NCBI GenBank assembly: GCA_946811185.2
Contig: OX328106.1
Location: forward strand, 30,812,426 to 30,876,425
Direction of reading: 5' to 3'
DNA: 64,000 nucleotides
From: Hippopus hippopus
Lineage: Eukaryota; Mollusca; Bivalvia; Cardiida; Cardiidae
A program made the translations under genes and the position numbers. The notes beneath the pieces were generated by a model that searched no databases, was not told where the DNA came from, and saw only the letters and a program-made list of their open reading frames with translations. Below, one piece after another: positions 1-64,000 of the stretch (position 1 is the stretch's first letter; each line of letters begins with the position of its first letter).

Positions 1-456
1 TATAATGGGAGAAAATACTGGTATCACATCCCCAAGCCTGTCCCCATATTATGGAAGTACTGGAAATGATAACTGTATATTTGATTGTTGTTTACTGAGT
101 TTTTGGAAAGAATCAAAACTTAAAGATGGGAAAAAAAAAAAAAAAAAAACAATGGAAATACTGTGGACAAGCTGGAAATCGAGTAAAGAAATTGAACTGA
201 TTTGAATGTAGAATAAAGATGTTTTCCTGATTTCTTATAACAGTGTTGAAAAGTGAACTAAAATAGTATTGAGGAAAACTGTTTATGTTTACAGCAGTTG
301 TGAAGCTATTTAATAATGGCTTGGATGATGATGATGATTAAGTTGGTAGTGCTGGATGTTGTAGCGGAGCCAGATTTCTTTGTTAGCGTGTCTTTTTAGC
401 GTTGTTTTAACTTGATGTCAGGTAAATGGCGCGGCCAGTGCTCTTGTAACAGTCTC

Positions 457-650
457 TCCAAACCACTGGCTGCTTTTCAAAATAACTTTAGTTGATAGAA
501 TGATCGGCATTAAGCATAGAATAAATCCTGCAACAATGAATATAATCGAACCTCGGACAGAAATTGGTATGGCTTGGGAATCTAATCTGCGACTGTATAG
601 GTTTTAAGCTATGTACTTTACCGACCAAGCAACTTGGCAAGACGATCTGA
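457..650 (-). mobile_element. tRNA-derived SINE
   Basis: Read on the minus strand, the element begins with a tRNA-like head. Box A resembles GTTGCTTGGTCGGT (complement of 619-632) and box B resembles GCAGATTAGATTCCC (complement of 576-590). The body ends in a block that recurs in all SINEs of this window, AAAGCAGCCAGTGG on the minus strand. Tail-side shared blocks of this kind are known from molluscan SINEs of the V-domain/RUDI type; assignment to that group is an inference. A GA tract abuts the head. Confidence 0.75.
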
Positions 651-652
651 GA

Positions 653-655
653 GAA

Positions 656-691
<36 letters not shown>
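653..691. repeat. (GA)n microsatellite
   Basis: Nearly pure GA dinucleotide run directly next to the SINE head. The equivalent positions in the other duplication units are 8099-8143 (longer) and 15065-15096. Comparable GA runs abut the SINEs at 4711-4733, 5783-5828, 7099-7133, 12764-12792 and 14064-14107. Several short spurious ORFs arise from it. Confidence 0.95.
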
Positions 692-693
<2 letters not shown>

Positions 694-819
694 TATTTGA
701 TTTTGACATGTTCACTTTTTTCCTGAAAGGTTGTTATGCTCGAGAAGAAATTGTAACATTTTGTGGAGAAAAACGATGTATAGTTGTGGATTGAAGGAAA
801 CAAAATAAAAGCTTTTTGG

Positions 820-945
820 AGGGGGATAACTTTTTACCGGTACGTTGCACAGAATTGTTCCCATTGGCACTGGCTGCTTTCCTCACACAACCTCGTCGAA
901 AGAATTACGAGCGCTGAGATAAGAATAAACCCCGTCGCAATAACT
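820..945 (-). mobile_element. SINE fragment, no tRNA head
   Basis: Carries the shared SINE body (TTGGCACTGGCTGCTTTCC... and GTCGCAATAACTGTCATCA) but lacks box A and box B. At ~950 it runs straight into the minisatellite phrase CTCAGTCTAAGAGATTGT. A second, shorter fragment with the same words lies at ~1258-1360. Copies in unit B are at ~8275-8400 and ~8705-8815. Confidence 0.6.
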
Positions 946-1369
946 GTCATCAATTCCACAGAGCATATTCTCAGTCTAAGAGATTGTATCCTCAGTCCGC
1001 AGGTTTTACTTTCACATCGGGAGATATATTTTCAGTCCGTTTTTATTTATTTCTGAAGAGTTGTTATGTGCGAGAAGAGATTGTAACTTTTTGTAAAGAA
1101 CAATGATGGAAAAAGGAAAATGTGTGAACACTGTAGATTTTAATGGCCATATGTTTAGAAATGTGCAGAAGTTAATTTTAAGGGGTTCGATATTTTCTGG
1201 ACAGTTTTGGATTCAATAAAAAAAGTTATAGGCTATTTGGAAGGAGATCAGTACTTTCTTTTACCAGTACTTCGCACAATATTGTTCCCATTGGCACTTA
1301 CTGCTTTCTTTTTCTGACGTCGTTAAGAAGAAACCCTGTCGCAATAACTGTCATCATTTCCATTAAACT

Positions 1370-2960
1370 TATTCTCAGTCTTGGAGATTTTATCCTTAGT
1401 CCGCAGGTTGTACTTTCACATCGGGAGAAATACATTTAGTGCGTAATACTGGCCCATTAGTCCTTACCATCGTCTTTAGTCTCATTTAACCCAATCTCAG
1501 TATGTACCCTCAATTCGTGAGATGAACCCTTAGCCCATGAGAGGAGTCAACAAACGCTTGAGAATCAACCAGTTTCTTATTTTTCTACTTCATTAGGCTG
1601 TACTCTTAGTCAATGAGATAAAGCTTACCTCTGGAAATTATTCGGTATGATCAACCACTTTTTGGTCCTTTGTATGTGCCTTTCTGTAAGATGTATCGTC
1701 GGTCTGTCAAATGTAAATGAAGATCCAGACACTTGTTTTTACTTTGAATTAAACCAAATGCCGTGCGTTAGCCCCTTCAGTCTGTTTGATTTACCTTTAG
1801 TCCAAGAGATGTACCTGCAGTTCGAGAAATATTTCTTCTTTTTGTTTGATTGAGTCTTACACCTTTAGCGGCTAGCTCTATATCGATTGAAATTGCTTTT
1901 AAATAGGTCCTAAGGCTGTATTTCCACCTTCCTGTGACTGCACAAGTTCCTAAGCCTGTACCCGCAGTCGGCGATTTCAAACCCACAGCACCTAAAACCA
2001 ACCCTCAGTCCGTTACAAGCATATCGATTGAGTCCTTGAGATTGTATCCTCAGTTCGTGGAATGTTTCCCCAGTCTATTTGATGTCCTCTTAGACGACTT
2101 TGAAATCGTACCTATAGTCAGTTGAATGTACCCCCAGGCCCTGAACCATCGGCCTCACTCAAATGGTACCATTTGCACAGTTTGCCTTTACACACTTTTC
2201 CTGATATGTACCCTAAATCTGTTAGGTGTAAGTTTAGAGAGTTTCCTAATTATAACTTTTCTTCCAGTCTTATAACATTAGTCAAAGCGTTGAACCCAAA
2301 GTTAGCAATGAAAACCCTTAGTCTATGAGATGCACCTCAGTCACTCGGATACACCATAAGGCCCTAAAGCTGTATTCTATCTTAAAATTTACCCGTTTTC
2401 AATTAGACTGTATCCCTTGCCCACTTGATGTACCCACAGTTCGAAGACGTGTCCTCTGTCCATTGGTTACTGAAACAGTCCGTTTTATGTTCTTATAGGA
2501 ATTGAGATGGTAGCCTTGATGAGTGAGATGTGTATCATTAAGCTATAAACCTGTGTCCTTTCAGAGATTTTACTCCCAACCTGTTAGCCTGCACCGCCAG
2601 TCGGTAAGATGTTCTTTTGGTTCCTTCTACTTTGTCTCAGACGGTGAAATACATTCTCAGTTCGATGTTCCCTCAAACCGTGAAACAATGTCCCTTCTAT
2701 TATTTCAACCCAATGCCGTATGCCTGTATCTATGGTAGGTTATATATTCTCTCAGTTCGACAGAGATACCCTCAGTATTTACAACTATGCCCTTACTCGT
2801 ATTTTAGCTCCAGTTGATTAGCTTGTTCTATCTGCTTCCTTTATATTTTAACCTAACTTAATTGAATGTACCTTCAGATGACGAACCTATGCCTGCACTT
2901 TTATTTCACCGATAACTCTTTGGCCTTTACTTCTTCATGACTTTAACCCTCAATCTAAAC
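1370..2960 (+). repeat. Highly degenerate ~20-24-bp minisatellite
   Basis: About 1.6 kb in which a phrase resembling GTACCCTCAGTCCGTGAGAT recurs roughly every 20-24 bases with many substitutions and indels. Clear examples start near 1405, 1500, 1795, 2040, 2105 and 2640. The ORFs that cross it share no domain and are best explained by the repeat. It is the largest single component of the duplicated unit. Confidence 0.7.
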
Positions 2961-2989
2961 GATCTGAAATAATGTATTCCCCCTCATTT

Positions 2990-3840
2990 TACTGTCATCT
3001 CGCTCTCTCTCTCTTTTTCATTTTGGTCTCTCTCTCTCTCTCTCTCTCTCAATCTCTCTCTCTTTCTCTCTCTCTCTCACTCTCGTTTCGCTATTTCTGT
3101 CTCTCTTCTCCTCTCTCTGTCTGTCCATCTCTTTCTTTTTCTCTCTTTCTCTCTCTCTCGTTTCGCTATTTCTGTCTGTCTTAACCTCTCTCTTTCCAAT
3201 CGCCGTCTGTCTGTCTCTTTTTCTCTCTTTCTCTCTCTCTCTGTCTGTCTCTCTTTCTGTCTCTGTCTCTCTGTCTCTCTCTCTCTTTTTCTCTCACTCT
3301 CTATCTTCTCTTTTCAGAACTCTTTGTCTTACTCTCTGCTCCTCATTTTTATCTTTCCCCCTACACTGATTTCCACTTTTAGTCTCTCTCTGTCGCTCTC
3401 TATCTCTCTCATTCTCTCTCTCTCTCTTTCTCTCTCGTTCTTTCTCTCTCTGTGTCTTTCTGGCTTTCTGTCTTTCCCTCGCTCTCTATTTCTCTCTCTA
3501 TCCCTTCCTATTTCTCTCCCTCCTCTTCATACATATCTCTCCTCTTTCTATCTATATCTCACTGCCTCCTTTCACACAGTCTCTCTATCTCTATTTCTCT
3601 CTGTGTCTCTTTCGCTATTCCACCATCTTCTGTCTCATTGTCTATCGTTCATTATTCTCTCACGTTCTCTCTGTCTGTCTATTTGTCTCTCTTAATTTCT
3701 TTGTCCTACTTGCAAACTTCTCTCTCTGTCTCTGTCCATCTATCCATGTCTTTCGCCTTCTGTCCCTCAAATTCTATCTATCTGTCTATCTATCTATGTA
3801 TCTACCTATCTCCATCCATCCATCCATCAATCCATTCATC
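2990..3840 (+). repeat. Polypyrimidine tract: (CT)n grading into TCTA/CATC repeats
   Basis: About 850 bases with almost no purines on this strand. It starts as TCTCTC runs, passes through TGTC-rich interspersed repeats, and ends in TATC and CATC tetranucleotide repeats. Six-frame translation gives Ser/Leu-rich pseudo-ORFs here, which are rejected as genes. Such mirror-symmetric homopurine/homopyrimidine DNA can form triplex (H-DNA) structure; that is known chemistry, not shown here. Confidence 0.95.
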
Positions 3841-4439
3841 TCTTTTGGCTGACTTCATATTGCAGCTGTGGTCTCCTTGTTGTGGCTCACGTTTATAGGA
3901 CTGTATTCTTGGACTATGATGTTTATCCTTTTCCTCCATAAAATGTACTTCCTACAATAAATTTAGCTTCCTTTTCTTCATACCTTCCTCAGTCTGTATG
4001 ATTGATCGTTTCTCAGTTGATATGATGCTGCCCCAGTCCGTAATTTTGAGTGTAATCTGCTTTGAAATACATGTAGATGAAGAACTATGTAGAATTCTGC
4101 ATTTGATCTTTTAGAATGAAATGTTAATGGTGTAACTGGCACAATTGAGACATCCTGGCAAGATCTTACAAAATTATGTAATCATCCTGTACAATTCTAC
4201 ATACGACCACTTTGAATATCGTATCAGCCTCAGCTATTTACCGTAAGAATGCCGAAAAAGCCAAGGTTCCTATTTTATGATCAAAAGCAGCTTGTTTATT
4301 GAAAATAATTCATAAACATTCACGTAAGATTCTTGATTCATTGATTGATTGAAGAGTGATAAACGCCGTTTGCAACATTATTTCAGTTTATATTGCGGCG
4401 CCCAGTGCACATATCTATTCTTTCCTGTAATTTCTTTTA

Positions 4440-4640
4440 CCAGTATTACGCACAGTATTCCTTCCAAGCCACTGGCTGCTTTCCCACATAACAGTCGTCG
4501 AAGCAATGGTCAACGTTGAGAGAGGAATGAATCCTATCGCAATGATTATAAGCAATCCTCGGAAAAAATTGACAGAGCCGGGAAACCAACCAACGACGCC
4601 CTGTTCTCAAGTCCTTTATGGTTTCTTTATCCAGTGCTCC
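4440..4640 (-). mobile_element. SINE copy (body plus weak head)
   Basis: Contains the shared block CCAAGCCACTGGCTGCTTTC, then GTCAACGTTGAGAGAGGAATG, GAATCCTATCGCAATGA and a degenerate head near GGGAAACCAACC. Box B is damaged. The counterpart in unit B is at ~11940-12140. The segment is followed directly by another SINE in unit A only. Confidence 0.65.
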
Positions 4641-5174
4641 ACAAAATATTATATCCACTGGCTGCTTTCTCACATACTCTACGTCATAAACATTAAAACA
4701 TTATTCAGCAGAGAGAGAGAGAGAGAGAGAGAGATATCCTGTCGCAATGAATATAATCAGTACTTGGAAAGAAATTTGCCGAGCTAGGAATTGGAACCAG
4801 CAATACCCTGGTCTCAAGTCCCATAGATTACCGACTGAGCTACCGATCTCGGCATTGTTTTATTTAGTGAAGGTTTAATAAACGTCATAAAGATTCGTTC
4901 AGCACGACCTTAGAAAGGAAGACTTGAAAAAATTGTTTGAATCAGGAAACAATGCTGGTTTCATGCCGCGTTTGCCCCACTACTTCAAAAGACAAATCTG
5001 ATTATTTGGGCCACGTTTAATTTATCGCCCTAGATGAAATTATAAGGGAGAATCTAGTTGTCTCTTGCCTTAGTTCAAATGGATTGACGATGTTCGAAGG
5101 AATTTAAGTTTATAGCAGATACATAGAGAGTTGAAAGTGTATTATTTCAGTCATATCAGTTACATGCATATCAG
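4638..5174 (-). mobile_element. Unit A-specific segment carrying a clear tRNA-derived SINE
   Basis: About 530 bases present in unit A and absent from unit B: the flanks ...CCAGTGCTCCACA and GCGTCATGTGCAC are adjacent at 12145-12175. The segment holds one of the best SINE heads in the window. On the minus strand box A is TAGCTCAGTCGGTAA (complement of 4828-4842) and box B is GGTTCCAATTCC (complement of 4787-4798). An internal GA run sits at 4711-4733. Whether unit A gained or unit B lost it cannot be told from two copies. Confidence 0.75.
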
Positions 5175-5780
5175 GGCGTCATGTGCACCTATCCATGCTG
5201 TGTTGGTATTTCATTTACCAGTACCTTGCACATTATTCCAAACCAACGGCTGCTTTCCTACATAACTGTTGTCGGGAAAAATATGTGAGCGATGAGAAAT
5301 TAATGAATCTTGTCGCAATGACTGTCATCAATCCTCGCATAAAAATTGCAACAGCTGGGGAATCGAACCTGAAAACTCCTAAGTTTAAGGCCTCGTACAT
5401 CATCAACTGAGCAACGAAGCTGAGAATTATGCTGATGAAGTTTTCTTTTGCAATTGATCAGATCTAACACGGAGCCATGTTAACGAAAATGAAAGTTATG
5501 AGCCCGATCTGACGACTTCAACATAATTTCAGTTATAATGCACGCACCTACTTATGGGTTATTGGAGTTTCTTTTACCGGTATTTTGCTTTTAACCTTTC
5601 CCAAACCACTGTTTGCTTTCAAACGTAGATCATTTGAAACATTGTTCAATGATGAGAGAAGAATGAATCCTGTCGCTTTGAACTTAATCTTGAAAAAGGA
5701 AATTAAATTAGCCGGCGAATCGAACTATAGTACCTTGAGTTTAAAGTTTGGAACATTACTTTGCCGCTGCCTTTAGTGAT

Positions 5781-5833
<53 letters not shown>

Positions 5834-7140
5834 GATTTTGAAATGTTTACTTTATTTCTCGAGGGTTGTTATGTGCGAGAAGAAATTGTAAGATTTTGTA
5901 AAGAAAAAATGATATCCAGTTATGTTGTGAATTTAAGGGGGAAAAATGTGAGCGATGAGAAATTAATGAATCTTGTCGCAATGACTGTCATCAAACCTCG
6001 CATAAAAATTGCAACAGCAGGGGAATCGAACCTGAAAACTCCTAGTTTAAGGCCTCGTACGTCGTGAACTGAGCAACTAAGCTGAGAATTATGCTGATGA
6101 AGTTTTCTTTTGCAACTGATCAGATCTTAAAGGGAGCCATGTTAACGAAAATGAAAGTTATGAGCCCGATCTGACGACTTGAACATAATTTCAGTTATAA
6201 TGGACGCTTCTACTTATGCGTTATTGGAGTTACTTTTACCGGTATTTTGCTTTTAACCTTTCCCAAACCACTGTTTGCTTTCAAACGTAGATCATTTGAA
6301 ACATTGTTCAATGATGAGAGAAGAATGAATCCTGTCGCTTTGAACTTAATCCTGAAAAAGGAAATTAGATTAGCCGGCGAATCGAAGTACAGAACCTTGG
6401 GTTTAAAGTCTGGAACATTGCTTTGCCACTGCCTTTATTGATGTTGGGAGGGAGAGAGAGAGAGTGTGTGTATTTGATTTTGAAATGTTTACTGTATTCC
6501 TGGAGGGTTGTTATTTGCGAGAAGAAATTGTAACATTTTGTAAAGAAAAATGATGTCCAGTTGTGTTGTGAATTGAAGGAAGGAAAAAAACTGCGAGCGA
6601 CGAGAAATTAATGAATCTTGTCGCAATGACTGTCATCAAACCTCGGATAAAAATTGCAACAGCTGGGGAATCGAACCTACGAACCCCAAGTTTCAGGCCT
6701 TTCACGTCATCAACTGAGCAACTAAACTGAGAATTATGCTGATGAAGTTTTCTTTTGCAATTGATCAGATCTTAAAGGGAGCCATGTTAACGAAAAATTA
6801 AAATTAGCCCGATCAGACGATTTCAACATAATTTGAGTTATATCGCACGCACTTATTTATGCGTTATTGGAGTTTCTTTTACCGGTACTTTGCTTTCAAC
6901 CTTTCCCAAACCATTGTTTGTTTTCAAACGTAGATTATTTGAAACGTTGGTGAACGATAAGAGAAGAATGAATCCTGTCGCAATGAACTTATACAATCCT
7001 GAAAAAAGAAAATTTGATTTGCCGGGGAATCGAACTATAGAGCCTTGGGTTTTACGTCTGGAACATTACTTTGCCGCTGCTTTTAGTGATGTTGGCAGAG
7101 AGAGAGGGAGGGAGAGTGAGAGAGAGAGAGGGAGTATTTG
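5160..7140 (-). repeat. Three-fold ~650-bp tandem array of SINE dimers (unit A)
   Basis: The marker GCTGAGAATTATGCTGATGA occurs at about 5420, 6082 and 6727, giving periods near 662 and 645 bases. Each period contains two SINE-like modules in the same orientation separated by a GA tract. One has the head GGTTCGATTCCCC (complement near 5357-5369) with box A resembling GTTGCTCAGTTGATG (complement near 5404-5420). The other is a degenerate copy with GCCGGCGAATCGAAC. The array is a tandem expansion of a SINE pair rather than independent insertions. Confidence 0.8.
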
Positions 7141-7909
7141 AATTTGAAATCTTTACTTTATTCTGGAAGGTTTTTATATGCGAGAAGAGATTGTAACATT
7201 TTGTAAAGAAAAATGATGTAGAATTGTGTTGTGAATTGAAGGAAAAAAGACCTATTTGGAAGGAGGCAAGGATATGTCATGTTTAGGAATCCTTGACACA
7301 ATTTGATTTTGTAAAGAAGTGGTGAAAAGCAAAGAAGTATGTTGCTGAAGTCTACTCCTGAAGTTGATCGATTCTTAGAGGGGACGTTGATAAGGTAAAC
7401 GAACAATATGTTTATGAGTCATGTTTGCAAGACCTTGGAGAGAAAGATCTTGTTATAATGGGAAAAAATACTGGTATCACATCCCCAAGCCTGTCCCCAT
7501 ATTATGGAAGTACTGGAAATGATAACTGTATATTTGATTGTTGTTTACTGAGTTTTTGGAAAGAATCAAAACTTAAAGATGGGAAAAAAAAAAAACCAAT
7601 GGAAATACTGTGGACAAGCTGGAAATCGAGTAAAGAAATTGAACTGATTTGAATGTAGAATAAAGATGTTTTCCTGATTTCTTATAACAGTGTTGAAAAG
7701 TGAACTAAAATAGTATTGAGGAAAACTGTTTAAGTTTACAGCAGTTGTGAAGCTATTTAATAATGGCTTGGATGATGATGATGATTAAGTTGGTAGTGCT
7801 GGATGTTGTAGCGGAGCCAGATTTCTTTGTTAGCGTGTCTTTATAGCGTTGTTTTAACTTGATGTCAGGTAAATGGCGCGGCCAGTGCTCTTGTAACAGT
7901 CTCTCCAAA

Positions 7910-8095
7910 CCACTGGCTGCTTTTCAAAATAACTTTAGTTGATAGAATGATCGGCATTAAGCATAGAATAAATCCTGCAACAATGAATATAATCGAACCT
8001 CGGACAGAAATTGGTATGGCTTGGGAATCTAATCTGCGACTGTATAGGTTTTGAGCCATGTACTTTACCGACCAAGCAACTTGGCAAGACGATCT

Positions 8096-8098
<3 letters not shown>
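7910..8098 (-). mobile_element. tRNA-derived SINE (unit B copy)
   Basis: Same element as 457-650, with the same tRNA-like head, now followed by a longer GA run at 8099-8143. Confidence 0.75.
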
Positions 8099-8146
<48 letters not shown>

Positions 8147-8829
8147 TATTTGATTTTGACATGTTCACTTTTTTCCGAAAAGGTTGTTATGCTCGAGAAG
8201 AAATTGTAACATTTTGTGGAGAAAAATGATGTACAGTTGTGGATTGAAGGAAAAAAAATAAAAGCTTTTTGGAGGGGGATAACTTTTTACCGGTACGTTG
8301 CACAGAATTGTTCCCATTGGCACTGGCTGCTTTGCTCACACAACCTCGTCGAAAGAATTACGAGCGCTGAGATAAGAATAAACCCCGTCGCAATAACTGT
8401 CATCAATTCCACAGAGCATATTCTCAGTCTAAGAGATTGTATCCTCAGTCCGCAGGTTTTACTTTCACATCGGGAGATATATTTTCAGTCCGTTTTTATC
8501 TATTTCTGAAGAGTTGTTATGTGCGAGAAGAGATTGTAACTTTTTGTAAAGAACAATGATGGAAAAAGGAAAATGTGTGAACACTGTAGATTTTAATGGC
8601 CATATGTTTAGAAATGTGCAGAAGTTAATTTTAAGGGGTTCAATATTTTCTGGACAGTTTTGGATTCAATAAAAAAAGTTATAGGCTATTTGGAAGGAGA
8701 TCGGTACTTTCTTTTACCAGTACTTCGCACAATATTGTTCCCATTGGCACTTACTGCTTTCTTTTTCTGACGTCGTTAAGAAGAAACCCTGTCGCAATAA
8801 CTGTCATCATTTCCATTAAACTTATTCTC

Positions 8830-10410
8830 AGTCTTGGAGATTTTATCCTTAGTCCGCAGGTTGTACTTTCACATCGGGAGAAATACATTTAGTGCGTAAT
8901 ACTGGCCCATTAGTCCTTACCATCGTCTTTAGTCTCATTTAACCCAATCTCAGTATGTACCCTCAATTCGTGAGATGAACCCTTAGCCCATGAGAGGAGT
9001 CAACCAACGCTCGAGAATCAACCAGTTTCTTATTTCTCTACTTCATTAGGCTGTACTCTAATTCAATGAGATAAAGCTTACCTCTGGAAATTATTCGATA
9101 TGATCAACCACTTTTTGGTCCTTTGTATGTGCCTTTCTGTAAGATGTATCGTCGGTCTGTCAAATGTAAATGAAGATCCAGACACTTGTTTTTACTTTGA
9201 ATTAAACCAAATGCCGTGCGTTAGCCCCTTCAGTCTGTTTGATTTACCTTTAGTCCAAGAGATATACCTGCAGTTCGAGGAATATTTCTTCTTTTTGTTT
9301 GATTGAGTCTTACACCTTTCGCGGCGAGCTCTATATCGATTGAAATTGCTTTTAAATAGGTCCTAAGGCTGTATTTCCACCTTCCTGTGACTGCACAAGT
9401 TCCTAAGCCTGTACCCGCAGTCGGCGATTTCAAACCCACAGCACCTAAAACCAACCCTCAGTCCGTTACAAGCATATCGATTGAGTCCTTGAGATTGTAT
9501 CCTCAGTTCGTGGAATGTTTCCCCAGTCTATTTCATGTCCTCTTAGACGACTTTGAAATCGTACCTATAATCAGTTAAATGTAACCCCAGGCCCTGAACC
9601 ATTGGCCTCACTCAAATGGTACCATTTGCACAGTTTGCCTTTACACACTTTTCCTGATATGTACCCTAAATCTGTTAGGTGTAAATTTAGAGAGTCTCCT
9701 AATTATAACTTTTCTTCGAGTCTTATAACATTAGTCAAAGCGTTGAACCCAAAGTTAGCAATGAAAACCCTTAGTCTATGAGATGCACCTCAGTCACTCG
9801 GATACACCATAAGGCCCTAAAGCTGTATTCTATCTTAAAATTTACCCGTTTTCAATTAGACTGTATCCCTTGCCCACTTGATGTACCTACAGTTGGAAGA
9901 TGTGACCTCTGTCCATCGGTTACTGCAACAGCCCGTTTTATGTTCTTATAGGAATTGAGATGGTAGCCTTGATGAGTGAGATGTGTATCATTAAGCTATA
10001 AAGCTGTGTCCTTTCAGAGATTTTACTCCCAACCTGTTAGCCTGCACCGCCAGTCGGTAAGATGTTCTTTTGGTTCCTTCTACTTTGTCTCAGACGGTGA
10101 AATACATTCTCAGTTCGATGTTCCCTCAAAACTTGAAACAATGTCCCTTCTATTATTTCAACCCAATGCCGTATACCTGTATCTATGGTAGGTTATATAT
10201 TCTCTCAGTTCGACAGAGATACCCTCAGTATTTACAACTATGCCCTTACTCGTATTTTAGCTCCAGTCGATTAGCTTGTTCTATCTGCTTCCTTTATATT
10301 TCAACCTAACTTAATTGAATGTACCTTCAGATGACGAACCTATGCCTACACATTTATTTCACCGATAACTCTCTGGCCTTTACTTCTTCAATCTAAACAG
10401 TCTGAAATAA
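8830..10410 (+). repeat. Degenerate ~20-24-bp minisatellite (unit B copy)
   Basis: Collinear with 1370-2960 and nearly identical, so the degeneration between repeats within each copy predates the 7-kb duplication. Confidence 0.7.
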
Positions 10411-10435
10411 TGTATTCACCCTCATTTTAATGTCA

Positions 10436-10476
10436 TCTCGCTCGCGCTCTCTCTCTCTCCCTCCCCTTTTCATTTT

Positions 10477-10544
<68 letters not shown>

Positions 10545-11350
10545 CTCTCTCTTTCTCTCTCTCTCTCACTCTCGTTTCGCTATTTCTCTCTTCACATCTC
10601 TCTGTCTGTCCATCTCTTTCTTTCTCTCTCTCTCTCTCTCTCTCTTTTCGCTATTTCTGTCTCTCTTCACCTCTCTCTTCGCAATCGCCGTCTGTCGGTG
10701 TCTTTTTCTCTCTTTCTCTCTCTTTCTGTCTGTCTGTCTCTGTCTTTTTGTCTCTGTCTCTCTGTCTCCCTTTTTCTCTCACTCTCTATCTTCTCTTTTC
10801 AGGACTCTTTGTCTTTCTGTCTGCTCCTCATTTTTATCTTTCACCCTACACTGATTTCCACTTTTAGTCTCTCTCTGTCGCTCTCTATCTCATTCTCTCT
10901 CTCTCTCTCTGCCTCTCTCACTCTCTCTGTCTGTCTCGCTTTCTGTCTTTCCCACGCTCTCTATTTCTCTCTCTATCCCTTCCTATTTCTCTCCCTCCTC
11001 TTCGTAGATATATCTCCTCTTTCTATCTATATCTCACTGCCTCCTTTCACAAAGTCTCTCTATCTCTATTTCTCTCTGTGTCTCTTTCGCTATTCCACCA
11101 TCTTCTGTCTCATTGTCTATCGTTCATTATTCTCTCACGTTCTCTCTGTCTGTCTATTTGTCTCCCTTTATTTCTTTGTCCTATCTGCAAACTTCTGTCT
11201 CTGTCCATCTATCCATCTCTTTCGCCTTCTGTCCCTCAAATTCTATCTATCTGTCTATCTATCTATGTATCTACCTATCTCCATCCATCCATCCATTATC
11301 TATCTATGTATCTACCTATCTCCATCCATCCATCCATGTATCAATCCATT
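10436..11350 (+). repeat. Polypyrimidine tract (unit B copy)
   Basis: Counterpart of 2990-3840 with different CT-run lengths and an extra TATC/CATC block near 11290-11335. Serine/leucine-rich ORFs of up to 222 codons arise here by simple-sequence translation and are not genes. Confidence 0.95.
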
Positions 11351-11939
11351 CATCTCTTTTGGCTGACTTCATATTGCAGCTGTGGTCTCGTTGTTGTGGC
11401 TCACGTTTATAGGACTGTATTCTTGGACTATGATGTTTATCCTTTTCCTCCAAAAAATGTACTTCCTGTAATAAATTGAGCTTCCTTTTCTTCATACCTT
11501 CCTCAGTCTGTATGATTGATCGTTTCTCAGTTGATATGATGCTGCCTCAGTCCTTAATTTTGAGTGTAATCTGCTTTGAAATACATGTAGATGAAGAACT
11601 ATGTAGAATTCTGCATTTGGTCTTTTAGAATGAAATGTTAATGGTGTAACTGGCACAATTGAGACATCCTGGCAAGATCTTACAAAATTATGTGATCATC
11701 CTGTACATTTCTACATACGACCACTTTGAATATCCTATCAACCTCAGCTATTTACCGTTAGAATGCCGAAAAAGCCAAGGTTCCTATTTTATGATCATAA
11801 GCAACTTGTTTATTGAAAATAATTCATAAACATTCACGTAAAACTCTTGATTTATTGATTGACTGAAGAGTGATAAACGCCATTTGCAACATTATTTCAG
11901 TTTATATTGCGGCGCCTAGTGCACCTAGCTATTCTTTCC

Positions 11940-12145
11940 TGTAATTTTTTTTACCAGTATTACGCACAATATTCTTTCCAAGCCACTGGCTGCTTTCCCA
12001 CATAACAGTCGTCGAAACAATGGTCAACGTTGAGAGAGGAATGAATCCTATCGAAATCACTATAAGCAATCCTAAGAAAAAATTAACCGAGCCGGGAAAC
12101 CAACCAACGACGCCCTGTTCTCAAGTCCTTTATGGTTTCTTTATC
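11940..12145 (-). mobile_element. SINE copy (unit B)
   Basis: Counterpart of 4440-4640 with the shared block CCAAGCCACTGGCTGCTTTC. Here it runs directly into the next SINE module at ~12160 without the unit A-specific segment. Confidence 0.65.
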
Positions 12146-12159
12146 CAGTGCTCCACACA

Positions 12160-12766
12160 GTGCGTCATGTGCACGTATCCATGCTGTGGTGGTATTTCAT
12201 TTACCAGTACCTTGCACGTTATTCCAAACCAATGGCTGCCTTCCTACATAACTGTTGTCGGGAAAAATATGTGATCGATGAGAAATTAATGAATCTTGTC
12301 GCAATGCCTGTCATCAAACCTCGCATAAAAATGCAACAACTGTGGAATCGAACCTGAAAACTCCTAGTTTCAGGCCTCGTACATCATCAACTGAGCAACC
12401 AAGCTGAGAATTATGCTGACGAAGTTTTCTTTTGCAATTGATCAGATCTAACACGGAGCCATGTTCACGAAAATGAAAATTATGAGCCCGATCTGACGAC
12501 TTCAACATAATTTGTTATATCGCACGCACCTAATTATTCGTTATTGGAGTTTCTTTTACCGGTATTTAGCATTTAATCTTTCCCAAACCACTGTTTGCTT
12601 TCAAACGTAGATCATTTGAAACATTGTTCAGTGATGAGAGAAGAATGAATCCTGTCCCTTTGAACTTAATCCTGAAAAAGGAAATTAGATTAGCCGGCGA
12701 ATCGAAATACAGAACCTTGGGTTTAATGTCTGGAACATTACTTTGCCGCTTTATTTAGTGATGTTG

Positions 12767-12797
<31 letters not shown>

Positions 12798-14110
12798 AAG
12801 AAATGTTTACTTTATTTCTGGAGGGTTGTTATGTGCGAGAAGAAATTGTAACATTTTGAAAAAGAAAACTGATGTAGAGTTATGTTGTGAATTTAAGGGG
12901 GAAAAATGTGAGCAATGAGAAATTAATGAATCTTGTCGCAATGACTGTCATCAATCCTCGCATAAAAATTGCAACAGCTGGGGAATCGAACCTGAAAACT
13001 CCTAATTTAAGGCCTCGTGCGTCGTGAACTGAGCAACTAAGCTGAGAATTATGCTGATGAAATTTTCTTTTGCAATTGATCAGATCTAACACGGAGCCAT
13101 GTTAACGAAAATGAAAGTTATGAGCCCGATCTGACGACTTCAACATAATTTGTTATATCGCACGCACCTACTTATTCGTTATTGGAGTTTCTTTTAACGG
13201 TATTTTGCTTTTAACCTTTCCCAAACCACTGTTTGCTTTCAAACATAGATTATTTGAAACATTGTTCAATGATGAGAGAAGAATGAATCCTGTCGCTTTG
13301 AACTTAATACTGAAAAAGGAAATTAGATTAGCCGGCGAATCGAACTATAGTACCTTGGGTTTAAAATGTGGAACATTACTTTGCCACTGTCTTTAGTGAT
13401 GTTGAGAGAGAGAGGGAGAGAGAGAGAGTGTGTGTATTTGATTTTGAAATGTTTACTGTATTCCTGGAGGGTTGTTATGTGCTAGAAGAAATTGTAACAT
13501 TTTGTAAAGAAAAATGATGTCCAGTTGTGTTGTGAATTGAAGGAAGGAAAAAAATTGTGAGCGACGAGAAATTAATGAATCCTGTCGCAATGACTGTCAT
13601 CAAAACTCGGATAAAAATTGCAACAGCTGGGGAATCGAACCTGTGATGCCCAAGTTTTAGGCCTTTTACGTCATCAACTGAGCAACTAAGCTGAGAATTA
13701 TGCTGATGAAGTTTTCTTTTGTAATTGATCAGATCTTAAAGGGAGCCATGTTAACGAAAAAATGAAAGTTATGAGCCCGATCAGACGATTTCAACATAAT
13801 TTGAGTTATGTCGCACGCACTTATTTATGCGTTATTGGAGCTTCTTTTACCGGTACTTTGCTTTTAACCTTTCCCAAACCATTGTTTGCTTTCAAACGTA
13901 GATTATTTAAAACATTGGTCAACGATAAGAGAAGAATGAATCCTGTCGCAGTGAACTTATACAATCCTGAAAAAGAAAATTTGATTTGCCGGGAAATCGA
14001 ACTATAGAACCTTGGGTTTTACGTCTGGAACATTACTTTGCCGCTACTTTTAGTGATGTTGGCAGAGAGAGAAGAAGGCAGAGTGAGAGAGAGAGAGAGA
14101 GAGGGAGTAT
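12160..14110 (-). repeat. Three-fold ~645-bp tandem array of SINE dimers (unit B)
   Basis: Counterpart of 5160-7140. The marker GCTGAGAATTATGCTGA recurs at about 12402, 13042 and 13689. The same paired SINE modules and GA tracts are present. Box B on the minus strand is intact in at least the modules ending near 12360 and 12990. Confidence 0.8.
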
Positions 14111-14427
14111 TTGAATTTGAAATCTTTACTTCATTCCTGGAAGGTTGTTATGTGCGAGAAGAAATTGTAACATTTTGTACAGAAAAATGATGTACAATTG
14201 TGTTGTGAATTGAAGGAAAAAAGATCTATTTGAAAGGAGGCAAGGATATGTCATGTTTAGGAATCCTTGACACAATTTGATTTTGTAAAGAAGTGGTGAA
14301 AAGCAAAGAAGTATGTTGCTGAAGTCTACTCCTGAAGTTGATCGATTCTTAGAGGGGACATTGATAAGGTAAACGAAAAATATGTTTATGAGTCATGTTT
14401 GCAAGACCTTGGAGAGAAAGATCTTGC

Positions 14428-15062
14428 TATAATGGGAGATAATACTGGTATCATATCCCCAAACCTGTCCCCATATTATGGAAGCACTGGAAATGATAAG
14501 TGTATATTTGATTGATGTTTACTGATTTTTTGGAAAGAATCAAAACTTTAAGATGAAAAAAAATGGAAATACTGCGGACAAGCCGGAAATCGAGTAAAGA
14601 AATTGAACTGATTTGAATGTAGAATAAAGATGTTTTCCTGATTTCTTATAACAGTGTTGAAAAGTGAACTAAAATAGTATTGAGGAAAACTGTTTAAGTT
14701 TACAGCAGTTGTGAAGCTATTCAATAATGGCTTGGATGATGATGATGATGATGATTAAGTTGGTAGTGCTGGATGTTGTAGCGGAGCCAGATTTCTTGTT
14801 AGCGTGTTTTTTTAGTGTTGTTTTAACTTGATGTCAGGTAAATGGCGTGGCCAGTGCTCTTGTAACAGTCTCTCCAAACCACTGGCTGCTTTTCAAAATA
14901 ACTTTAGTCGATAGAATGATCGGCATTAAGCATAGAATAAATCCTGCATCAATGAATATAATCGAACCTCGGACAGAAATTGGTACAGCTTGGGAATCTA
15001 ATCTGCGACTGTATAGGTTTTAAGTTATGTACTTTACCGACCAAGCAACTTGGGAAGACGAT

Positions 15063-15099
<37 letters not shown>

Positions 15100-15202
15100 T
15101 ATTTTATTTTGACATCTTTACTTTTTTCCTGAAAAGTTGTCATGTGCGAGAAGAAATGGTAACATTTTTTGAAGAAAAATGATGTACTGTTGTGGATTCA
15201 AG
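14428..15202 (+). repeat. Segmental duplication, truncated third unit C
   Basis: Collinear with the first ~770 bases of units A and B, including the SINE (14873-15066) and GA tract (15065-15096). Similarity stops abruptly after GATGTACTGTTGTGGATT, where an (AT)n run starts. This is the right-hand boundary of the array in the window. Confidence 0.9.
14873..15066 (-). mobile_element. tRNA-derived SINE (unit C copy)
   Basis: Third copy of the SINE at 457-650, with the same head and body. Confidence 0.75.
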
Positions 15203-15516
15203 GGATATATATATATATATATATATACACGGATCGTATATAAGATCCCTGATATATATAATCTAAAAAGCAACCCATTTTCTGACAAAACGCTAGAGTT
15301 GCAGAATACACTAGTGTATTCCAGTAAATCAAATCAGCTGTCTATCCTATTTTCAGACAAAGCTATTTTGTCTAAGCTATTTTTAGATAAATACGCTTAC
15401 ACACTGAAGCCACTTTGGCTTATCAGTTAATTTCTAACCCCTGATGAAGGCAGTATGCCGAAAGCGATTGGGTAAATTTATTATTTCAACTGTTCGAGCA
15501 CATTATATTTCTCACT

Positions 15517-15570
<54 letters not shown>

Positions 15571-15580
15571 ATTATCCTGG
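15203..15580 (+). repeat. (AT)n and (CA)n tracts flanking a possible retroelement terminus
   Basis: An AT run at 15205-15226 is followed by CGGATCGTATATAAGATCCC. Around 15437 the sequence CTGATGAAGGCAGTATGCC is followed by GAAA, which resembles the core of a hammerhead ribozyme such as those in Penelope-like elements. A (CA)n run follows at about 15521-15567. No reverse transcriptase is visible nearby. The terminus reading is tentative. Confidence 0.3.
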
Positions 15581-15620
15581 TTAATAGGAAACTATCCATG
15601 CATTGATGTAGAAATGTATT

Positions 15621-15840
15621 TTAAAGATAGGGCACCCTAAAGGGATGCGTGTAACATCGCCTTTCATCGCCGAAAAAAACGTTCGGATTCGGCTAAGACT
15701 CGGGTAAACCGTAATCGATCGGTCGATAGACGCTGGTTGCCCGCATCGATTACGGATTACCCGAGTGTAAGCCAAATCCGTCTGATTTGGGCGATGAAAG
15801 GCGATGTTACATGAATCCCATTAGGGTGCCCTATCCTTAA
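15621..15840. mobile_element. Palindromic MITE with TTAA at both ends
   Basis: Left end TTAAAGATAGGGCACCCTAA and right end TTAGGGTGCCCTATCCTTAA are inverted repeats. Complementarity continues deep into the element: AACATCGCCTTTCATCGCC pairs with GGCGATGAAAGGCGATGTT, and ACTCGGGTAA with TTACCCGAGT. TTAA at both borders fits the target duplication of piggyBac-type elements. No coding capacity. Only one copy is in the window, so family membership is inferred. Confidence 0.7.
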
Positions 15841-16019
15841 AGAAAAGGGGCTCAGGTTACTTATATACAACTCAAAGTTTGCTAAGCACGAAGAATATTG
15901 TTGTAGGCCTACATATCTTAGGTTGTAGTCAAATTTTTAGTATTTTTTCTTGTTGAACATGTACCTTATGCGTTATCTATTATTCTGTATAAAGATTCTA
16001 CACTTGTTATGCACTCTTT

Positions 16020-16330
16020 TGAATTTATTATCATTTTTAACTGGATGGTCACTGAAATCCCTCGCCATACCGATCATGCTCAGCAATGTTTCCTGCATGA
16101 AACCTCTCCCCGGTCTTCTCCACACTCGATCACGTATATCCGTGTAGTCTGAGCAGTATCGTAACTTGTCTATAAAGAGGACAGATCACCAGTCCATTCT
16201 CCTGCAACCGACATGGTCCATCGCCAAAACAAACCGATGCTGTTATGAGATGGGGGATACGAATACATGGTCTTCTTGATAGGAGGCCACTTTCATGCAA
16301 CCGTGTGCGTATAAGGTTTTATTCGAATAT
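16020..16330 (-). pseudogene. Decayed Tc1/mariner transposase, middle segment
   Basis: Translation of the minus strand gives RTRLHESGLLSRRP near 16310-16270, then further residues, then a segment like VEKTGERFHAGNIAEHDRYG near 16130-16065, broken by at least one stop. This matches the order of the Tc1-family linker and the start of the DDE domain, with its conserved RRP, WRRRGERF and RYGGGS-like motifs. Key catalytic residues are not preserved in a readable frame. It may belong to the same original element as the helix-turn-helix fragment at 19519-19760, which is on the same strand and in the correct order, with ~3.2 kb between them. Confidence 0.55.
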
Positions 16331-16949
16331 CTGACCCCAGAAGCATTTTGAAGGTCAGAACGCAGTTGAGTTGAAGTCGCGAAGCGGTTTTTATCCTGTT
16401 ACATGGTGAAATATCGACCGTGAAAAGGGGTGCCGTGAAAACTTTGTGTTTCACGGTCACTTGCTTTGTGACCTTGCTCATTTGCGTAACAGCCGGAACT
16501 ACTTTTGACCTAGTATTTCCTTTCCTTTTCTCGACGGTTTTATATCAGAAAATTGAAAATGCAGAAAATTAAAAAAAAAATCAATATGAAATTGACTCCC
16601 TAGCGCACAAAACACACATAGTTTCGTACACGATTACCAACACTCTACATCCCTTCTTTCTTCCTTGGTGTACATGAACCTGACTAAAAAATGTTGAGAA
16701 CTTTTTAAAATCCAAGAATGAACAATGTGAAATGTCAAAACTAGAGGTGGAAAAGCTAAGATCAATATCTAGCAAACTTCGTTACGTGCATGAGGAAAAC
16801 TGTCGGGCATGAGTATGAACCATCGACACTGAAATTATTGTGTCAAACTTATGCAGAAAGCTTAAGCTTATCCTTTGGCCTGTAAGACAGGACACAATTT
16901 TTGACTTGTCGATAATAAGAGCATTAATAGAGGAAAAACTAAACATGGT

Positions 16950-17098
16950 TCAAGTGATAAGATTTGTTTTTGAAAAGGTAGAAGACATTGTTGAAAAAAG
17001 AGAAATGCTGTTATTCAGCATTTTCTTCTTTTCCCACAATATTTTCAAAAGGCTTTGTTCTTGGGGTCGTTAAAACTCGGGATTGTGTGGTAAAGGAT
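16950..17098. mobile_element. HP1 hairpin MITE, partial
   Basis: Central palindrome AGAAATGCTGTTATTCAGCA / TTTTCTTCTTTTCCCACAAT near 16998-17040, followed by the HP1 flank AGGCTTTGTTCTTGGGG and the end GGGATTGTGTGGTAAAGGA. See 23291-23517 for the full family structure. Confidence 0.7.
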
Positions 17099-17862
17099 CA
17101 AAAAGCAAAAAATACCCTCATCCAATAACGAATATTTAGCTCAACACAAGAATTCCAAATAAGCAAGGATATCTTGTTAGCCAAACTAAAATCTCTGACG
17201 AAACAAAGGAAAGAAAATTAATCCAACAGAGCATGTCCTCTTACAAATGACGAGATCAACCAACTGTATGAAAAGGGTGTCTCAGGCAGCCATGGTATAA
17301 GAAGCTTGTTTATAAATTTTTTATGGCTCAACAATTGCCCTATGTTTGGTATGACTTTCGGTAGGTTTTTCAAATGTTACACCTAAAAAAGTCCTTCAGA
17401 ACATTACATGAAGTCAAAATGAATACAAGAAATTATGTGCAACTATGGTAGGTTTAGACAAGTACTCTAAGCCATAAATGTTGTAAATCCTGTGAAAAAG
17501 TTGTATTTATTAGGTCTGCACAACTGCCTATTAATTTCAATTGGCAGGTAACTGGTTTTACTCTTCCTTTTACATTATTATCTGAATCAATATGCATCAG
17601 AAAACTGATACTCCAGCAGTAAAAATAGCTCAGACCCCCGCTGAGACTTGAACTCAGATCTCCTGGTTTCCCAGGTATTTTACTTTTAAAATACAAGGGT
17701 TTTGAGCATACAACTTAAATATCAATTTTCATCTTTTAGACCGATTCAGAGTTCTAGAACAGAGTTTTATTGTTTTTCAATATTCAAATTCATACAAATC
17801 TGGCATTTCACAAATGAGTTAATTTGTCATTTAGTGAATAACTGCAATGACCAGTTCCAGCT
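17099..17862. other. No gene seen; weak tRNA-like fragment
   Basis: No convincing coding sequence. On the minus strand around 17690-17635 the sequence CCTGGGAAACCAGG followed by GAGTTCAAGTCTCAG resembles an anticodon stem and a T-arm/box B. There is no intact box A or acceptor stem, so this is at most a SINE relic. Confidence 0.35.
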
Positions 17863-18292
17863 TGGAGAGGGTCAAAACGGCCCACTTTCAAAACAGCCTG
17901 GTCCATAACAGCCCACTGTCATGGGCACCGAAAAGGTCCACTTTAGACCTACTGTTATTTAAATCAATGTTATCAGCATACTTTATATTTAATAACTTTC
18001 CAATTCTTATTTATTTTTGAAAAATGAATTTAATTTCAAGAGCTTTCGATTTCCCCAATACTTGTGTTCAGCATTCTTCACCGCTGTTAAATGTGATAAG
18101 AGCTCCTCACCCCTTACTTTCTTTTCTCATGAAGGTTGGTGTATTTCGAATATGTTACTATAAAGTATAGAAAAACTAATGTGGCCATTTTGTTATCTAA
18201 AAGACTGTATAGGTAATAATTTTTCAACAGTTAGAGAGAAAAAGGGGCCATTTTAGTACAAGGCCATTTTGGAAGTGGGCCGTTATGACCTC
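17863..18292. mobile_element. Short element with ~35-bp imperfect terminal inverted repeats
   Basis: The left end GGAGAGGGTCAAAACGGCCC followed by ACTTTCAAAACAGCC is mirrored at the right end, whose complement reads GGAGGTCATAACGGCCCACT and then TCCAAAATGGCC. The interior is AT-rich and non-coding. The structure fits a MITE of about 430 bp. Target duplications are not clear. Confidence 0.6.
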
Positions 18293-18454
18293 CATGATCT
18301 GTTCCAGTTGAATTCAGTATACCAATATTTTCAAGTAGTGTTTGTATAACCTTTTGTTAATTGAAGTTAATTAAAAAAAAAACCGCCCCAGAGAAGGAAA
18401 TCTTTTACAAACCTTATCTAAACACATTATCGAATTCAGGTGAAGTTTAGTGAA

Positions 18455-18545
18455 TTAACCCATTACCAAACAATCAAAAGTTTTAACGACCCCTGACACA
18501 GAAAGCTTTTGAAAACATTGTGGGAAAAGGAGAATCTTCTTTTGA
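18455..18545. mobile_element. HP1 hairpin MITE, half copy
   Basis: Starts TTAACCCATTACCAAACAAT and continues through AACGACCCCTGACAC and GAAAACATTGTGGGAAAAGG, ending where the central palindrome should begin. Confidence 0.65.
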
Positions 18546-19373
18546 CAAATTTCATGTTTAAGGTAACATTTGTCATCAGCAAATGCTTTCAATTTTGTTC
18601 TATGAAATTGTGATCTTAAAAAATACAGTTTGCAAAATTGCTCTTTTTTCCAAATAATGAAACTATTAATGAGCTACACCAATAGAAACTAAACCATGAT
18701 TCTTAATGTAAAATTTTGAACTTGAGCTTGGTATTCATGCAGGAGACATGTACGTAGACAACTGTATTCATGACAGACTATTTATGTAATTACACACATG
18801 GCTTGTACGCTAACTGTTGCTTGAGAAATTCACTATTGATAAAATTGTCAAGATTTGATCAAGCTTTGAATATAAACTTACGGTTTACATCATCCTAGGC
18901 CTGATCCGTTGAATTATACAGTAGAAAATGTGTTGACTCTATGCTGATTCAGTTGCCTTCCTCCTTCCGTCGACAAGTATTTCGCATGAATTCTGATCGT
19001 TTAGCACACAGGCGAAAACACTGTTTACATACGGCAAGGTCAATAGGTAGATCTAGTAGTTTACAGTTACACAAATGTGTAAATCGAAGCGAGGGCGAAA
19101 CTGAACAGTTGTTCTAGAAAATAAGATAGCGTTTATAAGTTTAGTCTAAGAAAATAATTTGTAAAATTGAAATTTCCTGATGAAATTCAGATCTAAAGAA
19201 ATCGTAAGAAAATATTTAGGACTATTTTTGTAATCTTTATCAGCGGAAGAGTTTTCTTGCATATTAAAACCCCCTTCAACTTCGATCAACCGCGAAATTC
19301 AAAATGCTTTTTTTTTTTCCCGTTCTTTTTTTCCCCCTCTTCTTCTCTTTCTCTCTCGCTTTGTAACAGGATA

Positions 19374-19521
19374 AATAGAATAATTGGTTCGTGTCTGAAA
19401 TGGGTCAACTTTTTCGGGCTCGGCTTCGGAATTTATTAGGTTCGCCTGCGGCTCACCTAATAAATTCCCACGCCTTGCCCGAAAACTTGACCCATTTCAG
19501 ACACTAACCTATTATTCTCTA
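19374..19521. mobile_element. Long hairpin element inserted in a Tc1 relic
   Basis: Arms of about 60 bases with few mismatches: CTGAAATGGGTCAAC and TTTTTCGGGC on the left pair with GCCCGAAAA and GTTGACCCATTTCAG-like sequence on the right. The hairpin centres on a short loop near 19441-19455 (TCGCCTGCGGCTC). Its right border coincides with the end of the Tc1 helix-turn-helix reading frame at 19519. Confidence 0.7.
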
Positions 19522-19760
19522 TCTCCAAGCCTGGCTAACCAAATATCGATCATCAGCTGCAGATGTAGCCCTTTTCCTGCCACAACCATGTCGCCTGATA
19601 GGTGAACCATACTGCTGGTACCTCGCCCAGGCTCTGGTGATAACAGTATGGAGCACAAGTGCCTCACATACCTCACGATAAAGAGCCCCTGGTTCCAACA
19701 TTCCAACTGCCCACCACATGTCTGCATCTGATAAATGCCTTCTGACATTCGAATTTGCCA
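19519..19760 (-). pseudogene. Tc1/mariner transposase N-terminal helix-turn-helix fragment
   Basis: The last ~76 residues of a minus-strand ORF ending at 19519 contain RRHLSDADMWWAVGMLEPG, VITRAWARYQQYGSPIRRHG and GRKRATSAADDRYLV. This order is typical of Tc1 transposases: a paired-like DNA-binding domain (start of HTH, ...ISRLWxRYxxTG...), then the GRxRAT AT-hook-like motif, then the DDRY motif. The frame stops right after DDRYLVSQAWR at the border of the hairpin element, so the DDE domain is missing. The N-terminal ~75 residues of the same ORF have no Tc1 likeness and are ignored. Confidence 0.75.
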
Positions 19761-20103
19761 TATTAACGTCCAAAACGTTCAGCCTTTCAAAAGAAAGTGA
19801 AGAATAAAAGAGTTTACACAAGTTTTGTACATGTATGCAGCGTCTCGAAACACTATGAAAATAGAGAGTATCTGCATTTACGAGACTTGCACGAGGAATT
19901 TGCCTGTCAAATAAGGCAATGTGTGCACTAGAGACCTTCTCGATACACCACTGAATGATTTCCAATATTAACATCACAAAAATATAGGATACAGACTCTA
20001 CTATGGTGCTACGAAATGTTGGTGCTTAGCAAACTTTGAGTAGTGTACTGTTAGTCGTTTTCGAAAAGGTCTTCAAAAATATTTCGCACAAGAAATCTCA
20101 ATG

Positions 20104-20356
20104 AGCAGTGCTTAGTAATGTGGGGGTTTAGTGCATCTGCTAAAATTACTGGCCCTGGTCAATCTGAGCAGTCCGTGCAGGCTAACCTGGGTCAAATTTT
20201 TTTCACGGTTATCGGTCAATTTTCTGCATGTCAAAGAACATCATTTTTCAGTCAGTTGTTAGACACAATGGATTTTATGGGTCCATAATTATGTGATGAA
20301 TTGCCTGGTATAATGCAATACGGAGATGCATTAAACCTCCTTTTGCCAGAGCATAT
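20104..20356. mobile_element. MITE family M3 (ends near AGCCATGCTCTG), diverged copy
   Basis: Contains the family words TTTAGTGCATCTGC, GGTCAATCTGAGCAGTCCG, ATGGGTCCATAATTATGTGA and GAGATGCATTAAACCTCCTT. The inner inverted repeat GGCTTAATGCATC / GATGCATTAAGCC is damaged at the left end. Better copies are at 22564-22823, 25269-25526 and 45061-45323 (opposite orientation). Confidence 0.75.
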
Positions 20357-20470
20357 TTCAAAGAGGAGAAAAATTTAGTTACAAGTACTTTCTCTTTTTC
20401 CAACAGTGTTTTCAAAAGCCTTTTACTTTTGGGTTGTTACAATACTGTATTATGTGGTTAAGGGTCATGA
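20357..20470. mobile_element. HP1 hairpin MITE, partial
   Basis: GAGGAGAAAAATTTAGTTAC / AAGTACTTTCTCTTTTTCC forms a weakened hairpin, followed by CAACAGTGTTTTCAAAAGCC and the end TATTATGTGGTTAAGGG. Confidence 0.6.
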
Positions 20471-22563
20471 TAATGACATTTTTATCATTATGCAATATTG
20501 TCTTCATAAATTGTTATCTGCACTTTCCAATAAGGACATTTTTTTCACCAAAAAGTTACGTTTGAAATAGCAGAATTTGTGTCTTCACTTTTGGCTTAAA
20601 AGTTATAGTTCATTTATTTAGCAGGATAAGAGTTAAACTGGAACTTGTGTTTTGTCTTGTTGACGATCCGACATGTATTTTGAAAAGGCTAGAAATTAAA
20701 GTCACAGTAAAGTCCAAATGTAAAAAGGCCTGTTTATAAAATAAAAGTAAATTTCATTTTTATGACTTAGGTTGTAGTCAAATTTTATTATGACTTTAAA
20801 GATATGTAAAGGTGCAGTTTGTAAAAGTTCCAGTCAATGGCAGAAAAAAGAATTTTGAAACTAGAACAGATCCTACCATGTCGCATTATCTGTTTGTTTA
20901 CATCGATGATCGCCGACGATTAGCCGACTTTTCGTCGTAAATCTCCGCAGTGACGTAATAGTGACGTAAACACCACGTGATAATTCAATGCGTCGAAACA
21001 AAACTTTCATTCACTTGATCGTTTTGTCCCCATTCTAGGCTTGAAAAACTAAGTTTATAGATATTGTAAACAGAAACGACGACACAGGCTGATCGTCGCT
21101 TATTCGTTTATCATCAATACAGGAAGAGTTTACTATATCGAAATAAGAAAACAGGTTCAGAATGAGCAATCTTACTCTCCGATGACATAATATTGGAAGT
21201 GTAAACAATAGTCCTGTGTACTACGTCATAGCACTAATGAGAAGCAATGTTATCACGTGACTTTCCGACGAACGATAACGAAGGTTGTCTCGATCAATGG
21301 CGTCCCTGAAATCGACGGGCTTCTCAATGCACACATATATCATGGCAATCAATGCAGTAACTGACACGTTCGGGTTTTCTCCTATCTTATATATGTGTGT
21401 TGTGATGGGTTATCCGTTATATTTTCGATTTACAAACGGTGAAAATTACCTAATTTTTGGACTTTACTGGCGCTTCAATGGCCTTTTTTTTTAATAATAT
21501 GAGAAAATGCTGGTAAGGTTCTACGCCCGATTCGGTGACTAGATCTAGCTCCGATGATATTTTTATGATAATGTCATTGATGAGAAACAATCACAAAACT
21601 AACTTTGGAGCATGGCCTTTAGTATGGAATTCTTATGGGGCCACCCATTAGGATTGCGTACTTTAGACTGAAGGTAGCTGGTAACCAGCATTTTCCCCTT
21701 TCCCCACAACGTTTTCTACTCTTTCTCAGTTATGGTAAGTAAAAATCAGCCTTGGAACACCCACACCCTTGAGTTTCCCATGACTAGTTGATTAGTGTTT
21801 ACGTAATGAGATGCTTACGGAGCTTCCTTTCATATTTGAACATCTATTGTGCACCATACAGGAGGCGACCAGTCAAAATTTAAAGTCGCCTTCAGGGATA
21901 GTTATCCGTACTAGTGTTCTGCAATGACAGCTAATCCTACTAGTCTCAATAATGAGACGTTTATGGTGCTTCTTTTCACATTTGGACATTAAGTGTGTAC
22001 CGCACTGTCTCGAGTCCATCGTGAATTTTCCGGTAGCAGATCTACAGTGCTCCACTGATTTTCTGTTTAGTCGGTTTAATCTATATTGCAGCGAAATGCA
22101 AACAATTTCTAGTGATACGAATGACAAGGACAAATTACCAAACCTTTCATTATCTATAACATGCAAATCTCAAAAAAAAAAAACCGAAATTTATCGTGCT
22201 TCGTGGCCATTTGGTGTCTACTTTAGGGAGCATAAATTTATAGGTAGAGTAACATAAATAAAACTGCTTTTCTATATATAAAGTGTTAAAAATAATTGTA
22301 TTTGTAACAAAGGATTAATGAATATGCGAACAGAAGACCAGTATTTTAAAATTCTATGGGTGTCGTCAGTTTATGAAAATATGAGAGTTTAAACATGCAC
22401 TCAAAATCTGTGTGGAGATTTCACATATTTTTTGTAGATCGTCTGTGTACCTGGAGGCAAGCAGTCAAAAACTAAAATCACCTTCAAGGACAGTTATCTG
22501 CACTACTAATCCTGCTGATTATGTTTTCATTTTCACAAAATTTATGGCATCCTAATCTATATG
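20471..22563. other. No gene seen; unclassified AT-rich DNA with old repeats
   Basis: No ORF here has recognisable domains. Two diverged copies of a ~150-bp segment are visible at about 21780-21930 and 22390-22510 (shared words GTCAAAAW... and CCTTCARGGAYAGTTATC). A fragment of HP1 lies at 21690-21730 (GGTAACCAGCATTTTCCCCT). Confidence 0.4.
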
Positions 22564-22823
22564 AGCCGCGCTCTGTGAAAAGGGGGCTTAATGCATCTGC
22601 GAAAAGTATCGACCCAGGTCAGCCTGTGCAGTCCGCGCAGGCTGACCTGGGCCGAAACTTTTCGCTATAGGTCGATTTCCTGCATGTCAAAGGATCAATC
22701 TACCTCATAATTGAGTCGGTTGATCAGAAAAAGTGACTATTATGGATCCATATTTATATGATGGCTTGCTTGGTATGATGCATCACGGAGATGCATTAAG
22801 CCTCTTTTTGCCAGAGCATGGCT
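22564..22823. mobile_element. MITE family M3, full copy
   Basis: Left end AGCCGCGCTCTGTGAAAAGG and right end CCTCTTTTTGCCAGAGCATG-GCT are inverted repeats, continuing as GGCTTAATGCATC / GATGCATTAAGCC. The interior has a palindromic block CAGGTCAGCCTGTGCAG / CGCAGGCTGACCTG. Length ~260 bp, non-coding. Confidence 0.85.
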
Positions 22824-22944
22824 AATATATTATAGAGATTGTCTAGATGCATTTAGATACATGCTAATGTCAAATGAAGGATTCAAATTTGGCTTCCCAG
22901 CAAAAAGATATTTTCACTCGGGGTTAAAAAAGGATTCTGTAGGA

Positions 22945-23200
22945 TACGGCGGTGTTGTGGTGGATCGTGGCCCTCTCACACCAAATGTTCCAGGCTCAAG
23001 TCCCCTGAGGCGTCCCGCATGGCTCAGTGGTAAAGTGTAGGAATCGTTTCCTTGAGGCCCCTGGTTCTAGCCTTACTGGAAGCAGTGGGAGTGTCCTTGG
23101 ACAAGACACTTCATAGCCCCAGCGTAGTCCTGGTTAAAGCCAGGACATACCCGAATATGGGAGCTGTTGGCGTGATATGACTGAAATAATGTTGAAAGTG
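22945..23200 (+). mobile_element. tRNA-derived SINE with two tRNA-like heads
   Basis: The main head reads GCATGGCTCAGTGGTAAAGT (box A, 23018-23037) with CTGGTTCTAGCC as a damaged box B (23061-23072). The tail CTTGGACAAGACACTT and CCCAGCG is a common SINE body phrase. Just upstream, 22985-22993 (GGCTCAAGTCCC) looks like the box B of a second, partial tRNA-like unit. Confidence 0.65.
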
Positions 23201-23290
23201 GGGTAAAACACCATTCAATCAATCGATCGAATCTTGTGGTGAGGGGTGGTCAACCCTTGAAACTATCCGCATCACAGTACAAGTACCGAT

Positions 23291-23517
23291 TAACCCTTTA
23301 CCGAACGACAAAATTTTGTACAAGACCAAATTGAAAGCATGTGCAGACGATAAATTAATTTTGGCTGAATGATGATTTCTGTCTTGGATAAGGTAGAAAA
23401 CATTGTGTAAAAAGGAGAAAATGCTGGTTACCAGCATTTTCTCCTTTTCACACAATGTTTTCAAAAGCCTTCTTCCTTAGGGTGGTTAAAACTAGGAATT
23501 GTGTGTTAAAGAATTAA
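23291..23517. mobile_element. HP1 hairpin MITE, full-length copy (reference copy)
   Basis: About 227 bp. Left end TTAACCCTTTACCGAACGAC. Then a non-palindromic arm with GAAAGCATGTGCAGACGA, a central hairpin AGAAAATGCTGGTTACCAGC / ATTTTCTCCTTTTCACACAA, and the flank TTTTCAAAAGCCTTCTTCC. The right end is GTGTGTTAAAGAATTAA. Termini are inverted repeats of the form TTAACCCTTTACCANACRA. No coding capacity. TTAA at the ends hints at a piggyBac-like origin, which is unproven. Confidence 0.85.
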
Positions 23518-23790
23518 GGTTTTCAGGAAGTAATCATGAAGAGAGTTTCATTTAAGGTCTGTGGTGATAGCTTGTTTAAAAATGGATGTAAACGTATATT
23601 AAATAAACAAATCATTTTGCTAATAGTGTTCTTAGGTATTCTTAGATTTTTAACTCTTTACCCATAGAACTTTCAATCTTTCCACAGATTATTCATATTG
23701 TAAATGATTAATGTAGTCATTATTTTATATTTTTGATTGTTGGGTATACGAGTTACATAGCCATTATTTTCTTGTTGAATTAGCCATGAT

Positions 23791-24540
23791 GTATTATCAT
23801 ACTGCAAAGAAATTTCTCGCGATCTGATTGGATAATATCCCCCGTACATACAGTCATGTACACTGGCAAAATCCACGTAAAAGCACTTTCACTTTTGGAA
23901 GCCCCGTGTACATGAGACTACACTTTCAACTCAACATCCAAAATGCCGGCATCGACTGATCCGAGCCGCCAACAAGACAAACATAACGATACTGAGAAGC
24001 CTGCACCATATAATTACTAGTTTCCTTTGATAGTTGTCATTAAAACGGAAAGATTGAATTATTTTTTGAAAACAAATGAATATAGTTACATGTATTAATC
24101 GTTTGTTGTCATTCTAAAACAAATATACGGGGTTAAACCGAGCCATCTCTTCGTCAAGCAAGCAAACTGTGAAGTGCCGAAACTCATACATAACGTTAAA
24201 AGGATAACCTAATAGTCGTTTGAGGCAACTAATGGTCGTATACTTTTGTCTACAAATCATTAAAATGCATAGTTAATTACCTTGAAGTTGTTTAAATCCA
24301 TGTCTGAAAGAAAATACGTTTCAAATGTCTATCGCAGTGACATCATCAAGTTTATGCACCAAACTGCATGTTTTACCAAGGTTTCAGTGACGTCAGTTCT
24401 CAATGACGTCAGTTTTCATTGAATTGGGGCACTCAGAAGGGAAATAATTTGTCGTCAGAGTAATCAGTTTGTGAGGACATAAAACGGGGAAATTTTGCTG
24501 AATACACGTTGGAATGGTAAAACTTTGCAGTATAAATAAA
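23791..24540. mobile_element. CRE-bearing element, copy 1 (with internal expansion)
   Basis: The left end TATTATCATACTGCAAAG and right end CTTTGCAGTATAAATAAA are inverted repeats. The interior is shared with 57643-58017, including CAACATCCAAAATGCCGGC and two TGACGTCA palindromes at 24388-24395 and 24404-24411 (16-base spacing). This copy is ~375 bp longer than copy 2, the extra sequence lying around 24000-24340. TGACGTCA is the canonical CRE/ATF site; function here is not shown. Confidence 0.7.
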
Positions 24541-24543
24541 TTC

Positions 24544-24669
24544 GTTGTACGGTCAGGTGACAGGGGACTTGGAAACTTGTTCACGGCTGTGGTGAATCAT
24601 GTCGCCCCGAGCCGAATCGCCACAGCCGTGAACAAGTTTCTAAGTCCCCTGCCACCTGACCATACAACT
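24544..24669. repeat. Long imperfect hairpin following the CRE element, copy 1
   Basis: GTTGTACGGTCAGGTGACAG, GGGACTTGGAAACTTGTTCA and CGGCTGTGG on the left pair with CCACAGCCG, TGAACAAGTTTCTAAGTCCC and CTGCCACCTGACCATACAAC on the right. Arms are about 55 bases. The same hairpin follows copy 2 at 58019-58152. Confidence 0.85.
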
Positions 24670-24832
24670 GATAATGTATCCAAGAATGTGGAGGCTTGAT
24701 CTCTTCTCAGGGTCATGATAATACATGATCCTTTTGTAAATGGTTTACACATAGCCATTTTGTTCCTTGTTTATACAGCCATGATGTAATGTAGCCATGA
24801 ATGTCGAGATTCGACCTCTCAACCTTTAAAAG

Positions 24833-25055
24833 ACTAGCACTCTCAGCGATGCCCTGTAACTTCTGCAGTGGGATGGATGACAGTGCGATGGCTAGAACTC
24901 TCAGTGACCTCTGTAATTGTTGCTGAAGGATTGATGACAGTGTGGTTACTAGTACTCTTAGTGATGCCGTGTAACTGTTGCAGCAGGGTGAATGACAGTG
25001 TAATGACTAGTACTCTCAGTGATGCCCTGTAACTGTTTCAGCAGGATGGATCTAG
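24833..25055 (+). repeat. 58-bp minisatellite, about 3.8 units
   Basis: CTAGTACTCTCAGTGATGCC-like starts at 24833, 24892, 24949 and 25007. Each unit continues with TGTAACTGTTGCAGCAGG and ATGACAGTG. The right edge is just before GATCTAGGTTAGTCTG. Confidence 0.9.
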
Positions 25056-25268
25056 GTTAGTCTGATCGCCAAAATCGCCATTGGTGATTAAATTTTACAG
25101 CTAGCGACTAAAAACAGAAAAAGAGCCGGTAATGGCGATTGTAAAAATCATGATAGGAAATCGCTGATCGTGAAATTCTTATCAGTTTTGTATATTGTAG
25201 ACTTTCTAAACTGAGAAATCAGCGTATGTCAACCTACTTATCATATACCGGGTATCCAATTATAGATG

Positions 25269-25526
25269 AGCCATGCTTTGTGAAGATGGGGCTTAATGCA
25301 TCTGCCAAACGTAGCGACATATGTCGGCCTGCGCAGTCCACGCAAGCTGACTTAGGTAGAGACTTTGTGCTATCGGTCAAGTTTCTGTATGTCAAAGGAC
25401 CAGCCTACTTCTAGATTCAGTCGGTTGTTGCACGAAATGAAATTTATGGATCCATTGGTACGTGATAACTTGTATGGTTAATTCATCAAGAAGATGCATT
25501 GAACCCTCTTTTGCGAGAGCATGGCC
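25269..25526. mobile_element. MITE family M3, full but diverged copy
   Basis: Ends AGCCATGCTTTGTGAAGATG and TTGCGAGAGCATGGC. Internal GGCTTAATGCATCTGCC and the CAGTCCACGCAAGCTGAC block match 22564-22823. Confidence 0.8.
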
Positions 25527-25683
25527 CAAATACAGAATGCGGAAATACATTGCGAAATTAAGAAGAGGAGACCACTAAAGTACAGCTACCAAATAAGCAA
25601 TCAATGGAGCAACTGGCGAACTAGTAAGCTGAGCAGCCGGTCGGGCAACCTGCAGAAAAACACAAAGGTAACCAGCTTTTTAT

Positions 25684-26270
25684 GCCCCCGCCATGAAATG
25701 GGGGGGGGGCATATAGAGTTACCTGTGTCCGTCTGTGTCTGTGTGTGTGTGTGTGTGTGCGTGTGTGTGTATGTGCGTGCGTGCGTGCGTGCATTAGTGT
25801 GTGTGTCCCATTCTTGTCCGGAGCATAACTTCTACATTTATCAATGGATTTCAAAACCACTTTGCACACTTGTTCTCCTTAACAAGTACTAGTGTCATGC
25901 GAAAAGTTTGTTTCGATACGCCCAAGGTCAAGGTCACAGTTGAAGGCCAAATCTGTAAATTGACATTGTCCGGAGCATAACTTCTACATTTATCAATGGA
26001 TTTCAAAAAAACTTCGCACACTTGTTCTCCTAAACAAGTACTAGTGTCATGCGAAAAGTTTGTTTCGATACGCCCAAGGTCAAGGTCACAGTTGAAGGTC
26101 AAATGTTTAAATTGACCTTGTCCGGAGCATAACTTCTACATTTATCAATGGATTTCAAAAAAACTTCGCACACTTGTTCTCCTTAACAAGTACTAGTGTC
26201 ATGCGAAAAGTTTGTTTCGATACGCCCAAGGTCAAGGTCACAGTTGAAGGTCAAATGTTTAAATTGACTG
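25684..26270 (+). repeat. Dispersed repeat with (GT)n leader and three 152-bp tandem units
   Basis: Begins CCCCCGCCATGAAATGGGGG-GGGCATATAG followed by GTCCGTCTGTGTCTGTGTG and a (GT)n tract. The units starting TTGTCCGGAGCATAACTTCT lie at 25814, 25966 and 26118, exactly 152 bases apart and nearly identical. The opening resembles the one at 59622 (CCCCCGCCGAAGGAGAGGGG with GTCCGTCCGTCCG), suggesting one dispersed family. The ORFs across it are repeat artefacts. Confidence 0.85.
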
Positions 26271-26559
26271 TTCAACCCAGTATTAAATCCTGCTCAGCAG
26301 AATCGTGATATGAAGATACAGCTTTGGTTTTTAAAAATACTCATCCAAAGGACTATGCCAGAGAATATTGAGGCTGCAACCTACCCTTCAGCTATAGTCC
26401 AGTGTGATAATATTCAATCCAATTTGTTCCTGTCTCATAGAGGAAGTCCAACAAAGTAATTATTATTGCTATATTTCTCACTCTCTTTCCTCAAATTAAG
26501 ATCTTCATAATCCTTAGTATAAGTAACCCTCAGTTGAAAGATTAAGGAAAAGTCTGAAT

Positions 26560-26700
26560 AAAAAGAAGTTAATGCTCAAAACCAGCGTTTTCTTCTTTTT
26601 CTCACAAAGTTTTCTACCATATGCAATACAAACCATATAATTTATTGTCTGCATATTGCTTTCAACTTGGACCAGTCCTCAATTTTGTTATCAGGTATAA
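26560..26700. mobile_element. HP1 hairpin MITE, partial
   Basis: AGTTAATGCTCAAAACCAGC / GTTTTCTTCTTTTTCTCACA hairpin, followed by TTGTCTGCATATTGCTTTCA and TCAATTTTGTTATCAGG, the HP1 long-arm side. A second fragment is at 26865-26945 ending ACTGTACGGTAAAGGC. Confidence 0.6.
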
Positions 26701-27072
26701 ATAATCTGTTACCTGCTTGGCTATATATATAACAAACTTTCTTAACCCTGTCTAAGCTGTTATCCAAAACAGCAATTTTCTGTAATACCTATTGATTCAC
26801 TCATATGACATATCTGTGACCAATACCATTTAGCGGGGGCATCCGTGTCTCTGACACACCTATTTCTAGTCTTCTTTTCCAACAACTTATTCAAAAGCAT
26901 TTTTTCCCCTGGGATCGTAAAACACAGGACTGTACGGTAAAGGCATTAAAATTTCATTGAAAAAACAATATTTTTTTTTCAATGTAATCAAGGTTTGATA
27001 AAGTTTTAATGAATACATGTGAAATATAGTTAAAGAGCCATGACAAATGGGGAAAAAAAAAAAAAAAACTCG

Positions 27073-27274
27073 TTACGAGCGCTTTGTCTTTGTCGTAGTA
27101 GTAGCCGTAGAACTATCTGTTTGGCTAGTTGCCGTAGAACTGTCCGTCTGACTAGTTTCCGAAGAAGTATCTGTCTGAGTATTCAGATCAGTGATTGATA
27201 TCTTTTTCATGTCGCCATCTACTGCCCTCTGGATGACATCTTCCGTCATGGAATTTTGAAAGCTGCGTTTTATC
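27073..27274 (-). CDS. Candidate terminal exon of an unrecognised gene
   Basis: On the minus strand a pyrimidine-rich stretch ending TTCGTAATTTTAG precedes an open frame of about 67 codons to a TAA at 27075-27073. If the exon starts at 27274 the splice phase is 2. The peptide starts IKRSFQNSMTEDVIQRAVDG, then DMKKISITDLNTQTD. It ends in a low-complexity Ser/Thr/Gln/Asp stretch with two near-copies of SQTDSSTAT and a basic end TKTKRS. An ATTAAA poly(A)-like signal lies downstream near 27010. No domain is recognised. Upstream exons would lie beyond the composite transposon (>44.6 kb) or in unread sequence. The upstream part of the longer ORF is inside MITE HP2 and is not coding. It could equally be chance. 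Confidence 0.35.
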
Positions 27275-27334
27275 CTAAAATTACGAAAAAAAAAAGGTAG
27301 ATAGAAAACCGATAGACAGCCTGGAATATATATA

Positions 27335-27546
27335 TTAACCTTTATCCCACTAAATAAGTGAAATGAAACTTTCAAGGCGTAAGTAAAAACCCAAATTTTG
27401 CTATTTCAATGGGATTTTTTGGGGGAAAGATATCTCCTTATCGGGCAGTGAAGATACAAGATCAGACTGCACGTTCTGTGCAGTCTGATCTTGATCTACA
27501 CTGTCCGCAAAAGATCCTTTGGTCGCGCTTAGCAGCCTAAGGGTTA
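27335..27546. mobile_element. HP2 hairpin MITE, full copy
   Basis: Left end TTAACCTTTATCCCACTAAA, central perfect hairpin AGATCAGACTGCACGTTC / TGTGCAGTCTGATCTTG at 27450-27493, then CTACACTGTCCGCAAAAGAT and right end TTAGCAGCCTAAGGGTTAA. Other copies: 57260-57494, 57610-58275 (interrupted), 60249-60436, 63259-63475, and fragments at 44765-44850, 56860-56925 and 61420-61450. A common molluscan-type repeat; non-coding. Confidence 0.85.
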
Positions 27547-27613
27547 AAACTCTTCTGTGGATTAATATGAAGATAAAAAAAAGCGTGTAAACTTCAGTTA
27601 GATATACTGTATT

Positions 27614-27837
27614 AATCCTTTACACACAATCCCGAGTTTTAACGACCCTGACAGAGGTGGCTGTTTAAAACATTGTGAGAAAAGGAGAAAATGCTGATTA
27701 CCAGCATTTTCTCCTTTTCCCACAATGTTTTCAACACCTTTACGGTCAATTAACATCATTTCAGATAAATTTGATATGTTGTTTGCAAATGCCTACAGTT
27801 TGGACCAGTCTAAAATTTGTCGTTTGGTAATGAGTTA
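27614..27837. mobile_element. HP1 hairpin MITE, full copy
   Basis: Ends TTAATCCTTTACACACAATC and TCGTTTGGTAATGAGTTAA. The central hairpin GAGAAAATGCTGATTACCAG / CATTTTCTCCTTTTCCCACA lies around 27683-27725. Confidence 0.85.
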
Positions 27838-28046
27838 AGATTAGATATTGATTTAACTCATTGTTGGAAAAGGATCAGTTGCAGCTGGAAAAAAAGAAAT
27901 GTGTCTGAAAATACATGTAGAATGTACAGTAATCGGTTGTAGAAATACTAAATAGCCAATAAGTAAAAAAAGAAATAGGATTATCCCTTATTATATCCAT
28001 TTGCTAAGATGTGGATAGATAGGTAAAGTTAGCTACTAGTAGCCAG

Positions 28047-30799
28047 TTCTCTCGTGCATTTAAACTCTCTTTCATTCAATACGAGCATTCAGTTTCAAAA
28101 ATCCCTCTTAGGCTCGCCAGCAACCTTTGCCTTTTGATTTCACTCTTAAGTAAAATTGAAAAATATCCCCATTTTCATGACAAGTAGCTGGCCCCTTAAA
28201 TGGATAAGAATGGATTGATTTTGATATTGTTAATTTCTCCTAAGTGTCCCCAAAAAGTTTTGTTGAAATATTTCGAAAAATCTCTTTTAATCTCGCTAGC
28301 TACTTGTACATTTGAAATCATTACTTCGAAAAACAGCAAAATTGTACAGTTTTCAAATCAAGTAGCTGGCCCCTTTAATAACCGGAAATGATTCAGTTTG
28401 AGTTTTCTTATGCATTCATGGTATCTATTATTCAAAACAAGCATTTAATTTCAAAATTCGCTCTTAGGCTCGCCAGCTACTTGTAACTTTTGTTTTCACT
28501 CTAAGTAAAACTGAAAAATAACCGCATTTTCCTGACGAGTAGCTGGGCCCTTTAAATGATAAGAATGGATTGATTTTGATACCTTTCATTTCCCCTAAAT
28601 ATCCTCAATATGATTTGTTGAAATATTTGAAAAAGCTCTCTTAATTTAGCCAGATACTTGTACATTTTAAATCATGATTTCGCAAAAGTGCAAAGTTGTC
28701 CCATTTTCAGATCAAGTAGCTGGCCCCTTTAATAACCGGAAATGCTTCAATTTCGAGTTTGCTCGTGCATTTATACTCTCTTTTATTCAATACGAGCATT
28801 CAATTTCAAAAATCGCTCTAAGGCTCGCCAGCTACATGTACCTTTTGATTTCACTCTAAGTAAAATTGAAAAATATCCCCGTAGCTGGCCCCTTAAATGG
28901 ATAAGAATGGATTGATTTTGATATTGTTAATTTCTCCTAAGTGTCCCCAAAAGTTTTGTTGAAATATTTCGAAAAATCTCTTTTAATCTCGCTAGCTACT
29001 TGTATATTTGAAATCATTACTTCGAAAAACAGCAAAGTTGTCCCGATTTCAAATCAGTAGCTGGCCCCTTTTATAGCTGGAAATGCTTAAATTTTAACTA
29101 TTTTAGTGCATTTATCATCCCCTTTATATAAAAGAAGCATTTAATTTGTTATACTCGCCAGCTACTTGTACCTTTGAATTCCTCTCTAAATGAAATTGAA
29201 AAATGTCCCGATTTTCACGACGAGAAGCTGGCCACTTTAATAACCGGAAATGATTCAATTTTGAGTTTTCTCAAACATTCATAGTATCTGTTATTCAAAA
29301 CAAGTATTTAATTTCAAAATTCGCTCTAAGGCTCGCCAGCTACTTGTACCTTTTGATTTCACTCTAAGTAAAATTGAAAAATATCCGCATTTTCATGACG
29401 AATAGCTGGCCCCTAAAATGAATAAGAATGGACCGATTTTGATGTTTTTAATTTCTCCTACGTATCTGCAATATGATTGGTTGAAATATTTTGAAAAATC
29501 CCTCTAAATCTAGCCAGCCACTTGTACATTTTAAATCATGATTTCGCAAAAGTGCAAAGGTGTCCCATTTTCAGATCAAGTAGCTGGCCCCTTTAATAAC
29601 CGGAAATGCTTCAATTTCGAGTTTTCTCGTGTATTTATACTCACTCTTATTCAATACGAGCATTCAATTTCAAAAATCGCTCTTAGGCTCGCCAGCTACC
29701 TTTGCCTTTTGATTTCACTCTAAGTAAAATTGAAAAAATGTCCACATTTTCATGACGAGTAGGTGGCCCCTTAAATGGTTAAGAATGGATTGATTTAGAT
29801 ATTGTTAATTTCTCCTAAGTGTCCCCAAAAAGTTTTGTTGAAATATTTTGAAAAATCTCTTTTAATCTCGCTAGCTACTTGTACATTTGAAATCATTACT
29901 TCGAAAAACAGCAAAGTTTTCCCATTTTCAAATCAGTAGCTGGCCCCTTTAATAGCTGGAAATACTTAAATTTTGACTATTTTAGTGCATTTATCCTCCC
30001 CTTTGTGTAAAACAAGCATTTAATTTGTTAGACTCGCCAGCTACTTGTACCTTTGAATTCCTCTCTGAGTGAAATTCAAAAATATCCCAATTTTCACGAC
30101 GAGTAGCTGGCCCCTTTAATAACCGGAAATGATTCAATTTTGAGTTTTCTCGTACATTCATAGTATCTGTTATTCAAAATTCGCTCTAAGGCTCGCCAGC
30201 TACTTGTACCTTTTGATTTCACTCTAAGTAAAATTGAAAAATATCCGCATTTTCATGACGAATAGCTGGCCCCTAAAATGAATAAGAATGGATTGATTTT
30301 GATGTTTTTAATTTCTCCTACGTATCTGCAATATGATTGGTTGAAATATTTTGAAAAATCCCTCTAAATCTAGCCAGCTACTTGTACATTTTAAATCATG
30401 ATTTCGCAAAAGTGCAAAGGTGTCCCATTTTCAGATCAAGTAGCTGGCCCCTTTAATAACCGGAAATGCTTCAATTTCGAGTTTTCTCGTGTATTTATAC
30501 TCACTCTTATTCAATACGTGCATTTTCAATTTCAAAAATCGCTCTTAGGCTCGCCAGCTACCTGTGCCTTTTGATTTCACTCTAAGTAAAATTGAAAAAA
30601 TATCCGCATTTTCATGACGAGTAGGTGGCCCCTTTAATAACCGGAAATGATTCAATTTTGAGTTTTCTTATACATTCATAGTATCTGTTATTCAAAACAA
30701 GCATTTAATTTCAAAATTCGCTCTTAGGCTCGCCAGCTACTTGTACCTTTTGATTTCACTCTAAGTAAAACTGAAAAATAACCGCATTTTCCTGACGAG
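28047..30799. repeat. ~175-bp satellite array, left block (about 15-16 monomers)
   Basis: The phrase AGTAGCTGGCCCCTTTAATA recurs at about 28361, 28539, 28714, 28880, 29055, 29227, 29402, 29580, 29758, 29936, 30104, 30261, 30438 and 30620, a spacing of 157-182 bases. Each monomer also carries the inverse word GCCAGCTACTTGTAC, so GTAGCTGGC and GCCAGCTAC alternate in opposite orientation. At least two monomer types alternate (AAGAATGGATTGATTTTGAT versus AACCGGAAATGNTTCAATTT), suggesting a ~350-bp higher-order unit. Short ORFs here are repeat artefacts. Confidence 0.92.
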
Positions 30800-30801
30800 T
30801 A

Positions 30802-31230
30802 CACTGTAAAAAATAATTGTGCAAGTTACACCAATGATAGTGGCAACTCCGCTGCCACCAATATGAGTGCGAATTTACACCGGCTTAGTTATGAGAAAAC
30901 TTACACGTTTTGTAGCGTAAATTATTTTTGTACGGCGTGTTATTTAACACTTGGAAAACAGAATAAATGTTGCACCAATAATGGTGGCAGCGAAGTTGCC
31001 ACCATTTTGCGTGTACTTTTACACCAAAACCTGGGAAAGATAAGACCGGATTCAGTCATAATATTCACCAACTTTGGTGTAAGTTTATACAGTACAATGG
31101 AATAAAGATTACACCAAAAGAACTTCTCTGACACTGATTTTGGTGCATTTTTACACACAAGGTGAGGACAGGTACTCCTTAACCAGTGTGAATTTAGTAG
31201 AATATTCGTCATTTCTTACACCAACACGGG
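30802..31230. promoter_or_regulatory. Left terminal and subterminal repeat region of the CACTA-like element
   Basis: After the 12-bp terminal repeat, TTACACC or close variants occur at about 30826, 30875, 30901 (TTACACG), 31018, 31109, 31152 (TTACACAC) and 31216. Two local hairpins share GGTGGCA / TGCCACC, the clearest at 30984-31004. In plant En/Spm, short subterminal repeats bind the element-encoded protein TnpA; by analogy these may be binding sites for the zinc-finger module here. Confidence 0.65.
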
Positions 31231-31745
31231 AAAATCATGTCACCATTTGGGACTTTTTCTATTCATATTTCGAAAAATAAAGTACATAATAAGTAGCGGC
31301 GGCAGACAAAAATCTTGAGTGTTCACAGTTGGCTTTTGTCCTAGTGGGCTTCTGTCCTAGTCGGCTTTTGTGCTACACCCTATTCACAGGTAGGGTCATA
31401 TGTACTAAACTTTTGGCTTTGCAAAACTGGGTAAATAGTTGAAATTAACAGCATCCGCCTAAAATTCTAGTCAATACGAATAAGTAAAGGTCCAGACCCA
31501 GAATGTTATAGATTATGGAGAATGTGTTTGTGTATATAATGACAACATTTATATAAAAAATAATAATTTTATTAAAATTTTTATCCAAGAACCACAATAA
31601 GCAGAACTGCTAGTATAAGCTTATTACCTGATATCTAATAGATATAACTTGTCTTGCAGTTATCTTTTTAACAAAGATTATGTTTTTTTTAAGATATATG
31701 AAGTTTAAATCTTGGAAACATTGTGGGACAAGGAGGATTTGCTTA

Positions 31746-31971
31746 TCTCTTTACCAAATGACAAATTTATAGACTGGTCCGAATTGAAAGCATTTGCAGA
31801 CGACAAAATAAATATGACTGAAGAATCAAAATTTGATTAGGGAAGGGTAGAAAACATTGTGGGAAAAGGAGAAAATGCTGGTTATCAGCATTTTCTCCTT
31901 TTCTAACAATGTTTTCATAAGGCTTCTACCTCAGGGTCATCAAAAGTCGTTATTGTGTGCTAAAGTGTTAA
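31746..31971. mobile_element. HP1 hairpin MITE, full copy (inside the CACTA-like element)
   Basis: Left CTTTACCAAATGACAAATTT, central GAGAAAATGCTGGTTATCAG / CATTTTCTCCTTTTCTAACA, right GTTATTGTGTGCTAAAGTG. Just upstream, 31332-31380 contains three ~16-base repeats of GGCTTTTGTCCTAGTC type. Confidence 0.85.
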
Positions 31972-32551
31972 AAGTAATTTTCCTTTTTCCCACAAGATGT
32001 TTTACCTCATACAAGCATTCCACGTCAAACCAAAAATTAATGGTTTTCAAAATCATATTTGGTTAGTTTAAATTTTTGGTTGATGAAACTATATTGTTAA
32101 TCATAACAATTCTGTCTGTGAAGGCATTTTCGCCAGTATGTTAAACTACATATGAGTTTGGTAAAGGATTAATGTAGATAACCTCTTAATCTCATAAATT
32201 GATACTATGCTTAGCAGGCAAATCATCCTGGTACAAGTGTATTAGCTTCACACAAAAGCTGTCCTTCGTCTTTTACCAGAAAATCCCGTGTTTATACAAT
32301 CTGACAAAAATGAATTTTGAAACCGTGCGTGCAAAAGAGAAAATGCTTGATACCAGCAAACTTTCTCTTTCACACATTACTTTTTACCATATTTATGACC
32401 AGTTTTCCTTTTCCCAGAATATTTTCTACCATGTTAGATAAAATAAACCTGATTGCTTGGAAAAAATTCTCACATTTACCTATGTGAGTACACTGCTGGT
32501 TGTGTAAATAAAATAAAACCAAATATGTCTCATGTATTTTCATGAGTAGCA

Positions 32552-32779
32552 TTAACCCTTTCCCAAACAAGCCCTCGTTTTAATGTGTCTGCAGTACAAG
32601 TCTTTTGAAAACACTGCTGGAAAAGGAGAAATTGCTCGTAACAAGCAATTTCTCCTTTTCCTACAGCGTTTTCTACCCATTTGGAGAACTTTGTGCCATT
32701 TTCATCAAATTTAAAATTGTTGTCTGCAAACGCTTTCAGTTTGGAAGAGTCTAAAATTTGTCGTTTGAGAAAGGGTTAA
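32552..32779. mobile_element. HP1 hairpin MITE, full copy with variant palindrome
   Basis: Ends TTAACCCTTTCCCAAACAAG and TTGTCGTTTGAGAAAGGGTT-AA. The palindrome reads GAGAAATTGCTCGTAACAAG / CAATTTCTCCTTTTCCTACA. Compared with the common ATGCTGG/CCAGCAT form, several bases on both arms differ together. A partial copy (32860-33000) and a degenerate one (32330-32430) are adjacent. Confidence 0.85.
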
Positions 32780-33120
32780 AAAAAGGCAGTTAAAAATACA
32801 ATATAACAATGAAAGTTGAGTAGAAACGAGCAGACAGCAAAACAAAATGAACTAGAACTGTCGCAAAGCAGACTTATACCCCCCACCAGCATTTTGTCAC
32901 TCAAGTACCACAAATTGCTCATTACAACCATTTTTTTTCTTTTTCCACAGTGTTTTTGAAAGGCTGGGCATTTGTAAACACCTGCATTTGATAACAAATG
33001 AACCACACTCTCATTCAAAACATCATCAAATTTATGTTTTATAAGCTAATTCTAAAAGTATGTCCCATGTATTTCAAAACGATGGAATCAGTGAGCATGA
33101 GAAAAAACTACTTCCATTTC

Positions 33121-33350
33121 TTTAATTCATTACTAAACGACAAAATTTAAGGTTTGTCCAAATTGAAAGCATTTGCAGACAACAAAATAAAAGTGACTGA
33201 AAAATTGAAATTTGTTTTGTGAAGGGTAGAAAACATTGTGGGAAAAGGAGAAAATGCTGGTAACCAGCATTTTCTCCTTTTCCCACAATGTTTTCTAAAG
33301 GCTTCTTCCTTAGGATTGTCAAAAGTAGGGATTGTGTGGTAATGGGTTAA
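33121..33350. mobile_element. HP1 hairpin MITE, full copy
   Basis: Left TTTAATTCATTACTAAACGA, central perfect palindrome GGAGAAAATGCTGGTAACCA / GCATTTTCTCCTTTTCCCAC at about 33244-33290, right ATTGTGTGGTAATGGGTTAA. Confidence 0.88.
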
Positions 33351-33589
33351 CTAAAGAAATGCAAACAAGCTCAAGCTTTGGAATTTCAATCAAAGGTAAA
33401 CAAGCATTCTGAAAGTATTGCATGGCAATACCAAGTCCCCTACCGGCTGTATATATTCCTGGAGGTATAACATCCTTTTAGAAGTAAAAGAAGGTACTTG
33501 ATCCCAACTAAGATATAAGAATTGTGTCTGTCTTTGTATGCATTGCTTTTAAGAATGCCAGAGATGTGCCTTTTTGTAAGTTCATTTAA

Positions 33590-34375
33590 GAAGTTTCCAA
33601 ATCAATGAACAGTTTACTAAGTCCAAGGCCCATAATTTCGTGAAAAATCAATAGAGCGTTACCCCCCGGAGCGAAGTCAAATTTGACCCTCGGCTATAAT
33701 TTGGACACCCTTGGTACAGGTCCACTAGATAAAGCTACATGCCAAATTTGGTCGCCCTACGCCCCATGGCTAGGTCAAAGAAGAAATTTAAAGTTCTCCC
33801 TATATAAGCCCATGTAAAACTTGTTATATAAGCCCATGTAAAACTTGTTACCCCCGGGCAGGGCCTAATTTGACCCCAGGGCTATAATTTGAACAATCTT
33901 GGCAGAGGTCCACTAGATAAAGCTACATGCCAAATTTGGTAGCTCTAGGCCCTATGGCTAGGTAGAAGAGGAATTTTAAAGTTCTCCCTAAATAAGCCCA
34001 TGTATAACTTGTAACCCCCGGGGCGGGGCCAATTTTGACCCCAGGGCTATAGATTGAAGAAACTTGGTAGAGGTCCACTAGATAAAGCTACATGCCAAAT
34101 TTGGTAGCCCTTGGCCTTACGGTTTCAGACAAGAAGATTTTCAAAGATTTTCAAAATTTTTCAGTTTTGTTGCCATGGCAACCAGAGTTTTTGAAGGAAT
34201 TAAATTCTTTCAAGAAATTCTGAAGAGGACCATGGCAGGATCATTTCTGTGAAGTTTCATCAAAATTGGATGGGTAGTTTCAGAGAAGAAGACGTTTTAA
34301 AAAAAAGTTAACGGACGGACGGACGGACGGACAACAGGCCATGACATAAGCCCGCTGGCCTTCGGCCAGTGGAGC
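33590..34375 (+). repeat. Dispersed repeat with ~180-bp tandem units and a (GGAC)n tail
   Basis: The units share CCACTAGATAAAGCTACATG and CCAAATTTGGTAGC at about 33722, 33910 and 34076. The end holds ACGGACGGACGGACGG and then GGCCTTCGGCCAGTGGAGCT before AAAA. Repeats ending in GACGGAC...GAGCTAAAA are common in molluscan genomes. It lies between the F-box gene and the left end of the CACTA-like element, probably a later insertion. Confidence 0.75.
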
Positions 34376-34394
34376 TAAAAACTATTCAATCCAG

Positions 34395-35117
34395 TTATGG
34401 GACTGAAAAGTTTGACTTCCACAGACCAATACAAACATTTTTGTACTGTGACATACACATCAAAAGTTCCTTTTTTGTTACATTTGCATTTAACTTTATT
34501 CTAATGGATTCAAGTGAATCACATTTTGCAAGCACGCATTTCAAATCATTTAAATCAAATTCAACTGTACACAGTTCTAGGTGATGTACGGAACGACTTA
34601 TAAATTTTGCCACAGTCTTTCCGGTCAATTGTGTGAATCCTGCATCAAGATAATCCAAGTTCTTACATTCTTCCATATATCTAAATGTATCATCTGATAA
34701 CAAATGACATGAACCTAATATAAGTGTTTCCAGTTTTTTGCAACCCACTAAAAATTTCAAATTTTTCAACGGTGTGAATGAAAGATCAAGCCATACAAGA
34801 CAATGTGAATGTATTAAACTTTCATTCACAACGTCATCAAATCCATCTTCAACAGCCTGATTCTCAAAGTGTATCCCAGGGACATCAAAACAATGAAAAC
34901 AGTGAGCATGACAAAATAAGGTTTTCATTTGCTGAACAGTAGAAAAGCAAACAGGCTCAAATCTGTTTTGAAGATCAATATGCCGCCACACACATGATGA
35001 TGATTTTATTAGCTGATAAAAGTATTTACACACTAGGGCTAGATTGATCAGAGCATCTTTCAGGCCAACATACTCCAGGATCCGCAATAGGGCAACCTCT
35101 GGCAGAAACAAAATCAT
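34395..35117 (-). CDS. F-box and leucine-rich-repeat protein encoded inside the transposon
   Basis: A 240-residue protein from an ATG at 35117 to a stop at 34395. F-box domain at residues ~4-50: LPEVALLRILEYVGLKDALI, then LALVCKYFYQLI and VWRHIDLQ, with the conserved LP, L..VC..W pattern. The rest resembles FBXL-type repeats with LVWLDLSFTPLKNLKFL, CKKLETLILGSC, CKNLDYLDAGFTQLTG and SVHHLELC. F-box proteins link substrates to SKP1-CUL1 ubiquitin ligases through the F-box; LRRs usually bind the substrate. The start was chosen because a strong 3' splice site (TTTTTTTCAG) sits 2 nt upstream of the ATG; the longer upstream ORF is intronic. It is in one coding exon and on the same strand as the transposase. 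It could be captured cargo, or the last ORF of a polycistronic transcript. Target unknown. Confidence 0.82.
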   Translation of the reverse strand: MILFLPEVALLRILEYVGLKDALINLALVCKYFYQLIKSSSCVWRHIDLQNRFEPVCFSTVQQMKTLFCHAHCFHCFDVPGIHFENQAVEDGFDDVVNESLIHSHCLVWLDLSFTPLKNLKFLVGCKKLETLILGSCHLLSDDTFRYMEECKNLDYLDAGFTQLTGKTVAKFISRSVHHLELCTVEFDLNDLKCVLAKCDSLESIRIKLNANVTKKELLMCMSQYKNVCIGLWKSNFSVP

Positions 35118-35826
35118 GCCTGAAAAAAAGAGAAAAGTCAATCTACAGCTTATGGCATAAACAGCTATCAAGAAACAAACTATACTCTTCCAAATTGATG
35201 GCAAAAGTAACATGGTTCAATTTCGAGAGTATTTACCTTATATGGCAGAAAATAACATTGGAAAAGGAGCAGCTGCTCATAACTTGCAAAAATCTCCTTT
35301 TTGCCACACAATTTTCATAACAGCATTTATGTCAATATGTTAAGCATGGAACTGCATGGTCAAATTTAAAAGTAAGGTTTCAATTTCTGCAACACATAAG
35401 GATAAACAAAACCAGTCATGCAGCATTGTACTCCTGATTTGAAGTTTAAGAATCTTTATCCCATACTGAGTGGAATAAAAATTTGCCCTTCTGCACTTCA
35501 GTCCACACATTCAGTATAACTTTTCCCTGGTATATACTCCTTTCAACACATGGGGAGCAATTTCTTTTTTTCCTACAATATTTTCACCTGTATCAGTGTT
35601 TTAAACTCCCACTGAGAGCTGTTTTGACTTGTTGTCTGCAACTTTTAATAATTATCAAACTAGGAGGCAATAATTTGTGTTCTTTAAATTATCCTTTACT
35701 TCATAGACACACTTTAGGTAAACTAACTCACATTTCAAAGAAACAGTTGGAAAATGGAAATTTGCTAGTCACATGCTGCCATAGAAACCATATCTGAAAA
35801 TGGTCTATGGGACAAAGGACTTTTAG

Positions 35827-36048
35827 CCCTTTACCACACAATAACAACTTTTGACGACCATGAGAAACAAGCCTTTTGAAAACGTGGGAAAAGTAGAAAA
35901 TGCTGGTAACCAGCATTTTCTTTATTTCCCACAATGTTTTCTATCCTATCAATAAATAATTGCACCATTTGAGCCACAATGAAACTGTTTTCTGAAAATG
36001 CTTTCATTTTGGACAGGGCTAAAATTTTGTTGTCTGGTAAAGAGTTAA
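35827..36048. mobile_element. HP1 hairpin MITE, full copy in an intron
   Basis: Ends TAGCCCTTTACCACACAATA and TTGTCTGGTAAAGAGTTAA, hairpin AGAAAATGCTGGTAACCAGC / ATTTTCTTTATTTCCCACAA. It lies in the candidate intron between the SAMD3-like second exon and the F-box exon. A degenerate copy is at about 35240-35330. Confidence 0.85.
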
Positions 36049-36068
36049 GAGACATCACTTTATCTTAC

Positions 36069-36359
36069 TTGTAGTTTTCCTCTTAGTGTCAGCACCTTCT
36101 TAGGTATTTTTGTGTGCAGCTCCAACAGTACAGCTTCCACAAATGTCCAGGTATTAAAAGCCTGTTTTGGAAATTCTATGTTGAAAACGTAGAATGCACT
36201 TGTAGCATGGAATATGGCATCCAAAAGGTTGTTGAAGCTGTGAAGGATTTGACCTTCAGTTATAACATATACTGTTGTTGGTCTGTAGGGATTCCCAACA
36301 ACAGCAGCACTGGGGGTTCTTGGCGCATGATCTTTGACTTCATCTATTGAAGCATCAGC
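36069..36359 (-). CDS. PB1/SAMD3-like protein, second coding exon (C-terminal part)
   Basis: 97 codons in one frame between a 3' splice site (TTTCTTGAAAG, before 36359) and a 5' splice site (CAA|GTAAGA at 36069/36068). Both borders are phase 0, matching the end of the first coding exon at 37504. The peptide contains NPYRPTTVYVITEGQILHSF, then LLDAIFHATSAFYVFNIEFP and ends LTLRGKLQ. The YVFNIEFP-type motif is typical of the C-terminus of the SAMD3-like proteins expanded in fish and invertebrates; this likeness is from memory of the family, not a search. If spliced to the acceptor before the F-box ATG it would gain one Ala codon and stop at TGA. Confidence 0.7.
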
Positions 36360-36607
36360 CTTTCAAGAAATTAAACATATATTTACTATTTTTTCCTTTT
36401 TTTTTTTTTGTCCCCTTTCCTGATCTATACTCATTCAACAAATTGGATGGAAAAGGCTTTGGGAATGGTTAAAAATGCTCATTACAAGCAAACTCACCTT
36501 TTCCAACATTTTTTTTATATGCAATCAGTTTTTAACAATCTCATGCGTATCAGTATGCAAGTTGTTTGCAAGTTCTATAGATACCAGACATTCTCAAAAT
36601 TATGTTT

Positions 36608-36821
36608 AACCCATTACCACACAATACCCTGAGAAAGAAGCCTTTTGAAAACATTGTGGGAAAAGGATAAAATGCTGGTAATCAGTATTTTCTCCTTTTC
36701 CCACAATGTTTTCTACCTTTCCCAAACCAAGTTTAATTTTTTCAGTCACATTTATTTTGTCATCTGCAAAAGCTTTCAATTTTGGCCAGTCTACAATTTT
36801 GTCGTTTGGTAAAGAGTTAAG
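36608..36821. mobile_element. HP1 hairpin MITE, full copy in an intron
   Basis: Ends TTAACCCATTACCACACAAT and TTGTCGTTTGGTAAAGAGTT-AA, hairpin GATAAAATGCTGGTAATCAG / TATTTTCTCCTTTTCCCACA with a few mismatches. It lies in the intron between the two SAMD3-like coding exons. Confidence 0.85.
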
Positions 36822-37047
36822 GGAAAGATAACCGTGGTTATCATTTCACATGAAGTAGTCTGTTCCTACACAACTTTAACAAATGTACAGAAAATGTCTA
36901 TAAAACCTCTATGTGAGAACATATAAATTACTTACATTTGTGTATAATATAATGAGTAATTTCCCCTTTTCCATAATTCTTTCAATGGTTTGAAAAGTAT
37001 GAGCCACAAATTTCACACAAATACAGTTTTGTCCCATAAATACAGTT

Positions 37048-37275
37048 TAACCCTTTACCAAAAGCAAAACTGTAGACTTGACCAAATTGAAAGCATTTGC
37101 AGACAACAAAGTAGATGTGACTTAAAAACTGAAATTTCTCATTGGAAGTGTAGAAAATATTGTGAGGAAACGAGAAATGCTGTTTACCAGTATTTTCTCC
37201 TTTTCTCACATTGTTTGCAAAAGCCTTCTTCCTTCAGGCCATTAGAAATCAAGATTGTGTGGTAAAGGACCAAAA
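37048..37275. mobile_element. HP1 hairpin MITE, full copy in an intron
   Basis: Left TTAACCCTTTACCAAAAGCA, hairpin GAGAAATGCTGTTTACCAG / TATTTTCTCCTTTTCTCACA, right GATTGTGTGGTAAAGGACC. Same intron as the copy at 36608. Confidence 0.82.
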
Positions 37276-37503
37276 TAAATGATCTCTAAATATCATAGGT
37301 AGTAACAGGTAAAACTTTCCGAGTAGCAACTGAATGGTGATCTCATGCACTTTGCATTGCAATACTAGAGAGGTTTCCGACAAATTTTTGTTAACAACTA
37401 TTAAATATGAAAAAAATGTTTACTATCAGTCTCGGGTAGTTCATTTGTAAGTAATTTTAACATTTAACCTTTGATATATACATTTCAAACTCTAAATACT
37501 TAC

Positions 37504-38670
37504 ATCATATGTACAAAAAAACATGTTCATCTTATCACCAAGCAAATGTGGAAGCAGTTGCAAAGATGCAACACACTCTGCTGCAGAAACATCCTTTGGT
37601 CGAATGTCTACATTGTCATCAATGGCAGTGTTCATCTTGTCTATTGTTTCCTTGAACACAGTTTCCTTCTTTGTTTTTGAAACTTCAATGACAGAGGAGG
37701 ACAACCTTGTACAGTTTCCTTCAAAAACTTTCTGACAATCTTTTCCTACAAGTCTACACATTTCAGACAGAAAGATATCTTTTAGCTGAAGGGCTGGGTA
37801 TTCCTCCATAATTGATGATACTGGAGGACATTCATTGATGTAAGATCTTCTATGTGAATATGTTTTCTCCATCAAATCAAACAGAAGCTGTGTATCCCCC
37901 TGTGGATCACTCATGACTTGTTTCATTTTCTCAACATGTATCTTGCATGAGGCTGTGTCTTCTCCTACAGGGAAATCAGGACTCCAGTTTTTTCCCTTTG
38001 GAGAATACTTGATTCTTTTGTGTGCAGATTGTTGAGCTTTATCCTCAGAATTGCCTTTGTGCCACTTTACAACTGGAACATTCAAGTTTCTGCGCACATT
38101 TTTCAGTTTGTCTCTTAAACATTGTATCCACCCATCATATCCACTTCCAATTTTCTCTGACAGATATGGATATGTTCTAATGATGCACTTAGCAACTGAT
38201 GTGACTTCCTGCAAGTTTGGGTAGTATGTGTATTTGAAAATGTCATCTACAATTACACCTAAAAATTCATGCTTATGTGACCATGTCAGATATTTTTCTT
38301 CAAATAGTTGTTTTTGAAGTATTCTTGAGTATTTCTCTTCTGATATAACAAAATTCTCTGGCCAGTTTGAGTTTTGTTGATCTACATTATAAGCCTCATT
38401 CAAGGAACCAGAGGCAACTGATGACAAAGAGTCATTGTCTGAGATTCTTTTTCTTAAACACTTTAACTTGGTACGTGTTTCAAGTTTCCCTAGGTCACTA
38501 TCTGACAAGTCTATGTACTCATCCCAGCTAGTATCATATCTTTGAATGTTAATTTCACTCTGAGCCTCTATCCCAAAACATATCTTTATACAATCTGGTA
38601 GAGAGCAACCCTCACCAACATTGACAACTTTTGTCATTGACTCAAATTTTACCAAAAATTCTTTCTCCAT
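37504..38670 (-). CDS. PB1/SAMD3-like protein, first coding exon
   Basis: 389 codons from ATG at 38670 to a 5' splice site (TATGAT|GTAAGT) at 37504/37503. A 3' splice site (TTTTTTTTTCAG) lies 7 nt upstream of the ATG, so a non-coding leader exon is implied. The N-terminal ~70 residues, MEKEFLVKFESMTKVVNV... to WDEYIDLSDSDLGKL, look like a PB1/ubiquitin-like fold. The middle has FLGVIVDDIFKYTYYPNLQE and KIGSGYDGWIQCLRDKLKNV, patterns of the uncharacterised SAMD3-like protein family. The region around 230-390 is charged and ends LLPHLLGDKMNMFFCTYD. Joined with the second exon the protein is about 486 residues. The function of this family is not established; its place in the transposon suggests an element-encoded accessory factor. 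Confidence 0.75.
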
Positions 38671-38754
38671 CTTGCACCTGAAAAAAAAAAAACCTTTAAA
38701 GAGTAGTTTACAACTACCTTCTGGCCTCTTATTGAATCCAGCTTATTCTAAAGT

Positions 38755-39590
38755 AAGTATGCATGAAAATAGGAAAATATTTTAGGTAAGAGCAACTGCT
38801 TCTTTTCCCAATAATGTTTTCAGATCTATCAAAAAATTAACTTACTTTCTTTTTTTCATACACATTGATGTAGCCTTCTATTTGCCATCTGGCTGGATGC
38901 CCCTTTTAAAAGCCTATATAGTAACAACTAACCCTTTACCAAACAACTCAATGTTTTAACTAGTATGACAAAAATGCTCTTTAAAAATACTCTGCAAAAG
39001 GACAAATTGCTTGAAACAAGCAAACTGTCCTTTTCCCTCAGTAGTTTCTACCATATTATGTAATACACAATTCACTTGATCATATTCATTGCAACAGGAT
39101 TAATTCATCTCTCACTGCTGATCATTGTTTTTGACAACGGTTATGTTGGAAAGCAGCCAGTGGCTAAGTAGGAAGAAAGTTGTGCAAAGTACTAGTATAA
39201 GGAAACTCCAAGAGAACATGGATAGGTGCAGTGGCTGCCGCAATATATCTGAAATAATGTGAAATGTTTAACACTATACAAACACACTCGCTATCTTTAA
39301 CTACATTTATGTTGTCATGTGCATAATACTTTCAATTTGGAAGAATCTACAAAGTTTCATTGGTAATAAGTAATTTGTTTGATTATAAAAAGAGTAAAAG
39401 CTTTAACCCCTTGCCACTGAAATAGAGATTTTTATGGATGCACAGAAAGTGCCCCTTGAAAATGTTTAGGGAAAGTAGAAATTGCTTATAATGAGTAATT
39501 TATTCTTTAACCACAGTATTTTTCCTTAGCATCCAAAATATATGCCACAGTATACATGTCTCACCAAACGAAAAAATTCCTCTTTTCAAA
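38755..39590. repeat. Cluster of degenerate HP1 fragments around a SINE
   Basis: HP1-like pieces at about 38770-38900, 38934-39060 (hairpin GGACAAATTGCTTGAAACAA / GCAAACTGTCCTTTTCCCTC) and 39405-39540. They fill the ~1-kb spacer between the transposase and the SAMD3-like first exon. Confidence 0.6.
39115..39265 (+). mobile_element. 5'-truncated SINE inside the CACTA-like element
   Basis: Contains GAAAGCAGCCAGTGGCTAAG, GTGCAAAGTACTAGTATAAG and GAGAACATGGATAGGTGCAG, the tail half of the same SINE family as in 1-15 kb, in the opposite orientation to the element's genes. The tRNA head is missing. Confidence 0.75.
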
Positions 39591-39663
39591 CAATGTTTTT
39601 GAAAGACATGTATACATTTTACACAAAGGTTTGTTGGTTTGTTTGTTCACAAGCAAATGTAAC

Positions 39664-40861
39664 TTAGACAAAATTTGAGATATATTTACCTACTCCCAAA
39701 CTCTCTGCCTTAATAAAATGTTTCAGGACCACATACTGTTTATTTCCTATTCTGTACATGTCTAGAGGAAGAGGATCAATCAAGTCACAAATGAAAAAAC
39801 ATCTTGTTGTAGTTGTTCTTATAATTTCCTGTGCTCGCAGATGTTTACTATGTCTGCTGGTATAATCATTGCAAATAAATCCAACCATATCCTTCTGGAC
39901 AACAACTTTTAATATTTGGGACATGATCGGTTCATCAGCATAAAACCCACTAACCAGGAAACAACCTAAATAGTATGTAATTCCCTTTATAGATATACAT
40001 TTAACTGAAGTACACTGATGTATATTGAATCCTTTCTGTTCTAATTCATAACTGTATGTGCTCAAGTTGTTGTCAGCCTTAAAAGTCTTTATTTCCACCA
40101 TGGGCTTTGTTTTTTCTGAATTACCAATGTAGGCTTGCAGGTTTTGATGTCTCTCTGCTAGTGTAAGGGGCAAGTTTTTATAATTACCAAGGCGAAGTGA
40201 AATTTGTTTGAAGTAGCTATGTTTTGCTTCAAATCGCATGCACCAACAAGATCGAAGAGGTCCATATTTCAGTATCATCTCCGGATAATGAATCAAGTAA
40301 TGATGTTTTGGTGTCATTCTTACAGATGGAAAAGTGTTTTTTAACAAGAGGTGATGATCTGAAATAAGGGATTGAAGAAATGGGCATATTTTCTTATCTA
40401 AAGTAGGACTCATCACTATTTCAATTATATCTTTCAGCAACAGCAAAATTTCCCATGCCGTATTGTCTTCAGGGATAAAGTGTCCAATCATTAATGGTAA
40501 AAGACGAAGAAGGGTCCACATCTGACTTGCACTTTGAGATATTATACTATCTAGCTTCTTTGGTACAGCAGGTTTATTAGTGACATCACATTTTCCGTAA
40601 TTGAATATGCAAATCTGAGAGCAGATTTGTTTTTCAGTTAAAACACCATCTGATACAAGTTTCTTTAAGACAATTGATATTTCCTTCTTTGCACATCCCT
40701 CCAAAAGATCATGCATACAGTCTGGGGGCAAACCCCTTGTAACATGAAAATGTTTCAAACTATTCAAAATACTATTTTTTTTAACACCAAAAACTGACAT
40801 AAAAGATGCATCTTTTTCAACTTCCTTTATTTGATGAGTGTAATTTTCCTCATTCTGTGTA
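39664..40861 (-). CDS. DDE transposase, C-terminal part (frame 3 of 3)
   Basis: Continues the transposase after a frame break near 40861. The frame runs from TQNEENYTHQIKEVEKDASF through HVTRGLPPDCMHDLLEG, where the Asp/Glu near 40700-40715 is a candidate third catalytic position. It continues with MTPKHHYLIHYPEMILKYGP and RSCWCMRFEAKHSYFK. This block order is characteristic of EnSpm/CMC-type transposases of fish and marine invertebrates. The frame ends at a TAA at 39664. A good 5' splice site (GTAG|GTAAAT) lies at 39690/39689, so the last ~9 codons may be replaced by splicing. Confidence 0.8.
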
Positions 40862-41590
40862 ATAGCTTGGATCATAGTGATCTTGAATTTCTTCTGGGGT
40901 TGCCATACAAAAGCGGCATATATGCGAGACATTAACCCCAAAACTCTCAAAAAATCCCCCTATTTGGTGGCTCCCTAAATTATCCGCACATATATAAACA
41001 ATAGTACCCTTTATGTAACTTTGTATTGCTTCAATGAATATTCCATCCGTTTCAAGGATTTTTAAATCAAAAACTACTGGTTCCAACATCTTATTCATAC
41101 CAAATTCTTTCAAATCTACAACTGGGCAAAGTAAACACAACTGAATTGATTTCAAGTCAGATCGTTCAAAAATGTGAATGTTTGCTAATGCCATGTATAC
41201 TGCAGCAAGCTTCTGTTTCCCCCTCTTTGATCCTAAAGGATTAACCACTTCAAACTCATCAAAATACAGGACAACTTGCAGTGCTGCAGGATTTGTTTGA
41301 AAAAACTCATTTTGAGAAAAAAGTAGGCCATCTGAAAAATCTTTTAGACATTCAGTCGCAGACTTGTAACTTCCTCTCATAACTACAGAAAGTGTTTCTT
41401 CTGATTTCAGCATACATTTCAGCACTTCTAAAATTGGTATGTATTGGTATTGCCTTTCCTTGTGCTTACTATTAAGGCCAAAAGAGATGGTAATGGGTTT
41501 TACATAATCAAACTTATTTATCAAATACTTTTTTCTTTTATATGGTGTATCCATAGCACTAACTACAGACTGAAAGATATTGCCTGTCAT
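40850..41590 (-). CDS. DDE transposase, catalytic core (frame 2 of 3)
   Basis: From the ATG at 41590 (MTGNIFQSVVSAMD...) to a TGA at 40850. Key blocks: KRKKYLINKFDYVKPITISF, then ALQVVLYFDEFEVVNPLGSK with the candidate first catalytic Asp at about 41258, and KGTIVYICADNLGSHQIGGF with the candidate second Asp at about 40983. HICRFCMATPEEI follows. The ATG overlaps the stop of the zinc-finger frame as ATGA within a run of six A. At the other end the reading must shift near 40861 to stay with the family. The ORF can be extended upstream to 41692, but that part overlaps the zinc-finger frame. Confidence 0.8.
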   Translation of the reverse strand: MTGNIFQSVVSAMDTPYKRKKYLINKFDYVKPITISFGLNSKHKERQYQYIPILEVLKCMLKSEETLSVVMRGSYKSATECLKDFSDGLLFSQNEFFQTNPAALQVVLYFDEFEVVNPLGSKRGKQKLAAVYMALANIHIFERSDLKSIQLCLLCPVVDLKEFGMNKMLEPVVFDLKILETDGIFIEAIQSYIKGTIVYICADNLGSHQIGGFFESFGVNVSHICRFCMATPEEIQDHYDPSYYTE

Positions 41591-42405
41591 TTTTTCTGAA
41601 CTTGAGTCTGTATTTCTTCCTTTACCCCATTTGCCTTGAGGACTGACAATACAGCTGCTTTTGAATTTTCCAAAGTTTGGCTGACAGTACATGACATTTC
41701 ATCTAATATTGTATTAAGAGTTGAAACTGGCAGATGCTCAAGTTCTTGTAGTCTCATCAAACTTTGAAAAAATGTGGATTGAAAGGTATCTATTTCCGAC
41801 TTCCCATCATCATTGGAAGAGACATTCTGAGACTCTGTATCATTAACATCATCATCTAAAACAATCTCTCTGTGAGAACTTTGTAATCCAGTAATATCCT
41901 CATTTACAACAAAAATTGATCGGTATGTTTCTTTGAAATTCTGTGTGGTCATGAAAGAATGTTTGCGGGTCAAATGAGATGAAAATGAACTTGAAAGTGC
42001 ATAGGTGTTATCGCAGTTCTCAAAAGGACATTGAATGGACATGCCTGTATCAATATGGTGTCTCAAGTGCTTTATCAAATCTGATTTTTTGCATAATAAA
42101 TGCCTATCACAGTAGATGCACTTTATATCTTCACCTTTGGATTTACAACTATCTTCCCCATGCTGATCTTTGATAACTGTTGATGACGACATTGCTCCTT
42201 CATCTTTGCTACACAGACTGCTTCTATGTTTTCTGTAAATATGACACTTAAAGGAGGAAAATTTTTTGAAAGTGATTGGACAACCATTAATTCCACAAGT
42301 CAGAAAAAACCGTGCATCCCCTCTATGATTCCTTGAAACATGACGGACATAATTCGTTTCGTCATTCACTTCGTATGCACAAAACCCACACTGCATTTCG
42401 AACAT
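41587..42405 (-). CDS. Four-finger C2H2 zinc-finger module of the transposase unit
   Basis: 272 residues from ATG at 42405 to TGA at 41587. Four C2H2 fingers: C-GFC...H-VSRNH (residues ~6-28), CGINGCPITFKKFSSFKCHI with a following KH (~36-60), CIYCDRHLLCKKSDLIKHL with HH (~95-117), and CPFENCDNTYALSSSFSSHL with RKH (~125-150). An acidic linker (LDDDVNDTESQNVSSNDDGK) and a helical region LQELEHLPVSTLNTILDEMS follow. N-terminal C2H2 fingers ahead of a DDE domain are usual in this transposase group and probably bind the element ends. The frame closes at KKTGA exactly where the catalytic frame opens. Either a one-base loss in AAAAAA or a genuine two-ORF arrangement would explain it. Confidence 0.8.
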   Translation of the reverse strand: MFEMQCGFCAYEVNDETNYVRHVSRNHRGDARFFLTCGINGCPITFKKFSSFKCHIYRKHRSSLCSKDEGAMSSSTVIKDQHGEDSCKSKGEDIKCIYCDRHLLCKKSDLIKHLRHHIDTGMSIQCPFENCDNTYALSSSFSSHLTRKHSFMTTQNFKETYRSIFVVNEDITGLQSSHREIVLDDDVNDTESQNVSSNDDGKSEIDTFQSTFFQSLMRLQELEHLPVSTLNTILDEMSCTVSQTLENSKAAVLSVLKANGVKEEIQTQVQKK

Positions 42406-43384
42406 AAAGTGAAACCGCTCAAAGTGAACACATTAAACAATAGTCTTTCTTCTTGTTTGAAGATTAAATACCTTGTTCGTATTGACTATCGATGGTAATG
42501 TTGAGAGTATTTCCGTGCAGAACCATGTGCAGTCCGTCTCCCAGGTCTCCCAGCATGTCATGTCAGTCTGCGACTGAAAAAAGCTTCGAACGTTTCTTGC
42601 GGTAATGAGCGTTTGCGATGCGAGGACTTCGACTTTCAAGGGGAGTAACTCTAATAAAGTATAGTAACGCCGGAAATTCAAACGTTACACCAAGATCGGT
42701 GCGACTTGGTGTAGGTTGTTATATAGATACCTACCTTAGATCTACCAGATACAAACAATTTCATTAAAAATTATTTTTTAAATATTAATATCCACGTGAA
42801 AATACAGCCGCTGTTGTTGTAAACCTTGTTCGATTAGCGTTTAGCGATACAAGTTGTTTGGATTTAGGATGGGATCAACAATAACTGTTAGATCTACAGA
42901 TCTAGATACGATGCATTCTACCTGATTTTGGACGGTTCTAAAATGGTAAATCAGGGAAAGGACTTTTTTTTTTTAGACTACAGCGTATAGGATCACTTCA
43001 CGAAGAAAAAGTGACTAGGTTTGTGCAGGGACAAATGTTTACCTCTCAATGAGACGATTGGTTACTCAAATGAGTAAGGAAACTCCTTTCTCAAGTTTAT
43101 TGAACGCGCTGCATGGTGTTTCTATACACCGATTGGTAAGATAGCACTGAAAGTAGAGTGACTTTTCCGAAAGGTGCAGTCTTACACTAAGTGCAGTGTA
43201 AGAAAACATAAATCGGTGTTTTTAAGACATAACACAATTACCGGTGTAACATTATCCGAGATAGAAGATTAACTTTCTTAAAACGTGTTACATAACTGCT
43301 TATTAAGTGTAACTCAGTGTTACACTACTACTTGTGTCAAATAACCCGTATTATAGAGTAAAATAACACATTTTTTTTACAGTG
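42406..43384 (-). promoter_or_regulatory. Right subterminal region, likely promoter and leader of the transposon genes
   Basis: Upstream of the transposase on the same strand. TTACACC-type words in both orientations occur at 42685 (with GGTGTA at 42707), 43182-43200, 43247 and 43300-43345, mirroring the left end. A possible leader exon ends at a 5' splice site AACAAG|GTATTT near 42474. The 82-codon ORF at 42433-42681 has no domain and is treated as leader. The region between 42750 and 43180 is otherwise featureless. Confidence 0.5.
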
Positions 43385-43386
43385 TA

Positions 43387-44619
43387 GCTGGGCCCTTTAA
43401 ATGATAAGAATGGATTGATTTTGATACCTTTAATTTCCCCTAAATATCCTCAATATGATACGTTGAAATATTTAAAAAAAAATCTCTCTTAATTTAGCCA
43501 GCTACTTGTATATTTGAAATCATGATTTCACAAAAGCGGAAAGTTGTCCCATTTTCATATCAAGTAGCTGGCCCCTTTAATAACCAGAAATGCTTCAATT
43601 TCGAGTTTTCTCATACATTCATAGTCTCTGTTATTCAAAACAAGCATTTGATTTCAAAATTCACTCTTGGGCTCGCCAGCTACGTGTGCCTTTTGATTTC
43701 ACTCTAAGTATAATTGAAAAATATCCGCATTTTCCTGACAAGTAGCTGCCCCCTTTAATGAATAAAAATGGATTGATTTTGATATCTTTAATTTCTTCTA
43801 AGTATCCTCAATATGATTCGTTGAAATATTTTGAAAAAATCTCTCTAAATCTAGCCAGCTACTTGTACATTTTAAATCATCATTACGCAAAAGTGCAAAA
43901 TTGTCCCGTTTTCATATCAAGTAGCTGGCCCCTTTGATAACTGGAAATGCTTAAATTTTGAGTTTTCTGACACATTTATAGCCTACTTTATTCAAAAAAA
44001 GCACTTAATTACAAAAACAGCTCATAGACTCGCCAGCTATTGTACCTTTGAATTAATTTCTAAGTGAACTTGAAAAATGTCCCAATTTTCATAACGAGTA
44101 GCTGGCCCCTTTAATAATTAAAAATGACTTGAAAATTATATTTTCAATTTCTCCGTAGTACAGTGAACGTGATTCGTTGAAATATTTTGAAATGTCTGTC
44201 TTAATCTCGTCAGCTACTTGTACATTTTGAATCCCTAATTAAAAACTAATGTGAAAAAAATTCCTATTGACAGATCTCGTAGCTTGACCCTTTAATACAG
44301 GAAATTATTTGATTTTGATTTTTCTGATGCATTTATATAGTATTCTGGATGTAAGAAAAACATCTCGTTTAAGGCGTCGACATTTGTTTCGCCAGCTACT
44401 TGTACCTTTAGGAAACTAATAAAAACCTCCGTTTTAATTACCTATACATTGGTCGCTGGGTACGAATTGCCAGATTTTCCTTTACAGGTGACTGCTTACT
44501 AGAAGGTGGCTACCAGTAGCTGGCTACAAATAACCAATTTTACCAGCTCAAGTAGCTGGCTACTAGTAGGTGGCTAATAGAAGCTAACTTTACCTGAACA
44601 AGTAGCTGGGTACTAGTAG
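43387..44619. repeat. ~175-bp satellite array, right block and short subterminal repeats
   Basis: Continuation of the array at 28047-30799 after the CACTA-like insertion. The first phrase, AGCTGGGCCCTTTAAATGAT, picks up exactly where the left block stops. About six diverging monomers run to ~44450. The last ~150 bases are short repeats of TAGTAGCTGGCTACTAGTAG and GCTAACTTTACC leading into the terminal repeat. Confidence 0.9.
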
Positions 44620-44659
44620 CTGGCTACTAGTAGCTAACTTTACCTATCTGATGTGGATA

Positions 44660-45060
44660 AACTCCGCGGATCATCGATTAACCATAGCAACACGTGCATG
44701 TTTTTATAATAAATGAACCCTCAAATAGGCCTGCAGAGCCCGTAAAATGAACATGTCTACATTCTTTATCAATTCTTTTCACCGATCTATCGAGATCAAA
44801 CTGCACATAACATGCAATCTGATCTTAGAGTTACACTGTCCGCTATTTGAGGGACATATTCTGACCAAAACAGTCTGAAAGTCGAATATTCCTTTTTCTC
44901 TTGGAAAATTTCCACTGTGTACGTTTGGCACCCTTAAGGTTAAGACCTAAGGTTAAGACCTAAATGAAAACCCTATGTCCCAATCCTTTATACTTATCGT
45001 TCTACCTAGCTAGTTTTATAGGCTTGAATATTATGTATTTATCGCCATAAAAACTATATG
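44660..45060. other. No gene seen; HP2 fragment
   Basis: Contains an HP2 fragment (GATCAAACTGCACATAACAT / GCAATCTGATCTTAGAG at ~44793-44827) with its ACACTGTCCG flank. A direct repeat of AAGGTTAAGACCTAA is at 44935-44962. Otherwise AT-rich without ORFs. Confidence 0.5.
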
Positions 45061-45323
45061 AGCCATGCTCTGGCAAAAGAGGGCTTAATGCATCACTGTG
45101 ATGCATGATACCAAGCAAGTTATTCATGACTGTATTATGGATCCATGAAATCCATTTTGTATAAAAGCAGACATAAGTATCAGGTATGCTGGTCCTTTGA
45201 GCTGCAGAAAATTGACCAATAGCAAAAAGCTTCTGCCCAGGTCAGCCTGCACGGATTGCGCAGACTGATCTGGATCGATACTTTTTGCAGATTCATTAAG
45301 CCCCCTTTTTACAGGGCAAAGCT
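45061..45323. mobile_element. MITE family M3, full copy (opposite orientation)
   Basis: Ends AGCCATGCTCTGGCAAAAGA and TTTTTACAGGGCAAAGCT. Inner words GGCTTAATGCATC and CAGATTCATTAAGCC. The internal GGTCAGCCTGCACGGATTG block is the reverse of the 22564 copy. Confidence 0.85.
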
Positions 45324-45539
45324 CATTTATAGTAAAAACGAGGGTCATGCTGGCCCTGGATCGTTTTCTTAAATATTGGTAGCTTTGGGAGAGTAATGAT
45401 AAGTCAGAAAAAGGTGCTATACATACTAAATGTCTCTTACGTTTCAAGAGCATTGTGCATTAAATGCACCATTTCAACGGCACTTTTTCTAAGATATCAA
45501 AACGTACATTCTGACTCAGCTTTAAACAGAAAGTGTAGC

Positions 45540-46010
45540 CTTTAAAGAGCACAAGGTTATTTTGTGATTTGACCCAGTCATCTCTTTTTTTACACAAGGG
45601 TGGTGTATTGTCAAGTTTTTACGAGCTAGCACCAAGACAAACATCCTGATCTTATTTCATGAATACTGGACTGAAAATGTGGCCTCTAGAGCACGGGCAA
45701 AGTTTTTCTAATAATTGGCATAGGGACCTACTTTATGATCCAAGGTGACCTACTTTTACCGTGTTTTGAGATACAGTTTTCTAAATGAGAATTTGGTCAA
45801 TAACGGTGCTTCTGGATTGTCCGGAAGTTTTTTTTTTGTAACATTTGACTTAGCGGCCTACTTGTTTACCCCAGGCAAATTAATTCCAAACTTGTCTTTA
45901 TCAAATATTATCAAGACAATTATTCTGACTTCTGATTTTCATGAGCATTGGACCCTATGTATGGCCTTTGGAGTGCATAAAAGGTTTCCTAAAACTGACT
46001 TTTTTCTTTT
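45540..46010. repeat. Degenerate 'gaccta' tandem repeat fragment
   Basis: Words such as GACCTACTTTATGATCCAAG, GAAAATGTGGCCTCTAGAGC and TCAAGACAATTATTCTGA match the longer array at 53440-54720. The reading frames across it have no domain. Confidence 0.6.
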
Positions 46011-46806
46011 TTAAACTTTATTAGCCACGTATATTGGATAGGGGAGGTCGTGGCCATCCTCCCTCTATCCTTACAATAATCGTTATTTTCATCAATCATC
46101 TTGTTTCATCTTATCTTGCTAACTAAAAGTCTAAAACAGTCTATTTTCTCTATTTCTAACGCGAATAAAAGTGTACTATATCGAAATTTGTGACTTTGCG
46201 AACAGTGCAGATCAAGATTTGAGTGTACTGATGTGTAGACTAATTTTGGATTTCACTGTTCGCTTTGATGACAATTTGCAGGATAAAAGTTAATCAAATA
46301 CATGAACTATTCAGAGATCCAGATAAGGTTATGTGGTTCAATCTTATGTGCAGCCCTAGGTTGTGAGTGATTTGACAGTTGTCTTTGACATACTATTTTG
46401 AGACAGTCTGAAACTGAAGGAACCTGCAGACGACAATTCCGAACTAGCTGAAATATGATTGTAAATTGTTGATTTTATGGGGAAAAAAAGAAAAAAAAAA
46501 AAAACAGTGCGGGAAAGTGTGAAATGAATCTTTATGAGCAATTTCACCCCTTTCCACAATGTTTTTCTTTTTTTCTTATTATTATTATACTCTTTTTTTT
46601 CCATTGTGTTAAATAGAGTAGAAGGGGAAAGTGTCAAACAACGACCTGTTTAGTTCACCGAATCTGGATCAATGAATAATTAGCAGAGACTAATAAAGTT
46701 TTACAAAGCTATGGAGGAAAAAAGGTGAAAAAATAAAAGAAGGAGGAAAACAGGAATGACTTATTAAATAATAGCACAAATGGAATAAATATCAATGCAT
46801 TTTATA

Positions 46807-47247
46807 TCAAGAGTGGTTTTGAATAATATGTCTTACAATTGACCATCTTTCTAAATCAGACTCAGAGGATTTTGTTTCTTTGCAAATAGTCCAAGCCAAA
46901 TATAAACTATTTTGAAGGCCATAAACTGTCGGGATTTTAGATTTAGATTTACAAGAAGCGACATATCTTTTGACATACAGAAAGAGTGTGTATAATTTGT
47001 CATCATTATTGAATGTACCAATTAGAACGTTGACACTATTTATAAGTCTGTGTTTTGATGGATCTACTTCTCTTATTTTTGATTCTAAATACTGAAAAAG
47101 GGTTTTCACCTTTTCACATCCGTAAAATACATGGAGCAGACTTTCTTCACTAGTATTGCAAAAACAGCATAGGTTACTTGGGGCAATGTTCATTTTGTTT
47201 AATAGGGAGTTAGTGGGGAAAAATCTATGAACTATTTTTATTTGCAT
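46807..47247 (-). pseudogene. LINE ORF2, C-terminal zinc-knuckle region
   Basis: 146 codons with IVHRFFPTNSLLNKMNIAPS, then LCCFCNTSEESLLHVFYGCE: a C-x2-C...H...C cluster like the zf-RVT segment after reverse transcriptase in L1/Tx1 elements. Separated by a frame change from the upstream ORF ending at 47314. Confidence 0.75.
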
Positions 47248-47313
47248 CCATTGGATATACGAATCGTTTGTATTTCTAAAAATATTATTATAAATGTCTT
47301 TCCAATCAAAGTT

Positions 47314-49010
47314 TTAAGTAGGGAACAAAGATTCCCATTTCTTTTGACTAGTAGGAATTTCATTGTTATCAATAAGTGCTTTATAAACTGTTTTGTTAGG
47401 TTTTTTATTTATCAAAATTTCATTTAAATAGCTATTAATACAGGGATTGGCATAGTTTAAAATAAAATTTTCATCGTTATTAGTATCAGCCTTTCTTGAG
47501 AAATTTTGGATAGTGTTTATCAGACCATAATACCTCAAATAGTTAATTTTTTTACCTAAAATCGTCTCTATAGACTTTAAGCCAATGAATTTCCCATTGT
47601 TATCCATTAAGTCTCGGACATTTCTAAATCCTCTATCGTATAAGTCTTTGACAAAGATGACTTTTGAGTCTATTGTAAAATTTTCGTTGTAGAACAAAGG
47701 CATATTTAATATCAAGTCCCAAGAGTCAATTTTAATTTTTGTCATATATTCTATGTATGATTTAAGTACGTCTCTCCAGAAATCGTTTTTTATTACTTTA
47801 GAGATGAGTTCGGAATAAGCTTTTCCTAAGTTTATTATTTTTCGTACGTCCATCATGTCATATACTAGCTGATAGCATTTATTAGGTTTACAATTTATTA
47901 GATTTTTAAGCCATTTTAATTTCATGCTAGCGTTAAAGCTTTTGATATCTATAATTTTCATACCACCTTCTTCATAGTTTTTAATAAAAACAGATTTTTT
48001 TATTTTTGCCCTTCCTTCCCATACAAAGTTGTATAGTAAATCGTTTAAACGTTTTATGAAATCTGTTTTCGGAGAAGGGAGACTTATAAATAAATGCGTT
48101 AAAAGTGGAACAAGAAGTGATTTTACAACAGTTATTCTACCAGTAGGTGTAAGTTTTCTTCTTTTCCAGTACGCTATACATTTTGAAATATTTTTAAGTT
48201 TTGGTTCATAATTTAAATCTATCATCTTATGAAGATTAATATCAAAAGTTAATCCAAGTAGCACAAATTGAGTTTCACCCCAATTTAATTTCCATTTAGT
48301 TTTTATCGAATATGCACTATATTTACGTGACCCTATCCAAATCAACTTTGTTTTATCAAAATTGCACTTTAATCCAGAGATAGCATAGAACTTGTCAAGT
48401 ACTTCTAAAACGCTATTTAATGATTTTTCCGAGCCGTCTAGTAATAATGTAGTGTCATCAGCGAATTGGCTTATGAGATATTCAGTTTCTTTCACCCTTA
48501 TACCTTTAATATTTTTGCTTTGTCTAATTTTAATGCTTAAGATTTCAGAGCATAGGATGAAGATTTATGAAGAAATAGGGTCTCCCTGACGGCAGCCCCT
48601 CTTTACCGTAAAGACATCTGATAGAAAACCATTTAACTGCACACTTACTTGTGTATTATACAAAAATAATTTTATCCATTCTTTGAGTATAGGACCAAAT
48701 CCAAAAAAGTCAAATGTTTTTAAGATAAAGTCAAACGATAACGAGTCAAAGGCTTTTTCAAAATCTAGTAGCATTAATAGGCCAGGTATGTTATTGTCTT
48801 CACAGTATTTCATTATGTCATAGATTAAATAGGTATTTTCTCCCGCGATCCTTAAGGAAACCTGTTTGGTCACTTGAAATTAATTTGTCTAATACGGTTT
48901 TTAGTCGATTTGCTATTGTTCCAGACGCTATTTTATATAAAACATTCAATAAGGTTATCGGTCTCCAATTTTTTAAGAACTTTTTCGGTTTATTATCTTT
49001 TGGGATGCAT
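47314..49010 (-). pseudogene. LINE ORF2, reverse transcriptase (split over at least two frames)
   Basis: Upstream part (around 49000-48880): CIPKDNKPKKFLKNWRPITL and LLNVLYKIASGTIANRL. ORF 48873-48565: LLMLLDFEKAFDSLSFDF (motif A) and FTVKRGCRQGDPISS (motif B). ORF 48495-47314: LISQFADDTTLLLDGS with the catalytic FADD at about 48465-48454, then the thumb and connection region. All signature motifs are present but frame breaks near 48870 and 48540 prevent one continuous product. Confidence 0.88.
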
Positions 49011-49310
49011 GTTATGATTCCTTATTCTATAGAGCTAGAAAAAGAGTCGTTCAATAGGGCGTAATTTAGGGATCTAACAACAAAATGTCCAATCTTAGGC
49101 CAAAAGACCTTAAAGAAGTTTGCTGAGAAGCCATCAGGACCTGGGCTTTTGTCATTTGACATTTGTTTTAAAGTCAAGGATACCTCTTGATAATTCAAAA
49201 GACCTTCTAGACTTTTTGACTCGACATAATCTAACTTATTTACTGTACAATTAAGTAAAAAATCAGTTATACTAAAATCATCTTGGTTATCTTGTTCTTT
49301 ATATAGGTTT

Positions 49311-50575
49311 TCATAAAATATGTAAGATTTCCTCTTGATTACTGGTTATTTCGCCGTTTTGTTTTTCTATAAAACTTATTGACTTTGCTGAATTGTGTTG
49401 TTTTTCAAGATTGCAAAAATACTTGGTGACTTTTTCGCCTTCATCTATCCATTTTGAGCATGATCTTACAAAATACCCTTTAAGCTTTTCGTTTTTTAAT
49501 TTTTCTAATTCATCCTGAAGTTTAATTAATTTTTCCTTGTTGTTTTCATCTAAGGATTGTTCTAATTGCAATATTTTGGCCAAAAGTAGTTTCTCACGAT
49601 TTGATCTTACTTTACTTTTATGACTAGCAAAAGAGATCGTTTTTCCACGAATCTCCATTAAAAGGGTTTCTAAAAAAAGCTGATCATTGATAACTAGTTG
49701 TACTTGTGATCTATCCATATTTGTTACATAATCATGGTCATAAACAGGTAAACAATATTGTAGTAATATCTCTTCAATTTTTTTATTAATACAGGTAATA
49801 TAATCAATATCATGCAGCAAGGAATTATTGAATTTCCAAAGGCCTTTTCCGTGTTTGATTTCCGTAAATTGTAGTTCAATTAAAATAATTGAGTGGTCAG
49901 ATTGATAACTAACATCAATATCACAATTCCTTAAAAGTGGTTTAAGTTCTTTGGAAAGCAGATAAAAGTCGAGTCTTCCTTTTTGTAAAGGATTAAAACG
50001 TTTCCAAGTGTAGTTTCGTGAGTTGCCATGTAGTTCCCTGAAAGGATCCACAAGATTTCTATCATCAATGTATTTTTAAACAATTTTCCTTGCTTTTTTG
50101 TTGTGGCCACTGTTTCTATAATTTTCATAATCTAAAGCTGAATCAATGACAAGGTTAAAATCTCCACATATAATCAAGTTTTCATTGTTCGTAAAGGAAT
50201 CAATTTCATCGAAAATATTTACGAAAAAACTTGGGTTATCATTGTTAGGTGCATATAGAGTTGTAAGGATAAAGTCAATATCACAAAAGCTCAATTCCAT
50301 TATTAAGTAATTTCCATTTTCATCTTTTTTGAAACTGAGAACTTTAATATCTAAATGCTTTTTAAATAATATTGCGACACGTTTTGAATTTGAAGTAACA
50401 TGACTAAAGTAGCAATTTCCATCCCACTCGGAATAAACACTTTTTTCAATTTGGTTTGTAAAATGTGTTTCTTGTAAACATAAAATATCGGTATCTTTTC
50501 CCTTAAAAAGGTTAAACAGATCTTGTCGCTTCTTGGCATTATTTTGACCTCGGCAATTGTATGAACAGATTTTCT
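49311..50575 (-). pseudogene. LINE ORF2, endonuclease and linker (split over several frames)
   Basis: ORF 50300-50076 holds LTTLYAPNNDNPSFF and LIICGDFNLVIDSALDYENY, typical of the APE-like endonuclease (GDFN motif). In another frame near 50490-50460 the sequence encodes a CLQETHF-like segment (usual QE-TH catalytic motif). ORF 50051-49311 has SYQSDHSIILIELQF (the SDH motif) followed by a coiled linker. At least two frameshifts lie in this region. Confidence 0.8.
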
Positions 50576-50580
50576 AATTA

Positions 50581-51900
50581 TCCATTAGTTGAAATTTTTA
50601 GGCCATATTTTATTGGAAGAATAATTACCATATAAGATGAAATTTCACTCTTTATATAAACACACTGATGCATATGTGATAAAAATAAACTAAATGTGAT
50701 AACTAAATATGAAAAAAACATTTGATGAGTGAAGAATGCAAATAATATGTTACACAACTGCATGACCATGCGATAAATTTTTCTATGTACAGTTACTCGA
50801 AGGGGATTTCTTTTACATACATCTAAGCTTTCGTATTACAATAGTTGCAATAGTGGTTCAAATGTAAATGCTTTCTTAGGTGTACATCACGGAATATGGA
50901 ACAAGTGGTTATATATTAAAGCCTTATAGAGAAGAAAAAAATCTACAAGAGACATCGTGGCTGAAGCATTTTAAATATTCGTGCGTAGAAATTGAAAGAG
51001 CCCGTTATGACCCTATCCCAAGAAAGTACCCAATGCACGCCAGCGCGCGCGCGCCCGTATGAAAATATATTAACAAACAGTCGTTAATAAATACCACAGG
51101 TGTAATTTTTTTTTTTTGTTAAGTTGATATAGGTAGCAGGTCATTTGATTGGACTACTTATTATATCTTGTTTTAAAGGGCGTGACCACGTAGGTTTCAC
51201 TGGACTTGTCAAAACATGCTAAAGAGTAGGCGAGAAATTATAACTAATATAAAACCTACTGCAATCAAATACAAGGTATCACAGATGGAAAGCACTGATT
51301 TGGAGTAAAGCAATGCGGGTGGATGAAAAAAGTATCCGTAACGATTAATTCTAACCCTTACCGCACTGATCTCACAGGTTTCAATAATTTATTGTTATAT
51401 TTACAGTCATGTAACTTTAGCCAATAAGCGCATTTTATGTTACCGTAACTGATCGAGATATTAAATCATTGTAAGTGGGTTTAACTTAACTTTTGCCACT
51501 TATCTCTAGCTAATCTGAAAATGTGTGGAAAATCTATTCATAAGTAATCAGATGTTATCTCTCAAGATGCACCAGAGATATCTCTGAAAACACTGCGGCA
51601 AAAGGGAAATTCGTTGGTGACGAACAGCCTCTCATTCTCTCACAATGCCCTCGTAGCTGGGTGAAGTATGATATTGACTATAGTACATGTATAAGTACAG
51701 TTTTAAATAAGAGGAGCATTCCAAAATGAAAAACTCTTAGATCCATATAAATATCTATGGATTTACGGTCTAAATACATTTTATGATAACTAAAAAAACA
51801 AATATTCCTGAAAGGCTAATGTTGTTGGTTTTTATATAATATTTAGTTTGTATGTATCTATCAGGATAATCTTCGATTAAATTATTTGACCGGTAGATAT
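50581..51900. other. No gene seen
   Basis: AT-rich DNA without ORFs of note. A short alternating GC run CGCGCGCGCGC at about 51042-51053 could adopt Z-DNA. A degraded HP1 piece (GAAAACACTGCGGCAAAAGG) is at about 51583-51660. Confidence 0.4.
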
Positions 51901-51907
51901 TAAGAAT

Positions 51908-51993
51908 GCCTGGGACGCCGCAGCATGCATTACTGCTTGTCCTTCAGGTTACCCCTGGGACGCCACAGTGCACTATTCTGTTTGTCCTTCAAG
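51908..51993 (+). repeat. Two-unit ~47-bp tandem repeat
   Basis: CCTGGGACGCCGCAGCATGC and CCTGGGACGCCACAGTGCAC each continue into TGTCCTTCA. Confidence 0.75.
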
Positions 51994-52409
51994 CACCAAT
52001 AATACAGAATTTTGGAAAATATATAGAAATTTATACAAATACAAAATCCACAAAGTCTCTGTCATAATACATCCAACATCAATCTAACCATGTATCAAAT
52101 TGAACATCAGCACGTAATAAGCAATGGGAGCATAAACACTTCAGACAGAATTCTCCTACTAGATTCTATAATGGACGTAAAAAGGTTAACTCGTAAAACT
52201 AGCGTGAGAGTCGCTAAAGACAATTTTCTCACTTTTCTCAGTGACAGATTAACTGTTTATTCACTGTAACTACTGCTCTTCCGTTAAACAATCATAGATA
52301 TCTACTTGACTTTTTATTTTATGGCAAAATATTGTTTATGTTATAATTTGGAAACGTTTGTAGACAACATATTTTGTCTCAGATATTGAGGTTTTAAGTC
52401 TAGAAATGT

Positions 52410-53370
52410 GTAAAAATAACATTGCGTGAGAAGGAGAAAATACTCGGTACAAGTGCACGAGCACCTCCTCTCTCTCTCGCAACGTCTTCGAAAAACTATC
52501 TCAGGTGTTATCTGGAACAGGGTTAACGATTCAGTCAATACAGTCTACAAATCGTAAAATTTGTTTCTTAAGAGTTGGAAAAACAACATTATGGGAAAAG
52601 GAGAAAACTCCCGACACGAGCATTCCCCCCCCCCCCCCCCCGCTTCAAAATAGAAACCTCTTTCAGGTCAGTGAAAAGTTGTTAACCGGTACAGGAACAA
52701 CAATTCGGTCAATTCTGATTAAAAATTAAGATAATTTTTTGTAAATAATTAGAAAACAGCATTGCGGGAAAAGGGATATACACTCGATACGAGCATCCCC
52801 TCCCATTCCACACGATTTTTTTTTTTTCACAAGAATATGAAATGGGTTGTCTAGTACAGGAATAACAATTCACTCAATAGTCTACAAATTGTGAAATTTG
52901 TTTCTAATAAGTTTATAGAACATCATTGTGGGAAAAGGAGAAAACGCTCGATAAGGGTATTCTCTCTCCTTCTCACAATGTCTTCAGCAAATCTCTCTCA
53001 AAACCGTGGTAAGGGTTGTCAAGTCAAGGTATAACGATTCAATCAATACAATCTACAAATTGTGTTTTTTTTTTTGTTTTATTTTTGATAAGTTGGAAGG
53101 AACAACATTGTGGGAAAAGCAGAAAACGCTTGATACGAGCATCTTCTCTCCCTCCCGCAACCTTTTGAAACATCTAAAGAAGTCCGTGAAAAGGATTGTC
53201 TAGTACTGGCATAACGATTCAATAAATACAGTCAACAAATTGTTAAATTTGTTTCTAATAAGTTAATAGAATCAACATTGCGAGAAGAGGAGAAAACGCT
53301 CGATAAGAGTATCTCCTCTCTTTTTCGCAATGTCTTCAAATATATCTCTCGAGACCGTGATGATGGTTGT
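52410..53370. repeat. Six-unit ~170-bp tandem repeat derived from the HP1 hairpin
   Basis: Hairpin cores beginning AACATTGTGGGAAAAGGAG or close variants occur at about 52420, 52585, 52758, 52920, 53103 and 53275 (spacing 162-183). Each is followed by a degenerate return arm and GTCTAGTACAGGNATAACGA-like sequence. Each core looks like one HP1 hairpin, but the junction sequence AACGATTCAATCAATACA is specific to this array. A C16 run is at about 52625-52641. Confidence 0.75.
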
Positions 53371-53439
53371 CTAGGGTATAACGATTCCTAAAATTGACTT
53401 AATTTTGAAGTCATCCGAGATATTGACAGGAATAACATT

Positions 53440-54720
53440 CTGATTATGTTTCACAAGCGTTGGACCAAAGGAGTGGACTTTAAATAGACTGCAAACAAGA
53501 TTGTTTTAAGATTTGACCTAGAGACTAATTTCTTATCCAACGTCACAAATATGAACTTTTTTGTAAGACATTATGAATAGATGGATAGATAGATTTATTT
53601 CTGTATAAAATATATGACATCATAAAAGCACTATACATGAGTTGAAATGGACATGATAATGAAATTATGACAAACTATATAAACGTTTTGTCTGAATTTC
53701 AAGAGAAGTGGTCTTAATTGTTGCCATCGAGTGCACACAAGAGGTGACCCAAGGTCTTCTTTCAAACTTGTCCAAGATCTTATCAAGATAGTTATTCTGA
53801 CCATGTTTCATCAGCATGGCCTCTGGAGCGCTTAAAAGGTTTTTCCAAAATTTGACAATCTGACCTAGTTGACTCACCGTGACTCGTTTTCAAACTTGTC
53901 CGAAATATACTGCGTTTTATGAGGAAAGAACTGAAGTTTGTGGCATCTTGACTGCATGCAAAGTTTTCCTTAAGGTTTGACAAAATGGCAGGCTTTTTGA
54001 CCCAGCGTAAACGAATTTCATACTCGTTCGAGAATAAAGCAAGACAACAATCTGATAAAGAGTCATAAGCATTAGATTGAAATTTAACCTCTAGAAGGCA
54101 CACTAAGCTGTTCTAGGATCTGGTATATGGTGACCTTCTGTTTGACTCAGCGTGACCCTTTTACAGACGCGTCGAAGCTATTATTATACGTGTAAACATG
54201 CTTTAGAGCACACAAAAAGTAATCTTAAGATTTAACCAGTGACCTAATTTTGATCAAATGTGACCTGTTTTCATTCTTGTGCAAGACATGAGCAAGACAA
54301 TTATACTGACACGGTTTCACAGGAATTGGAATGAAATGTTGCCTTCAAAGTGGACTCAACGTTTTTTTAAGATTGGGCGCAAGTGACCTACCTTTAGACT
54401 TCGATATGACTCATTTCAAACTCATACGAAGCATAACCATGACGAATGACCTGACCAAATTTTTTTTAAAGCATTGTAGTGAAAATAATATGGTGTCTAG
54501 CGCACACAAGGTTTTCAAATTTTGACGTTGTGACCGTTTTCTTGACTCAAAGTGACTCATTTTCAAACTTGTCCATTACATCATCATGACAAACATTCTG
54601 ACAAAGTATCAAGAGCATTGTATTGAAATTGTGGTATCTAGTGTGGCACATATGATTTTTATTCTTAACATTTGACACAGTGACCTACTGTACTCGCTCC
54701 CTATTATGTTCAAATTAAAT
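53440..54720. repeat. Degenerate ~130-145-bp tandem array ('gaccta' family)
   Basis: Units with TTTCAAACTTGTCC, ATCATCATGACAAACATTCT, AGCATTG...GAAAT and TGACCTA recur near 53440, 53775, 53905, 54035, 54165, 54290, 54430 and 54575. Units are strongly diverged. ORFs inside (for example 53665-54103, minus) are repeat artefacts. Confidence 0.7.
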
Positions 54721-55559
54721 CGTAACAAAACGATACAATGCTGGACTTATCTAAATTGAAAGCTTTTGAAGGCGAACAATTAAATGGAGCTAAAGTAATA
54801 GGATTTGACTTTCCTTTTGCAGAACATGTTATCTGCATATCATAAGGGAGTTTTACAACACAATCAACGTCGATATAGTTGAAGATTTACCTTTCGATTA
54901 AGTATGGTACACCATTTCTGACAAGTTCTGATCCTTGTTGGACAGAATGTTTGAGTCTTGTTTCAAAAGGGATACCTGTGTACAAGAAACAAAACAGTAG
55001 TCAAAGTACTTAAAACCACAGCATCCTAATTTAACCAATCATTCTTAACAATATTCAAAGTCGTATAAAATTAGACTTAATAATTTAGACAAAAACATAC
55101 AATTTTTCAAGGCATACGAGGTACGAAACCATCAAACCAAATCGAAAGAATTTAGAATTAAAAAAAAAAAAAGTTTTGATATTCCATTCCTCCGTGGCTG
55201 GGGCGCTGGATGAATATAGAGAAAGCACGGTTCCAAACACGCTGACTGCACTGGTCACGTGGGTGAGGAAGGCACTGATAGAGGGCTAGCTGTGTACTAG
55301 TGGATCCATGGAAAGACATGAGTAGTTAAACTGTCGTTGTGATTTGACAAGAACACTAATAAAAGGTGTAACAATAAAACAACAACGAAAACAACAACAA
55401 AAACAAAGAAACCCACATACTACTCTCAGATAATAATTTTAGCCTTTGTTGACATACACAAAATAACAAAACAAACACATAAAAGGTAAGACAGGTTAAA
55501 TGCATTACTTCATTACACAAACAGTACAACGGGCAGTTTAGAAATAAAGAATAGCGGTT
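54721..55559. other. No gene seen
   Basis: AT-rich, with an HP1-like fragment at about 54720-54790 (CTGGACTTATCTAAATTGAA, AGCTTTTGAAGGCGAAC) and an AACAACAAC-rich stretch at 55378-55410. No ORF with recognisable content. Confidence 0.4.
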
Positions 55560-56280
55560 TACCTATTATTATGAAATTTTCCGACCGTAAAAAGACTTTG
55601 CTAGCGTGTGAAGACATTACATACAGACGAACAAATAAACAATAAATATGAATGAGATAACTGTTGCAATTTTACTTTTACAGCGTTGAAAGTACTGTTT
55701 AACAAACATAAATCACCACCAACAACCATAAAAATATCCCAAACCATATGTAAAGGTACAAACCTGCAACATAGTTGCATCACGGTAAAAGATACTAGAA
55801 CATTAGGAGCTATAGCAACAGCAACTTCAACAGCCAAAACAAACATCCTAATACATACACGTTTAGAGAAAGAAATTAACAAATAACCGAATAATTCATT
55901 AAACTCAAAGGTCTGCCACAATGGTGTTACTCTGTATAAGATACCAGAACAGCAGCAGCAACAACATCAAACACCCTGCATACATGTACAGACACACGAA
56001 CCAGTCCAAAAAAAAAATCTTACAAAGATACATCAACCAACATGCCATATCGCTGTACCCAAGTAAAAGATATAAAAGCAATGGCAGCAGCAGACACAAC
56101 AACAATTACAGCAAGGAAATAAAAATCAAAGCACTACCTCCTCCCCCTACACACTCAGACAAGCGATCCAACAACAACAACATCAACAACAACAAGAAAA
56201 TAACATACAAATTTACTTACCTGCCGTGACGGTGTGCCCGGGTAAAAAACACAAAAGAATAACAACGCACAAAGACGTTA
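55560..56280. repeat. Degenerate tandem repeat with CAA/CAG-rich segments
   Basis: Units of about 130-180 bases share a TGCMACAW...TTGCATC/TGTAC core followed by GTAAAAGATAC and CAACAGCAGCAACAAC-like runs (near 55770, 55915, 56045 and 56220). The frames across it are low complexity. Confidence 0.5.
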
Positions 56281-56499
56281 GGTAAATTTTTCTGTTCATC
56301 ATAAAAGCCTTTACTATTGTTGTATGACAAAAAAAAATCTGTCCCTTTTCCTGTCTTAAATAAACCAATTTGTTTTGACGTAACTTTACAGTTTTTTTTT
56401 TAAAACTCATAACTCCCTGACAAAAAAAAAAAAAAAACACTTTTAATGACTTTCGAAAACTTCCTTGTAAACTATGAATAATTAATATTTGCTCTTCTT

Positions 56500-56640
56500 C
56501 TATACTAAAATGCATTTGAAAACATTGTCGCAAAAGGATAAATTGCTCTTAAGAGCAATTTCTCCTTTTGAGACAATGTTTTCAAAAGTGTTCTGCTTCA
56601 AGACTAAAAAGTTGACTGTGGGAGGTAAAATGTTAATAAA
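56500..56640. mobile_element. HP1 hairpin MITE, partial with variant palindrome
   Basis: AACATTGTCGCAAAAGGATA followed by AATTGCTCTTAAGAGCAATT and TCTCCTTTTGAGACAATGTT. The palindrome core differs from the common form on both arms. Confidence 0.8.
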
Positions 56641-57259
56641 TGTTTGTAGCACACAAAGAATATTGTGATGGAGTTGTATTATGACGTATCTATGGCCATA
56701 AATCTGTTTTCCTTTTTTTTCCCTGTTGCTATTTACTTGCCCAAATGTATCAAATCGATTTTTTTTTTTTACAAATTCTGAAAATACAAGTCCATATATG
56801 TAAGTCATTGATGGAACGCTTTGTTTATACACTGTACTTGGCAATCAAGTAATGAACGGTGCAGGTGCAAGATTGGACTGCCGCATGGTATTCCGTGCAG
56901 CTTGATCTTGATCTTTTCCGTACACAAAAGCTACTGATGACTGGTTGTGATTTATAACATTGGACCCTTTTCCAAAGAGTCTCATGTGTTTAAAAACTCT
57001 GACGGGGAGTCTTTTGAAACATTGTGATAACCATAGAAGATGAATTCAAACATTTGAGCAAACATTAATTTGATATCTGATTTTTGCTTTTCTTAGTTTT
57101 GTCGTTTTACAAACAATATATTGATTAAACAAATCTTTTCAATTAAGGCTTGGTAATACAAGTTTCCTAGGGCCGTTCTCGCTATCTAGGATTTTTTATA
57201 AAAAAAAAAAAACTCGGCAATATACGTGAAAGACCAGTCTGCATTATACTGCGTAAGGT

Positions 57260-57494
57260 CCTTATCTGCTCATGCCCTGAAAAGTGCATTAGGCTACTAA
57301 GCGCGACTTAAGGATCTTTTGCGGACGGTGTAGATCAAGATCAGACTGCACAGAACGTGCAGTTTGATCTTGAATCTACACTGTCCGATAAGGAGATATT
57401 GCCCCACCTCCCCATAACTTTGAAGCAGTAACGTTTGGGTTTTAACTATCGGCTTGAATGTTTCATTTAAGTTATTTAGCGGGTTAAGGGTTAA
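57260..57494. mobile_element. HP2 hairpin MITE, near-full copy
   Basis: TTAGGCTACTAAGCGCGACT, GACGGTGTAGATCAAGATCA, hairpin CAGACTGCACAGAACGTGCA / GTTTGATCTTG, CTACACTGTCCGATAAGG and the end TTAGCGGGTTAAGGGTTAA. Confidence 0.82.
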
Positions 57495-57642
57495 GATTTG
57501 AAAGCATGAACGATGTTTGACGGGACTGATAGATCAATAACATAAAGCTTTATGTTTTACTCAAGTTTGATTTATTGCTCAAATTTCAGCAAAGTCGGTC
57601 TAACAAGATTTTACACTTTAGCCCTTATCCTGCTAAATAAGA

Positions 57643-58017
57643 GTTTATTATACTGCAAAGAAATTTCTCGTGATCTGATTGGATAATATGCCCCGAACAT
57701 ATATATCATGTACACTGGCAAAACCAACGTAAAAGCAGTGTCCCTTTCGGGAGCCAGGTATACATGACTACACTTTCAACACAACATCCAAAATGGCGGC
57801 GTCGATCAAGATTAACATCAAGATTATGCGCCAAACTGCACGTTTTAGCACGTTTTACCAAGGTTTCAGTGACGTCAGTTCCCAGTGACGTCAGTTTTCA
57901 TTGAATTGGGGCACTCAGAAGGGAAATCCTACTTAGCGTACTCAATTTTTGAAACCAAAAAACAGGTAAAATTCGCTTAACATACGTTGGAATGGTAAAA
58001 TTTTGCAGTATAATAAA
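57643..58017. mobile_element. CRE-bearing element, copy 2 (375 bp)
   Basis: Termini TTTATTATACTGCAAAG and TTTTGCAGTATAATAAA are inverted repeats. The interior has CAACATCCAAAATGGCGGCG (a YY1-like AAAATGGCGGC) and TGACGTCA at 57870-57877 and 57886-57893, the same 16-base spacing as copy 1. Inserted within HP2. Confidence 0.78.
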
Positions 58018-58018
58018 T

Positions 58019-58152
58019 TCGTTGTACGGTCAGGTGGCAGGCGACTTGGAAACTTGTTCACGGCTGCGGTGAATCATGTCGCCCCGAGCCTCGACATGAT
58101 TCACCACAGCCGTAAACAAGTTTCCAAGTCCCCTGCCACCTGACCGTACAAC
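58019..58152. repeat. Long imperfect hairpin following the CRE element, copy 2
   Basis: TTGTACGGTCAGGTGGCAGG, GACTTGGAAACTTGTTCACG and GCTGCGGTGAATCATGTCG pair with CGACATGATTCACCACAGC, CGTAAACAAGTTTCCAAGTC and CCCTGCCACCTGACCGTACA. Arms are about 60 bases with a very short loop (CCCCGAGCCT). Confidence 0.88.
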
Positions 58153-58286
58153 TAACAAACGAAACTTTCTAGGCGATAGTAAAACCCATATTGTTGCTAT
58201 TTCAAAGGTATTTCTTTGGGAAAAATATCTCCTTATCGGACTTTATAGATCCAAGATCAGACTGCACGTTTTGTGCCAAAGAGCTG

Positions 58287-58310
58287 GGCATACGTACGTA
58301 TGTATGTATG

Positions 58311-58341
<31 letters not shown>

Positions 58342-58342
58342 T
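58287..58342. repeat. (TATG)n microsatellite
   Basis: GTACGTACGTATGTATG and onward TATG repeats to GTATTGGAG. The small ORFs on both strands here are artefacts. Confidence 0.95.
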
Positions 58343-58427
58343 GGAGTTTAAAGCTGTTTAACAGCTTAGGTCTTCTCACGGCAGTCAGTGCACCTATACA
58401 AGCGCTGACACGACTTTCTTTCTTTCT

Positions 58428-58590
58428 TTCCAAGCCACTGACTACTTTTCTCACACGCATCAGAGATGAAAAGTGAAAAATAGTCGGAAAAAAAATTTCC
58501 TCGATCGGATTTCGAACCGGGAACCATCAGGTCCCAAAGCAGATACGCTAACCACTGAAGCTATCCGGCCGGGCTACACTGGGTCAATGC
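58428..58590 (-). mobile_element. tRNA-derived SINE
   Basis: On the minus strand: box A TAGCTTCAGTGGTTAGCG (complement of 58546-58563), box B GGTTCGAAATCC (complement of 58507-58518), then a body ending GAAAAGTAGTCAGTGGCTTG, a variant of the SINE tail block seen elsewhere in the window. One of the clearest heads here; it is a SINE rather than a tRNA gene because no acceptor stem closes. Confidence 0.82.
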
Positions 58591-58664
58591 TTAGAAAACT
58601 TGCTCAACTTTCGGAAACACTAGTAGTGAAATTTAAAGTTGGAGGACAGACTTAGTTGAGCATG

Positions 58665-58800
58665 AACTCTAGTTTTATAAGCACTGGGTCATAAGGTATA
58701 AGTTTTATAAGCACGGGGTCATAAGTACGGGGTCATAAGCTTTAAGTTTCATAGGCACGGCGTCATAAGCACGGGGCCTATAGGACTCCGTAAGGTATAC
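58665..58800 (+). repeat. Short degenerate minisatellite
   Basis: GGTCATAAG with ATAAGCACGGGGTCATAA phrases repeated about six times at irregular 17-30-base spacing. Confidence 0.75.
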
Positions 58801-59619
58801 TATTTGCACCGAAGTTTTTGTAAACTTTGTGAGGAAAGAAATATCTCGATTTCTTCAATATCATTCAAAAACACACTTTCCATTCCTGTAGATGTTTCTC
58901 TTATGTGTTGAACGTACCAGTGGTTTATCCTGAAATAAGTCGATCGTAGAAGATTTAGAAAAGAGGCTTTAAATGGCGTTTTTCTTTTCTTTGCAAGAAT
59001 CAGCAAAGATCACTAAAATATTAAGAAGGGTGTTAAGCATTTTTTTTTTTTTTTCTTTTTCTTTTTATGAATACAATAATTTTTCGAAAGAGAACAACGT
59101 CCGTGTCATTACTGGTATGACCATTGAGCTTGTATGCTTATAAGTCAAATGAAAACTTCTATTCTGTTCCATCCGTATCCGTTTCTAATTTCTTTTAAGG
59201 TCTGATTTTCTTTTATTAAGAAAGAAACGCAACCTCTGATTGGCTAAACTATTTTACTTTTTTGCAGATGCATTATGTACCCTTTTCACTGACTAATATA
59301 GATAAACAAAAAAAACCTAAATGTTACAAATGAAAATTGTTCATGTTTAAAATTTATATACATGTACATGTAAAACACATGAAATACAATAAGACTTTTC
59401 AAGGGACTTATTTAGTTTTTCTTTTGTCGTTATTCAACATGTCTTTTAAAACACGGATAAATGCAACTTAATTTGTATTTCTGTGCATTCGTAAAGAAAC
59501 TGTAGGGTTATATTCGGTAAAGAGGCCTAATTTTGGGCGTTTGAAGAACGGATTTTGGGTTTGCAATCGGTATCTTCGTCTATTACTATTACATCAGATA
59601 TGACATCATCGTACTTATT

Positions 59620-59720
59620 ATCCCCCGCCGAAGGAGAGGGGATATAGTTTTAGCGTTGTCCGTCCGTCCGTCCGTGTGTCCGTCCGGGAGAATATCTCCA
59701 ATACCATTGGACAGAATTTC
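59620..59720 (+). repeat. Start of a dispersed repeat with (CCGT)n
   Basis: CCCCCGCCGAAGGAGAGGGG, ATATAGTTTTAGCGTTGTCC and GTCCGTCCGTCCGTGTGTCC. Same opening type as 25684. The following ~400 bases are AT-rich unannotated DNA. Confidence 0.7.
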
Positions 59721-60248
59721 GTGAAACTTTATATGTGTGTACAATAACCCATTCTGCCGAGACAATTTTTTTAAATTTTTTTTTTTATTTGATGCAAAAT
59801 GGGCGACTGGGAACGACTTTAAAGGGTAACTTCAGACCAAAGCTATTTTTGGATATATTAATCGTTAAATGAAAACAGCCTTAAAATTGAAAACCATATT
59901 TCAATGTCTTTAGTAAAAAGAGAGTTATAAGCGAAAATGTGGTTTGCACACCTGTACGAGTTTGTGAAATCTTCGATAAACTGGATGTGACGTAGGAAGT
60001 GTGATCCACACATTTATTTCGGCTTCTGTGTACTGTTAATTTGCTCTCTGATACTGACTTTTTTTCTCACAGCCTTATCCTCCCTCATTTTGGAAGACGA
60101 TTTTTTTCGTCACAAAAATCCCTATCGTATGCCGGATGCAGAGTTTAAGCGCTATTTCGAGCCAGGAGATGACTATTTATTCGTCAGTCTGCTGTCTGTC
60201 TGTCTGAACAGAATGACGTGGCTTAATATCAGATTTACCATTAATCCT

Positions 60249-60436
60249 CAACAGGTTAAATAAACCTTCATGCCGACTGCAAAATTTCGAAGATTGCTAG
60301 TTTTTTGGAGATACAACAATAGATATCTCCGTATCGGACACTGTACATAAGATCAGACTGCACGTTCTGTGCAGTCTGATCTCAATATACACTGTTTGCA
60401 AAAGGTCATTGAATCGCGCTCAGCAGCCTTGGGGCC
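60249..60436. mobile_element. HP2 hairpin MITE, diverged copy
   Basis: ATATCTCCGTATCGGACACT, hairpin AGATCAGACTGCACGTTC / TGTGCAGTCTGATCTC and AATCGCGCTCAGCAGCCTTG. Confidence 0.78.
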
Positions 60437-62050
60437 ACACAGAAATTTAAATGAGGCAAGAAATCAATGGTAAATTCACTGTTGATTATCCATCTCTTTC
60501 ATATTACTGAGAGAGTGAGAGAGAGTTGGAGGGTAGTTAGAATAGAAATTCGACAAGCAGATTATGGGATTTTTTTTAAATTTAAGATCGTATGAATGAG
60601 GAAAATACAAAAGTTATGACGTTCGACTTACCCATTTAACCTGTTTAAAATTCCAAATTCCATTTACATTTTATAAGAAAAAGGGTTCAACTTTGTACAT
60701 GACATATTTATGACACGTGCTTGTTAACCTCCAGCTGCAAGCCGGGTAAAAAAAACTATGTGAGACCATGACGGTGCGATACCAACATCAAAGAGGCGCC
60801 GAATTAACCCTTTGCCCCTTTACATTGATGGAACACACAATTCTTTTCTCAAAATAAAAGGTTGGCGCACTAAACTTTTGTGTAAAGTTTGTACGCAGTT
60901 ATAAATTTTTAATTTACGCTGCATTTTTATGGTCAGCATCTGTTATCTCGTACATAATTACAGCGAGAAATATGGAAGAAGAAAGTTAAATAATTTTTGT
61001 CCACGATGGTATTTCCATTGAAATTTTACGTCTAACATGTCTCTGTATTTAGGAAATGGACTGACCCTGTATTTTGCAGACGATCAAAAACGTTTACTGC
61101 ATTATATGGAGGCAGGGATCGTATATACATATACGATCCCTGATGGAGGGTAGGAAGGCAGGAGACAATTCAGACAATCTTTTAATGTTGTTGTTGATGA
61201 AAAAAACAAATTTGAAATTGTGAAAATAACGCGTAGGAAAATAAATGAAGATCAAGTGAAAAAAAAAATGGATTTAACTTTAACGGCAAATTTAGGATGT
61301 GTGCTGGATTTAATGTTGTTTGTGAATGTTAAAGAGAGGATACGATTTCTAAGGTAGATCAAGGCTTTTAATTCTTCCCAAGCTGAAGGAGACATGTAAA
61401 ATGCTGACATTGATGGTGTAGATCAAGATCAGACTGCGCAGGATTTGTAGACCGTTCCATGATCGACGGTGTCCTATATTTGGTAGAAACAGCCTTAGAA
61501 CTGTGCTCGAATGATTTCCTTTACACATTGCAACGTTCCTTCTTCCTTCTAACACTTAGTAGACGAGACTTTTGGCTTGTTTTAACTATCTTGAGTTATT
61601 ATTTCTTTTTTTTTTTTAATATTCATCTGTTAAAATTCGTTGATTAGGCAGTGGTATAATTGAAATAACTTCGAGAAAAAAAATTTAGAATAGTTTTGTT
61701 CCCCACTAGAAGAATAACTTTTCCTTTTCATAAGTACTATCTCCACTAGGCTAATTCATTCAAAATTTCTTTCCTATAATTGTAGTAAGATGTAAGAGCG
61801 ATAGAGATTGAAATTCTGCAGCACACAAGTGATTGAAACGTGATAAATCGATTTATATCTTTACAAATATCATGCAGTTTTCTAAGTTTTCTGCGTTAGT
61901 TCATATATAGCGACCATATCTTCTCACACTTGTGACGTCACGGCAAACTACCGGAAGTCACGATTTTTTCAATTAGCGACTTTCAGACAGGTGAAAATCC
62001 GAAGTTTAAACCTCTATATCTCGTGAAGTAAGCATCTCAGAACGCTAATT
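60437..62050. other. No gene seen; palindrome and HP2 fragment
   Basis: AT-rich without supported ORFs. Contains a 28-bp palindrome at 61114-61141, an HP2 fragment at 61420-61450 (GTAGATCAAGATCAGACTGC) and one isolated TGACGTCA at about 61933-61940. Confidence 0.4.
61114..61141. repeat. 28-bp near-perfect palindrome
   Basis: AGGGATCGTATAT, AC centre, ATATACGATCCCT: 13-bp arms without mismatch. A related sequence, GGATCGTATATAAGATCCC, occurs at about 15231-15249, followed in both places by TGAT. Confidence 0.9.
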
Positions 62051-62053
62051 TTT

Positions 62054-62079
62054 AGCGGATTTGCTATAGCAAATCCGCT
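62054..62079. repeat. 26-bp perfect palindrome
   Basis: AGCGGATTTGCTATAGCAAA-TCCGCT is fully self-complementary around TATA. No flanking element was recognised. Confidence 0.92.
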
Positions 62080-62764
62080 TACTGTGACCATTTTGACCGG
62101 AACCAAATACATCATCCGTAACGACGCATGCGCGCTTACTTTCAGTTTTGCATGGCTGATAATTAGGACGAATAACGCAGATCTACAAATCAGATCAACT
62201 CTGACCCTGAACAAACCATACAAATTAAGTTTGATTTCTTTATCGAAATTTCTTCAAAAACTAAAAGAATTGTCAATCTAAAATACTTTAAATACTGAAA
62301 CAAAGTTTTTTTTGTTTTTTTTCAAAATGTAGCGTATTAATTAACATTGTTTACACTGCCCTCGTTTTCATTCAAGAACTTTCATTCACAACTTGTGTCG
62401 TCCGCTGCCAAAATAAACAAGTAGATTAAGCAGTTTTTCCTCGATAAAATTACATTTTCAACTATGTATTATATCAAATATCTTTAACTGTTCAGATAGC
62501 CGGCTAGAATTTGGCCATAAATAATCTAAAGCCCTGTCGATAACGAATACACAGAACCCATAAAGTCGACCTAGTTACCACCACTCGTATAACGCTACAG
62601 TATCGATGAATTTCCGAATTGTTTGAAACATTTTTGCTGAACGTTTGAAGGAATGGAGATCGTGCAGTCTATCAAAAAAAAAAATGTTTGATTTATGCAA
62701 GACTGCATTGGAAAAGCTTGGAACCAAGATTTCTCTCTTGTTATCGGAGGTAAGAAATATTTCG

Positions 62765-62880
62765 GCCCCGATCAAGTACGAACCCGGGACACGAATTTAT
62801 ACTGAAGGTTTTTGATGGAAAATCGTGTCTTTCTCAGTGAACTAGACATCCACTAACTTGAAGCCTCAGAGACTCAGACA
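62765..62880 (-). mobile_element. Possible tRNA-derived SINE head
   Basis: On the minus strand TCTAGTTCACTGAGAAAGAC (box A-like) and CCGGGTTCGTACTTG (box B-like) are about 40 bases apart, as in a tRNA head. No body was recognised. Confidence 0.45.
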
Positions 62881-63258
62881 GGCTTACAATTTTGTCTTTA
62901 AGATGTAAAACTCCATTTATAGTCCTTTTGATACCTTGAATTTTATTTTGTGACATTTCAGCAAAAAAAAAAAAAAAATGCTGAATTTGCAGATAAATTT
63001 ATGATAAAGGATCCACAGGAATGCATCTATACGTCTTTCTATTTAGACATATAGATTTGAAATCTTTGATATATTTTTGATCCTGTGAATTAGAAGTGCA
63101 TGTACAGAGCACGTTATATAACTATTTTTACTTATAAATTCTTATTATGAACTGCTGCTCAACCCATATTTAAGACGATGACTGTGTTTTATGTAATTCA
63201 AACCTTAGCATGAAAGTATGCCTATAGTTTTTAAACTTTTATAGAGTGACCCAATGCT

Positions 63259-63475
63259 ATTAACCCTTAGGCTGCTAAGTGCTACTCAAGGACCTTTTGC
63301 AGACAGTGTTGATTAAGATCAGATTGCACAGAAAGTGCAGTCTGATCTTTGATCCATACTGCCTGGTAAGAAAGTATTTTTCCCCAAAGAATAACTTCAA
63401 AATAGCAATAATTGGATTTGTAAATTGGACTTGAAAGTTTCATTTTAGTTATGTTAAGGTCATTTTTTACTCTGC
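63259..63475. mobile_element. HP2 hairpin MITE, near-full copy
   Basis: Starts TTAACCCTTAGGCTGCTAAG, hairpin GATCAGATTGCACAGAA / AGTGCAGTCTGATCTTTGAT, long arm with AATAGCAATAATTGGATTTG and GAAAGTTTCATTTTAGTTAT. The final GGTTAA end is damaged. Confidence 0.82.
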
Positions 63476-64000
63476 ATGGCAACTTGTCACACTGAGTGTG
63501 ATCTTGATCCATTCTGGCTGCTAAAGTACCTTCGACAAGGGCTTGGATTCACACATATAAAAAAAGGACTATGTTCTGCCAGGTGATGAGTGATGATTTT
63601 AATTCTTTTCTTTAGACCATGAAAATAGATTCACTCAAAAATGCATTGGATGTAATGAATAACCCTTATCCAGTTTAAACATTAATTTCAAGTATCTCAT
63701 AATGCTGCATCAGGTATTTTTTGCACATATCCCTGCAATGATTTAGTAATATAGTGTGCAAGGTTGGCAAAGAGCAGGTCAATATGAGTATTGACCAGGC
63801 TGGCAGTTTTAACCGGTTATAAATGGTCAATACTGTTCACAATTGGTCGATTTGTGGTCGATTGGAGTGGTTGATTTCGTTGATTATATCACTGGCTTAC
63901 ATACCTGTCTGGTTTCTAAATTAATATTAAAAGCTGTCCTCTTTCATCATGTACATGAAGGTTTATTATATATTATCATCAGTATCATAGTTTTTATTAA
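63476..64000. other. No gene seen
   Basis: Only short ORFs without recognisable content. A local run of GGTCAATA / TGGTCGAT words at 63777-63870 may be a small degenerate repeat. Confidence 0.4.

Follow-up and report, generated by a model that had tools for sequence, protein, structure and literature searches.

The 64-kb stretch of Hippopus hippopus DNA that we analyzed (the window) holds a transposon of 12,583 bp at 30802..43384, with its genes on the minus strand; it is defined by its ends, its target site duplication (TSD) and a second full-length copy elsewhere in the genome. The terminal inverted repeat CACTGTAAAAAA, located by a sequence scan, occupies 30802..30813 on the plus strand and 43373..43384 on the minus strand, and a TA dinucleotide adjoins it on the left (30800..30801) and on the right (43385..43386). 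Allowing up to one mismatch, this repeat occurs at two sites only in the window, and these are the two ends of the element. The ends by themselves are no proof of an element because 1.4 such sites are expected in shuffled sequence. The left flank (28045..30799) is a host satellite array of 178/356-bp units, and joining 60 bp from each flank gave a 120-bp sequence with a 97.5% match to an undisturbed unit of this satellite. The element of the window is an insertion into this array.

The motif GTGTAA is concentrated near the ends. Counted on the second full copy, it occurs five times in the 5' subterminal region (42885..43384) and nine times in the 3' subterminal region (30802..31301), that is, 14 times on either strand within the outer 2 x 500 bp as compared to 8 times within the inner 11.6 kb (0.69 per kb). 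A sequence-only reading of this DNA had proposed that CACTG...CAGTG ends, a TA duplication and subterminal repeats bound the unit; the restored satellite, the second full copy and the 2-bp TSDs agree with the first two of these, and the GTGTAA counts with the third. The non-coding parts of the element also contain several nested palindromic MITE-like repeats, one at 33116..33350 and others near 31737, 32552, 35884, 36626 and 37065.

The first of three genes, at 39664..42405 on the minus strand, encodes a transposase with C2H2 zinc fingers, a RAG1-like DDE core and a BAH-like C-terminus. The fingers (residues about 2-139; 41989..42402) matched TFIIIA, GLI and further C2H2 chains in a profile comparison, and the BAH-like domain spans residues 770-894 (39730..40104). 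Small deletions break the reading frame twice in the window copy when it is compared with the second copy, which lies on contig C3 and has a single open frame of 915 codons. The three overlapping transposase ORFs of the window could be taken to reflect tiny introns or programmed frameshifting, a reading that we dropped in view of the single frame of the second copy. Between D475 and E728 the protein carries C497xxC500 and H704xxxH708, which are invariant in 35/35 relatives, and its core is predicted to fold like RAG1. The Pfam family Transposase_21, which stands for the tnp2-type transposase of CACTA/EnSpm proper, was not matched by the element itself and was matched by 6/35 relatives at E<=0.01, while Plavaka was matched by 4/35. 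Minus-strand C2H2 fingers and a DDE transposase had both been proposed earlier, and they are borne out by the profile match and by motifs of the CMC group, respectively.

The second gene was labeled SAMD3-like. Its first exon (37504..38670, minus strand, 389 codons) is open in both full copies, with homologues at 41-52% in the subfamilies B and C described below; it is followed by a donor-like GTAAGT, and a predicted second exon at 36060..36359 on the same strand is preceded by an acceptor AG. The relation of this middle gene to SAMD3, which has a SAM domain, is a tentative one. Neither a SAM nor a PB1 domain was matched in Pfam by the 486-aa protein or by exon 1 of three relatives, the protein had no match in the PDB and its structure model reached a pLDDT of 38; these results do not uphold the PB1/SAMD3-like identity that had been assigned. 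Sub-cutoff Pfam matches (NDUFA12, Fumble and others) were counted as noise. A bicistronic mRNA in which the SAMD3-like stop codon would overlap the F-box start codon is not supported, as exon 2 runs into a stop of its own two codons past the supposed donor.

The third gene (34395..35117, minus strand) encodes an F-box/LRR protein of 240 aa. A splice acceptor CAG lies 2 nt before its ATG and is placed alike before the subfamily C F-box gene. The protein matched Pfam F-box-like (8e-10, 38.8 bits, cutoff 24.3) and Pfam F-box (34.7 bits, cutoff 20.5), whereas its LRR_4 match of 25.5 bits was just under the cutoff of 27 and other LRR-type matches were near or below cutoff. For the proposed F-box/LRR protein on the minus strand, the F-box is confirmed by a match above the curated cutoff, and the leucine-rich part gives matches near or below the threshold. 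FBXL2 and FBXL17 (F-box/LRR-repeat proteins 2 and 17) were matched weakly. Like FBXL proteins, the element protein has an N-terminal F-box and then LRR-type sequence; unlike them, it is only 240 aa long, is transposon-borne and shows weak sequence similarity. Within the 64-kb window the protein matched its own gene and one decayed paralogue fragment only, the latter at 32998..33126 on the minus strand (44% over 43 aa by protein comparison, with three stops).

In the host genome, window included, we found 15 matches to the 5' end and 14 loci matching the 3' end. The second full-length copy is 99.79% identical to that of the window, and 12 short deletion derivatives have the same ends. In all 11 copies with complete sequence the 15-bp termini are identical and the TSD is a perfect 2 bp (TA in seven, and TT, TG, CA and CG); a twelfth copy, known from its end sequences alone, has a perfect 2-bp TSD of TG. 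The flanks adjoining the ends have no in-register similarity in any pair of the 11 complete copies. The element has moved recently.

The outer blocks of the short copies are exactly those of the full copies. All 12 lack the DDE core, the SAMD3-like gene and the F-box gene, and retain just the zinc-finger part of the transposase. The sequence-only reading had counted against itself any copies with the same ends and without both accessory ORFs; literally such copies exist, but they also lack the DDE core and are therefore deletion derivatives that provide no evidence for a foreign F-box gene. The truncated zinc-finger ORF is intact in 11 of the 12 (one of these without the first six residues) and interrupted by a nested insertion in the other. 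Selection on this ORF was considered and set aside: pN/pS was 0.29-0.79 among 20 of 45 pairs listed (one without synonymous change), a weak signal given the low divergence. No relatives were found in viral contigs.

Seven loci in the host genome carry the DDE core at 47-100% identity and fall into three subfamilies. In 7/7 the order transposase, SAMD3-like, F-box/LRR is the same and on one strand, so the suggested check for recurring SAMD3-like and F-box ORFs gave a positive result at every locus with a core of at least 47% identity. Subfamily B and C loci lie at 7.28, 7.40 and 14.09 Mb on C3, 8.70 Mb on C4 and 13.42 Mb on C5. One could imagine a host three-gene locus spread by segmental duplication, with the CACTG ends belonging to a smaller element: four of the seven loci share contig C3 (7.28, 7.40, 10.51 and 14.09 Mb), and the ends and TSDs that were read are those of the subfamily A full copies and the short copies. 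This is very improbable, however, as the ends bound exactly a 12.58-kb unit at two places with different TSDs (TA and TT), comparison of the two full copies over 1.4 kb upstream and 0.8 kb downstream shows no common flank, the short copies have exactly the same outer blocks, and subfamily C is found on three contigs at 99.76% identity.

Between subfamilies the accessory proteins have diverged to about 40-52% with frames mostly open, and one of the seven F-box genes has a stop. Their dN/dS is about 0.2-0.3 where measurable, values that are rough because synonymous change is close to saturated (dS 1.6-2.4, infinite in 3/6 comparisons). These sequence comparisons support the view that both accessory genes are under constraint. 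The transposases of the window and of several other loci carry stops or frame breaks, and many copies are therefore dead. In subfamilies B and C the transposase lies further upstream than the A-like spacing, as found by whole-genome search; the 1.2-1.4 kb sampled at the A-like position contained none. Three distant transposase matches (26-30%) have no accessory match within 100 kb, and five more F-box matches (27-31%), all with stops, have no SAMD3-like or transposase match nearby.

Another possibility is that an ancestor took up a host F-box gene, and a SAMD3-like gene with it, by chance and with no benefit to the element. F-box/LRR genes are common host genes, the weaker genomic F-box matches may be host relatives or old relics, and the short copies move without accessory genes in cis. 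Nevertheless, we consider chance capture unlikely: both genes are present at all seven core loci in three subfamilies with the dN/dS given above, while the second F-box sequence of the window element is a decayed duplicate; neutral cargo would be expected to decay all in the same way. Because of the 7/7 linkage, the mostly open frames and the decay of this duplicate, the F-box gene looks to be a conserved component of the lineage and not one-off cargo.

The class had been given as CACTA-like, which is supported in the sense of the CMC group. Plant CACTA/EnSpm elements have a 3-bp TSD, and CACTA/EnSpm elements carry short subterminal repeats. The Hippopus hippopus element shares such repeats, here GTGTAA, while its 2-bp TSD departs from the classical form. 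In the available text of PMC12730594, the CMC/CMCT group (EnSpm/CACTA, Mirage, Chapaev, Plavaka and ESTA) is described as having C(2)C and H(3-4)H between the second D and the E, 5'-CA..TG-3' termini and TSDs of 2-5 bp; fungal EnSpm has a 3-bp TSD, and ESTA is EnSpm-like with TA TSDs. On that description our element resembles the group in its DDE triad and the interposed C(2)C and H(3)H, in CACTG..CAGTG ends in all 11 complete copies and in a TSD inside the range. It differs from CACTA/EnSpm proper in having 2 bp in 12/12 copies read at both ends, from ESTA in having TA in 7/12 (TT, TG twice, CA and CG otherwise), and from CMC/CMCT generally in adding the F-box/LRR and SAMD3-like genes and the BAH-like C-terminus. 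With its predicted RAG1-like fold, it also has RAG1, ProtoRAG and Transib among its closest systems.

Our favored reading, with a probability of about 0.72, is that the element is a cut-and-paste transposon of the CMC group (CACTA-related) which in its complete form comprises three genes as one unit, that its lineage has kept the accessory proteins, and that the F-box protein most likely joins an SCF complex. We infer the activities of all its proteins as follows. The zinc fingers of the transposase would bind the GTGTAA-rich subterminal regions, and the RAG1-like core would cut at the CACTG ends and insert them preferably at TA, duplicating 2 bp of the target. Accessory roles retained by the lineage would fall to the SAMD3-like and F-box/LRR proteins; the latter most likely enters the SKP1-CUL1 ligase of the host by means of the F-box at its N-terminus, and its leucine-rich part would hold a target and present it to the ligase. 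The short copies, with the zinc-finger part only, may be mobilized in trans and may act as competitors for the ends.

Among possible targets, a factor of host silencing or repair ranks first, though at somewhat below even odds. Next, and rather doubtful, is the transposase or SAMD3-like protein of the element itself. In this variant of our favored reading the F-box protein would ubiquitinate one of them and so keep copy number low, consistent with two full subfamily A copies as compared to 12 short ones and with the conserved linkage of F-box gene and transposase; low copy number, on the other hand, has many possible causes. It could be speculated further that a RAG1-related animal transposon lineage encodes its own SCF substrate receptor and destroys a host silencing or repair factor, with a chromatin-reading BAH domain on the transposase guiding its site of action, as counter-defence by targeted degradation; this full combination is unlikely.

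Other transposons carry genes of comparable standing. According to the available text of PMC12730594, lineages of fungal TET/JBP-bearing DNA transposons include, besides the transposase, a gene with a presumed role against host silencing; there it is a DNA-demethylating enzyme, here an F-box protein, and the main text contains neither "F-box" nor "ubiquitin". In Kolobok, as described in the available text of PMC9587614, accessory genes (nucleases, a helicase or KolX) define transposon lineages. The accessory genes of our element are likewise lineage markers but include an F-box protein, a term absent from the main text of that paper. The titles and abstracts that we surveyed in the open-access literature described no element such as this one.

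The accessory genes of DNA transposons reveal how mobile elements meet host control. The co-occurrence at all seven loci suggests that this element may use the host protein-disposal machinery for its own ends, and an F-box gene kept across three subfamilies of a cut-and-paste transposon makes the ubiquitin system a possible battleground. This idea is directly testable, given the recent age of the element and the existence of intact frames. If it is true, transposons may account for some of the multi-copy genes annotated in animals as "F-box" or "SAMD3-like". The predicted RAG1-like core with its BAH-like tail is a further relative for comparison in studies of how V(D)J recombination arose.

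The 12-bp inverted ends of the unit at 30802-43384 match exactly. A 12-bp match with one mismatch allowed is not above chance level, so these ends were insufficient, and we accepted the insertion because of its empty site and further copies. The element sits within its target, a satellite array (178/356-bp units with the TAGCTGGCCCC motif, at 28045-30801 and from 43385 on), and its joined flanks (60 + 60 bp) give back a unit, with 97.5% identity to the uninterrupted satellite over 120 bp.

As proposed in the sequence-only reading, we searched the host genome for copies sharing the ends. In the 1.07-Gb assembly (window = C11:30812426-30876425), where all counts are lower bounds by the search tool's own statement, the 5' end gave at least 15 matches and the 3' end at least 14 loci, one split in two pieces. 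Ten copies beyond the window were taken whole and the remaining four sampled. Two copies are full-length (window and C3, 99.79% identical), and 12 are short: nine taken whole (~6.4 kb each) and three sampled, at C13:11.86 Mb, C5:30.87 Mb and C7:61.05 Mb, the last bearing a nested insertion. The fourth sampled copy is a truncated relative (L042, below). In short copies, a 2.3-kb filler containing no ORF >130 codons joins the retained element positions 1-2019 and 10472-12583. Two-bp duplications flank all 11 whole copies (TA in seven; TT, TG, CA and CG) and one sampled copy (TG). Flanks next to the ends of the whole copies, compared over 1.4 kb per side except for one flank of the window copy, where 0.8 kb was used, showed no in-register homology; some repeat elsewhere in the flank was common to 6 and 17 of 55 copy pairs. 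The element was mobile in the recent past, and the empty site and genomic copies bear out the proposed transposon ends. Elsewhere in the window, minus-strand ORFs at 46807-50573 with endonuclease- and reverse-transcriptase-like sequence look by eye like a LINE, and an ORF at 19519-20025 resembles by eye the N-terminal portion of Tc1/mariner-type transposases.

All three features listed for the CMC/CMCT group were found, whereas the 3-bp duplication of EnSpm/CACTA in the strict sense was not; the element is therefore "CACTA-like" only. The best-named relatives, in Ylistrum and Patella, suggest a mollusc origin of the genome.

We searched the genome separately with the three proteins. The F-box protein gave at least 16 matches: near-whole at seven loci (39-100% identity), four fragments (40-44%; two inside the full copies of subfamily A, two ~5 kb downstream of the F-box gene at C4 and C5), and five weak matches (27-31%), all with stops and with neither other gene nearby. 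The SAMD3-like protein gave at least 10, at seven loci (41-100%, one in three pieces) and as a fragment inside a truncated relative, L042 (C3:7813315-7823214). The transposase gave at least 30. They fall on the same seven loci, some of which are split, on the 12 short copies (that on C7 in two pieces), and on three distant sites (26-30%; C15:7.46, C3:7.10 and C14:43.40 Mb) around which neither accessory gene matched within 100 kb. The seven shared loci are the window copy on C11, C3:10.513-10.505, C3:14.103-14.089, C3:7.413-7.400, C3:7.289-7.278, C4:8.697-8.707 and C5:13.413-13.423 Mb. They form subfamilies A (n = 2), B (n = 2) and C (n = 3), with DNA identity around the F-box gene of 97.6% in B and 99.76% in C. 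At every one the order is transposase, SAMD3-like, F-box on the same strand. The three genes are thus linked: because the same loci match all three proteins, both accessory genes remain wherever a DDE core of at least 47% identity remains (7/7), a recurrence that the earlier reading had proposed to look for. Its F-box assignment is confirmed by the domain. The SAMD3-like gene does recur with the transposase at seven loci, but no SAM domain was found in its protein, and the label "SAMD3" is presumptive.

L042 has 82% identity over its first 474 bases, then jumps to the SAMD3-like tail (67%); its 9.9 kb contained no transposase match. It probably arose long ago by deletion from a member of an additional subfamily.

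Constraint on the accessory genes is supported by dN/dS: 0.29 (F-box) and 0.19 (SAMD3-like exon) for A versus B, and 0.27 (F-box) for A versus C; synonymous sites were saturated in the remaining three comparisons. The same element holds a second F-box fragment (32998-33126), which adjoins a MITE-like repeat and is interrupted by three stops within 43 codons. The interval 31737-37280 contains several palindromic repeats of ~200 bp. TTAA-like sequence borders them, and they also match flanks of other copies; we take them to resemble piggyBac-type MITEs. These repeats lie outside coding parts, which is what protection of coding sequence would lead one to expect. In one B copy the F-box gene has a single stop and the SAMD3-like gene is in pieces, and several transposases contain stops. 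Two exons are predicted for the SAMD3-like gene. A splice-acceptor-like CAG 2-3 nt upstream of the F-box ORF start in A and C suggests that this gene probably has a spliced 5' leader.

By analogy with their families, the zinc fingers would bind subterminal motifs, where GTGTAA is enriched, and the DDE core would cut and join. A BAH-like domain predicted at the transposase C-terminus (residues 770-894; 39730-40104) would attach a chromatin-reader-type fold to the RAG1-like core. In the nine whole short copies (L011-L028) the transposase ORF retains its zinc-finger part but lacks the DDE core; such copies could act as competitors for element ends. The F-box would bind SKP1 and the LRR part a target. 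Self-regulation of the element by the F-box protein is nearly as likely as action on the host. We lean towards a host factor as the target because TET/JBP genes of fungal transposons have been proposed to aid escape from silencing (PMC12730594).
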